Assembly (NCBI GenBank): GCA_907163375.1
Contig: CAJQUW010005236.1
Span: 464,922-528,921 of the forward strand
Direction of reading: 5' to 3'
Source: Prostheceraeus crozeri
Lineage: Eukaryota > Platyhelminthes > Polycladida > Euryleptidae
DNA: 64,000 nt
Shown here: positions 1 to 64,000 of the stretch, piece by piece
Position numbering within the stretch: the first letter of the stretch is position 1
Layout of the letters: each line of letters opens with the position of its first letter
Made by a program: the position numbers and the translations under genes
Notes under the pieces: model-generated
The model's database searches: none
What the model was told of the DNA's origin: nothing
The model's input: the letters and a program-made list of their open reading frames with translations, nothing else

Positions 1-165
1 AATAGAGAATTTGCAAAACATCACTTTCAACTAGTCAATGAAAAAACAAGTAACTTAGGAATTTATTTGAATACCGAACCAAAATCGTATGGTGCTAGAG
101 GTTGCTCAAACATAAAAGCTTCTGAAAGTTATGGATATCTGATGAGCGCTTTAAGTGCTGCTTAA
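1..165 (+). CDS. possible partial coding exon running in from the left edge
   Basis: Frame 1 is open from the first base for 54 codons and ends at TAA 163-165. The residue mix is balanced (charged, aromatic and small residues, for example SYGARGCSNIKASESYGYL), which reads more like protein than random AT-rich DNA. No domain is recognised and no splice site can be checked because the window starts here. It could be a terminal exon or a chance open frame. Confidence 0.22.
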   Translation, partial: NREFAKHHFQLVNEKTSNLGIYLNTEPKSYGARGCSNIKASESYGYLMSALSAA

Positions 166-542
166 TCTTAGTCTTATGAAAAAATAATTGTGGATCTTTC
201 TAAAGCAAATTCGGGAGATGACATTGACAGATAATCTATTAGCCCATGTTATATTTGGATTTACATGTGTTTGTGGAGAATGCACTAAAACTAACTGCAA
301 AGACATACTGTAGATACACCAATGTCTTCAATAACACCCTTAATCAATGTTGAAATCCATGCTTCAAAGATTCAAAGATGAACTGTATCCTTCACTTAAT
401 TAACTTTACAGTGACAAGGCATCTTGACACTGAGAAATAGGATAATGATATGCAGATTTTGGAACTCAGTGCATGAAACTGCTCTTTCAAAATTTTAGTG
501 GTGTGGAAGGCTTGTGTTAATTTTCGCGTCTTCTCTCTGCAG

Positions 543-745
543 GCTATTTCGATGAGATAGACCATAACAGCAAAACATTCTTCCATGGAGTATATTCAAA
601 AGTCGTCAGCGAAGGCATTGTACGTTGGCAAATGTACAAGAAGCGGCTTTGTGCTAAACCGGAATTCTTTGCTGCAGCACGAGGCATTATTTTACGAGCA
701 ACATATTGTGATCCAAAGAAGTTACGGACGCTAAGAATCATCTAG
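543..745 (+). CDS. putative terminal coding exon of an unrecognised gene
   Basis: A pyrimidine-rich acceptor (TTCTCTCTGCAG) ends at 542. The following 203 bp read in one frame (two leading bases, then 67 codons) to TAG 743-745. The peptide is charged and aromatic (FDEIDHNSKTFFHGVYSKV, then RWQMYKKRLCAKPEFFAAA) and looks like real protein, but I do not recognise the family. The antisense frame is also partly open, which lowers certainty. No upstream exon could be joined to it inside the window with confidence. Confidence 0.35.
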
Positions 746-3424
746 CCACAATTTGGTAAAATTACGTGACACTAGAAAGCTGGCTATCTTGGCTCAACTG
801 ATGCGGATGCTCATGCGGATTGGTGGACAAGATCCAAGATTCACATTCCCAAATTTAGGCTACATTTCTAACTTCTATTTGTTCGTTTTGTAGATCAATG
901 TCCAATGCAGGCAAGCAGGATAAATTATTTCTTGGCTGTACATTAATATTTTAACAGCATTTATTTAGTGGCTGAAAACGTGATGGAAACTTAGCTGATG
1001 ATGCATTTTGCATTTTATTGTGCATATTTTGCATATATACTCGTATTTTACCTATTTTTGGTCATGAATTCAAGCAATCCTTCGTTTCGTCGCTAAATAA
1101 TTAATCGATGAAACTAATGGAAAAATGTGTTAGGTGACAACGATGCTCGCGATTTCCTGAATGGAAGCACATGATGCCTTTTCATATAGAAAAATTTCCC
1201 TCGTCGAATATGGTACATGAAGGAAAGAATTAAAAGGCATTATTATACTACATCAATGTTTTATGTGCCTCTGTCACACAAAGAGAATATCATTCCACAT
1301 TTGAAGGATTCTTCAACGATTATTGGTGCTTTGTAATGAACTATCTTGACCTTTTGAAGTATTCGATTCGCAGACTCCCTTTTCTGTCACCATTGACCCA
1401 CTCCAATTGAAGTCACGATTGGACAAGTCCAGAAAAATTGTTTGGCGTTGTTTCCTTCCAGGTCTGAATTACATTAGATTACAACTAAGTCTCGCGCAGC
1501 TGCATCTTCCGTCGGATGATTCTCACATCAAAAGTGACTGTAAAACAGGGTACTTTTATAACCCCCACATTTTTTTTGTTGACAACCTAGAGTATTGCAT
1601 GGTCAGCGATCTTCTCTTGCTCCTAAGTGCAGTTTCACTACCGTCGCAAAAGCGTTGAGTGTGTAAAATTCCTCTGGATTGTAGAAAATTTCCAGCACTT
1701 GCTTTGCTGTTCACTGTAAGTGTTGACAACAATCCCACGAAGTTTATGATCACAGCACAGCTGTATCTTGTATTCTAACAGAGTATCCAATGGACCACTC
1801 CCTCATGCCAGGGGTCAAGTAAGACTAAAACAGTATAGTAGCCATAAGATTGATGATCGTAGCTTGCAGTTGTTGGATGCTGGATAATTGCCTAATGTTG
1901 AACACACCCTTCAATTGGTTGGTCTGCGCAAGCTTATAGATTCTTCGACATAACTTTTAAAAGTATCGGGCACACCTTTAGCGAAATCGTTATGTAACTC
2001 GATTATAATGCAATCTTAGCTTTCATCACACCTGGTTAGTTGGTTAATTGTTCTGCCACCAATTGAAACTAGGCGTCCTTCTTGCGAAATAGGAGTGATT
2101 GCGCCACAAGATACATTGAACTAACGCTGTTCAATGATTAATTTCAGAATGCTTCGTACAGACCAAAGGTGCGAAGTCGAGGGAGGGGACAAGTCGGATT
2201 CGTCTCTAGTAGTGATCTTTGAGATCCCTAACAACATGTTCTTTTGGACCTATGGTATCCAAAAATGTCCTTCTCAGTGGGAATCCAATTGCGGAGTGTA
2301 TCATGAAAATTAGAGCAACCTCATGTTTGCTTTACATTGATGTATTTTTAACTAAGATCAGTAGAAAACAGTAGAAGTGAGTAGCTGTGCTTAATTAAGG
2401 AAATCATTGTTAATGTGGCTTACAGTCCTTATATTCAATAACTCATCGCAATTGATATTTAGTTGCGGAATAGTTTGATGAAAAACATAATAAGTAAAAT
2501 GAATCAATAACCTAATATTTTGTGATCCTGCCCTAATAGTGAATGACATCACCAACTCACCTCGGGACTGATTCTATCAAATCATCGATGAGATCTTGGT
2601 CATTTTTTCTCCACATACTCTTTAACAAGGAGTAAGCTGTACCATAGAGTAGGGAACTATAGGTAGAGTGTCGACTCAAAAAAGTATCTGTATACAGTGA
2701 AAATTTTTATATGAAAAGATTCAATTTTTTGCAGAGATTACGTTCCCGTGGTCTAAAAAATTATTTGAGTATTTTTGAAAAAAGTCAAAATTTGCCTATT
2801 TATATATTACCGAGATGACTCTCCCATATAAGTAGTATGAAACAAGTTGGATATCAGAAGGAATGGATATTTGCCAATAAGCATCCTAACTAAGCGGAAA
2901 TCAAGCTTATTATCAAGGGAATTTCATGATCCGTATTATAATGGAAGTCTTCATGAAAAAGTCGCGATATTATTCGTGCTTTCTTGGTTGAAATTTCAAG
3001 GTTTTTTATTCAATTTTCATCGTCATGAATTTATGATTCACCGAATTAATGTTTCATTTCTTGAATCTGAATAGTGATGTGGAACCATTTGCATCTTTCA
3101 AAGTTAATTGAAATCATTGTCTTTGATTATGTGATTTTGCGCTGCCAGTGGCAGGTTGCCTGTGATATGATCACGCTTAAGAAAATACTCTTGAGGTTGA
3201 GCATGAAAGTATAATAGGAACCCTTCGAAATGCTAATTTAGCAAACATTAAATCTCCAAGGCTGTCATGAGAATCTGTGAAATACTATCACTCCTTCTGC
3301 ATTACAATCATGATCACTCAATTCCGTTGTAATTTCTGAAAAACTGCAAAAATTTGCATATCTCACATTTGGTGACAATTCCATCCGTATCTCCCTCGAG
3401 TTCATTTAATAAAATCGAAAGTGT
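746..3424. other. non-coding AT-rich DNA, no gene seen
   Basis: Only short open frames occur here (for example 1407-1658 and 2847-3074), with no recognisable domain or convincing splice context. No repeat or transposon ends were identified. Confidence 0.5.
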
Positions 3425-3847
3425 ATGCACATGGGGGATTTAACAAATGCGGAGTTACCACTCTACCTAATATACCTACTCTATGAGCTGTTTCTTAACA
3501 TCCGTGAGTTACAGTCAGTGACGTGTATTAAAGATGCTCCATTCGTTTTCTATGGGATTCATATCAGAAGAACGAACTTAATCAGCTTCAGTGCGTTGAT
3601 CGGACAATTCAGCTTGAGACGGTCGCTTGGCGCTTTGGAATACACTGCGACCCCACCGATATGTGCATTTGTATACAGTATATTTAATCTCCTTGGTATA
3701 TTTACTTGCTTGTTGACAGCTATTAAAGAAAACCCCAATTCATGTGAAGTAGTCACTTTAGTTTTCATTTTCTTGTTCATAGAAACTGCTCTTTCAATGT
3801 GTGATCAACTGATCATGACATTCTATTCATTGGCAACTTCAAGTTGA
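3425..3847 (+). CDS. hypothetical 140-residue open frame with hydrophobic segments
   Basis: This ATG-to-TGA frame encodes a hydrophobic protein with likely membrane segments near residues 12-28, 78-97 and 108-128 (for example FVYSIFNLLGIFTCLLTAI). The frame is longer than usual for this AT-rich DNA, but a partly open antisense frame overlaps it and there is no recognised family, promoter or neighbour. It may be a chance frame or the relic of a membrane protein exon. Confidence 0.15.
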   Translation: MHMGDLTNAELPLYLIYLLYELFLNIRELQSVTCIKDAPFVFYGIHIRRTNLISFSALIGQFSLRRSLGALEYTATPPICAFVYSIFNLLGIFTCLLTAIKENPNSCEVVTLVFIFLFIETALSMCDQLIMTFYSLATSS

Positions 3848-4267
3848 ATGATTTTCAAGATTCTTTTTACTATGAAAGCTTTGCCCACATTTTGTGAAGA
3901 ACTGAGGAAAAATATTTTCTATCATTTGAAAGCATTGCTTATCCAATGCATTTCAAATACAAACTGATAAGGTAATCAGTAGTGCTTCATCTACAGAATA
4001 AAAACGGGAAGCCCTTGTCATCTAAAGTTAATATAAATGAAGAATCAAGTAGAATAAAACTGATATGCACTCCAAATTTTAGAGAAATATGTGCAAAATT
4101 CCAAAAGTTAAAGTAATTTGAATTTCAGCTGATGTTTAGGGTGATCTGTTTTTTATTTACAATCTGCATGTCAAAAAGTATAGCCTATTTCATAAATAAT
4201 TCCCTTGCGTATTTGTCTTTACGCATTGTCAATTATTCTATTAATGTTATGAAAGTTTTTATGACAG

Positions 4268-4325
4268 AAGTATAAATAACAAATTGATATTTCGACCATC
4301 TGAAGTGGCTATCTTCAGAATTGTA
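4268..4325 (-). repeat. PLE-like terminal motif remnant
   Basis: On the minus strand the sequence has a CTGAAGATAGCC stem segment followed by a TCGAAAT core. This layout (CTGAAGA, short stem, CGAAA) resembles the hammerhead-like ends of Penelope-like elements and the end of the better preserved PLE near 11.48 kb. No reverse transcriptase adjoins it, so this is only a possible relic. Confidence 0.25.
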
Positions 4326-4596
4326 TTTTCTAAGTCATCGCATTTACTAAGCTATACAAAATTCAAAATACATAGATAACTGTTTAAACCACTAATAACT
4401 TATTTCTAAGCCTTCACATATGAACAAACCAAGCAACTTAGGTCTAACTGAGTCACTTTGTCTGTTGAGAGATGATGAACGGAGTTTGATCAGCATTATT
4501 TCATAAATTAAAAGATCGCATCTGTTTGGGCACCTTTTAAAATTCTGAAATTTGACAGTCGGATGTTCTTGTTGCCGTTTTGTTGCTGTTTATGCA

Positions 4597-4935
4597 GGGT
4601 TGCCGTGGGGATTGATATTTGAATCCCCACCCCATACCCACAGAAAAACCTGTGGGTATCCACACAGAATCCCCACACCCCCACAGGACAAGACCGACCC
4701 TGATTAATATGTCGCTCTTGTTCGTATAGAGTGATTGATGTTCAATATCTCCATCTCAGTGGAACTTCTGCACCGACTGCGTGTTGCAACTTTTATGACT
4801 TTTCTTTGCTATCTTCGTATATGTCTATTTCCAGGGTTGCCGTGGGTATGAGGATTCTGTGGGGATACCCATGGGTATGGGTATTGAGGCCATCCCCACA
4901 GCTCCCATAGCGCCAATATGGGGATTCTATGAGGA
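4597..4935 (+). repeat. GGGGAT/CCCCAC-rich repeat with two CAGGGTTGCCGTGGG starts
   Basis: The motif AGGGTTGCCGTGGG occurs at 4598 and again near 4832, each time followed by tracts rich in TGGGGAT or ATCCCCAC. The first tract ends in GACCGACCCTG near 4701. CAGGG...CCCTG ends suggest hAT-type termini, but no matching 8-bp target duplication was found, so this may be two truncated copies of one short element. Confidence 0.4.
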
Positions 4936-5741
4936 TTCTGAAGATTTGTGACATTCACCAGAAGCAATCAGAACTGACATCATATCACACAATCAACTTC
5001 GATGTTGAATTACAAAGTATCACACAGCCAATCCATCTCACTACTGAAAGTGCATGCGATTTCAATGATGATCATTCTTACATTAAGAACACACTTTCAA
5101 TAATTTTGAATGACTTATAATGATAGTTCCAGGTGTGTCAAGGACGTCTGAAGTGGAAGAATTCTTCAAGTCTCCTTTTCTGCAGGGCCGAATGAAGACT
5201 TACAAATATTTGCTCTAATAGTATAAATAGCTCAGATAAAATTATTTGTGATATAATTGAGCTTGCGTGATTAATGCGATTAATCATTACTAACCTAGAT
5301 TTTAAGCTAATTCCGATATAGAAGACCTGTTGGGTCCAGCCCACAAAGCAATACACATGAAAATGTTGAAAGATTTTCGTCGGATACATGAACACTGAAC
5401 AGTGTGATAAAGATTTCTCACACAAAATCATTCAACTGATTTTTATTTTATATATTTATAAAAGTACTTGTGTGGCAACTGTAAGCCATCTATTCGCATC
5501 GCAGTCATAGTTATAATGAAAGCTCAGATTTTTCACTTGTCCACAACTTGTCAGACTTGTCATTTTCATCTGATAGGCATCCTTATCTGCACTCTTAAGT
5601 GTACCTCAATAAATGGTTCATTGTGCTGCATTTCATCACCATGTACAAATGGGTCAACCCCTCCCAGTTCATGTGCAATAATTCGGTGACATGAGTGGTC
5701 GAGAAAATCAGGGTGATTTCCGTCGAAGTCTACCTACATCT
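4936..5741. other. non-coding DNA, no gene seen
   Basis: Short open frames (4929-5120, 5468-5689) show no domain. Nothing else is recognised. Confidence 0.4.
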
Positions 5742-5749
5742 ATAATAGT

Positions 5750-6273
5750 CACAGAATTAGGCAGGTCGTCTCTTCTTCCGTTTGACTAGAAGGGAAGCAT
5801 TGGAACATGTAACGCTAATGAAATGGCACAATCTGCTGACTAAATAACATAGCAATCAAACAATGAGCAGCCAGTACAACATTAAACACGCCAAATTGTG
5901 CAAAGTTTCAGTGACTGTTATGAACCGGATCACACAGCAAAGAGACACAGATGATGTCAAGTTCTACAGAGAAGTTTGTTAACGTTTTTTCATGCGCCTA
6001 TGCTAACTTTTTTTTAAAATGATCGGAGGACCTAACATTATCGAGAAAACTTTTGCGCAATGATCTGAATTCTTCGAATCTGAAGTAGTCGTGGCGATCG
6101 GAGCATTTTGAAGGAATTCAGAACAATCCGCAAGCGACGCACGACTATTTTTCCTATCTCTGTAAGGGATTAACATTTCTTTTTGCCCACTTATTAAGTT
6201 TTTGCATGTGCCATCTGTTTGAATCAGTTTGCACTTCTAACAAAGTGATACGCTTAAACAATCTAATTCTGTG
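5750..6273. mobile_element. hAT-type MITE, CACAGAATTAG family, copy 1
   Basis: The 524-bp element begins CACAGAATTAG and ends CTAATTCTGTG (terminal inverted repeats). It is flanked by a perfect 8-bp direct repeat ATAATAGT (5742-5749 and 6274-6281), the target-duplication length typical of hAT transposons. It has no coding capacity. A related copy of nearly the same length lies at 16980-17500, and a 56-bp deletion derivative at 24187-24242. Confidence 0.8.
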
Positions 6274-6281
6274 ATAATAGT

Positions 6282-7360
6282 AGATTAGATTGATTCAAAG
6301 ATTTACCTTCACCACTTGCATATAGTGGATTTCTGCTGCAAAGAATTCTAGACTTGAGATGCATATAGGCCAAACTCGCTTGATATTTTGCTGTTTTATC
6401 GGCATTGATGGAGATAGAATTATCAATGATTGCTTCATCAATTCAATTAACGAATATTAAACGGGAATATTCACACATATGAACATGGCATGATCCAGTA
6501 AGCAATAAACGATGACTACAACACACATTGGTAGACCGCAAAAATATAGTGAAGGCCTACGAAAGAATTTTTGACAAGTGACTTTTTTGTGACGGAGTGA
6601 CCATTTTGAAGTACTGGCAGTGTAGCATCATATGAATATTTTTTATTTATGTTCAACCCTGTCTTTGTATGTTGATGGACTTCCTATTATTTGAAAATAG
6701 CACCACTATAAGCAACCAAAAGAATGAAAACTCCTCACGTTAGGAACCCCAAATACCAACTTACAGAACAGCCCATAGGATTATATTCTCACAAATTGAA
6801 CACTTAGAACTCGTATATAATCTATCAAAACAGCCAAATGCATGCACTTAAAATTAATTGCTGTAAATATCGAGTCTTCACGAAAAGCAGCTAACTGAAA
6901 CTATTGTGGGGACATTAAGGTCCTTCAGGACTTAAACTACATGTAGACTGAAGGAAACATGGCCTTATTAAGTTGTTGAGATGATATGTTAACACGAGAC
7001 TGTACCTATTTCCGCACTGCACTCGAGCATTGCATAGTACGCCATTTATATATTTCGCTATTTTATAATTTCGATGTTATGTCCGCTATTTACCGTTTTC
7101 TGTTTTGAGATTCGCTGCTATAGCACTATAGAGCCAAGTCTTCATCAAGTAAAATCAGACCTAAGCTTACATTACACGCATGTATACATGTTATACGAAG
7201 CATTCTTAGAAAATATAAACACATTTTCGAATTCTCATCCGAAAATTCGGTGCAAAATATAGGTAATCGTTGAAGCTCAAGTTCTAATAGAATTGGCTTT
7301 TTGTTAATCACAAAATAGGCAGCGAGCTACAATGTACAAGGAGCCTTCAGACATATATGT
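6282..7360. other. non-coding DNA, no gene seen
   Basis: AT-rich sequence with only short frames (for example 7074-7262). No repeat or gene is recognised before the Penelope-like copy. Confidence 0.4.
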
Positions 7361-7364
7361 AAGT

Positions 7365-7982
7365 AAAATAAAAAAATGAAAACTGAAAAGACGTCTTTTG
7401 GCATTACCGGTTTCAGTGGCCTTATTCTTCAGTTACCAATCTTCTTCAGACGCACAGTTAACAAAATGAATGATGAAATAATTATATAAATAGAAATATG
7501 TAGATATCAACTACAATTGAGGTCAGGTTTGAATTTTGTTATGAAATGTCTCTCCTTGCATTCTCTATCGATTTTACGAGCCGATTGGGGCAGTTGGTAA
7601 ATTGGCGCCACTCTAAGTTTGATATCCTTTGAACAATTTCTTAGATGTCTACTCACATTGAGCATAGATATTCGCGGATAATTGATCTGTTGGCGATGGA
7701 CTGCATGCGATTTCTCAATATATCTCCTGTTTGGCTTACATAGATCTCTTCACACACCCCGCACATTGGAATAGCAGGTAAAGAGCGAGCGTATTTTGCA
7801 AGTAGTGTAATTGTCACCAATCTTTTTTCTTATTTCAGTGCCGATCATTATATATTCACAGCACTTGCATTTCAGATCACCGCACTTAAAAATCCATGAT
7901 GATCTAAATAACTCCATTGTCGATTGATTTAATTGATTCGTCAAAGAATCATTGACAATGGGTTACATTGAAGAAAATGTAT
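7365..7982 (-). mobile_element. Penelope-like element, short internally deleted copy
   Basis: This is an inverted, shortened copy of the element at 7987-11555. On the minus strand it keeps the start of the reverse transcriptase fragment (MELFRSSWI), then jumps directly to the cysteine-rich linker (KCGDLKCKCC), losing about 650 bp of reverse transcriptase. It then continues through the GIY-YIG region to the 3' end near 7370. Because it lacks the LINE insertion, it gives the empty site that dates that insertion. Confidence 0.75.
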
Positions 7983-8016
7983 ATAATTCTTTGACGAATC
8001 AAATAATAAATCGACA

Positions 8017-8687
8017 ATGGACTTATTTAAATCATCATGGATTCGCTATCTAGATGATTGCTTTATTTTATGGAATCATTCTTTTGGTGGTATAAGCACA
8101 TTTCATGACCTTTTGAACAATATTCATCCAAAAATTAACATCACAATGGAAGTGCACCAATCAAAGATACATTTTCTCGATGTGACAGTATACAAGAAAA
8201 ATAATTGCATAGAAACGGATTTATACGTCAGAGATACTGATAGCTTTAACTACGTCCCATATAATTCAGCTCACCCGGAGCATACTATGAAAACATTCCG
8301 TACAATTTGGCCAGAGGGATTAGTTGCATTGTATCGGAGGATGACAAAAGAACGAGACATTATAGCAATTTGAAAACACATTTAAAACGTTTAAAGTACC
8401 CAGAAACTTTGATAAACGATGCCATTACAAAGGTACGGAGTATAAACCGGGAGCTAAAAAACCAAAAAAATGTTGAAAACGAAACAATGCAACTAATACC
8501 ATTTGTAACAATACATTATAACCCCAATTACCCAAACATATATAGAAATGTGATTAATCCAATGATTGGTACATTACATCTGCTAAGCTCTTTTACAGAT
8601 AAGACAATCATTAAATCCTGTCCACAAAGTAGATTGTTGCTGAGTATTCTCCGAAAGTCGTTAAATAATGACCCCGTGTATTTTTAA
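8017..8687 (+). pseudogene. Penelope-like reverse transcriptase fragment
   Basis: The first frame (8017-8373) contains the catalytic motif in RYLDDCFILW (YLDD at residues 11-14), then the thumb-like FLDVTVY and a TDSFNYVPYNSAHPEH stretch typical of Penelope reverse transcriptases. The reading then shifts near 8320 into the frame 8307-8687 (SEDDKRTRHYSNL..., YPETLINDAI), and shifts again near 8680 into the cysteine-rich linker. The N-terminal half is missing. With two frameshifts it cannot be active. Confidence 0.8.
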
Positions 8688-8804
8688 GTGCGGTGGTCTG
8701 AAATGCAAGTGCTGCGAATATATAATGATCGGCACTGAAATAAGAAAAAAGATTGGTGACAATTACACTACTTTCAAAATACGCTCACTCTTTACCTGCT
8801 ATTC

Positions 8805-11068
8805 TGCTATTGTTGCCTGCCTTATTACCTCCTGTATTGTTGCTATTTCTGATGAATTCATGTCTACCAAGTCTAATTATAGCCATGAAATTACTGGAGA
8901 TTTGAATCATTTTAATAGTATTTCACTATCTGCGGATCTTGACCTACTTGATCTCGTCACAAAGCCAACAAGACAGGGGAATATCCTTGATCACATTCTC
9001 GTTTCGAAGGACCTTTCTGCGATCTGTGACCCAAATGGTACCTCGTATGATGATCCTCTCGCAACATCGGATCATTTGATGGTTACATGCAATCCAAATT
9101 CTTCAAGTACAGTAAATACACGTACTTGTTATCACAAAGTTTATGATTTCAGGAAATCAAATCTTGATGAACTCCTCCGACAAGCATCTGAATATGACTG
9201 GAATTGCCTTTTGACGAGTGTTGTCGGTGTGGAATCACAATGGAATTTGTTTCATGAGTGTCTAAAAGCATTAGTTGACTCTTGTGTTCCATATACATAT
9301 GTTTACATGAGTGATCATGATAAAGAGTGGATTACCCCTTTATTGAAGAAATTAATCAATGACCGTTGGGCAACATTTCGTGCTAGAGACTGGAGTAGGT
9401 ATAAGACATTGAAGGATAAGGTTAAAGTTGAAATATTGCATGCGAAGCAGCGCTGGGCAGATAAAGCTATGTCAACTACTAGCGGTTTGTGGAAAGTTGT
9501 TGCAAAACATTCAAAAAAAGGAAGGAAAGAACCTATTTCCAAATCAGTGGCTGATGTTGGGTCACTTGAGGAATTAATCGACGTTTTAGCTGATGAAATA
9601 TCTAATTCATTTAGCAATGATGGTGCTAGCAATGATATGAACTATACAGGAACTGATCAGTGGAACATCGACATATCTGAAATGGAAGTACACAGTCAAT
9701 TTACTCGTTTACCTACAATCAAAAGTGGTGGCATAGACACAATACCGACTCGAATTTATAAAATTCTTGCTGATATTATTGCTCAGCCAATGGCGACAAT
9801 CTTTGCAGCTTCATTGAAAGAGTGTGTTTTTCCTTCAGCATGGAAAGTTGGGATTGTTACTCCTATTCCGAAAACCAATCCTCCACAAGTCAATAAGATG
9901 TGTTTCATATTTGTTTGTCCCTTTCCAGCTAAAATCTTGGAACGTTTAGTGCTCAGGCATTTTGGTGAGCGTTTTGTAAATGCTTATGGTGACGAACAGC
10001 ATGGTTTCAGGAAAGGTGCTTCTACATCCACGGCACTTATTAAGGTTATTGATTCAGCTCTCAAATTCTATGACGATCCCAAACTATTTGGATGTGCTGT
10101 TTTGAGTTATGACTTATCTCGTGCCTTCGATAGTATTGATCACAATTTGATTTTATCTAAAATGTCAAAACTGAATTTGCCATCTTCTCTGATTTCTTGG
10201 CTAGCCTCATATCTTCATAATAGGAAAGCAATAGTAAAGCTGAATGATCATTTTTCCCGCGCTTCGAGCATTGAGAAAGGGGTTCCACAAGGCTATGTGA
10301 TGGGACCTGAGATTTTTTTGCCTATTTGTCGGTGACTTTCTTGCATCAAAAGCTTCGCATGTAACTGCTAAATATGCTGATGATGCAACAATTGTGATGC
10401 CACTAAAAAGTAATGATTTGGACTGCATTCGTCCTGACATTGAATGTGAGACGCATAATATGTTGCTTTGGTGTGCCAATAACCGGCTGACACTTAATCG
10501 CGAGAAGTTAAATGTTATGTTTGTGTCAAGAAATCCTGTATCATTTGATCCTCCTCTCTGTATCAACCATGTTCATATTTTGAAGCTTCTGGGTGTGATT
10601 TTAAATGATAAATTAACTTGGGATGATCACATCGAATACTTACGGTGCAAGGCAAGTCAGCGCATACATAGCATTCGCAAGCTGAAGACTTTAGTGTCAG
10701 CTGCAAAACTCCACGAAATTTAAATTGTGCTCATTCGGTCCATCCTGGAACATGCCTGTCCAGTTTTTGTTTGTCTTTCTAAGAAGAACGGTAAAGTGCT
10801 GACAGGAATTCACAGAAGGGTTCACCGAATCATATATAACGGGTGCACAGCATGTGAGAAATGTCTGCCAGACTCTTTAGAGCATAGAAGAATTTTGTTA
10901 GCTACAGAATTGTTACACCAGATTGAAGATGGTGATCACATCCTTCATGACTTACTACCACCGAAGCTACCACGAAGTGATTTTTACTCTTTTCCTTATG
11001 CTCGAACTGATAAATATGCGAATTCGTTTGTCATTTTCTCTTTACGATATCTTTGTGAAAACAATTGA
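8805..11068 (+). pseudogene. LINE ORF2 remnant (AP endonuclease C-terminus plus reverse transcriptase)
   Basis: The long frame to 10335 carries the end of an apurinic-type endonuclease (GDLNHF, TRQGNILDHIL, TSDHLMV). It then runs through reverse transcriptase blocks: PIPKT, EQHGFRKGAST, LSYDLSRAFDSIDHNLI and GVPQGYVMGP. A frameshift near 10320 moves the catalytic KYADDATI into the frame that continues at 10394-10723. An in-frame TAA at 10721-10723 splits off the C-terminal cysteine-containing part (10727-11068). It is a dead copy. Confidence 0.85.
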
Positions 11069-11145
11069 ATCTAGACAATATCTGCTGTAATTTCTATGTA
11101 CATATTGATTTTCATTTCACAATGATGAACACTTACTTACTTACT
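8805..11145 (+). mobile_element. 5'-truncated CR1/L2-like LINE inserted in the Penelope-like element
   Basis: The uninterrupted PLE copy reads through the sequence CTGCTATTCCAATG. In this copy the same sequence is split by about 2.34 kb, flanked by TATTC at 8800-8804 and 11146-11150, a 5-bp target duplication. The insert ends in an ACTTACTTACTT microsatellite rather than poly(A), as in CR1/L2/Rex-like LINEs. It starts inside the endonuclease domain, so it is 5' truncated. Confidence 0.8.
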
Positions 11146-11150
11146 TATTC

Positions 11151-11412
11151 CAATGTGCGGGGTGTGTGAAGAGATCTATGTAAGCCAAACAGGAGATATA
11201 TTGAGAAATCGCATGCAGTCCATCGCCAACAGATCAATTATCCGCGAATATCTATGCTCAATGTGAGTAGACATCTAAGAAATTGTTCAAAGGATATCAA
11301 ACTTAGAGTGGCGCCAATTTACCAACTGCCCCAATCGGCTCGTAAAATCGATAGAGAATGCAAGGAGAGACATTTCATAACAAAATTCAAACCTGACCTC
11401 AATTGTAGTTGA
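11151..11412 (+). pseudogene. GIY-YIG endonuclease remnant of the Penelope-like element
   Basis: The frame opening CGVCEEIYVSQTGDILRNRM matches the C-x2-C plus GIY-YIG start of Penelope-like endonucleases. After a stop at 11265-11267 the adjacent frame continues with VSRHLRNC, an arginine/glutamate helix and a terminal FITKFKPDLNCS, which match the end of that domain. The opposite-strand copy at 7.4-7.75 kb carries the same break, so the lesion predates the duplication or inverted insertion. Confidence 0.75.
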
Positions 11413-11564
11413 TATCTACATATTTCTATTTATATAATTATTTCATCATTCATTTTGTTAACTGTGCGTCTGAAGAAGATTGGTAACTGAAGAATAAGGC
11501 CACTGAAACCGGTAACGCCAAAAGACGTCTTTTCAGTTTTCATTTTTCATTTTACTTATGTTTT

Positions 11565-13220
11565 GACCTACTCCATCCTTTTACTTTACTGTTGTATATA
11601 CGAGTATATATATATGTAATGTATGTATACACATGTAAGGTAGAGATGCAGTACAGGCAAGAAATCATTTTTGGATTAGCAAGTTTGGTAGTAGGAGAAT
11701 TGTACTGACAGTCTAGAAAACTGAAAAGTAATAGTGAAATAGCGATAGCAGATTTCAAAATGCAACATATCAAAACAAGAGAGGTAAATTTCAACAGGCA
11801 CCAGATGCTTTATTAAAATCGTTCACTTCCATGTATTCAGCCTACAGTCAAATGGAAAATCGTTCATTCCGGCATAGAGAACTAATCAAGAACTCCCTGA
11901 AGAAAAGTCGCAAACAGTAAAGTCTGAAGAACGAAGTGGCCATTCATCAGAACCTCTTCTGAAGGATCTGTCGATCTATCAAAGTTTTCATAAGGCTTCG
12001 TCGAACGAGCGGGATGGTATGTTGCTTCAAAACATTGCAGTAATGGTCGCTGCTCATTGTTTGTTTCCTGATATCGACTTTCAGGACGCCAGCATGAATT
12101 ATCAGTAGGCCTATTTGTCATGTGACCGACCTCCGTTCAGACTTTTCGATAAAAGCGGTTGACTTCTTGCTACACAAGTAATGACAATGCATTTATTCAC
12201 GGTCCCGTGAACATGAAAGTATCAGGAAACATCAGAGTCTAAGACATGGTGCAAAGAAGGAAATTTAAACGGGGGCATTCTGTTGCTTGATCCGCAAATC
12301 AGCATCTAAATTATTCTTACATAAATTAATCAATTATGGAAATGGGATGTTGATACTCATACATGTATAGGCTATGTATGTGTAGACCTTATTCGAGAAT
12401 AGAAAAACTGTTTAACTCAATTTACAGAAGCGAAAACCTACATAATTGTTAACACTTCATTTGGCAATACTAGGCTAAACATAGAGCAACTGATCTCCAA
12501 TCTGGTCATGGACATCGATGAAAGGATTTCTCAGTAGGTCTACCAAGGCAAATGGAGAAGGTTATAGTGCCTACTTGACTTTTAATTGATTGGCCTACTT
12601 ATCAGTCAATTGTAATTGTAAAGCAAATTTGGCATCCCGTGAAAAATGTTGCTGTTACCCGGGAAACCCCTTGAAAACCCCGAAAAAATAAAATTTGAAA
12701 AAATGTCGACACCCTGTAATATCAGTTTTCATAGATAGATTAATGAAAACAATGACCGTCATGTGATTCCCTTTTCATGTTTCAATATAGGAATCTCAGT
12801 CCTGTCAGTAAGATGTGTGGGTATTGCAACAAGTTTTAATTAATTGCTGGGAAAGGTTAGATCATTCTGTAAAGCTCAAGTATACACTGTATAGTCATAT
12901 AGTTTCATGCTTTTCCAATGACAGTTAATAATGCATTGTCACTTCAGGTGAGACCGGCGCAGGCGATGCAGACCTGTCGGAGATGGCATGAAGTGACAGA
13001 AAATGTAGGCTTATTGATTATGTTTACCCTAACTTTTTGGCCACACGTAGCAGAGAACTGGAATATAATTTCTACATTATTCAATTGCGCAGTTCAATGT
13101 ATCGGGCTCTGGTTACATATGCGGTAGGAGCTTCATTATCATCTCAACATATGAATAAGTTCGTGTTCCGATCAACACCACGACCCTAATTTATTGCTGG
13201 TAACATTCAATAATTAATAA
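11565..13220. other. non-coding DNA, no gene seen
   Basis: Only short frames without recognisable domains (11552-11794, 11882-12121, 12918-13127). A GACACCCTGTA string near 12706 resembles a mariner end but has no partner. Confidence 0.4.
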
Positions 13221-13226
13221 CGTGAA

Positions 13227-13369
13227 CAGAGTTGGAAGTGGGTCGTGGGTCATGGGTCAGGTGGGTCACAAAATCGCGTGGGTCACGTGGGTCGTGGGTC
13301 ATGTTTTTCCGAAAAGTTGGTGGGTCAGGTGGGTTGTGGGTCAGACTTTGTTGACCCACTTTCAACCAG
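13227..13369. repeat. GGGTCA-rich fold-back repeat
   Basis: The tract starts CAGAGTTGGAAGTGGGTC, contains about a dozen GTGGGTC/GGGTCA units, and ends TTGACCCACTTTCAACCAG, so its ends form an imperfect inverted repeat. A shorter copy of the same design lies at 15650-15697. It looks like a small fold-back element whose inside expanded as a minisatellite. Confidence 0.6.
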
Positions 13370-13742
13370 TTTGACCCATGATAGATTTAACAATCTCATA
13401 TACAGTAAACTTCATTTATTCGTATTCTTGTCATTCATGAAAAATGATTGAGTCAGTGTCACTGAAAGGGGTGATGGATGCACACAGTCAAAATATGAAA
13501 CACTATTGACTTTCACAAGCCTCATACAGTTTCGAAAAGGGTCGGAATTCACACATTTAAGGCTCGAAGACAGTTGTTGCTGTCTACTGAGAGATGTTGG
13601 TTGGTGGAGAGAAGTTGGTTGAGCAAAATATTGTGTATGCTCGATTCTCTGTTGTCGCTATGTCTGACTATACCCAATGATGTATGACCTTTATTTCAGA
13701 GATACAGCCACTGAAGAAGTCAGGTATTCAGAGGTTGTATTC

Positions 13743-14483
13743 CAGGGATGCGGAGTCGGAGTCCTATCAAATGATAGGACTCCGGACTCCGGCCTATAGC
13801 TAGACCGAAATATAATTCAAACAAATTATTTATTCTCGTGCATATGGCTGTCACTGTCTTGATGTCAACTTTCTCCGTCAAACAAAAGCACAGAGACACT
13901 TCTGAAAGCAAAAGCTTGCAATGGTTGAGGGAATGAACCGCGATAGTGAAAAAAGGATTGTCTTTTCACTCGGTGATTTAGTAGAGAAGACAAGCCTTCC
14001 TCCTAGCATCGATCACACCTACGCGCCAAAGGTCACATCAGAGATAAAAATGAAATATTAGTTTGTTTGAGAACATTACCTCTTACCCTCACGTTAATCG
14101 TGTATGTGATGGCTCCTCTAAAGCGCATATTAAAATCGAAAGTGTGCTCATATTTTTTGGAGAAGGATGGGGATTTTCCTGCCTGGTAGAGACTGGAGAA
14201 AAACCGTGTGAAGCACACATCAAGAAGATGGGAGGAGCCGAGTCGCATGCATCCAACTGAAAGCGACATTTGATGAACTTTCATCGAAAATGATTGATAA
14301 TTGATACAGCAATGATCACTAAAAATAGGTTCAGGTAAGCCTATAATGATCTATGATGTAGGTTACCAGTTTGTTTTTTCAAAAAAACTAGGCTTTATAT
14401 ACTTACCACCCGGAGTCGGAGTCGGAGTCCTATCAACCCCCGGAGTCGGAGTCCTATCAAAATGATAGGACTCCGCATCCCTG
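13743..14483. mobile_element. hAT-type MITE with CAGGGATGCGGAGTC ends
   Basis: The 741-bp element starts CAGGGATGCGGAGTCGGAGT and ends with the inverse ACTCCGCATCCCTG. Near each end are repeated GGAGTCCTATCA and TGATAGGACTCC blocks. Flanks TTGTATTC (13735-13742) and TTTTATTC (14484-14491) match at 7 of 8 positions, consistent with an aged 8-bp hAT target duplication. No transposase frame is present. Confidence 0.75.
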
Positions 14484-14491
14484 TTTTATTC

Positions 14492-15649
14492 ATCTTGAAA
14501 ATTTTCTTGCAATGCCAGCTGACCTTCGTTTGTTTCGTTTGATTTTGTTGGTCTTTCGTAGAAAATATCATCTGGTAGAGATTAGTATGGTAAATCTGGT
14601 AAAGATTGATCAGAGCCTAAATATTTTCGAAATATGTAATTATTCAAAATATCTTGATAATATACATGCTTCATATCTAAAGTATTTAGCCGTTCAATCA
14701 ACTTTCGCATCATACATGTTCCATGCATCTCATTGCTCATTCGATACATGATAATCTGAAGTACGATAATTCATACGACGGCCATTGATATAGACTTATC
14801 CCTTTCACACAGACTTATTATGTCAGAGCTCCGTGAGATATTTTTTGACACTTCACATCAATGAAAAGTTTCGTTTTGATACTTGATTTGGTATCAATAA
14901 AAATAGGAATATTTACATGATGTCGCTACTGATTGTTATCACAACGTACTCATTTAGCGCCACTCAAATATATCAGTTCATCTATATGTACTTGGTAAGC
15001 CAATTCATGATTTATAATCTTGTCCTCGTGCAATTTCCTATTCACGCGTTACGCATGCTTAGTCCATTTGTTTTTCAATGAATGTCATTCTTACATCAAA
15101 CATACAACTTTCTACTTAAATCTACCATTAGCAGAAGTTGATGAAATTTTAATCGGTTGCCATCAGAAGCAACAAAATAATAGTTTGACGATTTTTCTGA
15201 GGTAATTTCCACACATGTAGTATCTAACATAATAAATGCATGAATAAATTATTTAAGCCTACTGCAATCTTATTTTTTAACTTCATTTGATTAAGAAATG
15301 CAAAATTTGAAATTTAGTCTGTAGGGCCCTAAGCTTAAATAATTTTTTTATAAGTTATATAGGTGGCACTAAAAGGATAGTCAAGAATTATAACAAGAAA
15401 CAATATCGTTTAATTTTTTTAGAACCTTGGGCGTCTGTGGTACATGAACTTTGATTATGAGATAATTGTGATGAGGTTACATGTCTATTTATCATGTGAC
15501 AAGTGATCTGATACATTTGAATCTTCATAACAAATCTAAACAACAATTTTGATACTGCGAGGTCTCTACCTAGACCTAGAACCTTGAATAAAAATGAAAC
15601 TAAAGATGATACTAGAAATGAAATTGCACTCACATCAGTCACCCTTGTA
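14492..15649. other. non-coding DNA, no gene seen
   Basis: AT-rich sequence with short open frames only. No repeat boundaries recognised. Confidence 0.4.
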
Positions 15650-15697
15650 GCATGTGGGTCAGGTGGGTCAAGTTTCGTTGACCCACTTCCAACTCTG
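15650..15697. repeat. short copy of the GGGTCA fold-back repeat
   Basis: GTGGGTCAGGTGGGTCA is followed by a short spacer and TTGACCCACTTCCAACTCTG, matching the right half of the 13227-13369 repeat. Its CAGAGTTGGAAGTGGGTC complement matches the left end of that repeat. Confidence 0.55.
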
Positions 15698-15709
15698 AAC
15701 GTGAAACAA

Positions 15710-16683
15710 GTAAATTCGATGCCTGATGTCTTCAGCTCATACATTATAAAACACCTTCGGTTTATCATTGATTTGCAGCTCCGGTATTAAGATGATAAAA
15801 CACAATTATCCGGTAGCCCATGGCGGAGGCACATGAATATTCCTAGGAGTGTGGTACATAAGGGTGAGGTGAAGGCCAATCTAAATGAACAAGCGCAAGT
15901 TTTTGTGTAGTCCTCTAATTCCGTACCAGAAATATTGTTTAAGTCACAAGAGAGGTCTTTGATAAATATCTCTCTACTGTCTGTTCTAATTAAAGATTGT
16001 AAAATCCTACTTGGAAGAGTAACCAATGAGTAAACATCAAAGTAGTACTAAATTTGTCAAAGAGATGTATTTTCCAAGCCGTTCACAGACAGTGACATGT
16101 CGGTGTTATCCCTTATCCCGCTCTATGGCTACTCCATCCGAAGACCATGATCGTCTTTGTGGTGATATCCATGGAAAATATTGAGAAATGAGGCAGACAT
16201 GCCGTGAGGAGGGTCATGCTGTTGATTTAATTGCAGGTTGGGTAGTCACTTCATTATTCTATGTAATTTTCCGGGACGCATGCAGGCTTTTTAAAGGAGT
16301 GACCGGTGGACCTACGGAAAATATAGGTTTAGATGCCGACGCCAGGCGGTAGGGGTTTGTCCCACATTGAAAAATTCTCAAGAGGAAATGCTATTGGCCA
16401 TCCTGGAATTTCATTCAATTGCGTCGCTATCCATATAGGTCTTGCTAAGTTGTGAGAGATTTGTCTACATATTCGAAAATTTTGAAAGTGATGAATCGAT
16501 TCTCTCTAGCAGGAAGTGAAAGTGGTTGTCATCCATGCACAATATTTGATGATTTGACAAAGGCGGCAGCGCTTCTCACAAATGAAGAGGACTACTCACT
16601 TCAGAACTGACAGACGTTCGTAGTACAGATATGACAGTCATTTATCAAAATAGATGTTAGAGAAAATCGCAGGACATGGACGC
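15710..16683. other. non-coding DNA, no gene seen
   Basis: No frame of interest. It ends at the hAT target site CTCTTCAC. Confidence 0.4.
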
Positions 16684-16979
16684 CTCTTCACTAGTGTTTG
16701 AAGTGTGGTAAATTACCGGTAAAATACCAGTGGTAAGTTACCGGTAAATTACCGGTAAGATTGAAATAAATTACCGGTAAATTACCGATACACAATTGAT
16801 CATTTTTCGGGGTTTCCTCATTATATTTTGCTATGACAAAATTTCCAATACACTCAAAATTCTCAGGTAGCCTAAAGAATTTAGAGTTTCTTAAAATTAC
16901 TAAATCATAGCTCATGCATCTAACCTATAAATGTATTCAACCAGGTGTATGTGAATGATTCGATGTTAATGGTTATACC

Positions 16980-17500
16980 CACAGAATTAGATCGGTCGTC
17001 TCTTCTTCTGCTTGACTAGAAAGGAAACATAGGAACATGTAACTTTAATAAGATAACACAATCTGCTGACCTATCACCATACCAATCGAACAATAAGCAG
17101 CCAGTTCGATATTAAATACGCAAATTGTGCGAAGCTTCAGTGACTGTTATCAACCGGATCACACAACAAAGAGATACAGTCGATGTCAAGCTCTGCAGAG
17201 AAGATTGTGAACTTTTTTTCGTGCGCCTGCTAACTTTTTTAATAATGATCGGAGGGCCCAACATCATCGAGAAGACTTTTGCGCAATGATCTGAATTCTT
17301 CGAAGCTGAAGGAATCGTGACGATCGGAGGATTTTGAAGGAATTCACAGCAATCCGCAAGCGACGCACGACTATTTTTCCTATCTCTGCAAAGTATTAAA
17401 AATTTCTTTTTGCCCACTTAGTACGTTCCTGCATGTGCCATCTGTTTGAATCAGTTTTCACTTCTAGCAAAGTGATGCGCTTAAACAATCTAATTATGTG
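16980..17500. mobile_element. hAT-type MITE, CACAGAATTAG family, copy 2
   Basis: This is a direct-orientation copy of 5750-6273, similar along almost its full length, beginning CACAGAATTAG and ending TAATTATGTG. Flanks GTTATACC and ATTATGCT share only five of eight positions, so the target duplication is decayed or the element was carried in with its host. It sits inside the hAT element 16692-19708. Confidence 0.75.
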
Positions 17501-17896
17501 ATTATGCTATTCACTTGCCATCACCAACCCCTAGTAGTACTAAAGAATGCCTGAATTTATCAAATTCCACGCCAGTTGCTATCTCTTCAACACGCATTTA
17601 AAGTATTCTAATTCTGCTCTCTCATTGGTTGAGACGATCGCTACTGCTCTCTTATCAATGCCTTTATGCTTCTTTATGGTGATTGTAGCCTGCGCGCGTA
17701 TTGTCCAATTTTACCAGGTGGCTACAATAGGGACGATATCTGCATATTCTTTCCATTGATGATCTCTCTCTCTCATATTATAGTAATATTCATTACTAAT
17801 TATAGTTATCAAAATACATTTCTTGAAACAATATTGTCTCCATGTTTCTAAATTTACTACGCATAGATTTCACACTCCTTCTAGCATTGACAACTA

Positions 17897-19319
17897 CAGG
17901 GTGTTCAGTAAAAAACCAGGAAATTTCAAATGTATGATTTGTGTATTACAAAAACAATAATGAAGACTCGGAAATATCAATAATGTTCAAAATGAGAACC
18001 ACTGACTTCAACACAGCGCTTCAAACGTTGTATCCATGCAGAAGTGGCTGAGTGAATGTTTCTGTAGGGTATTCCACGCTTCTGTCAAAACATCTTTAAG
18101 CATTTCAATGTCAGTTATCTGTCCACGCTGTCGCTGAAGATAAGACAATAAAATACTCCACATACAGAAGTCCATGACGTTTAAATCTGGGCTTTTTGAA
18201 GGCCAATCACTTGGTTCAATAAAATCAGGTGTGTTTTCTCTAAGCCAATTAATTGTTGCGACTGCTGTGTGGAGCTTTGCGACATCTTGTTGTCACGTCC
18301 ATGTTTCATTTTGCATTATGCGATTGATATCTTCGAAAACCCGAGGGCACATTTCTTCTCGATGAACGTCCTGATTTACTGTCTTCTTCTTTTTTGAATT
18401 TGGGATGTGGTCTTGGTCAGCTGCATAACCGTCAATAAAGTAAAGATTTGACTTCCCAAACCAGGAAACCGCAGCATAACAAACTATCGACTTTTGCTGA
18501 GTGTCGATTTCTGCCAAAATATCGTTATCATCGATGTCAGTCGTTACGTTCACTGCTCTGTAGATACGCTCATTCTGCGAATTTAGTGGGGCGTTGAGCA
18601 TGAAACTTGCTTCGTCAAAGAACCAAACCGACTTCCACGAATCTCCTGGTTGAAACTTATCCATCATAAACATTGATTTTCCAAGTCTTCTTTCTTTATG
18701 AGCATCTTTTAGGTTGTTACACTTGATTCTTCGATAGCATTTTAGCGATGACTTTTTGATAATGTCATTCACAGTCCCTAATGACATATTCAGTTGGTGT
18801 GATATTTCCCTTTGACAACGATGCCTCTTCGTGGTGAACCAACTGGCGTAACAGCCAAATCCAAAACGGCAGTCCGTGCATTGTTGTCAAATTATGTGGC
18901 GGTACCTTTTCACGCTTACGATGAGCTGCATTGCCCTCTTCTTTTATTCGCTTAGCCAAAAGGTGAACTGATTTTTTGTAATTGTGCTGAAGAAGTTCGG
19001 CTGAATTACGCCGCATTTACCAAGGCCCCAAGTAGGATGCTCAGTTTTAAATAACATGATCACTTGGCGCTGGAAATCAGTTAACTGAGGCATTTGCACA
19101 ATATAATGAAATTGATGGTACTGGAATGTTCTTCCTATTTCGTGCTACGAAACAATGCAAATCAACCAATCATATAACAGCTATAACAACCAATTACAAT
19201 TCTTGGGATTTCCAGTCACAATTATTAGAAATCGCAATTACAATTCTTGGAATTCCCAGATATTACAACCTATGAAAGCATAAATCTGGAATTTTCATGC
19301 TTTTATACTGAACACCCTG
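17897..19319 (-). mobile_element. maT-type mariner element
   Basis: Both ends read CAGGGTGTTCAGTA inward and are flanked by TA (17895-17896 and 19320-19321), the Tc1/mariner target duplication. The 1,423-bp length and a minus-strand transposase remnant fill the element. It is nested in the hAT element. Confidence 0.9.
17977..19093 (-). pseudogene. mariner (DD37D) transposase, frameshifted
   Basis: Reading starts at ATG 19093 (MPQLTDFQRQVIMLFKTEHP, a helix-turn-helix N-terminus) and ends at TGA 17977-17979. It passes through at least three frames (18765-19016, 18293-18787 and the stretch below 18300). The catalytic parts are WFFDEASFML (first Asp), QDVAKLHTA (second Asp) and SPDLNVMDF (third Asp). 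There are 37 residues between the second and third Asp, the spacing of maT mariners. The length of about 370 codons is normal for the family. Frameshifts make it inactive. Confidence 0.85.
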
Positions 19320-19716
19320 TAGTTTGGATTGTATTTATAGAAAGCTAAGGATCTGCAGTGCATAATTCACAAAATATTATAGAGCGTGTGGTCTTTCCCT
19401 AGAACAATGTTTATTTGCCGTCAAACTTTTGATTATTATGGTCTATTTGGGTGAAATACCAACAAACTTCTTAAAAATGTCAATTTTTCATTTCTCAGTT
19501 GCAATATCTATGACAAAGAATCAGACATCGAGCAAAATTCAAGCCTTCATCAGAATCAGATTAAGCCAAGTGTGTATTTAGTTAAAATCAAAGCATATTG
19601 GTGCGCTCGATTTGAAGTTATACGGACTTGAATATAAATTACCGATAAATTACCAGTAAATTAACGTAAGGTAACTTAAAATAAATTACCGGTAATTTTT
19701 GAACACTACTCTTCAC

Positions 19717-22030
19717 ATCTGCACAAGCGATGTGCAAAGGATGCTGAAGGACATTCGTGGTGCCGTTTTTATTTATAAACTAACGCCGTGTAGAAAGGAT
19801 ATGCGCTGGCTGACCTCCGCATATGAAAAAATGCTAGGTGCATCTTATTCAGGTGGAAGCCCGATTATAGGCGATAAGCGCCTTCATCATCCCCGAGCTA
19901 ACGTTAGCAAGGGAGATGAGCGTTTTGAATCTTTCAATTGAGATTCTTAGAAGCTGCCAAAATCTAGGCGGTGCCGAATGCGACCTGGCAATACGTATCC
20001 GTGTAGCTTACTATAGAAATACGTATTGAGTTTAGTCGCGTAGCCAGGATTTCATTTCCGGGGGGGGGGGCAATAAATGTGGCTTAATTGAAGCCTAAAT
20101 CAGAAGAAGCCCTAATATTCATTCACATCTGATTTTGTCTTTTATTGATCATTCGTGATACAAGAGCTGCAAAGCGACGCTATATGAATATACATATAAA
20201 GGTCTATGTATAATGGTGAATCGACAGGGGTGAGAGCATCAAACTTCGGACTACCAATTGGTAAACTGGTACAGCTTAGAAACTACCAAGCAGTGACGAA
20301 CTTGTCACCTCTAATACTAAATGTTTTTATTTTCACTATTTATCAATGCTTTCTTTTAATGTAGATTGTGATTATGTAAAAATTCCTTGTTTCAAATTCT
20401 GAATTTGAACTGTTGTAAGCCAAATTATACTCTCATGCATTTTTCCGTAATGCATCAAAGAAATTGTGAAATGTAATTCAATCACACTACAATTTCAACA
20501 TACTTTTTGCATGTAACTGAACTACATGGTAGCCGCAAACTGAGCCCTTGTATTTAAAACATCTCTTTTTTATAATTTAAATTACACTAAATCTAACAGC
20601 AATAGCAATATGTCTAATATAAATTCCAAATTCTAATTAATTGCAGCTTTGACAGTTTTCAGAATGGCGGCATTTCTGACATCTTATGCATTTCTTCTGT
20701 CGTCACCTTCCGATCGTCGAGAATTCTCGCTCGCAGTCAACCGCTAAATTGTTCCATGAGGGCATGCTGAGCATGCTAGCCCAGCAGAGGTCCTGCAAAT
20801 CAATTAGTAACACCGTACCTACTCCACTGCCAAGACTCTGGCTAACTCTATCTGAAACAGTCGTCTATGTTTCATGATATGGATAATGGGTGGATGATCG
20901 GGTAAATGATTGTTACAGGCTTATAGAGAATTCACTGATTTCTGACATAATTATCCAGCTGATTAAGAAAATCCACCAGCACCTTCTGTTCGAACACAGC
21001 ACAACTAAAATTATTGATTAGCACAGGATAGTAAAAATCAAATGTGATAGAATTATTACACCTTTGCATTCCTTGACATAATCAAAAATTTCTCTCAACC
21101 ACGCGATCATCTTTTAACAAATAGTGTGTAAGACTAGATCAATATCTATGCATCTATTTCAGGGTCAAGCAATACATTTCTTTAACTATACATTCACACA
21201 AAGTTGAAGTCACATAAAATCAATTTATTTGAATGATTATCGCCATGTTAAAACTGTAACTTAAAGAAAATGTATCAATATATTCATTGACACATCAATT
21301 TATCTATACCAACTGAGGGTTAAGCACCGAGGGTAAAAGGAAATTGAACGAATATTTCTTAGTATCTGATATTATCAACCACCTGTAAGACTTTCATTTT
21401 TTGATGCCGATTGCCAAGGCGTCAACTTATACAAAATTTATATCCATGGAGGGCCTACATGGACATAGATTATAGGCTACATGTTTATACATGTAATACA
21501 TGTGATGCATGTTTTGCATGAAATATGCTTTATAGTTTTGCTTAAAATCAATGCATGAAACACATTTACACAAAAAGTACAAAATACACAAGATGCACAA
21601 AATTAAATATGACGATTAAAAATCCAGTCGTTTTGAAAAATTTCAAAATGGTTTCAATCGCAAGTTGTCATTGTCTAGAACATTCTTCTGGTTATTTGAA
21701 TCTGAGCAGATTTTAGGTTGCATAGGAATTACGAGGGATTTTTGCATATGAAACAAGACTTTCAAAGGCTGTTTTATGAAAAAGCATAAAAATTTTGATT
21801 CCTGCACAGATTTCCACTTAGCTTTAAAGTCAATTGTTACTGAAATATCAAGCTAGGTAGAATTATCTTGGGGATCAAGGAATTAATTTTCCCTGGAAAA
21901 TAAAGCAGTTGAAAAGATTGAACGGAAAAAGCTTTAATCTTCTACAGAAGTTTCGTGATAATCTATTCCTCCCATGCCTGTCCATTTCAGTTTATGGACG
22001 AGGGCGAGCGCAGTGCATAATAATAATAAT
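19717..22030. other. non-coding DNA, no gene seen
   Basis: It contains a GCGTAGCCAGGATTTC string followed by a G run near 20040-20068, a motif often seen at the edge of dispersed repeats. Short frames (19699-19941, 20686-20877) show no domain. Confidence 0.4.
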
Positions 22031-22036
22031 GAAGGC

Positions 22037-22110
22037 AAGCGAGTGGCACAGTGGTTTAAGTGTCTGCTTGTGGTCTGGATGGTCAAGGTTCGACTCCTTG
22101 CGCAGTCAAC
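22037..22110 (+). repeat. tRNA-like head with A and B boxes (SINE-type)
   Basis: An A-box match TGGCACAGTGG (22044-22054) and a perfect B box GGTTCGACTCC (22087-22097) are spaced as in tRNA genes. Anticodon-loop and acceptor-stem pairing are not convincing, so this is not a functional tRNA gene. It runs directly into a LINE-like reading frame, giving a tRNA-headed retroelement. Confidence 0.6.
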
Positions 22111-23372
22111 CTCATTAATGGTACTTTCGACCGGGTGCCAAAACTATCTATTGTTAAGAATAAGCTGATATCCATCATTGAAATACAAGAGATTGCAAAT
22201 CGAATACAGAGAGCACCGGCCATTGAATTACATCAAGACCAATTGACCATGAATGATATGAACAACATGTAAAGTCCAATATCACAAGACCTTGTAGTAC
22301 AAGAATCATTGAATAGCTTGCCAAGTCAACCACTTACAGAAGAGCAACAAGCATTGAAGGAGAAATACATGTACATAGAGAAGTATGCAAATCATGCCGA
22401 TAGATCGACCATTCGAAAAATAGCCATTGACACAACAGCACTACAGTTGATTGAAACATTCAACTCCACGGTAGCACATATCCCAACTGCAAATATTACA
22501 GAACTTAACGCATTGGTGTGCGCAGCAGCGAAATTAATTGAAGAGCATTTCACGTCCAAGAAAAGCAGCATTGCTGGTACGCCGCCGTGGAAACAACGAC
22601 CTAATCCAAAGATGTTAAACAGACGATTCAAGTATCAAGAAACAAACGAAAAACAGACTGAAAATAAAGAAGAATATGCACATTACTGGCAAGAAATGTG
22701 GCAAACAGAAACACAGCACAATGTAAAGGCCGAATGGCTACATACTATCGAACAAAAATCCGAAGCAATATAAAGTCAAGCAAATATCATGATTTCCGAG
22801 AAATATTTGAAGTACAAGCTCGCAAGCATGGCCAACTTGAATGTGCCAGGCTCAGGCAGTGTGCAGATATTCTGGGTAAAGAAGTTGACTAGCTTGCATT
22901 CAAGAATTAAGTACTACACTTAAATCAAATCTTTAACCAACCAGATATGCTACCACTATGTTTAGTCAAGGGACGAACGTTGCTCCTTCAAAAAGATGGC
23001 TGAAAAGACAAGCTACCAACACCAGATAATTTCAGGCCTATTAAATGTCTCCCTATAATATGGAAATCATTCACGGGGATAGTGGCAAATAAAATATGTA
23101 ATCATCTGACAGCCAACAAGATCATGAATCAAGAACAAAAAGAAAGCACGTCTTAGATGCAGAGGTACCAAAGAACAGCTTGACATCGATCGAACAATAA
23201 TAGCTGACAGCAAGAAACACAACATCAACTTATCAATTGCGTGGATTGATTACCGCAAAGCATTCGACTGCATGCCGCTCTCGTGGATATTGAAATGCAT
23301 GAAAATGCATGAAGTAAATGGAACCATTCAAGAACTTGTCAAGAGATCAATGACACACTGGAGAAAACTTTG
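22060..23372 (+). pseudogene. LINE reverse transcriptase remnant
   Basis: The frame 22060-22773 is open apart from one TAA at 22270-22272 and contains a TPPWKQR motif typical of the region before the reverse transcriptase in several LINE clades. After about 22780 the reverse transcriptase is split between frames by several indels: KGRTLLLQKDG, NFRPIKCLPIIWKSFTGI, QEQKES, AWIDYRKAFDCMPLSWIL. The match stops near 23372. The AWIDYRKAFD form suggests an R2/NeSL-like or related clade. It is not functional. Confidence 0.7.
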
Positions 23373-23760
23373 ATTTGCAGGAAGGAGGTATTCAAATACC
23401 AAATAATTTTTGGAGTGTAGATGCACACTTTGTGACTTTATAAAGTTAAAATTCAGAACGGTAGTTTGTCTTTAAGATGATCATTTTTGCCATGTACTTT
23501 GCACAGTGAAATTCAAAATATCTGCATACATGGTCCATGACAAAGAAACAAATCTCGAACAGAATTCATTTATTTGTAGATACTATGTAAATTTACAATT
23601 GTATCTCGTTCAAGAGGTTAGTTTAGGCAGTATGATGACATTCTTAACAAAATAGAAATAGTGCACATGCAAATATATATAATGATTCTCTTTCACAGTT
23701 GATGAAATCAGCACACTTGCAAAAGTATGAAATAGCACCGTATTCAGACATTTTCTTCCA

Positions 23761-23893
23761 TCAGCTTGCATCAGCAGGTCGCTTCCATTCCTTCTTTGTT
23801 ATCACGTATGCACAAACAGCAACGAAGAGAATAATAAGAACACCGATGGTGTTTGCAACTATTATAGGTGGTGGGGAAAACCCATCGTGTTTC
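23761..23893 (-). CDS. cytochrome b561, last coding exon (exon 4)
   Basis: The acceptor TTTTTACAG precedes 23893. The exon begins one base into a codon, which joins in phase with exon 3. It encodes the last membrane helix (VANTIGVLIILFVAVCAYVI) followed by TKKEWKRP and a stop at 23761-23763. The basic EWKRP tail after the sixth helix is typical of the b561 family. The family consists of transmembrane electron carriers that use ascorbate and two b hemes. Confidence 0.85.
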
Positions 23894-24186
23894 CTGTAAA
23901 AATAAAATTCATTTGTCACAAAATGAAACCTTGGTTTTAATTGCTAGCATTTAAAGATACAGAAATTTCGGTCTTTATTAAGTTCACGAGCACGTTCATT
24001 AAATCAATTTTCTAAACAAAGTTTAGTTTTAATTTAGAGATTTATCCTAGTTTTAGGGTCCTGCAAGCGATGATGTAACGAAGCGACGTATGTAAGAGTA
24101 ATTGACATTGTGGCGAGTGGTCAAACCAAGAGATGAAAGTCTTCTCGTGCGTCTCAATCTGTTCCGCGAAAATGGGAAGTTTGAGT

Positions 24187-24242
24187 CACAGAATTAGATT
24201 CATCTGCACGCGAAGCAGATAAACAAAATATTTAATTCTGTG
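24187..24242. mobile_element. 56-bp minimal MITE of the CACAGAATTAG family
   Basis: It begins CACAGAATTAGATTC and ends TTTAATTCTGTG, so little more than the two inverted ends remain. Flanks GTTTGAGT (24179-24186) and GTTCGAGT (24243-24250) match at 7 of 8 positions, a hAT-type target duplication. An internal CTGC...GCAG stem is also present. It lies in a cytochrome b561 intron. Confidence 0.7.
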
Positions 24243-26580
24243 GTTCGAGTGGATAGAGAGCTGACAAAGTAGTCAGGGGGATAGTCACTGACAAAAGTTT
24301 AAAACCACCTGCTTGTTGGCAGCTCTCATGTTTTTACCTCTTTCTCTTGAATCATTCATTCGGTGACAAAGAATCAACTGCCATCACTCTAAGTCATTAT
24401 TCATAAGATGTCTATGATTTAAATTTCATCAACTTGTGCATAGTTCACTATGTGTTAGAAATTTCAAAAATTCAAATTTTACAAATTCTATAAAATTATA
24501 GGAAATCGAACAACTTGTTCATTGTTTCATGTTCATTTCATTGTTGTTAATTTCATTGAATATCATGGGACATTGCAAGACGGTTTATGCAGTTAATCGA
24601 GCACAGATTGTGGTTTATGCGAATTGTGGTGAATCGTAAAGGAGTATTGCACGTCCACGAAGAAATGCTGACCGTGAATTTGAAGTAGAATCCGTTATTA
24701 TCAATTCAAATAGGTGCCTTGGGATGTACATTGCACAGGCATGCGTTCTCATTCTTAACAAAAGTCACATGAGCAAATGTGCATCGCACATAGGCCTATC
24801 AGACATCTACTTCAGTGCTTTGTTCAGGTTTGAGATCTTTATAGGGGTATTCAAAGACTTGAAAGAGTTCAGAGTTTAAGAGCAACGCGACATGTTAGAT
24901 AACTGTCATGCGAATAATGTTTTCAAAAACTAAATTTGCAAAGCCTAGTGACTGTTAAATAATTAATGAGCGATCGGTTTCGGGTAGTACAATTTTCAAG
25001 TCGAGTCTGGTCGGATTCTATCTCTTTTTATAAACCCGAGAAAGCCTGAATATACCCGAAGTAGGTTTTCGGGTTTGAGCAGATGGATTTTGAGATCTCA
25101 AAAATATTTATTTCTCAGAAATGTTGGAACAACTTCATTCACCTATGTCGTACAATGGTCTGCTCGAATGATTTGATCCATACTTTGGCTGACAGCATTT
25201 TTCCAATAAAATAATACGGGATTTTATTACTTCTTGCCTGCATATTCTCTTTTAGATTTTGTATGATGCCGCACTTCCATATGATTTAAATCCAAACTGT
25301 TTTAAACATGTATATAACACTTATATGACAAAACAATGGAAGTGCTTCTCTTACATTTCAAAAAGGTCATCAAACCAAAGCTTTGCTATACTGCACAGAG
25401 CTATCGACAAGAAGCCTGGGATGGCTATTTCTTTCAATAATTCATTACTTTTTACGTTGTGGCATTCATTAATTGCTAATGGCAAAAGCTCACAGGCCTA
25501 CCAGTGCTACACATGAGCAAGCATTCTATATACTCGCAATTCGCATTGATATTCCTACTCGAGTAAGCATCGTATGAAATAAAACTGTTTTATTGTAGTA
25601 TATGATGCTCTCAACGATGTCCGATGTCAATCATGAAATACAGTCAATGGCACGCCGATCAATGGCAGCGTCAATATATAGTGTGGATATCTGCATGCCG
25701 CTTGTTTACATGCAACAATCTCTTATCTCATAAAATCGAGAATACTAACTACAGAAATATAGTATCGAAGTGAAATTGAAGTGATGAATATTACCAAATG
25801 CTACCTAGTAGCATTTATGCTACCTATAACCTAGTAGTAGTAGTATGTGTTTATTCATTTGAAATGGAAATCATGCATTGCAGATACACAGATGAAAAAT
25901 ACAGGGCTTGTACAGTATACAGAAGACATGCTCAGTAGCTGTAGGAAATACATTAGTTAGCATATTTCTGCTAGGTTATGCAAAATAGAGCATCTGGGAA
26001 TAAATGACAATTGGCGTTGTTGGGTTCTTGAAAAGGGGATAGAGACAGCGAGGGAATGTCGGGATCTTGAAAGTTTGGGGGGAATGATTTTATGCAATAA
26101 ATGTTTTGGTTCTAACATTTTTCTGAAAACTTTTAGGGCAGATCTTTCCCTTCTTAGGGATAGGGGGGTAAAGCTATCACAACTGCACTTTGGTCCGCAA
26201 ATAATTTTGTGAGAACGTCGCCGAACCTTACTGTATGCGCTTACTTAATAAAACAGGCAATAGATGGACATTCAACAAATAAAATCCTATTATTTCATAG
26301 AATTTTACAATAAGTTGAGTTTAGTTATTGAATTTCTCATTCTTTACTTATATTTTTGTCAACTTTTCTAGAACTATGAAGCTCAGTACCTAACCCAGAC
26401 TATCACAAGAGCGCATAATTAAGTCGGAACATCTTTCCGGAAGAACACGATCTACAGTGTTTTAGGTCGATTAGACTTGAAATGACGAACTCATGACGAA
26501 TGAATGCAATCATTTTCAGGTTTTGCGATCATTATCATAATGTCATGAATGGTTTGGGATATAATCTAGTCGGATCGGAT

Positions 26581-26637
26581 CGGGTTGGGTCGAGATGTTT
26601 TCTAATCGGTTCAAGTAAAACATCTCGACCCAACCCG
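26581..26637. repeat. perfect 21-bp inverted repeat (hairpin)
   Basis: The arms 26581-26601 (CGGGTTGGGTCGAGATGTTT plus T) and 26617-26637 are exact reverse complements separated by 15 nt. GC-rich arms in AT-rich intron DNA suggest a very young fold-back or a structured RNA element. Confidence 0.85.
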
Positions 26638-26808
26638 ACTTCAGGTTCGGTTGAAAGTTAGAAATTTTCCTCAACAGACTGTCAATTTTGTCAACCGAAT
26701 TCGAGGAGAGCTTGTTGACTTCAAGCACTAGCTCGCTGAATCGTTCATCAAAAATGAATAGCACAATCATTTTTCATCGCCAATATCTGAAATATTAATT
26801 TGACTCAC

Positions 26809-26963
26809 TTATCTCCCATGTTCTTCTCCGTTATTCCATTCATAATTGTAATCGCAGCCATTATAATAATAGTGAGGCCAAGAGCTGTGTTGTATGGCAT
26901 TAGAGCGCCTCGGAGATTTGAAGATGCAAACGGCAACATGAAGATTGCAAATGCGATAATCCA
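26809..26963 (-). CDS. cytochrome b561, coding exon 3
   Basis: It lies between the acceptor ATTTTTCAG and donor AA|GTGAGT (155 bp, ends in phase 2, fitting exon 4). It encodes WIIAFAIFMLPFASSNLRG, then ALMPYNTALGL and a helix ending MNGITEK, the fourth and fifth membrane helices of b561. In the family the position after MP-x is a heme-ligating histidine (PxHxxxG). Here it is asparagine (MPYNTALG), so one expected heme ligand is absent. Confidence 0.85.
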
Positions 26964-28969
26964 CTGAAAAATCAGGTCTGTATAGTTAGAGGATGTCGAT
27001 TTCACTCTCAACAAAAGCAATGAAGTCAGTGAAAACATGTTTAAGAAAATGCCTTTTTTAGAACGGCAGGGTGTAAACTGAATGAAAATTGACTCAAGCC
27101 GAAATTTATTATAGAAACTGATCTTTACTCGTTCGTTCACCTAGCCCGTACATAAGTTCCAGGAGAAATATCAACATGCGTGAATCTAATTTGTCTCAGC
27201 AGTGAAATTCAATTAATTTGAATAATCACATAACAGCACTGTAGAAATTGCTCTAAGAGACTCAGCTGCTTAATTGAATCAATTTACACGATAACCAATA
27301 TCTATATTCATTTAAGACCTAAATTGAAACTTTATTGCTCCAAAAAGTCACAGAAGACTCCTCATTGAATCACTCATTTGTCACAATAATCAATAAGCTA
27401 TTGAATAGATAGATAATGCAATCAATTCAATGGCTCTGGTTCAGAGGTTCCTAACCTGTCAGATCAGATCTGGTTCATCAGATGGCACGCGAGTACCTGT
27501 ACGAAATCGACTATAAGTATTGAGATGATAATTTAATCTATTCATGTCAAAGATCTAATATATTAGCAAAGTGTTGGTCATCTTGAGAAAGTTAGATCGA
27601 CGACAAAATTCGATGCTACTTATCACTATTCATTGTCTCAAAAAACGAAGATTTTGTCTTGTGCATAGATTTCATCTTGTCACATCAAACTTAGCATTAT
27701 GTTGTTTAGATATCAATTCTACAGGCGATGCAATTACATCTACTGAGCGACCGACAAATCGAAATCGACAGAGCAAAACAATGCATTTTAGATTATGCTT
27801 CAAGCTCAGCAAGACAATTCACGTATTATGAAAATGCTTATGGCATAGAAATTTAAACATTCAATTTTGGCAAGCCAAAAGTATTCACAAATAATACAGG
27901 CTACGTTTCTTGAAAAACGATAAACAGCCTGTATTTTATCGTAGATATTTGACACATTATCTTGAAACAGCAGTAATGTAGATATCTACGTGATCTTCAG
28001 AGATCGATTTCTCCAAACATAGAATTTTCAAATTACCTTCCTATCATTAAAAGAATTTCTTTAAGACTATGTGGTACGCGGCGAACGTGGAAGATGTCAA
28101 GTGGTCCTGAGACATTAAAAGGTTGGGAACCTTTGTTCTAGTTAAATGCGCGGCAACTGAGTCTGATTGTCTCAACTTAAAATAATGCGCCATAATAACT
28201 TGATTCAAGTTATTACATTGAACTTCACGCTTTTTTTAAAAAATGACCTCAAACTTCTAAAATCGAGATTCGACATAGAGCATGACATGCAACAACGAGT
28301 ATTTGCATTCACATTTTTCTGGCGCATTTTGTTGGGTCGCTGATTACATCCTGGCAAATGACATGTCTATTCCCTGTGTTGTTCCTTAGTCTGTCTGTCC
28401 ATGACTTGCTAGAGAGGCGAATGCAAAGGTTTAGAGTGCTCTCACAAACTTAAATGCTCTCAGCGAATGAAAGTAGTATGATATAGACATGCAACCTAGT
28501 AAGCTTAAGAATTACTAGTTATCGACATTGCAGGTCCTCTATTTCTCACATCAAAATAAATGTTGACATATTGAATAAGCTGGTAAATGAAAAAGTAAGC
28601 GATGAAAAATGCTGGAATAAAAAGCAAAAATTCAATGAATACAGAAACCTAAAAAACATGTCTTTCGTTTCAAGGCATTTCGAGAAAACAATGTCTTTTA
28701 AAATCCTTCTCCTGAGCATTGATCGAAACTGGAATTCTTGAGCAATCAATTGAAATTGGAATTATTGGAATATCGAACAGTTTTCTAATCAATTTGTCTG
28801 AGATATCGTCAACAGCGATGTAATTGACATTGGTGCGCTGGTGTTCAATAAATCTATTTTATATGAATTGATGAAAGATAAAATAATTCTCGATGATTTC
28901 TGGGCTACGTTTGCGCGCAGCTAATGTGTAGAAAGTGTTGTCTTTTAAGTCTTTTAATGTAGTTCTTAC
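26964..28969 (-). other. cytochrome b561 intron 2
   Basis: About 2.0 kb from CAG|GTAAGA to ATTTTTCAG. Short frames (27571-27831, 28546-28749) show no domains. Confidence 0.7.
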
Positions 28970-29165
28970 CTGTAAAGCGAACAACGATATCGTCGCAATA
29001 CCGAGCCATGCATGTAGAGAGTAGACTGTAGCTTTAAGTCCAACGGTCGTGACAATTGCTGCGATGCCAACAGCGGCGAAAATGAGGCCAGGAGCTGCAC
29101 GAGGCTGTGAGCAACTTTCACTGGAAATTTTTTAACGCAGAGAACGACTCGATAAAGAAGAATAG
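28970..29165 (-). CDS. cytochrome b561, coding exon 2 (one-base deletion)
   Basis: The acceptor TTTTTTTCAG is followed by ILLYRVVLC, KKFPVKVAHSLVQLLA (heme His in VKVAH), then, one frame over, FAAVGIAAI and ATVYSLHAWLGIATISL (heme His in YSLHAWLG). The donor is CAG|GTAAGA. The frame slips by one base near 29085-29091. With that base counted, the exon is in phase with both neighbours, so it is either a real lesion or a consensus error. Confidence 0.8.
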
Positions 29166-30483
29166 CTGAAAAAAAGAAAATTGAGCACTTTTCATAACTG
29201 ATGTGTATACCACGTGTGCTCGATTACGTAATCATTATTGATTACAAGGGTTACGCATCGTTTTCAAAAGTATGGGGATAAAATTCAGATCAACATGTAA
29301 TCCAATTTATTAAAGTGAAAAGGCCTTGATTGACCATGATATATGAAATTATGTTGGAAAGAAACAGGAATGCTTTGATGCTAAACAATTAAAGTTATTA
29401 TTACACACTAAATTTTTCGGTCAGCATCCACAGACCAAATTCGTAATGAAATATACAAAAATTCATTCACTAATTTTGGATGGAATGTTGGGGATAGATA
29501 GATAGGTCAGCAGCACATTTCTGGTGCCAGACACCCTTCCACTCTATGAAGACATCATTCATGCTTCAAAGTCAATGTGGTGCTAATTCTTTTATGATTA
29601 TTTGCATCAAATTTTAAATCTTTACCATGATCTTTGCTCATCTCAGTCTTTTCTTGATAATGAAAACACTGATAATGATTACATAGAGCATATATATATT
29701 TACTTCTATCATTCGAAATCGTTGCTGTGCTTGGTATTAGCCTTACCGATAATTGATTGTACGTCACAATTTTTCTACTTGACAACCCGCTCCATGCTCA
29801 CGAAATATCAATTTCATTAAATGAACATGTACGTGTTAGCTACGTTGTCTGCAAGCTTTATTTTAAAAACCATCTACGCGACTGATATTGTTGACTAAGA
29901 TCATTGCCAACATGCTTAAAGATGTAATAACTAATAAGTTAAATAATATTTAACTAAAGTCAGCTTCATTAACTGAATGATCAAATAACGTTTTTCAACC
30001 AAGGGGATCTCTTGCTTAGTGATTAATCTGCTCATTGCCCGGTTTTCATCTCTGCTGCAGCTCCCAAGAAATAGCCACTATGGAAACAGCATTTTACACG
30101 TGGGACACTAAGCGTCGTTTTGAAGATATGGCAGCTACTGCATTGTATTTGTGAGGCAATTGGGAAGCTGCTTCAAGCTATACATGAAATTCTCAATTTG
30201 TTTAATGGAAAACCTAAGTAAAATGAAAAATAAAATTGATAGCCGTCTAGGCTATCAAGAAACACATCGTATTACTTGGGTTTTCTATCAAACAAATGAT
30301 GTTACATGCCTAAGACTTATTCTCATTGATGACATGCTTTATGCTTCCTTTCTTACAAGTGGAAAAATATGGCAATTCAAAAAGAGAACATGATTTAGTT
30401 TTTGAAATTCGGTAATTTGCCTTTATTTTTTTCAACTCCAATCAATGCATATATAAAGTAAGTCAGCAGCGTTGTCAACTCAC
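29166..30483 (-). other. cytochrome b561 intron 1
   Basis: About 1.3 kb from G|GTGAGT (30482-30483) to TTTTTTTCAG. No other gene seen; the frames 29555-29785 and 30151-30393 are probably spurious. Confidence 0.7.
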
Positions 30484-30709
30484 CTTCACCGTAACAAACA
30501 ATGAGTCCGAGCACCATGAAAAGAGGATGAAAGTTGAAGACGAGGGACGATGTCCAAGCAAAACCTCCATAATAGACGCCCAACCACACGAAAAGCAGGA
30601 CCGTTATGCCGATTGCTAGCACTTGGGCTATAATAAACAAGATGTAGAGGAGATGCTTTGGTTTCTCATCCTCCAACTGAGGCATATCATTCATCGTGTC
30701 GTACTGCAT
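30484..30709 (-). CDS. cytochrome b561, first coding exon
   Basis: I place the start at ATG 30709, just after a TTTCTTCTTCAGCAG acceptor-like tract. The acidic N-terminus (DMPQLEDEKPKH) leads into the first helix (LLYILFIIAQVLAIGITVLL) and FAWTSSLVFNFHPLFMVLG, which contains the heme-binding FNxHPLxM signature. The exon ends GE plus one base and joins exon 2 to give the usual GEA-x-L-YRV reading. The Polinton inserted about 650 bp upstream, which may have displaced 5' exons or promoter. Confidence 0.88.
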
Positions 30710-31350
30710 CTCTGCTGAAGAAGAAACGGATGAAGAACCGAACAATTTCACCACCTATGTTCACCACATCTTTCTAAAGAGAATGGCATAATGACAAGCG
30801 TATATTGACTCGGTGTTAGGGCCTAGCAGTTGTGACTATGTGACGTTGCCAAACTGACAGGAATCTGAATAGGTCTTCGAACCACTGAGATGAAACATAA
30901 GTGTTTCATGAGAACAATAGGTCACGGTTTTTTAAGAAAAAATTACAACTGCACAAAATTTGGCATTTCGGCTTTGGCTTCCCACTGCTTCCCCTGGCCC
31001 GGTATTCTTCTGAGCATAGGAGTTCTCTATTTTTTTCAATCACAACTAAACTTGAGATCATCTTTTTTCATTTCCTTTAGAAAATCATTTGTTGGATATT
31101 CTAACGGAACAAACAAATTTTTAATTAAATATAAGGCATTTGTTTGTCACATGCTTAATGACAATTTTACTGAGTTTTTTCTTCTATACTTTTCTTAAGA
31201 CAGTACGGCATGAGTGCATGCGAACTTAAGCCGCACCCAGTGAAACTATCTCGATAAATCTGTAAAAGCGATTTGCATGTAACCGCTTGGAACCGAACGG
31301 CCCAGCACCGATCATGAATTTTGACCGGTTAATTTTATGATGCCTATGCT
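30710..31350. other. region between cytochrome b561 start and the Polinton
   Basis: Probable 5' UTR or upstream intron of b561 near 30710-30780. The 30890-31198 open frame is hydrophobic and unrecognised. Confidence 0.35.
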
Positions 31351-31356
31351 GACCAT
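31351..31356. repeat. Polinton target-site duplication, left
   Basis: GACCAT lies immediately before the terminal AGTAGTAAGC. The same hexamer follows the right end. Six bases is the duplication length produced by Polinton integrases. Confidence 0.95.
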
Positions 31357-31763
31357 AGTAGTAAGCAAAACTCCACCACTGGACCGTGCAAGATGGCCGC
31401 CGTCGCTGACGTCCCCCCCCTCCTGTCCGTCGAGTCGGTCGTGGTGTGCCGCCGTGTTGCTTCAAATCTGACGTCCCCCCCTCCTGTCCGTCGAGTCGGT
31501 CGTGGTGTGGCGTCGTGTTGCTTCGAGTCTGACGTCCCCCCCCCTCCTGTCCGTCCGTCGTATAGCGCGCGGTGATGTGCTGTCCAGGTTGGCGTGGTGT
31601 GCCGGCCAGGTTGGGAGGGTGGACTGTTGTAGCTCACCTGAAAAAATCCTAAGTGTCAGAGTGGCTTTGTATGGGTAAAATTTTGAAAATTTTCCAAAGT
31701 GTGTCATTTCGACCTGAGACCTTCACCAAAGTTTGTTTCATCAAATTTCACGGACCCCCCCTC
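31357..31763. repeat. Polinton terminal inverted repeat, left
   Basis: About 407 bp match the reverse complement of the right end with few differences, ending at the C run after TTTCACGGACC. Weaker similarity (GTGGACGGATTTTGTC) continues inward. Long open frames in this GC-rich tract on both strands are not genes. Confidence 0.93.
31408..31590. repeat. three 61-62-bp minisatellite units inside the left TIR
   Basis: GACGTCC followed by a C run, CTCCTGTCCGTCGAGTCGG and TGTTGCTTC recurs at 31408, 31470 and 31531. The right TIR has the matching array at about 53620-53760. The C runs vary in length between units. Confidence 0.85.
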
Positions 31764-31805
31764 GGGAGAGCTAGCTTCGATCTTGCCTTCCAGTGGACGG
31801 ATTTT

Positions 31806-32266
31806 GTCGTGCAATAGCTCGTTTGAAAGCTAAGAGTGAGAAAAATTCACTGAAAGAATCGGCTTGTTCATATCTGTCTTCGTTTAGATGTGAGACACCA
31901 TTTAAGATTTTGGGAGATTGGCGAAAAACGACAGAGTTAGAATTTTGGACGTTTTGGGCTGTAGCGCCAAAACGAGGCATCGGATGGGAAAACGGAGGCC
32001 AGATTCGGATTCAGCGTGAAATTCTGCATCAGTATGGTGAATTTGAACGCAATCGGAGAGAAAAAGTTTCGCTGACGTCCCCCCCCGGCACCGATCTTCC
32101 TACTTTGGTTCTAGAGATCGTAGAAAGTCGTGCAATAGCTCGTTTGAAAGCTAAGAGTGAGACAAATTCAGTGAAAGAAACGGCTTGTTCATATCTGTCT
32201 TCGTTTAGATGTGAGACACCATTTAAGATTTTGGGAGATTGACGAAAAACGACAGAGTTAGAATTT
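31806..32266. repeat. left subterminal direct repeat, two 140-bp copies 321 bp apart
   Basis: 31806-31945 and 32127-32266 share GTCGTGCAATAGCTCGTTTG through GACAGAGTTAGAATTT with only a few substitutions. Each follows a C run, like the TIR boundary. These subterminal copies are not matched at the right end, which has its own different array. Confidence 0.88.
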
Positions 32267-32348
32267 CCCAAGAAACAGCTCCAGCGGGCGAATGAAGGCT
32301 CGGATTGGTAAACGGAGGCCAGATTTGGAATCAGCTTGATGTTATTGT

Positions 32349-32396
32349 CCAATGAGGATCATCATCCAATGAGAATCAAGCATTTCTATATAAATA
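32349..32396 (+). promoter_or_regulatory. CCAAT-CCAAT-TATA promoter of the left Polinton gene
   Basis: CCAAT boxes at 32349-32353 and 32366-32370 (17 bp apart, both followed by GAG) precede TATATAAATA at 32387-32396, 108 bp before the ATG at 32495. The polymerase B gene has the same layout on the opposite strand. Confidence 0.75.
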
Positions 32397-32494
32397 GCGA
32401 GCCTTCCACAGTGAGAATCATTCCATCGTTGAATCACACGAGTGACGGACGCACATTTTCTCTCTCTAGTTCCCTATTCTATTATCCAACTAAA

Positions 32495-33269
32495 ATGGTA
32501 AGTCGCTACTTTCCTCCCTCTCCTCCCTTGAACGTAAACTTAATACAATCTTTTTCATTTTCAGGCATCTACTCCATCTGCTGCACTAGTAGGACAAAAT
32601 GGCGGTCAAACGTTACAAGGTTCGCTACGATCAGATCATCTACAACTGAGGCCAGTGGAAGAAACATCCAAGGTACATAATCCTACACCGCTACAGCGTA
32701 AATTTAAACAAGTCTTGCGTTATGACGATCATGGCGTAGTACTCCAAACGGGAATGCTCCTTTCCACGGATGTCAAGATAATGCACAATCAGTATGGGGA
32801 CTACATACTGATCCCCGTGAGTCCGTACATTCGCCACCAACTTGATATTATTGAGGAGTACGTGACATTAAATATGGACATTCCTACTCCTCTTGCTCAA
32901 GAGTGGAAGGCGAGAGATGACAAGGATACTCCCTATAGAAAGATTTGGGATGGTAATCAAATTTGCCTACCGGTATCACATTGGTGCACTTACTATAAGA
33001 AGGAGGGAGATCATTCAGCACCCATCACATGCGACGAGCTCGGAGAAGGTACTTGGGATATCCTTTTCAAAGTGAATGGGCTATATTATGGTCGACACAA
33101 GGATAATAAAATAGCCTCTCTCTCCATGCATATGGAATCCATCCTATATATTCCAAAACCACCCAACGTGGACGACATAATTGATCAAATCCTTAACAGC
33201 AGTGGTACGAAGCGCAAGTCGGACAAGAATGCTGCATCAAAACGCATATCAAAGAAGGAGAATTACTAG
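32495..33269 (+). CDS. Polinton left-end protein, possible OB-fold DNA-binding; intron after the start codon
   Basis: Exon 1 is only the ATG (32495-32497). A 67-bp intron (32498-32564, GTAAGT to TTTTCAG) follows. Exon 2 starts GCATCTACT and runs in frame to TAG 33267-33269, 235 residues in all. The body alternates short strands and turns (GMLLSTDVKIMHNQYGDYI, then GTWDILFKVNGLYYGRH and SLSMHMESILYI) and ends in a lysine/arginine-rich tail. The strand pattern, the glycine-aromatic motif and the basic tail suggest a single-strand DNA-binding OB fold; this is inference. No exact family is recognised. Its position next to the terminal repeat would suit a replication accessory protein. Confidence 0.75.
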
Positions 33270-33303
33270 TCCTTTCCTAACTCTACCCTATGACAATTCG
33301 CTT

Positions 33304-33429
33304 ATGTGCTTTGAGTGTCGTAGACGTGGTCTTATTAGATACATTTTACTTCTTCGTTGCCATCATATCATTTGTGTATTTTGTCGTGAAAAGCATCGAT
33401 GTAATTCTTCATTTTGTAATATGTTATAG
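33304..33429 (+). CDS. mini RING-like zinc finger protein 1 (41 aa)
   Basis: The frame starts at ATG 33304 directly before the first cysteine: CFEC, 13 residues, then RCHHIICVFC and a further two cysteines (RCNSSFC). The C-x2-C, C-H-x3-C-x2-C and C-x4-C order resembles a RING or treble-clef finger. A very similar layout recurs at 34670. An overlapping hydrophobic frame from ATG 33290 competes, and the segment could also be intronic for the exonuclease-like gene. Confidence 0.4.
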   Translation: MCFECRRRGLIRYILLLRCHHIICVFCREKHRCNSSFCNML

Positions 33430-33463
33430 AACGTTTCCTTAGATGTGTAAATTTCCGTTTTAG

Positions 33464-34012
33464 GCTTCTATCATCATTTTTATGGATTGTGAGGGTGAAC
33501 CTGTACAGGGGCTCAGTGCTATTGCTATGAACAATTGGACATATCAGATTGTCAGTGTCTATCATCAACATGCCAACTGCAATCCCAATGTTGATCAATG
33601 GGCGAGAAAACACATTCATGGACTTAATCTGAAATATTTGCAAGACTATGGCTTTTCTTGTGAGAGTGCTCTTCTTATTGACTTTAAACGATGGTTAGCT
33701 GCTTTCAATGTTATACGCATCTTTTGTAATAATCCTGGTAAGGAGAGGAAAATATTTCCCAATCTAATCATTGATGATATTTTGCTCCCACCTTGGGATA
33801 GTAGAGTGGATCAACATTATCATGAAGTCACGAAACGTTTTAAGGATTTGTCTGTTCCTATTTTGTCTGTTCGTTGTAGTAGCTACGTTCATAACCAATG
33901 CTTCTTTCCTCCTTACCTCAACACTGCCAAAGTCCTGTATGGTTATCATTGCTCGCTGTATGATAGTTACCAGCTGTATCTATTTTATCTCTTTCAAACC
34001 ATTGATTTATAA
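33464..34012 (+). CDS. DEDDh-type 3'-5' exonuclease-like protein
   Basis: The open frame has an ATG at 33482, but the hydrophobic strand that precedes the catalytic Asp in this fold (ASIIIFMDCEG) reaches back to 33464, right after an acceptor TTTCCGTTTTAG. Motifs: DCEG (Exo I, D-x-E), KHIHGLNLKYL (the conserved HG), CNNPGKERKIF at the Exo II position (Glu where Asp is usual), and YHCSLYDSYQLYL (Exo III, H-x4-D). About 180 residues is normal for a single exonuclease domain. The Exo II change may affect activity. It ends at TAA and is followed by AATAAA near 34038. It may proofread for or degrade DNA during replication. Confidence 0.6.
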   Translation, partial: ASIIIFMDCEGEPVQGLSAIAMNNWTYQIVSVYHQHANCNPNVDQWARKHIHGLNLKYLQDYGFSCESALLIDFKRWLAAFNVIRIFCNNPGKERKIFPNLIIDDILLPPWDSRVDQHYHEVTKRFKDLSVPILSVRCSSYVHNQCFFPPYLNTAKVLYGYHCSLYDSYQLYLFYLFQTIDL

Positions 34013-34100
34013 TGCATGCTTGTTACTTACTATTATTTAATAAATGTTACTATGAGAAGAGTTGTTTTCATGCAATGGATGGGTTAGATAAAGGGCGATC

Positions 34101-34511
34101 ATGTCTTTTTCAAACGACTGCGGAACATTACATTTTCATAGGCAAAGTTTAAAAGGAGCTGTTCAAGATTATGTGATAAATTTTCATAAAGATGAGACCG
34201 ACATCGAAGCAGTGGTCGATGATGCTAGCACTCTATTTCTAGAGTTAATGAATACATTCTCTGATAGCATTGTCATGGCGCGATTAGTTGCGAAAATTAA
34301 GTTTAGTCATTTTGGAAAGGAAGAGGTGGAAAGTCGCTCTTTCCATTTTGCTTCTTATTCAATGGAAGTGGTAGATCACCCCGAAGAATTTTTTAAAAGA
34401 CATATGATAAAAATTGCTGAACGTCTTAACGCATTTAACCATCATGGTAGCAGTCTAGTGATTGAAGCGATTTCAGATATTCACATTCAACTTTCCATAA
34501 AGAAAAATTGA
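34101..34511 (+). CDS. stand-alone paralogue of the polymerase B N-terminal domain
   Basis: The 136-residue protein contains SRSFHFASYSMEVVDHPEEF, ERLNAFNHHGSSLVIEAI and a terminal IHIQLS. The polymerase B N-terminal region of this same element carries the equivalent order: FHVPSSSATEVVD, a long helix with VDKFNQRDSALIFDGV, and IFKISLL. The two are clearly homologous, so this is a free copy of that domain. The family occurs at the N-terminus of many Polinton polymerases; its function is not known to me. It may compete with or assist polymerase loading. Confidence 0.65.
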   Translation: MSFSNDCGTLHFHRQSLKGAVQDYVINFHKDETDIEAVVDDASTLFLELMNTFSDSIVMARLVAKIKFSHFGKEEVESRSFHFASYSMEVVDHPEEFFKRHMIKIAERLNAFNHHGSSLVIEAISDIHIQLSIKKN

Positions 34512-34669
34512 AAATGCAGTGGTACTTGATTGTAGCACAACTGGTTTTCGAGCTATGTCTGCTCACTCTCGAAGTACATTCCTTCTGTACATGCGTCTAT
34601 TATTTAGAAAAGGCTAGCAAATTCATATCTTCAAAAAGACTTGCTATAGACATCAGTAACGGTGAAACT

Positions 34670-34816
34670 ATGTGTTGTGATGTATGTAAGCGCATCTTCA
34701 AGAGATGTAAGCACGCTTTTTGTCAACGCTGTTTCATACGTAATTGCATTCAACTTTGAAAATGTAACCACTGTGATATTGCTCATTTCGAGTGTCACTT
34801 ATGTCGCAATAGTTAG
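34670..34816 (+). pseudogene. mini RING-like zinc finger protein 2, interrupted by an in-frame TGA
   Basis: From ATG 34670: CCDVC, then RCKHAFCQRC and an additional Cys. TGA at 34757-34759 interrupts, and the same frame continues KCNHC...FECHLC to TAG 34814-34816. The first residues and the C-x-H-x2-C-x2-C core match protein 1 at 33304. The last C-x2-C pair needed for a complete RING lies after the TGA. The open frame also extends upstream to ATG 34514 with a hydrophobic leader, which could be the true start. Confidence 0.4.
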
Positions 34817-34867
34817 TACCTATGCAAATGTGGTAAAGATAGGTTTTAGCAAAGACTAACACGGAAA

Positions 34868-35233
34868 ATGGCGAAACGTAAAATGGCGAAACGTAAAAGT
34901 CAAAAGTCTTCAAAGTTTTCTTCAGCCATTCAAGCTCTCCGACGAATGAAAGCAAATCAGCGATACAATGCTATACGACATGCCAACGATAAATTCATTC
35001 GTGAAATTATTTCTCATGTCAGAAAGTTGAGGACGAAGAAATTAGCTCCAAAACAACGAAAGTTACTTAAGCGATATGCCACAAAATTGCGTTTCATCTC
35101 CAATCCTAAAGTCACCCTTCAAAGAAAGAGGAAAACTCTAACACAAAAGGGTGGTTTCCTTTCAGCAATACTTCCAATGATAGCTCCTGCCGTGGGCAAC
35201 CTATTGGGTAATATCTTTGGCTCTAAGCGTTAA
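34868..35233 (+). CDS. small basic Polinton virion-type protein with C-terminal hydrophobic segment
   Basis: The protein has 121 residues: a strongly basic N-terminal two thirds (MAKRKMAKRK..., KQRKLLKRY, LQRKRKTL), then TQKGG and a glycine/proline-containing hydrophobic stretch FLSAILPMIAPAVGNLLGNI. Basic segment, GG, then amphipathic or hydrophobic helix resembles adenovirus-type core and membrane-lytic precursor proteins. QKGG|F fits the general adenain cleavage pattern (x-x-G-G|x). This suggests processing by the element's protease, as inference. It lies 31 bp before the ATPase start. Confidence 0.7.
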   Translation: MAKRKMAKRKSQKSSKFSSAIQALRRMKANQRYNAIRHANDKFIREIISHVRKLRTKKLAPKQRKLLKRYATKLRFISNPKVTLQRKRKTLTQKGGFLSAILPMIAPAVGNLLGNIFGSKR

Positions 35234-35264
35234 TTATGCAAATGTTGAATCTCAAAGTATTAAA

Positions 35265-35882
35265 ATGGATTTCAGACTTCAATGTGATAAAGTTCTGACT
35301 GTATCAGGTCCATCTCATGCAGGTAAAACTGTTTTCACGCTGAATTTATTGGATAAAAGAAGGGAGTTGTTTAAGGAACCTATCAATCGAGTGATTTGGT
35401 CTTATGGTATTTATCAACCGTCACTGTTTCAGGAATTGCAAAGTCGCAACTTTATTCGACATGAAGGAATTATTGCAGTGGATAAACTTCAGTCTAATGA
35501 TGTTGTTGTATTGGATGATTTATTAAAAGAAAGTAAGAATTCAAAAGATGTTACAGATATGTTCACTCGTGCAGCACACCATAAAAGGTGTTTTATCATC
35601 TATATTACACAAAATTTGTTTCCTGATGGAAAAGAAGCTCGTACACGAAACCTGAATACACACTATTATGCTATTTTCAAGAATCCGCGAGATAAAAGTC
35701 AATTTGAAATTTTAGCGCGACAAGTTGCACCCAGAGGATCAAAAGCCTTAATTGAAATTTTTCAAGCAGCTACTGAAAAACCATACGGTTACTTATTCAT
35801 TGACTTTACGCAAGAGTGTCCGGAAGAATTTAGATTTCGAAGTGATATTTTGAAAACTCCCATGATTATCTACAAACTATGA
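35265..35882 (+). CDS. ATP: Polinton genome-packaging ATPase (FtsK/HerA, A32-like)
   Basis: The 205-residue protein has Walker A GPSHAGKT near residues 15-22 and Walker B DVVVLDDLL near residues 80-88. It also has an arginine-containing segment (FTRAAHHKRCFIIYITQNLF) whose Gln-Asn acts as sensor in this family. The size is standard for Polinton and virophage ATPases, which pump DNA into preformed capsids. I chose ATG 35265; the upstream in-frame extension begins only with TTG. Its stop overlaps the next gene's ATG by four bases (ATGA). Confidence 0.93.
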   Translation: MDFRLQCDKVLTVSGPSHAGKTVFTLNLLDKRRELFKEPINRVIWSYGIYQPSLFQELQSRNFIRHEGIIAVDKLQSNDVVVLDDLLKESKNSKDVTDMFTRAAHHKRCFIIYITQNLFPDGKEARTRNLNTHYYAIFKNPRDKSQFEILARQVAPRGSKALIEIFQAATEKPYGYLFIDFTQECPEEFRFRSDILKTPMIIYKL

Positions 35883-36577
35883 GTTCTTATTCTCGCATGA
35901 TTGTTATTCCTCAGGATGAATATGTACAATTGACTGCCATGCAGCAAGTAAAGCAACCTCTTGCAAATCAAATGTATAGAAAAGAAATAGATTATCAGCA
36001 AAATGTTCACATCAAAGATCCACATCGTGCTGTATTATTACAATCGGAAACTGTTGAGCAATTGAAAAACTTGAAGAATAAGATGCGTGACTCTGTATCG
36101 ACTGCTACACCTTTAGCATCTCGCGCACATGCCATATCTCTTTTCAACAGTATTGAACCCCATCTCAATGTAAATGATAGAGGAGAAATCATTACAGATG
36201 AAAATAAAGTGATTGATGCTTCACGTTATGAAGACTTGATTCAGTATGCGACACGTAGAAAGCGCCGTCAGGGCTATGTTCCACCTGGTTGGTCATACTT
36301 TCTTAAACTATTGAAAAAGCATAATGTGCCAAAATTTGCTTTGAATAATGAGACATTGAAAGAACTTGATTCAACAGTGGCTACTGCTCCAATGCTTCAG
36401 ACGATGAAAATGCCAACAAATTGGTTTAAGACGTCACCTGCTACATCCCCTCCCACACTCACTAAGCAAACAAGAGGAAGAACTCGACGTAGATCTACAT
36501 CACCACTAAAACTAAAACTAGTAAAAGGAAAACGTAAAACAGCTCCTCCCAGGAAATACATGTTCTCAGACTATTAA
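35879..36577 (+). CDS. conserved Polinton protein of unknown function, basic C-terminus
   Basis: The 232-residue protein is translationally coupled to the ATPase (ATGA overlap). It has an MIVIPQDEY N-terminus, a helical middle (VEQLKNLKNKMRDSVS), then YEDLIQYATRRKRRQGYVPP, GWSYFLKLLKKHNVP and a lysine/arginine-rich tail (GRTRRRSTSPLKLKL, KGKRKTAPPRK). Proteins of this pattern accompany the ATPase in many Polintons, but I know no demonstrated role. The basic tail suggests DNA contact, possibly in packaging. Confidence 0.7.
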   Translation: MSSYSRMIVIPQDEYVQLTAMQQVKQPLANQMYRKEIDYQQNVHIKDPHRAVLLQSETVEQLKNLKNKMRDSVSTATPLASRAHAISLFNSIEPHLNVNDRGEIITDENKVIDASRYEDLIQYATRRKRRQGYVPPGWSYFLKLLKKHNVPKFALNNETLKELDSTVATAPMLQTMKMPTNWFKTSPATSPPTLTKQTRGRTRRRSTSPLKLKLVKGKRKTAPPRKYMFSDY

Positions 36578-36578
36578 T

Positions 36579-36794
36579 ATGAAGCAGATGTGTTGCTTGC
36601 CATGTAATGAGCCGCCAGAGGTGAATGTCGTTGTCACTTGCACTTGCTGCGCCAGCTCTCACAATGAAACCCCTAAGCAATGTGAACACGATCGCAAAAC
36701 CGCTAAAGCTAAATGCTGCAGTTGTTGTAAATGTAGAAAGGAAAGAAAACAAAAAGATGAGAAGGAGAAAAAAGAGTCAGTCGTCATCGACTGA
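36579..36794 (+). CDS. small cysteine-rich protein overlapping the integrase start
   Basis: ATG 36579 follows the previous stop by one base. The 71 residues include MCCLPCNEPPEV, TCTCCASSH and KAKCCSCCKCRKER with a lysine/glutamate tail, twelve cysteines in all. Spacing suggests metal binding. It overlaps the integrase N-terminal frame. Starting the integrase at its internal ATG 36757 leaves an overlap of only 38 bp, which I prefer. Confidence 0.5.
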   Translation: MKQMCCLPCNEPPEVNVVVTCTCCASSHNETPKQCEHDRKTAKAKCCSCCKCRKERKQKDEKEKKESVVID

Positions 36795-37845
36795 ACGTTT
36801 GAAGTCAATCTATTATGATGTAAAACATCCGGCAGGATTTGCATCTATCAAGAAATTATCAAAAGCGAGTGGGCTTCCACAATCACAAGTGAAACGATGG
36901 TTAAAGGGTCAGGCTACCTATACACTCCACAAACAAGCGAAAAAGAAGTACCGCACCCGCCATTATATTGTTCATGACATCGATGAACAGTGGCAAGCAG
37001 ATTTGTGTGATGTTGCCTCCATTTCAAAACATAACTCGGGCAATAATTTTATTTTAACCGTCATTGATATTTTCTCGCGTTATGCGTGGGCTCAACCTTT
37101 AAAAACTAAAGAAGGGAAAGGAGTAGCAAAAGCATTCCAAACAATTTTTCGAGAAGGCCGCATTCCAAAAAGAATTCAGAATGATCAAGGAAAAGAGTTT
37201 GAAAATCAGCATGTGAGGAGATTATTTGAGAGGCATGACATTGAGTTGTTTAGTGTAAAGAGTGCTTATAAAGCTGCACTCGTTGAACGTTTTAATCGCA
37301 CATTAAAAAATCGCTTGTGGCGACATTTTACTGCCAACTTGACACAAAATTGGACAAAGGTTCTACAAGATACACTCCATGCCTACAATCACTCTATCCA
37401 TCGTTCTATTGGACTCAGACCAGTAGATGTAAATGCTGACAATGTAGATAAAGTGCGCGAATCATTCCAACGTAAACGCAATCATGTGAAAAGTGATGTG
37501 AAAATTGGTGATAAAGTTCGTATCTCAAAAGTGAAGAGTGTTTTTGCTAAAGGGTACCTTCCGAGTTGGACAGAGGAGGTATTTACAGTATCAAGGATTA
37601 ATCAAAAAGACTCTCCCACCACCTACAAGTTGAAAGATCACGATAATGAAGAAATTGAGGGTAGCTTTTACCGCGATGAGATTGAGGTAGTCACTGAAAG
37701 TGAAACATATATGGTAGAGAAAATCATTCGATGTAAAAAACGGCAAGGTGAAGAATCGTGTCTTGTTAAATGGACTGGTTATCCTTCAAGTATGAACTCT
37801 TGGATGCGTCGTGCCGACATCTTTCATCTAAGTGATCGACAGTGA
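36757..37845 (+). CDS. INT: Polinton integrase (retroviral type) with C-terminal chromodomain
   Basis: The open frame begins at 36625, but I prefer ATG 36757 (MRRRKK), giving 362 residues. An N-terminal helix-turn-helix (SIKKLSKASGLPQSQVKRWL) leads into the catalytic core: first Asp in WQADLCDV (about residue 82), second in IQNDQGKEF (143), Glu in ALVERFNRTLKNRLW (177). There is a gap of 33 residues between the last two. The C-terminus has an SH3-like barrel (KIGDKVRISKV) and a chromodomain (YMVEKIIRCK, CLVKWTGYPSSMNSW, residues about 317-356). The chromodomain probably guides insertion by binding chromatin marks. It inserts the element and makes the 6-bp duplication. The frame is intact. Confidence 0.95.
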   Translation: MRRRKKSQSSSTERLKSIYYDVKHPAGFASIKKLSKASGLPQSQVKRWLKGQATYTLHKQAKKKYRTRHYIVHDIDEQWQADLCDVASISKHNSGNNFILTVIDIFSRYAWAQPLKTKEGKGVAKAFQTIFREGRIPKRIQNDQGKEFENQHVRRLFERHDIELFSVKSAYKAALVERFNRTLKNRLWRHFTANLTQNWTKVLQDTLHAYNHSIHRSIGLRPVDVNADNVDKVRESFQRKRNHVKSDVKIGDKVRISKVKSVFAKGYLPSWTEEVFTVSRINQKDSPTTYKLKDHDNEEIEGSFYRDEIEVVTESETYMVEKIIRCKKRQGEESCLVKWTGYPSSMNSWMRRADIFHLSDRQ

Positions 37846-37886
37846 TTCATGCAAAGTTGTAACTAACAATGTTTAGGGTTTGAGCT

Positions 37887-38342
37887 ATGAATCCAACTGC
37901 CTCATTTTATTCACGACCCTCCTATGTAAGTGGTGGAGGACAAATTTACATCGGCGCTCGCCGCCAACGTGGAGGTAGCATACTTCGTGCACTGAAATCT
38001 GTTGTAGCACCTCTCATATCCAATGTCGGTAGATCTTTAAAACGAAATGTTTTAAGTAATACCGTTGGCTTTGCTGGTGATGTTGCTAGTGATCTTTCCA
38101 GAGGTAGAAGTTTTAAGAGCAGTTTGTTGAATCGTGGGAAGGAACGCGGTTTGAAAACATTGAAGCAGACCATTGCTGGTGTTACTCAAGGAAAGAATTC
38201 ACATAAACGAATGAAAAAAGGAAGGAGGAAACATCGCGGAGCTGGTAAGGTGCGATCTTCAGTCAAAGGGCATTCACGCAAACGTCGCAGAGGCTCTAAT
38301 CATTCATCAGGCGCTAAACGACGACGCTGCCATAACTTCTAA
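37887..38342 (+). CDS. basic Polinton virion-type protein (pVI/core-like)
   Basis: The 151-residue protein has a short glycine/tyrosine N-terminus (YVSGGGQIYIGARRQ), then RQRGG followed by an amphipathic segment SILRALKSVVAPLISNVGRS. Next come a helical AGDVASDLSRGRSFKSSLL region and an arginine/lysine-rich tail ending RRCHNF. RGG|S resembles an adenain-type processing site, and the amphipathic helix after it resembles membrane-active capsid-interior proteins. It sits three bases before the capsid gene, the usual place for such proteins in Polintons. Role inferred. Confidence 0.7.
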   Translation: MNPTASFYSRPSYVSGGGQIYIGARRQRGGSILRALKSVVAPLISNVGRSLKRNVLSNTVGFAGDVASDLSRGRSFKSSLLNRGKERGLKTLKQTIAGVTQGKNSHKRMKKGRRKHRGAGKVRSSVKGHSRKRRRGSNHSSGAKRRRCHNF

Positions 38343-38344
38343 TT

Positions 38345-39620
38345 ATGGAGTGTAAATCTTCCGGGTTTTGTTTGTTTGATCAACAAGCCATACAGACAGA
38401 TATTCTTAGTTCAAGTATTGTAGATTATCATCCTCGAACAGCTGAGAATGCTGGCCCCATTGAATTTGTTATTCCTGGTGGTAGTGATGACTACATAGAT
38501 TTGAGTTATGCGATGCTTGATTTGAGGTTTAGAATTCAGCAAGCAGATGGAACTGCTATTGACGATGCACATAAAGTAGGACTGAACAGTTTACCATTGA
38601 CTACATTACTTCGCGATGTTTCTTTAACGATTGGAGAGCAGCAGGTGGAAGGTGGTCAAAGCGATTATCCCTATAAATCATATTTCAATCATGTATCACA
38701 GTTTCATCCAGCAGCACAAAAGTCATATGGAAGCCATGGGATGGTACAGAGATGAAGCAGGAAAATTTGATGTTGAAACAAACAGTGGCTTTGTAAAGCG
38801 ATCTGCTATGATTAAAGATAGTAGAGTATGTCAGCTATATGGTCCGCTGAATTTAGACTTCTTTAGACAGTCAAAGTTTTTACTGTGTAATACCAGCATG
38901 CGACTCAAGCTGACATTGAATAAGCCTGAATTTGCGCTGAATGCATTTGCTAAAGTTGACAATTTTAGAATTCATGTGGAAGATATTGCACTTTACATTC
39001 GTCGAGTAGTACAGAATCCAAGTGTCATTAGAGGGCATGCTGAAGGTCTTAACCGCCAAAATGCCATTTACCCCGTTCAGCATACAAAGCTTCTCACCTT
39101 TACAATTCCGAAAGATCAAAAGAGTTTCATGAAAGATGGCCTCTTTCCATCGGAAGCACCGAAGCTCCTCATGGTGGCAATGGTTGAAAATGATGCATTT
39201 AATGGTAATATAAAGAAGAATCCTTTCAATTTTAAACACAATCAGTTAAGTGAAATTGCTTTACGTGTAAATGGTGTGAGTCATCCTGGTCCACCCTACA
39301 AACCAGATTTTGCTGCGGATCAATTTATGCGCAGTTATGTTGATTTTATGGATGTCTTTAGCTTTTACAATACGGATGACAGCAACGGACTGACTATGAA
39401 AGAGTTTAAGAGTGGATATACTATTTATGCATTTGATTTGACTGCTGACAGCGATATTAGTGCACCCTATCGTCAAGCGAACGTGCCTCATAATATTCGT
39501 TTGGATTTGACGTTCAAAAGAACACTACCTGAGACGATCAATGTATTAATTTATGCAGTCTTCGATTCAATTATTGAAATTACAAAGTATCGTGACGTGA
39601 TTCTTCAGTATAATCGTTAA
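38345..39620 (+). pseudogene. MCP: Polinton major capsid protein (double jelly-roll), one frameshift
   Basis: The first part (38345 to about 38720) has DYHPRTAENAGPIEFVIPGG and DDYIDLSYAMLDLRFRI, the hallmark start of Polinton capsid proteins, and LTTLLRDVSLTIG. The second part continues one frame over with EAMGWYRDEAGKFD, NLDFFRQSKFLLCN, LIYAVFDSIIEITKYRDVIL and TAA 39618-39620. The switch lies at or near the A run 38718-38721 and is consistent with one extra base. Without it the protein would be about 425 residues, normal for the family. Either a real lesion, a consensus error or, less likely, frameshifting. The capsid forms hexon-like trimers. Confidence 0.9.
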
Positions 39621-40081
39621 TGCGTTGGTTGACTGCTGACGATATTAAGACTAAAGTGCAGCGTAATGCAGACGAAGCGACGTTGAAAGCTTTCGATAAT
39701 GTCTATTAACTCGATACCTTACCACCTGCAGTAAATCACTATCCCATCTTTATTGTGCTAAACACTCATTCGCAGAATTTAGGTGGTGAGCATTGGAAAG
39801 CGATCTTTATTGGAGAAGACCGACGTGGTGAACTATTTGACTCTCTTGCTCAACCTCCAAATATACCAACACAGCAGTGGTTGAGAAAACATACGCGTCA
39901 ATATCAGCGAAATGAACGCACACTACAACATCCACTTTCATCAACGTGTGGTGCTTTTGTACTGTACTTCATCTTAAAACGTTTACATGTATCTCGATTT
40001 GTATCTGTTATTCAAAACTTTTCATGTAATCCATCCTCTAATGAAAAAATGATTTGTAAGTTCTATCATGATTTGAAATAA
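39620..40081 (+). pseudogene. PRO: Polinton cysteine protease (adenain/Ulp1-like), one in-frame stop
   Basis: ATG 39620 overlaps the capsid stop. After 29 codons TAA 39707-39709 interrupts. The same frame then stays open to TAA 40079-40081. The catalytic His is in GGEHWKAIF, the acidic residue in GELFDSLA and the Cys in HPLSSTCGAFVLYF, with the family spacing. The N-terminal W-L-T-x-x-D-I start is also typical. The length of about 153 codons suits Polinton proteases, which mature capsid proteins. Downstream of the stop no ATG precedes the catalytic His. Confidence 0.88.
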
Positions 40082-40108
40082 AAACATGATGTTGGAAAAA
40101 ATTGTTTT

Positions 40109-40975
40109 TTATTTTACAATCCACTGGGTGCGTACATACTCGATGAGATAGTCTAGGATCACATTTGCTTGTACGTGAGATTTTAGTCCAGTAATGATCA
40201 CTTTACTATTATGAAAGATTGCCACATGCACAGGTAACCAACAACTAATGAGAGCTGCAGGAAAAAGTTCGGGTTCATAACACAAATTGTAACTGCTGGT
40301 ACGAATCTTCAAAAATGATACACTTTCACTCAATTGAGTAGAGATCACCATATTGTCCACAGTCAGATTCGACATCACACACCTCTCCCTCTTCCATATC
40401 CGACGTAGTAGTCTCTGTAGCTCTAAGCGCATTGACTGCGCCGATGAATGAGAAAGGGCGCCGAGAATCCGTACAGTCCCATTTGGGAAGAGTTGAAGAT
40501 TCCGTAAATTGTTCATCTTCACCACTAACATTTGAGGACGGCCGGGGTAATACTTGCTGTTTGGAAGGTGTTGGTGTAATGTTGTGAGATCGATTTTGGT
40601 GTAGAGTCTGAAGCGGCGGAGAATGTTGACGATGGTGTAGCGATGGCGCTTCATGATGAAAGAATGAGTAAATTGAGCGATGTACCTTCCTTTTATACTT
40701 TTCCCAACTACCTTGATGAAATGTGAAGTTAGTATGAAGTTGGGAATGATAGAGTTGAATTCGCCGTTGTTGACGCGCAGCCAGATGCGATTTCCAATAC
40801 GTGAATGTCTTTTCATATAGACGTATTTCAAATCCTTCATGATATGATGTAGAGATTGAAAATGACGATAAGATAAAGCAAACTCTCTTCTCACATTTCC
40901 AGTTGAATCTTTGAAATAGACGTTTCGATCATGATCCGTTTCAATACGTTGTAGGGAATCTAATTTCCAACTCAT
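40109..40975 (-). CDS. TATA-binding-protein-like protein with N-terminal PC4-like domain
   Basis: The 288-residue intact frame starts at ATG 40975. Residues 1-108 match the neighbour 40998-41354 (W-x-LxSLQxI, D-x-x-x-NVxFK, IMxDL, then a helix ending SIM or SFIM). The LS-x-x-x-F-x-x-L helix recalls coactivator PC4. Residues 112-190 form a first TBP-like repeat (TIVNILRRFRLYTKIDLTTL, YYPGRP, QLFPNGTVRILGALS) and 204-285 a second (VDNMVISTQLSESVSFLKI, YEPELFPAALI, VAIFHNSKVIITGLKSHVQA). YEPELFP, F-x-S/N-x-K-V-x-x-TG and the two-fold repeat are signatures of TBP. The first repeat is more diverged. It converges on the protease gene with overlapping AATAAA signals. A role in transcribing the element is inferred. 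Confidence 0.85.
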   Translation of the reverse strand: MSWKLDSLQRIETDHDRNVYFKDSTGNVRREFALSYRHFQSLHHIMKDLKYVYMKRHSRIGNRIWLRVNNGEFNSIIPNFILTSHFIKVVGKSIKGRYIAQFTHSFIMKRHRYTIVNILRRFRLYTKIDLTTLHQHLPNSKYYPGRPQMLVVKMNNLRNLQLFPNGTVRILGALSHSSAQSMRLELQRLLRRIWKRERCVMSNLTVDNMVISTQLSESVSFLKIRTSSYNLCYEPELFPAALISCWLPVHVAIFHNSKVIITGLKSHVQANVILDYLIEYVRTQWIVK

Positions 40976-40997
40976 GGTGTGTGGTAGTCATGTCTGA

Positions 40998-41354
40998 TTA
41001 AGATTTGCATAGTAGGGCGATGAACTCACGACGAATAAATGTCATGATGGAGCGATGTATGTATCTTCTATACTTCTCCCAATTGTATTTGCGAAATGAG
41101 AAACAGTTTGCGGAATGAGAATGGCAGATTTGAATTTCATTGTTGCGACGTTGAAGCCAAACTTGATCACCCAAGGAGATGAATCTTAATGTTTCAAAAT
41201 ATTCCAAATCCCTCATGATATCATTGAGGTTGACAAATTGTCGCCATGTTAATGTAATACCTCTTGATGTATGACCATGAGAATTTTTGAAATGTACGTT
41301 TCCATCACGATCAACTCTGATATATTGTAGAGAGTGCAAAATCCAAGTCTTCAT
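40998..41354 (-). CDS. PC4-like protein, paralogue of the TBP fusion's N-terminal domain
   Basis: The 118-residue protein starts at ATG 41354 (MKTWILHSL). Units: ILHSLQYIRVDRDGNVHFK, RGITLTWRQFVNLNDIMRDL, then GDQVWLQRRNNEIQICHS, FSFRKYNWEKYRRYIHRSIM. Each half reads as three strands and a helix, like a PC4 fold used twice. RGITLTWRQFxxLxxIMxDL resembles the KGISL-x-x-x-QW-x-x-L segment of PC4. It aligns along its full length with residues 1-112 of the TBP fusion, stopping where the TBP part begins. Only 22 bp separate the genes. The PC4 assignment is tentative; the paralogy is clear. Confidence 0.65.
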   Translation of the reverse strand: MKTWILHSLQYIRVDRDGNVHFKNSHGHTSRGITLTWRQFVNLNDIMRDLEYFETLRFISLGDQVWLQRRNNEIQICHSHSANCFSFRKYNWEKYRRYIHRSIMTFIRREFIALLCKS

Positions 41355-41389
41355 GATGTTATGCAAAGTCGCAGATCAGCAATATAAAA

Positions 41390-42787
41390 ATGTCGTTTTA
41401 TCATATTTTGCTTAGCAATGCGGCTACAAAGAGATTTGCTAGTAATCGAGCCGCACTCTTTTCTACTCCCATTGATCATACACAACAGCTAAATGGAAAG
41501 TGGGAAGTGGGTGTCACTCAACTTGTTTATAGCAACTGTGTCTATACTTTTGATCATGAGGTGATGACTATTAATATGAGACGCACAGCTGCTTACCAAT
41601 GTGAAAAGGGGTGCCGAGTATACATTCCACAGTGGGCAAAGAAAGATCTCTTATCATGTAAAAAGTTTATATATGATTTCTTGAATAAAGCGTGTTAACA
41701 TATTGCCCAATTTACTCCGCACAATGATGATCATAATTATGTACATCATGTAGTTGAGAAAGATTGGATTGTTGGTTTAAGTCCAAGTTTAAGAAATGAT
41801 TTAGGTTACCTCGCTAGCGCCTTAACAAGCTATGATAATTTTAATGTTAATTACCACATAAGTGGTCATAAACAGTTAATATATCGAGAGGAAGCTTATT
41901 ATGTAGATCTTATTCCAAGAAATGAGAAGACGTTGGTGAAGAAGATTGTGATTAAGCCAAGAAAGACAAACATGACTCCTGAAACATTATTGAAGAAATT
42001 TAATTATCTCCTTCGAGTTGATGGTAAACAAGTGGCAACATTGACTTATATCAAATCATCTAATCATATTGCAATAAGTAAATTAAATGATGATGATCTA
42101 GTATTAGTTTGTTCAAAAGATTTTCATCAGTTCTTACGACATCGTTCTGCAGCTGTTCATGGAAAATCTGATATGCAACATTTACCATGTGAAAGGTCAA
42201 ATCAATTTGATACAGAATGGACCGTATCTTTATACAGAAAGTGTGTAGAGCCTTTCGGTGGTATCTTACATGAAACAAGAGTGTTGATGCCTCGCATTAT
42301 TACTTCGGTTAAATTGGTTGCAGATTATTTAAATGAAGTGATTAATGAGCAACATATTTCATTTTCTGAAAAAGAAGGTGTTTTGTCTCTCACTATAAGT
42401 GGAAAAGGTATTGAACTAATTATGGATAAAACTCTAATGGACATTTTGGGTTTTGACCAAAATATCTTTAAAAGTGGTACTGTAACCAAAGCTAGCGCAG
42501 ACATGTCGCTATCGCGTCGTATTAACTATTTTCAGATATATTCCAATATTGGTGAAGATGTACGTGTGGGAGATGTTGAAGCTCCATTGCTAGCAATGAT
42601 ACCATACCAGCCAAAAAGCTGCAGTATTTTATCTGAGCATACTTTCAAGAAAGTGCATTATACAAAGCTGAAATCAAACTACATCCCACAAATTGATATT
42701 GCCATTTATGACGATGCTGGTGCGTTGATTCCTTTTCATAAAGATGCTGTGACAAGTATCACACTCCATTGCCGAATGAAGAGTTAA
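41390..42787 (+). pseudogene. Polinton structural-type protein A, one in-frame stop
   Basis: ATG 41390 opens a frame that is readable to TAA 42785-42787 (about 465 codons) except for a single TAA at 41696-41698. N-terminus: FYHILLSNAATKRF, LNGKWEVGVTQLVYSN. C-terminus: YSNIGEDVRVGDVEAPLLAM, YIPQIDIAIYDDAGALIPF, SITLHCRM. The same plan is found in the next gene, so the two are tandem paralogues. Proteins with this LPSN...G-x-WEVG start and YSNI...VGD...LL end recur in Polintons between capsid and polymerase. They may be virion surface or fibre components, but that is inference. Confidence 0.75.
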
Positions 42788-42796
42788 TGCAAAAGT

Positions 42797-44347
42797 ATGC
42801 TAATATATTTTTCCAATGTGAATAATATGGAAAGTGAAAATAAGGACTCGTTTCTAATCTACTTGCCCAGTAATGCTTCTATGAATAAATTTCCCAAAAA
42901 TAAACCATCAGACTATCGAGTAGAATTAAATCGCCCACTACATTTAGAAGGTGAATGGGAGGTTGGCGTTTCTAGTATTTGCTATGATAGCAATATTCAG
43001 AATGTGAATGATTTGGAAGAAATGATATTGACTCCTCGCACCCATGATGGAATAACGATGAATAATGCATTCCAGTTCCCATACAATTTAACATCAGATG
43101 GAAAGTGGAACTATGAATGGATTCAGATAAAATCAGATTCTTATGAACCATTTGGGAATGAGAAAATTATTAAGGCATTCAATAGTGGTAATACTTCCAT
43201 CATGAAGAATAAAAATCAGAAAGCTTATGAGTTTACTATCTATCATTGGAGTGGGAGACAGTTCCTTCGCTTTCATTCTTTTACTAAAGGTCCTACGCTG
43301 AGGTTGGATAATGAATTCTATCCACATCTTGGTTTTGGTCATGGATTACATCTTACGTCAATTGCTACTGCAAATGTTAAAAAAGTTTATTCAAATCGAA
43401 TCAACAAATTTCATTATAGATTTAAAATATTTGATGAAGATGTTGTAGAATGCGAAGAACGCATCATTTTGAAAAAGCGTGGTGTTCAACCTTTGTCACT
43501 TATTGAGTTAGTAAAACGATGGAATGAGACTGTGGGTAAGAAGTATGGAGAGAAAATTATGGCGGACAAAAATAAGTTGGGTATTCAGAAATATAATGAC
43601 AAACTTACAGTTTATTTCTCTCCAACCTTGCGTCATTTTGTAAGACATTATACACCTATTATTGGAAGCGGTCTGGTGTATGCTTCTCATGAATATCACA
43701 CTAAAGCTGATTCAGTTAATGATGAATGGTGGGTGGACATCTATGGTGATCGCATCAAGAAAATTTACCAGTCTTATGAAGAATCTAAAGTTGCTATCAA
43801 TATAATGCCGCGTCTATATCATACAGTTGAAAGCTTCATTCATGTAGTAAATCCTTATATACAACAGAAGTTGAAGCATGTGATGAAAAGTAAATATGAT
43901 GTAAAGACACACCACATTTCGTTTTCAATTGAAAATCAACGCGTTGTTCTGAAACTGGGCGATGACATTCAATGTCAATTGAGTAAAAATTTGAAAAAAC
44001 TCTTTGGTTTTTCAATGCTACAAACTGTGTTTGCTGCTGCGCATACGATTGGTATAGAAACACCAATGACACTTGATAAACATGAACAGCACCTTTACAT
44101 TCAAAGTGATTTGATTCTTCCTATTTCTGTTGGCGAGAAAAAAGAATACATTTTACGCGATTTCATTCATGATAAAGACGCTTCATATGGAATAGTCGAG
44201 AAGATGTTTGAATCTATTTTCTATCATCCCGTCGTCAAACAAACTATACCCTCTATTGCTATCAAAATTACCAATGGTTTACAAGAGTGCATCCATGTGA
44301 AAGATACTAAATCCCTCGTAACTTTAGTGTTTCGGAAAACAAAGTGA
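42797..44347 (+). CDS. Polinton structural-type protein B (paralogue of A), intact
   Basis: The 516-residue frame starts at ATG 42797, with an alternative ATG at 42827 that gives a start closer to its paralogue. N-terminus: FLIYLPSNASMNKFPKN, LEGEWEVGVSSICYDSN. Middle: two beta-rich blocks (KAYEFTIYHWSGRQFLRFHS, YFSPTLRHFVRHYTP). C-terminus: HLYIQSDLILPISVGEKKEY, IPSIAIKITNGLQECI, LVTLVFRK. It follows gene A by nine bases and ends before an AATAAA at about 44370. Role unknown; probably a virion protein. Confidence 0.75.
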   Translation: MLIYFSNVNNMESENKDSFLIYLPSNASMNKFPKNKPSDYRVELNRPLHLEGEWEVGVSSICYDSNIQNVNDLEEMILTPRTHDGITMNNAFQFPYNLTSDGKWNYEWIQIKSDSYEPFGNEKIIKAFNSGNTSIMKNKNQKAYEFTIYHWSGRQFLRFHSFTKGPTLRLDNEFYPHLGFGHGLHLTSIATANVKKVYSNRINKFHYRFKIFDEDVVECEERIILKKRGVQPLSLIELVKRWNETVGKKYGEKIMADKNKLGIQKYNDKLTVYFSPTLRHFVRHYTPIIGSGLVYASHEYHTKADSVNDEWWVDIYGDRIKKIYQSYEESKVAINIMPRLYHTVESFIHVVNPYIQQKLKHVMKSKYDVKTHHISFSIENQRVVLKLGDDIQCQLSKNLKKLFGFSMLQTVFAAAHTIGIETPMTLDKHEQHLYIQSDLILPISVGEKKEYILRDFIHDKDASYGIVEKMFESIFYHPVVKQTIPSIAIKITNGLQECIHVKDTKSLVTLVFRKTK

Positions 44348-44708
44348 AGTCATTGTGATATGTTTATTGAAATAAAAATATGTATATGAAAAAGTCTTTT
44401 CACAGATATAGGGGAATGAGCTGACTGTAGGCATATATTCACAAGGAAGAAACGATCTCATGCGATACATAAAACAACCATGTATATCGACAAAAAGCAA
44501 CATCAAAATACTGAGTTAAAGTTGATTATGTCAATACATCTCCTGAATGTGGTAGCGTGAGTTTTATTCTTTTGGGTGGAGGTATGTTTGTGTCAGGATG
44601 CCCATGTGGAAGAGATGTGTTATGTCCTATCCAACACCTCTTATCTTCCCATGCTGAAAGCGCTCGTTTCTTGAAAGTGTGCGTTTTCACAGTATGAACT
44701 TGAGATTT
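44348..44708. terminator. convergent 3' region between gene B and polymerase B
   Basis: AATAAA on the plus strand near 44370 serves gene B. On the minus strand an AATAAAAC near 44571 could serve polymerase B. No gene seen. Confidence 0.5.
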
Positions 44709-47700
44709 TTAGATTGTCATATTGACAAACGTTATAGTTTTATTTTTATAGGCCTTCTTATAGGACCGATGTTTCATTTTGTGAACAATGGATTTTGATA
44801 TACCTTTAGCACGCTTAATACTATCTGCACATTCTTTTAATTTCATGGAATACATTTTAGGACGGAGGAGAATCATTTCATCTATTTCCTTTCCTGCTGT
44901 TTCATCCTTAAAACAACCAAGTTTGGCCTTATTCTGTATGGAATAGAGTGGATGAGTGGGATTTTAGTTAGATGTGTCGAAATATTTTTCTAATGACTTA
45001 CCTACTTCATTAAAATTTAAATCTTTTTGAGTGGTAATTCCTAAAAAGAAACTATCTGTATCACCACCCAGCAAGCGAACCTCTTTTACGAGAGGGCATG
45101 GTTTTAATATTTTGTAGAAGAGTTGATACATTTCAAGCTTGGAATAATCTAAAACGGCTTGCCCAATATAGATGGGTTTGCACAACTCAACTTCAGATTT
45201 TATCATTTTAACACCTACAAGATCCTCATCGATGATGTCTCTATCAATGAAAGAGGTGATGAGGTCAATTTGTGATATTTTTGTTCATCAACGACTAGTT
45301 TGTAGTTCATACGTTTTCTAACATCCTCCATGGTCTTTCCGAAAAGACTGTTATTCTTATATTTACAAAAATCCTTTTCAAAATTATTTTGGGCGAGTGC
45401 ACGTTTTTGACTGTTACTATCTATGTAAGGTTTGAGGAAGGCTTTCTGTCTAAATTTGATAATGCGGTGAACTGACTTTAGAAGCATGCCCATTTCTAAA
45501 TAGAATTTCAGTATGCAGAAGTGTACGAGATAATTTTTCTTATCATATTGGGTGAGTAAAAGTTTGCGGCATGGTTTGTACCTTGGCTGTCCACACTCTG
45601 TTAAGTTATTATAAAATTGTGACATGAATGGTGAAAACATATCTTCAGTCACTTCACCAGATTCAGGTGCGAGTGGGAAATCAGCAGTTTTATTTTTAAT
45701 GCTATTTGGATAAATCAAATCCACTTCAAAATAATATCCCCAATCACCTTCATCTGGAATCTTCAGTATGTTTGAAGGGTTGGAGTAATACTCAAGCTCA
45801 TCTTGATTTAACCAACTAAACTCGGAATGAGGTAGTGGTTTAGACAGTGAACTGCCATATAAATTATTTTGGTCATAGTACTTTAGGTGGATATGATCAT
45901 CACCTACTGTTTCAGATTTTATATGATGTTTATTTACAAATGTGAGACCACCGCGTATTCCGCGCTCAAATATATTATACATCTCCGGGTCTTGTAAGAG
46001 ATGAATGGTCTCACCAGTCATTTTAAAGGCTGATTTAAAGGACATGGCTGGTAGACTGACAAAGTGGACAGGATCTAATTTGTCTTCTTCTAATGCCACT
46101 CGTCGAAATTCCTGAAAGACATCAGCCAGCAAAATGACATCTAATTCTAAGTAAGCGATCATATAATCGCCAAACGTTTTACAATCAAATTTTAACCATG
46201 CCTCTTGAGCATGTTCAAAATCTTCTACTGGACAATCTTTACCCATCAAATCGTTTTGGAATTTGTCAATGGAAGGAAGGGTTGTTTCATTTAGTTTAGA
46301 CATTGAGCTAAAATACGCATAAGGAAAGACTCCTTTGCGAGTGATTATTTCATCCGTTAAGTTTGGATAGTGTTTCTTCAAAGTTTGACTATGGGGAAGA
46401 AACTTGAGATTACGAGCGAGAGAAGCTAGTGACGCTGACATGAATTGGAATGAATCTAAAAATTTTATTTCGAAGAAGACTGTCTTATTTTCTTTAGTTT
46501 TATCTACTGGTACTTTTGCTGTCATTGCCATGAATTTTTCTCTCGTTTGCGCTATTACATTAAACTGCCACGATTTCATCTGGCTCAACCCTCCTTTTAT
46601 GAGCATATGATTGTCATAGCCCTTAAAGTTATGAAAAATGACGGGTAGTACACGACGTCTCAACCTAAGTGGAAAGTTACATTTGGAGCAGAGTGCGTTT
46701 CTAAATTTACCAGTGATGTGATCATGATCACGCACTTTCTTAATTTTATCGTCATCAAACGTTTTATGACATTTAGGGCACGATGTCCAACTTTCAAATT
46801 TTTGTTTGTCTTCATCGGACATATGTAGTGACTTACGCTGCAATTGGGAATCATATGATTGTTGAAATTTAGCAGCTTTATCGAGAAATTCTAGAAATTT
46901 TGAAATGCAATCTTCACCTTGCCAAGTATGCATTTTGTTTTGTCTATTCCTAAAGTGGTCATGCCATACTTCATAGCAGGATATGGCTGCTGGCTTGTGG
47001 ATTATATCATCAATGTAGCATTCTATGTCTGCGTAAATGACACGCAAGGGACTTAATTCGTCACCATTATCCCTATGTGAAAATATTTTATCTTTGGGCA
47101 TGCTTGCACCATTCATAGTGAGTTTCAAATTTATCTTTACTCCAAAAGGAGCGGATGCAGCGGTCGCATACAAAATGTTCACCTCTTTTAGAGTGCCCCA
47201 AGTGAGAGTACAAGCGAGAGATTTTGGGTATACCACAGTAGTGCCATTCCTCGCTATCATCTTGTTTTACTAATAAGAGGTTGACTACACGTTCATAACA
47301 AGTTGAACGTGAATTATAGCGGGCACCCTTCAACCCCTTCTCCCACACGTGAACGACAATTTTAATCTTATTATGTTTTTCGAACGTTTCTACATCTTTG
47401 ATTTTCATGTTGTTACTATCACAACCTTCAAAGTCTAGTTCATCCTCCCACTGTCTATAGCTATAGGTATGATTTCGATTCGCGTTGATATCATTATATT
47501 GAAGGATGGATAGGACTGCATATTTGAAACACTGTGATTTACAATCGACATTGATGACAGCTTTCTTATTATACAACGTTTTTGGTAGTTTAAATGTACC
47601 TTGAGCTGCATGACTTTCTAATAGTGAAATTTTGAATATGGCTGAGTCCACACCATCAAAAATGAGAGCGCTGTCGCGTTGATTGAATTTATCTACATTT

Positions 47701-48475
47701 GATTTTAAACATTGAATGTGAAAATTTAGCCAAGACTCGCAGTCTACAACTTCGGTTGCGGAAGAGGAAGGAACATGAAACTGTATTCTCTCCGTCACTT
47801 GACCCGTTTGAAAATCTATCTTAATATATTTTAGTTTAAGGTAGATGAGCGCCTTCATTCTAAAATTGTCTAAATTGTTGAAGAGCGCTTCGATAATGTT
47901 AGAATTTTGAAGGAGCCACTCAGGAAAGCTACTATTTGAGTATTGGACTCCATGCAGTAGTCGCGTACTAAATTATTATGTGAAACAATAATGAGGGAGA
48001 TGGTAGAGGTACCGTTGGTGTAGTGATCATTTGCATGCGTGTGTTGAAGTCTGTGCGAAGATCGCTGAAAGTGACTATCAAAAGAAAGAGGGCACAAATC
48101 GCAAGGAAAGGAGATGTCATCGTCAGAATCAACTTCACCTCCGGAGATTGACGCCGCTTTGCGTTGACACACACGTTGTTTGATGTATCGAAGGAGACTG
48201 TGCTTCATTGTAAACATATGTCCGCAGTCGGCACATTCCCACTCGTTGCCTTGTCGCGAGAGTCCTGAGCTGGAACTCACATCACCTGAAAGAGAAATCA
48301 CTCTATCATCTCTGTTCAAGTCTCAGTGTATTGTTACAACCTACTTTGACTCAACAACTCTAAACTTTCCTCGAGAAGGGAGGGCGTTGGTGATGAAGTT
48401 GATGCCTGAAATTGAGGAAGATGCTATTAGCCACACGTTTGAGGGAGATGAGTGAAGAAATTTTCAACTTACCAT
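44709..48475 (-). pseudogene. POLB: Polinton protein-primed DNA polymerase B, spliced 5' end, broken
   Basis: Exon 1 is ATG only (48473-48475), followed by a 67-bp intron (48406-48472), exon 2 (48345-48405), a 59-bp intron (48286-48344) and then a long exon from 48285. Order: C2H2-like zinc fingers (WECADCGHMF, FPCDLCPLSF), the N-terminal domain shared with 34101-34511, a C-x2-C zinc finger, Exo I YADIEC, a DHDHITGKFRNALC zinc motif, Exo II HNFKGYDNHM, YLELDVILLADVFQ, motif A YYDQNNLYG, motif B KNNSLFGKTMEDVRKR, motif C GGDTDSFFLGI. Breaks: frameshifts near 47950, 47095 and 45245, and TAA at 44964-44966, after which the conserved C-terminal RPKMYS part continues to 44709. Presumably inactive unless the breaks are sequence errors. 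Confidence 0.93.
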
Positions 48476-48628
48476 TTCAACGAAATCGAGTTTAAGGTTG
48501 ATACTTCAACAAGATAGAGACTTCACGAGAGAGCAGTTCACTTGTACGCCTCAAATATAGAATTCGCCAGAGAACACTTCACTTATATGTCACAAAGACA
48601 GAGTGAAATGACACGAATGTCACTTTAC

Positions 48629-48675
48629 ATATATACTTTCATATTCATCATTCATTGGCTGTTCATTCTTATTGG
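48629..48675 (-). promoter_or_regulatory. CCAAT-CCAAT-TATA promoter of polymerase B
   Basis: On the minus strand CCAAT boxes at 48671-48675 and 48654-48658 (17 bp apart) precede TATATAT at 48629-48635, 160 bp before the ATG at 48475. The spacing nearly copies the left-end promoter. The divergent plus-strand gene starts only about 60 bp away, so the boxes may serve both directions. Confidence 0.7.
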
Positions 48676-48732
48676 TTGCTTGTTGATACTTAAGAATTAG
48701 AAAAAATTTCAAAGTTATTATTCACAGTCAAC

Positions 48733-49179
48733 ATGACAAGCCCTCCGACAACACCAAACACAAAATTCTCTTCTCCATGCTCAACACCAAAGGCGCTCGT
48801 TGCACCAAACGCTCCAACGAAGGGGAAGGTAAAGAAGGTGTACCGACTGGACAATATCAGAAAGTTGTCATTACCAGCGGACGACGAAGAGAGTGTATGT
48901 GAGAAGGAGTGTCCCGACTTAACAGGCGTGAGGTGGAAGTATCTCCAATACGATACTGACGATGTGATGGAGATCACCAGCACCAAATTCCTCCACCAAT
49001 TATGGGAGTGGTACACCCCTAACTCCCAGCCACGAACTATGGCGGAGTGGGAGTATATCGACAAAGTGAGGCTCGCAGTGGAAGAACGATTAAAGCAAGT
49101 GAACTGTTTTTGTTACCTATGTGAAGCCAGACTCTGGGACGATATTGACGATGAAGACCTTTTGAAATACATGCCATAA
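48733..49179 (+). CDS. unrecognised acidic 148-residue Polinton protein
   Basis: ATG 48733 to TAA, overlapping an AATAAA. N-terminal 40 residues are proline/threonine/serine-rich (TSPPTTPNTKFSSPCSTPK). The rest is acidic and tryptophan-containing (GVRWKYLQYDTDDVMEI, FLHQLWEWYTP), with C-x-C-x2-C (NCFCYLCEARLWDD) and a DDEDLLKYMP end. No family recognised. It is divergent from polymerase B and may share its CCAAT boxes. An acidic tryptophan-rich protein with a C-terminal cysteine cluster could be regulatory. Confidence 0.6.
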   Translation: MTSPPTTPNTKFSSPCSTPKALVAPNAPTKGKVKKVYRLDNIRKLSLPADDEESVCEKECPDLTGVRWKYLQYDTDDVMEITSTKFLHQLWEWYTPNSQPRTMAEWEYIDKVRLAVEERLKQVNCFCYLCEARLWDDIDDEDLLKYMP

Positions 49180-49228
49180 TAAATTTTTATTTCGTATTAT
49201 CTTTGCTTTCATACTGACGTACTTGAAT

Positions 49229-49640
49229 GGGGCTTCAGTGGATGATTTAACCATGTATACATTTTCATTTGGAAATAGTAGCACGCTTAGTCTAACTTGT
49301 AAATCTTAAAACATTTCATATGGACGATGATGATAGATGAAGTAGTGTCAAATAAAATTAAGATAGCTTACACTTCTGATACAGGGATAGCAATCGACTG
49401 CTATCCATGTGTAAAGAGCTTGTTAGACTACGGATGGGCTTAAGTGGATGATTTAACCATGTATACTTTTTCATTTGGAAATAGTAGCACGCTTAGTCTA
49501 ACTTGTAAATCTTAAAACATTTCATATGGGCGATGATGATAGATGAAATAGTGTCAAATAAAATTAAGATAGCTTACACTTCTGATACAGGGATAGCAAT
49601 CGACTGCGATCCATGTGTAAAGAGCTTGTTAGACTACGGA
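49229..49640 (+). repeat. 206-bp tandem duplication in the Polinton accessory block
   Basis: Units 49229-49434 and 49435-49640 abut and differ at only a handful of bases. Both contain the start of the small frame MMIDE(V/I)VSNKIKIAYTSD. Only the second unit leads into the longer frame. High identity indicates a recent event. Confidence 0.9.
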
Positions 49641-49730
49641 AGAGAGAAGTGTGTTATGTTGCATGTGGCGCGTGAGTGTCCTCCCATTTCATTCCATTCA
49701 TCAATTCGTCTCATTGATAGAGACAGGTAG
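49533..49730 (+). CDS. small unrecognised Polinton open frame (65 aa)
   Basis: It starts MMIDEIVSNKIKIAYTSDTG, contains CDPCVKSLLDYGREKCVMLH (C-x2-C) and ends at TAG. The first copy of the tandem duplication holds the same start but terminates at the junction (LLDYGWA, then stop). A frame conserved across the duplication suggests coding, but no family is recognised. Confidence 0.4.
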   Translation: MMIDEIVSNKIKIAYTSDTGIAIDCDPCVKSLLDYGREKCVMLHVARECPPISFHSSIRLIDRDR

Positions 49731-49751
49731 AACTCATGGTTCTCATAACGT

Positions 49752-50231
49752 ATGCAATGGAAAGTTTTAGGCAACCTTCGACAGTTGGCTAAATGTCGCC
49801 CTGACGCGAATGCATACTACGTTGAGACAGAGGCAATCACTTGCAAACATGACGCAGAGAGGTTAAACAAGATTGACCATTGCCGAATGTCCCTTGCGGT
49901 ATACATAGCTACGGGTTTCACCGCCGCCCTTTACAGGAACGCCCGTCGAAAGGAAGTATTACACCGAACTTCATTTACAACGTTCAAGTTGACTGATAGC
50001 AGATTCAACTTAATGATAGTATTCGCCAGTCCGAAGACTGCCCAGGGCAAACCGCGAGGAGGTTCTATCAAATCTTGCCCCATGGTGGCCCTTAAGAGAG
50101 CCGGTGGTTCGTTCTCGGGAGTAACGTCATCTTACACCCTACCAATTCTGCTGAGAGAGTCTTTGACTCTCTCTTTGGTAGCAGTGTCGACTTCCACACT
50201 AATTGGCACATGGTTAAAAAGTGGAATGTAG
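49752..50231 (+). CDS. unrecognised Polinton open frame (159 aa)
   Basis: It lies in the same frame as 49533-49730, with two stops between them. It contains LRQLAKCRPDANAYYVETEA, CKHDAERLNKIDHCRMSLAV and a C-terminal half that lies in the duplicated segment 49979-50128. Its last 100 bp oppose the minus-strand gene ending at 50132. The first 80 residues look coding; the tail may be only an open antisense frame. Confidence 0.35.
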   Translation: MQWKVLGNLRQLAKCRPDANAYYVETEAITCKHDAERLNKIDHCRMSLAVYIATGFTAALYRNARRKEVLHRTSFTTFKLTDSRFNLMIVFASPKTAQGKPRGGSIKSCPMVALKRAGGSFSGVTSSYTLPILLRESLTLSLVAVSTSTLIGTWLKSGM

Positions 50232-50398
50232 CGCCATTCCGTTGGATTGACAACAGTTGCTGTCATCGGATTGCCAATCCGAGCAAGATTATTGTGGACT
50301 CTGTCTTGCTCCTCTAGCCTGACAAACTCCTTAAATAAATTTCGCGGCCTTAACTGCGGTCCGCGAGGAGAGCTGACTTGACTGTTCGGCGTCTGCAT
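50132..50398 (-). CDS. unrecognised 88-residue Polinton protein
   Basis: ATG 50398 (MQTPNSQVSSPRG) lies 33 bp after a TATA box. The protein is hydrophilic: RPRNLFKEFVRLEEQDRVHN, ATVVNPTEWRYIPLFNHVP, then KERVKDSLSRI. No family is recognised. A close TATA box and a compact frame support a real gene. Confidence 0.5.
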   Translation of the reverse strand: MQTPNSQVSSPRGPQLRPRNLFKEFVRLEEQDRVHNNLARIGNPMTATVVNPTEWRYIPLFNHVPISVEVDTATKERVKDSLSRIGRV

Positions 50399-50430
50399 GA
50401 TTGAAATGAAATGAAATGAGAGGCAGTGGT

Positions 50431-50437
50431 TTATATA
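50431..50437 (-). promoter_or_regulatory. TATA box of the 88-residue gene
   Basis: Minus strand GGGTATATAAACC, 33-40 bp upstream of ATG 50398. Confidence 0.55.
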
Positions 50438-50695
50438 CCCTCTAACGCGACGCAACGTTCAAGTTGACTGATAGCAGATTCAACTTAATGATAGTATTCG
50501 CCAGTCTGAAGACTGCCCAGGGCAAACCGCGTGGAGGTTCTATCATGTCTTGCCCCTAGGTGGCCCTTAAGAGAGCCGTTGGTTCGTTCTCGGGAGTGAC
50601 GTGATGGGGTGGTGAAGGCAAGGAAAAGATCTGTAAATGAAAATGATATGTATTAGAATAGGATATACTATCTTATTTGCTTTTCACTTACCAAG

Positions 50696-51889
50696 TTAGC
50701 CATCCTTAGGCAGTCTGGCGGGCTTCTTGACTGAAAAATTTTTTAAATGGCCGCGCATTCTGAGTGTGGGATGCAAGCACTTCTTAGTCGGATGACCATT
50801 ATAGCAAATTATACTCTCGTCCAGGCTTTGGTTGACGAGGACTTGACCGTCCAGATGGTTATCCCGAATAGGGATGTGGAACTCAAACATTCTGTCCTCA
50901 TTCACACGATTCCACTCATTCCTCATGCGCTCCAACTTCGCAAACGACTCTCTCTCATCACCCTGCCTACTCACACTCCTCTCCAACTCAGCATTCCTCG
51001 CTCTCAATACACTCATCTCCTTCATCAACTCCTCATACTTCGACTCTGCCTCTCCCATTTTCCTCTCTGCAGTACTCGTCCTCTTCTCTCGCTCATCATT
51101 CTTGTCTTCCAACACTCGCACCTTCTCCTTCAACTCTTTCACAACACGCCTCATAAGGATATTCTCATCTGCCACCTCCTTACATTTCACCTCCTTCATT
51201 TTCAGCTCACTCAACTCACTCAACGTTCTCTCATTCACCTTGTTCAAACTTTCGTACCGATCAACCAACAAAGCATGTGCCGCTTGCTGCGACACATGCT
51301 TCTTCTCCATGTCGTCATCCCACCGCGCCGACTGCTTCCGTACCCCACCACCCTTCACTATTGGGGAAGATGAGCTCTGCGGGGGGTCGGTAATGACAAT
51401 ATCGGATACCTCCGACGACGAAGAGCTCAACTTCCTCACACGCTTCCTCACTCGCTCCCCATCCAAATCCACATCATCCTCATCATCACTCTCAAACACT
51501 CTCTTCCGCCACTTGTCAGCCTTCAAACCGGCCACAGCATACTCTACCTCATTCTCCACAGCATTCCCACTAGCATTCTCGACAACATTCCCACTAGCAT
51601 TCTCAACAACATTCTTGGCCTCTTTCCCCAACATTCGCTCCTTCTCAGCATTCATCAACTCCACAAATCTCAAATCGGTCACCAACCCTCCTGTACACTC
51701 ACCATGCCTCAAATAAAACTCGGCCTCCTGCCCAACAACCAACAGCACCCTGCACTTCACACAGGCAACCATACTCAGGATAACCATGTGGTCGGCCCCT
51801 GCCTTCTTGATGTGGTCCTTGAGACCGTCTCGGCGGTTTAATTCGGCCGCATACACACATTTTAATGTGAAATTTCTTATTTTTGTCAT
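50696..51889 (-). CDS. large coiled-coil protein with N-terminal zinc-binding motif (Polinton cargo)
   Basis: The frame extends to 51955, but an acceptor TTATCTTACAG at 51919 puts the first in-frame ATG of the mature message at 51889 (397 residues). N-terminus: GLKDHIKKAGADHMVILSMV, then CVKC, 17 residues and H-x3-C, a likely zinc finger. Middle: a duplicated VVENASGN, acidic ESDDEDDVDLD and basic RVRKRVRK (nuclear-type) stretches. Residues about 215-345 are heptad-rich coiled coil. The stop is followed five bases later by a donor (G|GTAAGTG) with an acceptor near 50632, so a 3' intron is possible. An overlapping frame from ATG 51898 could affect initiation. No family recognised. Confidence 0.6.
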   Translation of the reverse strand: MTKIRNFTLKCVYAAELNRRDGLKDHIKKAGADHMVILSMVACVKCRVLLVVGQEAEFYLRHGECTGGLVTDLRFVELMNAEKERMLGKEAKNVVENASGNVVENASGNAVENEVEYAVAGLKADKWRKRVFESDDEDDVDLDGERVRKRVRKLSSSSSEVSDIVITDPPQSSSSPIVKGGGVRKQSARWDDDMEKKHVSQQAAHALLVDRYESLNKVNERTLSELSELKMKEVKCKEVADENILMRRVVKELKEKVRVLEDKNDEREKRTSTAERKMGEAESKYEELMKEMSVLRARNAELERSVSRQGDERESFAKLERMRNEWNRVNEDRMFEFHIPIRDNHLDGQVLVNQSLDESIICYNGHPTKKCLHPTLRMRGHLKNFSVKKPARLPKDG

Positions 51890-51918
51890 TATTGACCATG
51901 GCTGCGATTTCTCGTTAA

Positions 51919-52525
51919 CTGTAAGATAATGAAATTTGTATAAGTTTGGAATCATGTAGTATACAGCCTAAAGCATAACACTTAGTGAGGAATGATAGAT
52001 TTGAGTGTAGTGAGTGGCACTCGATCCCGTCGACAGCCCGAAGGCCTTGTACTGATCACTAGGGAAGTGAGAGATCTTCCCCGATACCCGCTCTTTACAG
52101 CTGAAGACATCATTGTCACTGCCCCGAAGTGGTAACAGGAACGCCGAGTCAAAGGTAGTGATCAGTAGCTGGGATCTAACCCCTCAAAACTGCCTTAGAC
52201 TTTGTTAAATTTCAAATCTGATAGCAGATTTGAACTCAGCATACGTGAAAACCTTAGTCTACATGTTAAAACTTTGAAAAATCTGAAAATTAAGAATTTT
52301 TAAAAAATTCCGCATTTTACTACTCATACTACTTTTAAAAAATTTTATCAGTAGTAAAGACACTATCAAATTCTATCATACAAACTTTGAAGTAAGAAGA
52401 TAGCTTGCCTACTTCAAAAGATAGAGTCCTTTGAAACACCCGATATCGGGAGCTCAGAGCGACGACCGTCGCTTACCTCGTCTTTCGATGAAGTGATCAG
52501 ACTTACGTTGTCGGGGGTTTATATA
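51919..52525 (-). promoter_or_regulatory. TATA box and probable 5' UTR intron of the coiled-coil gene
   Basis: Minus strand TATATAAA at 52518-52525 is followed by GACGAG|GTAAGC (donor at 52476) and an acceptor TTATCTTACAG ending at 51919, a 558-bp intron. No open frame of note lies inside. Confidence 0.45.
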
Positions 52526-52529
52526 TGCG

Positions 52530-52760
52530 CGGAAGAAAACTTAAAATGGCTCAATCTCCGAAAGTATTCATGGTAGCGACATGCGGTTTGTTGCAAACGA
52601 TTTGTCTCATCATTCTCTATCATATGACACCTGAAGCATTCTCATATGACCACGGGAAGTTGATCCGTCAGCATATGTCCATGTAACATGCCACAAGTGA
52701 AAAAATTCCTAAGTGTGAGAGCTCCAGTGTGGTGAAAATTTTGAAGAATTTAAAACTTCC
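52530..52760. other. Polinton spacer, no gene seen
   Basis: Leads into the subterminal repeats; AAAAATTCCTAAGTGTGAGAG near 52700 is a diverged copy of the TIR-proximal repeat in inverse orientation. Confidence 0.5.
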
Positions 52761-52881
52761 GAATTTCGACCTGGGACCTTTACCAAAACATTTTTCATCA
52801 AATTTCACGGACCCCCCTCCCCACCCTCGTTCGGAGAAATTTGATGAAAAATGTTTTGGTGAAGGTCCCAGGTCGAAATTC
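52761..52881. repeat. 46-bp inverted repeat at the right subterminal region
   Basis: Arms 52761-52806 and 52836-52881 are reverse complements with one mismatch around a 29-nt C-rich loop. More diverged pairing continues outward. The right arm belongs to the TIR-proximal sequence family, so this is a fold-back of the TIR interior. Confidence 0.9.
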
Positions 52882-52949
52882 CACACTTTGGAAAATTTTC
52901 AAAATTTTACCCATACAAAGCCACTCTGACACTTAGGATTTTTTCAGGT

Positions 52950-53526
52950 GAGCTCCGACCTAAAATCTTGTAACCGCTCTAACTTTTGAACGGCTGGTCC
53001 GATTGACTCGCGGCAAAAAATGGCGTCGAGCAGTTTTTTCTCCTCTTTCAAACGAGTAGCTGTAAGACAAAATCCGTCCACTAGAACCAAAGTTAGAAGA
53101 TTGCTGTCGGGGGGGGGGTCCGTGAAATTTGATGAAACAAACTTTGGTGAAGGTCCCAGGTCGAAATGCCACACTTTGGAAAATTTTCAAAATTTTACCC
53201 ATACAAAGTCACTCTGACACTTAAGATTTTTTCAGGTGAGCTCCGACCTAAAATCTTGTAACAGCTCTAACTTTTGAACGGCTGGTCCGATTGACTCGCG
53301 GCAAAAATGGCGTCGAGCAGTTTTTTCTCCTCTTTCAAACGAGTAGCTGTAAGACAAAATCCGTCCACTAGAACCAAAGTTAGAAGATTGCTGTCGGGGG
53401 GGGGGGGTCCGTGAAATTTGATGAAACAAACTTTGGTGAAGGTTTCAGGTCGAAATGCCACACTTTGGAAAATTTTCAAAATTTTCCCCATACAAAGCCA
53501 CTCTGACACTTAGGATTTTTTCAGGT
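52950..53526. repeat. two 288-289-bp tandem units at the right end
   Basis: Units begin GAGCTCCGACCTAAAATCTT at 52950 and 53238; a third partial unit merges into the TIR at 53527. Each holds a G run and the sequence TGTAAGACAAAATCCGTCC. Units are nearly identical except for the G-run length. Confidence 0.93.
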
Positions 53527-53808
53527 GAGCTACAACAGTCCACCCTCCCAACCTGGCCGGCACACCACGCCAACCTGGACAGCACATCACCGCGCGCTAT
53601 ACGACGACGGACAGGAGGGGGGGGGACGTCAGACTCGAAGCAACACGACGCCACACCACGACCGACTCGACGGCGGACAGGAGGCGGGGGGACGTCAGAC
53701 TCGAAGCAACACGGCGGCACACCACGACCGACTCGACGGACAGGAGGGGGGGACGTCAGCGACGGCGGCCATCTTGCGCGGTCCAGTGGTGGAGTTTTGC
53801 TTACTACT
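53398..53808. repeat. Polinton terminal inverted repeat, right
   Basis: Reverse complement of 31357-31763, ending GGAGTTTTGCTTACTACT. The three minisatellite units are also present here with variable G-run lengths. Confidence 0.93.
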
Positions 53809-53814
53809 GACCAT
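53809..53814. repeat. Polinton target-site duplication, right
   Basis: GACCAT, identical to 31351-31356. Confidence 0.95.
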
Positions 53815-56640
53815 TGACGACATTCACTCCCCTTAAACAAAATATCGACTAATAGACGTCTTTCATGTCTGGTCTAAAACTGATTCAAAAGTGACCGTTA
53901 AGGTGCCGTCTCGGTAACGTCTAGACAGTCGAGTAAAAGACGACTAATTATATGCACCAGATGTCGCCTAAAATTCGTGTCGTTTATTGCACTAATAGGC
54001 CTGTTATCATATATGGGAAAAACAAATACTTACATAGAAAATTTATTAGTAGAAGAGCATACTACTACTACAAAGTTTACATGAAAAAATTAACCACTTC
54101 TTGTGATAGAGAATTCTTTCAAAATGTTTTGTAATCCAATCTCCTTCTTTTTCATCATTTGCGGCATTCGTTTCAGCTGAGTCCCTATCAAACCATGTAC
54201 GCCTTCTACTTTTTCTGTTGTATCCAACTTATACATCTGAAATAAAAGAAAACATCAATTTAGCGGGACTATTCACGTCACTGTTACTCTGCTTAGTAGT
54301 TCCGTTACTCTTCTAAAAATGAATCATAATTATATATACTCAGCTCGTTGTTCTGTTACATTTTTATCATAGGTAATGGCATGCTTTTAAGAACTTAAAA
54401 CCGAAATTTAGCTGCATTTCACTGACTTCAGCAAGATTGTACTGAGAATTAAAGTGATGAGCATATAGTAAAAATATATGAAATGACATTTAATCACATA
54501 ATAAGTAAGGAAGCAATTACAAATTGATCGTTATGCTAGTCACAAAAGTGAAACATTACTTGCGAGTCACATTAATGGTAAACTCAATTCGTCAATCACA
54601 TAGTTTAATCGACTAAACGTCATATACATGAATTTATCTGTAGAATGACAGCTTTCCCACATCCCGGAGACATTCCACACTCTCATCTGAAAGACTTTGC
54701 AGAAAGAAATCTTTTCCAGCGTCCTGCGGATCTACCTTTCTAAATCAGTCTTTGGTTTAGCGTTTAGAACTGAATGAGATCGGATTGAGTCCTAAATACA
54801 TTAAATAGTGAGGTTTTCGGACTTATCGAGTTCGGAAATCTAGTGTTCTGATTAAATCAAAGTAAGAACTTGGAGTACCCGTTTGAGACTTCACGAATTA
54901 CAGTGTAGAGTTCCAGACTCAGGTTTGGAATTTCATTACAATCGCAATTACCAAGTAAGCCTTACTGAGTTCATTTTTCATTAGTTTTTTTTACAGAATT
55001 TCACCCCTAGTACAGCTATGAGATATTAACGAAGCTAGGGGTTAATCAATGACTAAGTAACAAATTGTATAAGTTTTAATTCAAAGAAAGAACAAACAGA
55101 TTATCTAATCTGATTAAACAGTTCCTATCAGAAACATAGTAAGTAGTGAGTTTTACTGAAAGTCTTGGTTTTGAAAACTCGGGAAAGTTTGTTGAGCCAT
55201 TCAGCGTCATATCATGAAAAGTTAAGCGTCTTAAATGAGGTGGTAACGCATTTCTTAAAATCACACGTCGGAAGAGACACGATCAGACTTAATTCTAGAC
55301 TCAGTTCGTTTTTTAACGGAAGCTTTCTTCCTGAGACTAAATATTTAATTATCTACATATCTTAACTTATACTACTTTATGTCCTGAATTTCTGATTGTC
55401 CTTAACAATACATGTACCTAGCGCTGAAATGATGATAACATGTCACTCAAATTTTGATGAAAACAGTTGATTGAAGCATTTATAATAATGATATATTTTC
55501 TTCCTCAATTTTAGATTAGAATACACTTTTTTACTTGTGCAGTTTTGTTGTGACAGAGTTTACCGAGTTGAACTTATAATAGAGTTAAACTCAGTATATC
55601 AGATATAACTAGATTTGGTTAATTTCCGATTAGTCTGACATTTTAGTTTCAACTGAGATTCCTGAAGAACTAAATTTGACAACACTTGAGTTACCTATAA
55701 CTAGTGAGCTGTGGTATACATGTGATAACAATTCAAATTATAAAGCACGTGAAGAATATGTTTTGCGTGAAGACAATCGACTTCATCTATTAGACTTTAT
55801 TGATGGCTTTTTGAGATCAAGGTCAAACGTAGTATAATGATTCTTATCATGCACTTCGAGCAGAAAATTTATCAGTATTAATGCATAAAAGTAATTATTT
55901 TCAAAAAAGTAGATAAAGGGCAGCATTTCGAAGGTGGAAATATGTTTTGATAGTTTACATATCAGTAAAGCAGCTATTTCCACGATTTCCAGTTGCTTCA
56001 GATTCTTATTTGTTCATCTTTCTCATTCACAATCCATTCAAATATATTCCTTAATACATCGTTTTATAGATAACTTTTATACATTCATGACCTTAATAAA
56101 ACCGAAACAGATCTGTACACAGATGTATGAACTTACAGGTATATTCAATACCTGTTGCTGAGTTTTTTAAGATTCTGGTACACACACGGCGAAAAATTAA
56201 ACCAAAACCTTACTTCAAACCACAGACACATTGAAAATAGTAAGCAATTTCTAGTCGCGTACCGCCAAAGTGAGAAACATTGGCTTATATGTTATTTATT
56301 CAGCAAATTCAATATTGTATACATACATGCATTGTTCAAAAAATTGTCGCTATACATGTTATCATAGGCACGAGCAGGGATCGCAATTATATATCATCAA
56401 AAATCGGAAAAGCCGTAAAATATGAGCTTTGAAAGCATGAATTTTCCATATTTGTATTAGAATAGTTTTGGGCCCGTGACTCAACCACACTAATAGACAG
56501 GTTGCTATAGGAATAAGTCTCAAAGATTCTTTAGATCTCCAACCAAGGTAGGCATTTTGGATAATAGTATCTATATACTTCTAATCCGGACCTAAGCAAC
56601 CATGACGAAATTAGGGATATCTACTGGTCTATAGCCTTGC
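53815..56640. other. host non-coding DNA, no gene seen
   Basis: Short frames at 53952-54134, 55076-55264 and 55934-56161 show no domain and weak splice context. Confidence 0.4.
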
Positions 56641-56651
56641 ATACTTTCAAA

Positions 56652-56887
56652 ATTCTTACACAGTGTAATGATTTTCAAGTGAATGCGCAAAACTGTTGTA
56701 CGTTACGATCGTACAGTTGTACTGTTTTGCAGATTCCCTTGGAAATCATTACAATGACATGAGTGACAAAATTCACACACAGTGTAATGATTTTCAAGTG
56801 AATGCGCAAAACTATTGCACGTTACGATCGTACAGTTGTACTGTTTTGCAGATTCCCTTGGAAATTATTACAATGACATGAGTGAGG
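56652..56887. repeat. 119-bp tandem duplication
   Basis: CACAGTGTAATGATTTTCAA recurs with a period of 119 bp (56661 and 56780). Units differ at only a few bases, so the duplication is recent. Each has an ACGTTACGATCGTA near-palindrome. Confidence 0.9.
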
Positions 56888-57267
56888 ATCCGTTGTTTCA
56901 AACATTCACAAACTGCAAACATTTGACTTTCAATGACATTTTAACATAGTTATTTGTAATCTCATTTTGCAGAACTACTGAGCCCAGTATATACAATGAA
57001 AGCGCTACGATGCTTGTTAATGAATGTATTGTGTCCATTTCAATTTATATTATAAATTATTGCAAATTTCGTTGGGACACTGCTATAAATGGCTGTCTCA
57101 ACGTGTAATACACTGAATTGAAGAAAGAATCAATCCAGGGGCGCATGGCGTTGCATCGACAGAAGAATTTCAGCAAACGTTGAAAATTACAAGTTACAGG
57201 AAATGAATATTTAGCTTGTTCAAATGAAATGAAAACCAGATAGACAGAAAGAAAAGAAATTGCTCAC

Positions 57268-58123
57268 CTTGCTTTCTTTCAAACATCTGATAACGAGTGC
57301 TGGAAGACCGATGTCTGTGGCGGATATCTTACCGCGCTGTCCATAATTTGAGAAATGAGACCAAGCTGATGCAGGAGCAACTCTTAAAATAACTTTTTTG
57401 ATAGACTTTTCCAATTTTCTGGAAATTTCCTTCTTGACACAATTGATGACTGCAGACATTTTATCGTTATCATTCTTGATTTCCTCGAAAAATGTCAATA
57501 TCTCGTCCTTTGTCCTCGGAAATACTATCACCTGCCCATCTTCTTCAGGATCATTCGGGGAGTTATGTGCGGCCCATCCTCGACTCAATGAATCTTCAAT
57601 CCTGAGTTGAATTCTTAAAAGTTCCTTGGCCCAATGCTCTTGGTGCGGACAGTGACACCGATATTGTGATGGAAGTACATCGCTCCTTTGACAGACTGGG
57701 TCAACGGATTCGTTGACCTGACTCGAAACTGAAGTAGAAGAACGAATTAAAAATGTGGACCTTCGCGAGCTTTCTGGAGAATTCGACGTCCTTGGAGGTG
57801 TAGTAGGTACTACGTCCGTATCATCGTTTGAATCAGATATTGGCGTACTTCCTGGTGCAATAGCGTGCAAATTATTTGACGGTATTAGAATAGTGGAATT
57901 CTGAGACTGTAGAGTGGTCGCAAATCTGATAGCATCATGTCTTTTAAGCTTAAATTTTCTTTTCTTGGGTGGAAGTTCTTCATTCTCGCTTTCGTAATCC
58001 GTATCAGCTTCATCGAATCCATATCGTACAATCTCCCTCTCCTCCGTTTACCAGCGACATCTGAGGATTTCGATCCCGTCAACTCAAATTTTGAACTCTT
58101 TCTTGCAACATTTTCATAATCCT
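57268..58123 (-). CDS. probable host exon of a DUF4806-like protein
   Basis: Acceptor TTTATAG ends at 58124; donor AAG|GTGAGC follows 57268. The main frame (58047-57268) includes a serine-rich acidic part, NEELPPKKRKFKLKRHD, a Cys/His stretch (YRCHCPHQEHW) and a C-terminal domain VIVFPRTKDEILTFFEEI, EKSIKKVILRVAP, HFSNYGQRGKISATDIGL. The FP-x-x-x-x-E-x-x-x-FE start and the late YG-x-x-GK motif resemble DUF4806. The first 25 codons (DYENVARKSSKFELTGSK) are one frame off; the slip is in a purine run near 58030-58045. Other exons probably lie towards 60.2 kb and outside. Confidence 0.5.
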
Positions 58124-58129
58124 CTATAA

Positions 58130-60180
58130 AGAAGAAGGTATCAATATCATGAAAGATATCATGACACTTTATCTTTACAAAATAATGTAATAAGAATAAG
58201 CTATATGTTCAAATGACGTAAACGGTCTCGTTAAAGTTCTTCCGGATTTCTCTTTCGAGGTTTGAGTCCCGGTAAAATGAGAGTACTCGAAAATTTAAGC
58301 AGCTAGTGTCTAAAAACGCAACCGAGATGTTGATAACAGTGACATACAAGGGAGACAAAGCACTCTTCAATCAGCTTCGAATTTTCGCTACTATTTGGAG
58401 ACTTCCAAGCTACTACATAAGGTCATCAAATTTCCAGATTATTTTTAAACGGAGCGAAATTATTGTTTTCATTATGAGCCAATGCAATGACATTTAGGCT
58501 ACATGGATCACATTACTGTTGGCAAGGTCATTCTTTCATCAGGAATAATCACGGGCTATCATGGTGTATCACATATTGAACATAGTCGTGTATAATAGAT
58601 AGGCCCTCTCTGTCCTTCTCAAGAGCTTAGATTATGATTACTATAGAAAATTCTTCTAAGGCAAAGTTCATGTCGATAGTAGTTTCGTCAGGAAAAATAT
58701 CTTGACAAGAACCTTGTTTTGGAAGAATTTTTTGGAGTATATCAGATAGAAATATAATTTCAAAATCCTAAGGAAGGAAAACTAGTCGCAACAACTCTGA
58801 GATATGACACCATGTACTGAGAGATGACAAATCATAATATACAATATTAGCTTTCGATTTACTTCGTAGTTTTGAAGTATGCATTTACTTCAATTGAGCT
58901 TCTAATAAAGTACGCCTAATGCATGTTGAGCTTCACCGTAGTTCTCTGCATTTATGAAAGCAACAAATTTCATTAATGCTGAAAAAAAAGAACATTTATG
59001 ATAGTTGAAATGAAGTATTAAAGAAAGACATTGTTCAGTGGGCTTATCGTCTTATTCGAAGAAAAGTGTTAGGTTCACATGGATTGCTTCAACCTGAACC
59101 ACATTTATAATCACTCTACTTATACGAATCATGGAATGAGCGTCCTAAATTAGCCGAACACAAAATTTAAGCAGGACTTAGAATAGGCAGATCTCTGATC
59201 TATGTTTCTGATTACCACTTATGATAGCTCAGTTTATAGACTATTCATGTTGTATTTCATTTAATACAAATGGTTATCGCTATTGAAATGAATGGAAACT
59301 ATCAGAACACGATATGATAGTGTTTTGGAAATCCGAGATAAGGTTGGAGATTGGATAAGCAGTAGCTATAAACGTTATAGGCCCTACTGAAAATATGATT
59401 TACCTACATGTCAGTGAAAATTGAAAACTATAAATTCCCTTTCTTTAGAACAACGTCAATTTTGTATTATGCAAAATAGGGTCTGCAAGTTAAACCACAG
59501 CCACGGATCCCACAAAATCAAGATATTCATTATTTATTTGAATAACAACGATATTACTCGTAACAAAGTAAACAATATTTCCTAAAGATCTGGGATCCGT
59601 CCGGGCACCCAAATCTAAGATTTGCTCGAAAAAGTCCGGGCATTTACATTCAGTTATCAATTCACTATATTGGACATAATCTTGGATGTGATTATCCTAA
59701 GGAGTCAACTATGAGGAAAAACTTAGAAAATAAGATAAAAATAAAACATACCAAAATTATTTCGACTATTCTAATTTTCAACAATCGCAACATAAATGCA
59801 CCAATTACCGGAGATCAGGGATGAAATGGGTAATGGGGGTCCGGTTCGGCAATTTAGATCTTTGGACCCAAATAGAGAAAATTGAAGAATCCATTAGCCC
59901 GATTTTAAACTGAGGCCCGGCGATTCCGCGAATTGCCGGAAAATTTCTCATCTCCTGAATACTAAAAAAGCAGGTGACATTGATTAGAATTCCAACACCT
60001 CAAAGCCAGCGATTAAATTTTCTGAAAGATACTCCACTATGTGCAAGGATTTGAATAGCCTATATATGACGAATATTGAGAAACTGTAGATAAAATAACA
60101 CATACTTATAAACAATTTAAGAATCATTTCACTTTATAAACAGCTCAAATATGCAATTAAAACTTGTACTGTAATACTTA
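58130..60180. other. non-coding host DNA, possible intron
   Basis: No gene seen. CAGGGATGAAATGGG near 59817 and CTCATCTCCTG near 59957 could be decayed hAT-type ends, but the flanks do not match. Confidence 0.35.
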
Positions 60181-60370
60181 CCATCAGAAAAACAGATTTT
60201 GCCAAGATACGTACCCCATGTCGACTGAGGAAGACTTTGAATTCTTTACATAATCGTCCTCAGAAGATGATAATTGAAGTTTCGGAGGAAATGCACCATA
60301 GCGTTATTATCATCCAATTCCTTATCTAACCATCCATCCAAAACAATTTCCATTGTCTCATCATTAAATT
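60181..60370 (-). other. possible upstream exon of the DUF4806-like gene
   Basis: A donor-like GATG|GTAAGT lies at about 60180. The preceding 180 bp are open in more than one frame (for example LQLSSSEDDYVKNSKSSSVD or NDETMEIVLDGWLDKELDDN). Frame cannot be settled. Confidence 0.2.
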
Positions 60371-63300
60371 GAAATAAATGATACAGTCTGAAACAGATAA
60401 ATTATCAAAACTTAAGATTTGGACTGTGCAGAATGGTCATAAATATTTATCAATTAAGAAGCATGGCTTGCCAGCAATAACAGACAGCTTGACAATGCTG
60501 GAGATGGGACTCTGGCTGTTGAAGTACATACTTCACCATTCCTACTTTGAACGAAGAACGCGGCTCAACAAAAAAATTCCCGATAACTTTCAGATGCCAT
60601 CCAACCACAATGCTTCCACTACCGTGGTTATGAAGCAAAATATGCAACTTAAAAACGTGGCTTGAGCGACTCACTTTTTAAGATAGACTACGAGTTTCGG
60701 ATTTCAGCGTGTTATGTAAGACAAGAGAACTTCAAAATAAAGATGGTATAGGGAGGCAAATCTCCATATTTGAGCGGCCGAGAAATCGTGTCGGGGGCAA
60801 AGACTATGATTTGAATCTCTTTGGAAAACATTCTCTACCTTAATGTCAATACACATGCCCTAATTATGGATCAACTCCAAAACGCGTTCTAACTAGCTGA
60901 TTTAAGGGATATCTGGGAGAGCGTATTAGACGCTTTACAAAGCGCGCATAAAATTTTCAAATTCAAAACAGCTAATGAGGTCTAATAACCGTATCCTCTG
61001 ACATCATCAGATATGTGCATAGTGAATGTGTATTGTATACAAGGGCTTCGTTCGCCAAATATCTCCACGAATAAAGACACGACTCTATTCAACAAGTTCT
61101 TCTCCGTAATAAAATATTCATCACTATGCGGTTGAGCAGAAGAAGCGCCATTAACAACGGTTTGTAGAAATGAAGCAATCAACGAATTTTGAGCTACAAA
61201 ATTTGGTAAACAATTAACATGTATCAGACCGCAGATATAGTAGAGGGGGAACAATCTCAACTCTGTATCCTTCCACATTCCCAGGTCGAGAGACTACGAG
61301 GACTCTGCTGAAGTCTTGACAATATACTTCAGAAAAGAGACACACATTTCAGACATAAGAATGAGTTGGTTAGCGGATTAATCTTTCCTATCGCCCCCCA
61401 AGAATCTTAGTTCCTCCAATTATCTTATATGTTCAACTCCTTTGCATACGCTATGCATATACATCCAAGAAAATTTGCAACCATGTCTATATCTGCATAG
61501 CTTTTCAAAAGGATCGACCTTTGTGTCGGACTGGGCTGCTCACGGTTTCCTGAATGAGTTGTGTTATGGTTTTTGGGAATTTATTTCAGAACACCTCCTG
61601 TTATCTATTTGTATCAAACCTTTTGAAACAACGTTCATCACCATAATACGATCCATGCGATTTACAATTGAGAATGAAATGTCTAGTTCTGGAGTATCGC
61701 AACAAACAGGCTGTTAAAATTTCACGATTATGAACCATCAAATCCAAATTTCGCAGTAAATCCTCTAATTCTATAGTGGCGAGATAAGGAGTCACGGATC
61801 ACGTTACTCGTTTAGGGTCGCTTGTGGGTTTCTGATATCCATAATTATGGGCACCAACAATGAAAAACCGACCGACGAATATCCAGACAAAGAGCGATAA
61901 AATCATACTGGCCAAAAACATTTTGCGTAGTACTTCATGCGATGAACTGCCAGACCATCAAAAATTGAATTTCAGGAAGGTGAGCAGAGGTCATCAGTTG
62001 CAATATGTCAGGGAGATTCAAGTGACGACACCGCAAGCCCTTTTAGAGCGCGAAAACATGATGGTAGTCTGGTCCAGGAAAAACCTTTACTTGGTTATAC
62101 AAGAATCCTTTGATCTGTAGTGTAACAGCGACGCGTTGCGAGCTATAGTCACTCTGGAAGATATCTGGTTCACCGGTACTTATCACACTTTTGAAAGAAC
62201 AATTATGAGTTATTTTGATTGTACGTAACGAGCTTGCGATAGATCACTTCTTATAACTAGTTCTTATATCAGTTTTCAGAGCAATCTAGACAATTTCCCG
62301 ATTAGATGAGGTTTACATGATTCGCTTCAGTTCGACTGAACTTTGTTTCATCATAGCTATCGATGGTGACAAAAGCGTATAAAAAATGGCATTTTGAGAA
62401 ATATTCCTCCGTTCACGCATTTGCTGCATGCAAGAATGCTAACGGCTAATCAATCACCGCATCTAATCTTTCCAGACAAAACCCCCCCCCCCGAATCTGA
62501 TGACCATATTTCATAAGTGGAGCCGAACCAACCAGTCTGGAGTTCTCGTCTCTTAATCGAGCCGCCGTTTTATAACACTCATCTTAAACATTTTCTAAAA
62601 ATAAAGGGAAAATTACAGGAAATAGGCCTAAATAACAGATGTAGAGCGAGCTAGATAGTTCTTCTCGATCATAAAAAGTACAATAGACAGAATGTATATC
62701 TTATATAAATGGAGATTACATTATAATTTTTTTTAATATTACTATAGACGACAAACATGAAAAAGCAGGGAGACGAGATTTCTCCGTCGTATGGTGTTCT
62801 TGAGTTAATGTAGGACTCGGCAGAAGAGATCGATTTAACTTATATAGAGGATTTTCAGGAGATTAACTGGGTTGTCATATAAGAAGGTTCTACGAGCAGT
62901 ATTACAGGTTAAGGTATCATGAGGAATTCGTGTGGGCTGCCTTGTCTACAAACTCGAATTATATAGTATGAGAGCAGAGTGGTACTAAAAACTAGTTTCG
63001 ATTATTTGAGTGGGCGAATTTGCCGTAATTGAATGAAAGAATCTATTGGAGAGAAAGAATTGCGGGGTTTTGTATTCTACTATTGGTTTTTCTATTTTGC
63101 TGAATGACGCTATAAATTATACCATGTAACCGCGGTTATCTATCAAATAATAGTCAAACTGGCCGGTTTTAGAAAATTATCTTTTTTTATTGAAGGAAAT
63201 TTAGTGTCTTTCACTTGCTTTACTCACGTCCTTTCCCACAAATTGGTTCATATGTAGTTTGATATGATGTTTGAATTGGTTTCAACGATTTCATTTTTCT

Positions 63301-63380
63301 GGCAACTTCTGGATTCAAACTACGTCATTTCATGTCTGTCCTTTTTCTGTTTCATCTGTACATTGCCATCTGACGCCATT
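60371..63380. other. non-coding host DNA, no gene supported
   Basis: Open frames at 60378-60665, 60982-61278 (minus), 61442-61717 and 61860-62120 lack recognisable domains. A C run lies at about 62479-62492. Confidence 0.35.
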
Positions 63381-63399
63381 TTAACAGTGTTCATTTCAT

Positions 63400-63500
63400 T
63401 TCATCTCATATAAAAATGATTTTACCTTGTTTTACATCAATCCATTGACAAAGGAGACTGTAACGCTCTGAAACGCGTTTGGATAAAAGCAAATTATCAC
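63400..63500 (+). repeat. PLE-like terminal sequence
   Basis: GACAAAGGAGACTGTAACGC followed by CTGAAACGCGTTTGG resembles the stem-and-GAAACG ends of Penelope-like elements. No coding part adjoins. Confidence 0.25.
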
Positions 63501-64000
63501 AAGATTGCTTTTTTTCTTTGAAATGAATATGTGGCCATATCATGGAAATATATATTTATATATTTCATTGTTATATCTTGCTTCTCTTTTCAGCAATAAT
63601 TATAATCTTAGCGCAATTAAATTAGTTTAGTAAATCTAAGTTTAAGTAATTTATACAGAGGCAAAATATACATTCTTTCTGATAAATATGCATATCTACG
63701 ATATCGTTTTTGGAATATATTGTTTGACATCCAATCGGAATTCACGAAAAAATTATACATTATATTGGATGTACTTTAATAATCAAATGTTCATACGAAT
63801 GAAATTTTCTGCATTATTACAGCTGTAAGTTATACATATTTCTTAAAAGGAGACTACTTATTTCTGTCTAGATATACCGCACCTAGGCCTGTAACCTATT
63901 TCAACTGCATTGCATAAAGAATAAATGACCAAAATTAAATAACCACACATTATGTAATATGTTGTTTACAAGTCACCGGGCGTGGAAACAACCACTTCAA

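Follow-up and report, generated by a model that had tools for sequence, protein, structure and literature searches.

A TATA-box-binding protein homologue overlapping a second gene in Polinton-type elements of the flatworm Prostheceraeus crozeri

Cellular TBP (Pfam family PF00352) is the closest described relative of the protein that we report here, which is encoded by a Polinton-type element of Prostheceraeus crozeri. The two are alike in their two repeats, their saddle, the Asn, Phe and Thr contacts of the second repeat, the YEPELFP loop, and a size like that of the archaeal protein. The element protein differs in being encoded by a mobile element, in being just 20-26% identical to cellular TBPs, in having a Pro at the place of a first-repeat Phe and Gln, Gln and His at the places of Leu, Val and Val, and in its long branch in the tree. 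TRF2/TBPL1 is a TBP paralogue with altered Phe residues and non-TATA targets. Unlike the element protein, the TRF2-like protein of the host, a fragment on a long branch, groups in the tree with the cellular proteins.

Viruses also encode such proteins, and the genomes of the giant viruses and mirusviruses that have a TBP are large. These TBPs (described in passages of PMC10132985, PMC11464507 and PMC12085832) share with ours a viral type of coding, and several have the same predicted fold. According to the passages, the giant viruses of PMC11464507 and PMC12085832 encode TFIIB as well as TBP, whereas the element has a length of 22 kb and none of the genes recognized in it is a TFIIB or an RNA polymerase. 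The TBP-like proteins of herpesvirus late genes (EBV BcRF1, KSHV ORF24 and CMV UL87) go with a TATT box at the TATA position (passages of PMC4893493). They resemble our case, in which the box is A(T/A)GCAA, by pairing a viral kind of TBP with a box other than TATA at this position of a gene class. As stated in the same passages, they are about 10% identical to TBP (against 20-26% for the element protein), and six genes act in their case, while in the element an overlapping pair of TBP and a partner, gene A, is seen. Passages of PMC10675990 also place a TBP in mirus-like elements that are devoid of the capsid and polymerase genes of the Polinton-like viruses of that paper.

Virus-encoded TBPs, including those with non-TATA boxes, are already known from what these passages state (PMC4893493, PMC10132985), and it is the TBP in a Polinton that appears to be new. 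The initial annotation had known of no such case, and we found no description of one in searches of the open literature. The passages of PMC8097293, PMC11071308, PMC10120064, PMC12768974, PMC11071296 and PMC12220804, and those of PMC12721341, PMC7786948, PMC6401483 and PMC10558129, report no TBP in a Polinton.

The window (the whole stretch of 64,000 nucleotides that was analysed) contains the following features of the element.

31351..31356, target site duplication GACCAT, left; the identical six bases stand at the right side
31357..53808, Polinton-type element of 22,452 bp, with terminal inverted repeats, AGT...ACT ends, a 6-bp duplication and an integrase with chromodomain
35265..35882, plus strand, putative packaging ATPase, from its position and a P-loop seen by eye (weak Pfam matches below cut-off, AAA_14 0.016 and Pox_A32 0.017)
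36625..37845, plus strand, integrase (rve) with chromodomain (PF00665 8.5e-10, PF00385 4e-7)
38345..39620, plus strand, putative major capsid gene, named by position only, in two frames here (the L059 homologue is one 426-aa frame)
39755..40081, plus strand, putative Ulp1/adenain-type (C48-type) cysteine protease, partial (PF02902 8.1e-4, just below cut-off)
40109..40654, minus strand, TBP-like gene, 181 aa and stop, ATG at 40654 (PF00352, AlphaFold, Foldseek, VIA-align)
40326..40975, minus strand, gene A, predicted PUR/Whirly-like domain with a disordered acidic tail, frame interrupted here, overlapping TBP by 329 nt
40998..41354, minus strand, gene B, 118 aa, which repeats the PUR-like domain but has no tail (aligns to the folded domain of gene A; 40% identity to P0009)
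45215..48319, minus strand, family B polymerase-like gene, split into several frames (motifs by eye)
53809..53814, target site duplication GACCAT, right, read from the sequence

Polintons were defined by AGT-ended terminal inverted repeats and a target duplication of 6 bp (passages of PMC8097293). Judged from its sequence, the element is of Polinton type, and the claim that the TBP sits in a Polinton was borne out by the terminal inverted repeats, the AGT ends, the 6-bp duplication and the rve integrase. The termini are AGTAGTAAGC...GCTTACTACT, and the near-identical inverted repeats are about 400 nt long; inside them, at 31414-31553 and 53674-53759, are short C-run-rich direct repeats, which pair in several registers when the two ends are compared. 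The polymerase motifs DQNNLYG, KNNxLFGKTMED and DTDS (DTDS in relatives) were recognized by eye, and no polymerase profile of Pfam, PHROGs or NCBIfam matched in the pieces searched from the window and L059. The same three collections gave no match for the capsid-type gene. A polymerase-like frame at 45215-47260 (minus strand) contains an Endonuclease VII-like stretch at residues 153-196 (PF02945 8.8e-7), and the right part of the element carries a 419-aa frame with a coiled-coil-like look (50696-51955, minus strand). Elsewhere in the window, at 7372-11547, lies a second element with perfectly complementary inverted repeats of 402 nt, 3.4 kb apart, and frames resembling reverse transcriptase, including one that carries YLDD.

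L059 (contig C12605) represents a second Polinton family of this genome, with the homologous genes in open frames (PF00665 1.4e-13; PF02902 7.1e-5, over the cut-off), and a third, Polinton-like family (L061, L062) contains frames for TBP, for gene A and for a polymerase-like protein. The search for TBP in other Polintons was thus positive: TBP is present in all three families, each time beside the overlapping gene A.

The initial annotation had read a two-repeat TBP into the end of a 288-aa open reading frame. Pfam PF00352 matched residues 108-288 of this frame in two stretches (E=5.5e-19, 68.2 bits against a curated cut-off of 22.9), so that both the homology and the two repeats were upheld by the profile search, and the L059 copy scored 83.1 bits (1.2e-23). 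Ten TATA-box-binding models of NCBIfam also matched, the best at 1.3e-18, all far under their own cut-offs. The proposed structure prediction agreed with the saddle fold, since the AlphaFold model is a two-fold saddle with a pLDDT of 92.5 and Foldseek hits 1-44 are all TBPs; VIA-align of the predicted model also returned the TBP saddle. From profile and model, it is near certain that the gene product is a two-repeat TBP homologue. The frame of 288 aa did not stand as the gene. The natural TBP is 181 aa long, many homologues have their first residue at or near its start Met, and the longer frame is a fusion specific to this copy. Ten short proteins of 89-90 aa, about half a TBP (P0098, P0101, P0102, P0104, P0107, P0108, P0111, P0112, P0118 and P0119), are 62-74% identical to the window and are single repeats or fragments.

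Gene A is open in the window at 40326-40928 in the frame that overlaps TBP. Its relatives P0005, P0009 and P0123-P0126 are separate proteins of 215-222 aa, and its tail, in the other frame, spans about the first 100 TBP codons and ends in SIE or TIE. Seven sequences gave a predicted fold of (four strands, helix) x 2, which VIA-align showed to be PUR/Whirly-like; Foldseek alone found no significant match for the model, and nine members matched no PUR, Whirly or PC4 family of Pfam at E<=10. Gene A is therefore predicted, from these models, to have a PUR/Whirly-type fold, and the closest known systems are PUR-alpha repeats I-II, MRP1/2, Whirly and PC4. The first 70 or so residues of the public protein P0005 (JGI, longest contig 10,296 bp) are 99% identical to the gene A part of the window, so this element or a closely similar one has also been sequenced elsewhere.

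We examined the DNA-contact face in an alignment with yeast numbering. From 127 proteins, 7 of gene A and 16 outside 155-260 aa were removed, and the remaining 104, with the window and L059 copies, gave 106 family rows that were aligned with 23 cellular rows. The yeast residues concerned are ones that we take to contact the minor groove (F99, L114, V122, V203 and others) or TFIIB (E186 and E188). Three of the four intercalating phenylalanines, whose mapping had been suggested, are retained (F116 in 106/106, F190 in 105/106 and F207 in 106/106); the fourth, F99, is Pro in 103/106 family rows and in the window copy. L114 is Gln in 104/106, V122 is Gln in 105/106, and V203 is His in all 106. Among the cellular rows, F99, L114, V122 and V203 (Val/Leu) are retained in 20-22 of 23 (V203 in 21). 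N159 is kept in 105/106 family rows, T215 in 103/106 and N69 in 92/106 (13 gaps), and the position of T124 is Leu, Met, Phe or Ile. With three of the four intercalating phenylalanines, the element protein is, on its sequence, a TBP homologue and not a canonical TBP.

The loop that contacts TFIIB reads YEPELFP in the window; E186 is present in 103/106 rows, E188 in 106/106, L189 in 97/106 and P187 in 43/106. G-C pairs are disfavoured by the hydrophobic face of TBP, but the polar side chains found here on the DNA face could accommodate them. Since Gln, Gln and His are near-invariant (104, 105 and 106 of 106), they suggest a specific DNA target rather than a loss of binding. Position 62 (V122 in yeast) is Gln in all 55 other intact copies and in 105/106 rows but Arg in the window copy, and so this particular copy may not work.

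Upstream of the start codons, the following motifs were found in the window.

34070..34075, plus strand, promoter-like ATGCAA, at -31 of ATG 34101
34822..34828, plus strand, promoter-like ATGCAAA, at -46 of ATG 34868
35236..35242, plus strand, promoter-like ATGCAAA, at -29 of ATG 35265 (putative ATPase)
37849..37855, plus strand, promoter-like ATGCAAA, at -38 of ATG 37887
40689..40697, minus strand, TATAAAAGG, a canonical TATA box 43 nt 5' of the TBP ATG, within gene A
41004..41010, minus strand, promoter-like ATGCAAA, at -35 of the gene A ATG
41361..41367, plus strand, promoter-like ATGCAAA, at -29 of ATG 41390
42787..42793, plus strand, promoter-like ATGCAAA, at -40 of ATG 42827

We tested 13 starts in the window, which were of our choosing, and 9 in L059; from the window, 32754, 41972, the protease, the polymerase frames and the ORFs on the right-hand side were left out. 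A(T/A)GCAA stands 29-47 nt 5' of the ATG at 7 of 12 window starts other than TBP and at 6 of 8 in L059. Over all tested starts, it precedes 8 of 13 in the window, seven times as ATGCAA and once, at -59, as AAGCAA; in L059 the count is 6 of 9. The window starts without a box include those of the integrase, the capsid-type gene, 33482 and 35879, and gene B has just the AAGCAA at -59.

ATGCAAA occurs at 8 sites in the window element; 6 of them have a tested ATG of the same strand 29-46 nt downstream, where uniform placement predicts 0.08. AAGCAA occurs at 9 sites in L059, with 6 lying 33-47 nt before a tested start (0.16 expected). The motif was noticed post hoc, and both families belong to a single genome. 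Compared with random starts, the commonest hexamer at -25 to -60 gave P=0.0085 for the window and 0/2000 for L059. A looser control on 70 nt of upstream sequence was weaker: ATGCAA preceded 6 genes, and the null distribution had its 95th percentile at 5 and its maximum at 7. Among ORFs listed without choice, few more have the box beyond the tested set. Three genes bear the box at homologous places in both families (homology by eye). In the third family, where start codons are unsure, it precedes one fetched start only (L062).

The initial annotation had proposed TATA boxes upstream of the genes of the element. This did not hold except for TBP: TATAWAW at -25 to -60 is found at 1 of 13 window starts and 1 of 9 L059 starts, each time that of TBP, and most tested starts have A(T/A)GCAA instead. 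TATAAAAGG doubles as the code for a Tyr-Lys-Arg of gene A. It is identical in 54/54 matches with Tyr-Lys-Arg from three families, where synonymous codons could vary; most of these are near-identical copies, so that the effective number is about three.

The proposal that the element directs its own promoter recognition thus has indirect support in the retained TFIIB loop, the DNA face altered throughout the family and the non-TATA motif at TATA-box spacing. A length of 22 kb is too small for a full transcription machinery, and the element TBP would therefore have to work with that of the host. We lean slightly towards the view that an element-specific TBP, like the TATT-binding proteins of herpesviruses, draws TFIIB and Pol II of the host to a non-TATA promoter. 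After nuclear entry or activation of the element, host TBP would read TATAAAAGG within gene A, and the element TBP would be made. This protein, with a first repeat presumably no longer suited to TATA (Phe to Pro; Leu, Val and Val to Gln, Gln and His), would dock on the A(T/A)GCAA boxes that precede the other start codons by about 30-47 nt, bend the DNA, and bring in host TFIIB and Pol II through the YEPELFP loop. Gene A, with its acidic tail and a predicted fold of the ssDNA-binding PUR/Whirly type, would probably assist as a cofactor, for instance where promoter DNA has melted. The whole scheme is more tentative, and we place it a little on the doubtful side of even: a re-specified TBP overprinted on a PUR/Whirly-fold gene, with A(T/A)GCAA replacing TATA and its own gene switched on from a TATA box read by host TBP, would form a two-step cascade and a private promoter code.

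The retained TFIIB loop beside an altered DNA face would also fit a protein that acts on the host by occupying TFIIB, TBP partners or host promoters and so dampening or redirecting transcription of the host, with the boxes read by host factors such as POU proteins. ATGCAAAT matches or resembles the octamer that host POU factors read. We regard this as unlikely, because the box keeps TATA spacing in two families while the AAGCAA of L059 is not an octamer, and the near-invariant Gln, Gln and His suggest a specific DNA target and not a loss. Somewhat less likely still is a protein that kept the saddle, lost its promoter work and binds DNA in the service of replication or packaging, for instance at terminal repeats or protein-primed origins. 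A PUR/Whirly-like partner would be useful there if it binds ssDNA, a property suggested by the predicted fold only, but the conserved YEPELFP loop (E186 and E188 as given above) has no obvious use in replication. A promoter-recognition protein remains the reading that we prefer.

We also considered whether the full 288-aa frame is a functional protein, in which TBP would follow an N-terminal domain. The fused frame is matched along its length by at least 135 scored copies, and 116 of these are stop-free by our count. However, the fused protein was the query, so the ranking selects fused copies. In the window, a length difference of 1 nt joins the first part of gene A to the TBP frame, and the fusion substitutes for the second half of the PUR-like domain. 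The 36 fused loci (L009-L028 and L155-L170, again with the fused protein as query) differ in where the fusing indel lies or how long it is, with 17 variants as counted by us, neighbouring ones perhaps a single event. Both frames are open across the overlap, and many indels would therefore fuse gene A and TBP by chance. When copies were picked by another gene, 23/27 had no length difference from an unfused copy at the junction, and 21/28 copies picked by the capsid-type gene had gene A as its own full frame. Together with the homologues that begin at the TBP Met and the separate gene A proteins, these observations led us to reject the fusion as a functional unit and to consider it very improbable. 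The 288-aa frame of the window is a frame-fused copy of the TBP/gene A module and probably defective.

Across the overlap, the second frame runs without a stop for 108, 101 and 112 codons in the three families. Permutation of synonymous TBP codons gave such an open frame with P=0.0003, 0/3000 and 0.0007, and an even draw of synonymous codons with P=0.0023, 0.0077 and 0.0013. As the frame is open beyond the permutation expectation, the gene is overprinted.

Public sequence yielded 167 relatives of the TBP family, 120 of them among the matches listed. Scans of IMG/VR gave 28 pattern matches with the TBP family and 32 matches with the L059 capsid-type protein, with no relative among either. The 167 relatives presumably lie in Polintons. 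The phage collection had only two records, both of one haloarchaeal virus, at E=0.1.

In a tree of 76 rows, a branch with 100/100 support separates 44 family rows from 32 others, which are archaeal, eukaryotic (including host TBP and the TRF2-like fragment) and from IMG/VR, the last being the only rows for giant-virus TBPs; the total branch length is about 4.5. Two long branches, V_L070 and V_L072, join each other, and V_L068, which has an internal stop, was not included. The suggested phylogeny therefore gave a separate side for the family, on a very long branch of this unrooted tree, and did not place it inside the archaea or the eukaryotes. Judged from these sequences, the family looks old rather than recently captured. 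The host TRF2-like frame lies at 1297-1689 of L002, and host TBP exons at L001 and L003; a TRF2 gene points to an animal, and more narrowly a bilaterian, as host. The presence of these two genes would have allowed a recent capture of host TBP or a TBP-related gene without a special role, but the separation at 100/100 and the low identity to cellular TBPs make this the least probable reading of all.

In the genome of 2.05 Gb, at least 150 TBP matches were scored from 10,983 candidates, with the host TBP and TRF2-like exons counted in. The matches to the 288-aa frame, with the window counted in, are 88-100% identical, and the ranking favours stop-free copies in the count of 116/135 given above. 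With the capsid-type gene as DNA query, at least 40 matches were scored from 889 candidates, 39 of them at 97-100% identity, and TBP was open over 181 codons in 19/29 of the copies so picked (the window aside). The dN/dS of TBP in 56 intact copies, including the window, was 0.39 (bootstrap 0.31-0.51), with 0.35 for overlapping codons and 0.45 outside; in the 19 copies not chosen via TBP it was 0.39 (0.25-0.56) for overlap-free and 0.57 (0.27-0.77) for overlapping codons. Most loci were fetched by protein similarity, and because copies with stops were left out, these values are a modest sign of purifying selection on TBP.

These results place a TBP in an integrating element of 22 kb, against the giant viruses, mirusviruses and herpesviruses from which viral TBPs were known. 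The TBP/PUR-like overlapping pair would be a compact case of overprinted regulators. The near-invariant Gln, Gln and His and the lost Phe may amount to a natural experiment in the rewriting of TBP specificity, and the boxes to a testable promoter code, through which a mobile element would separate its own genes from host promoters.
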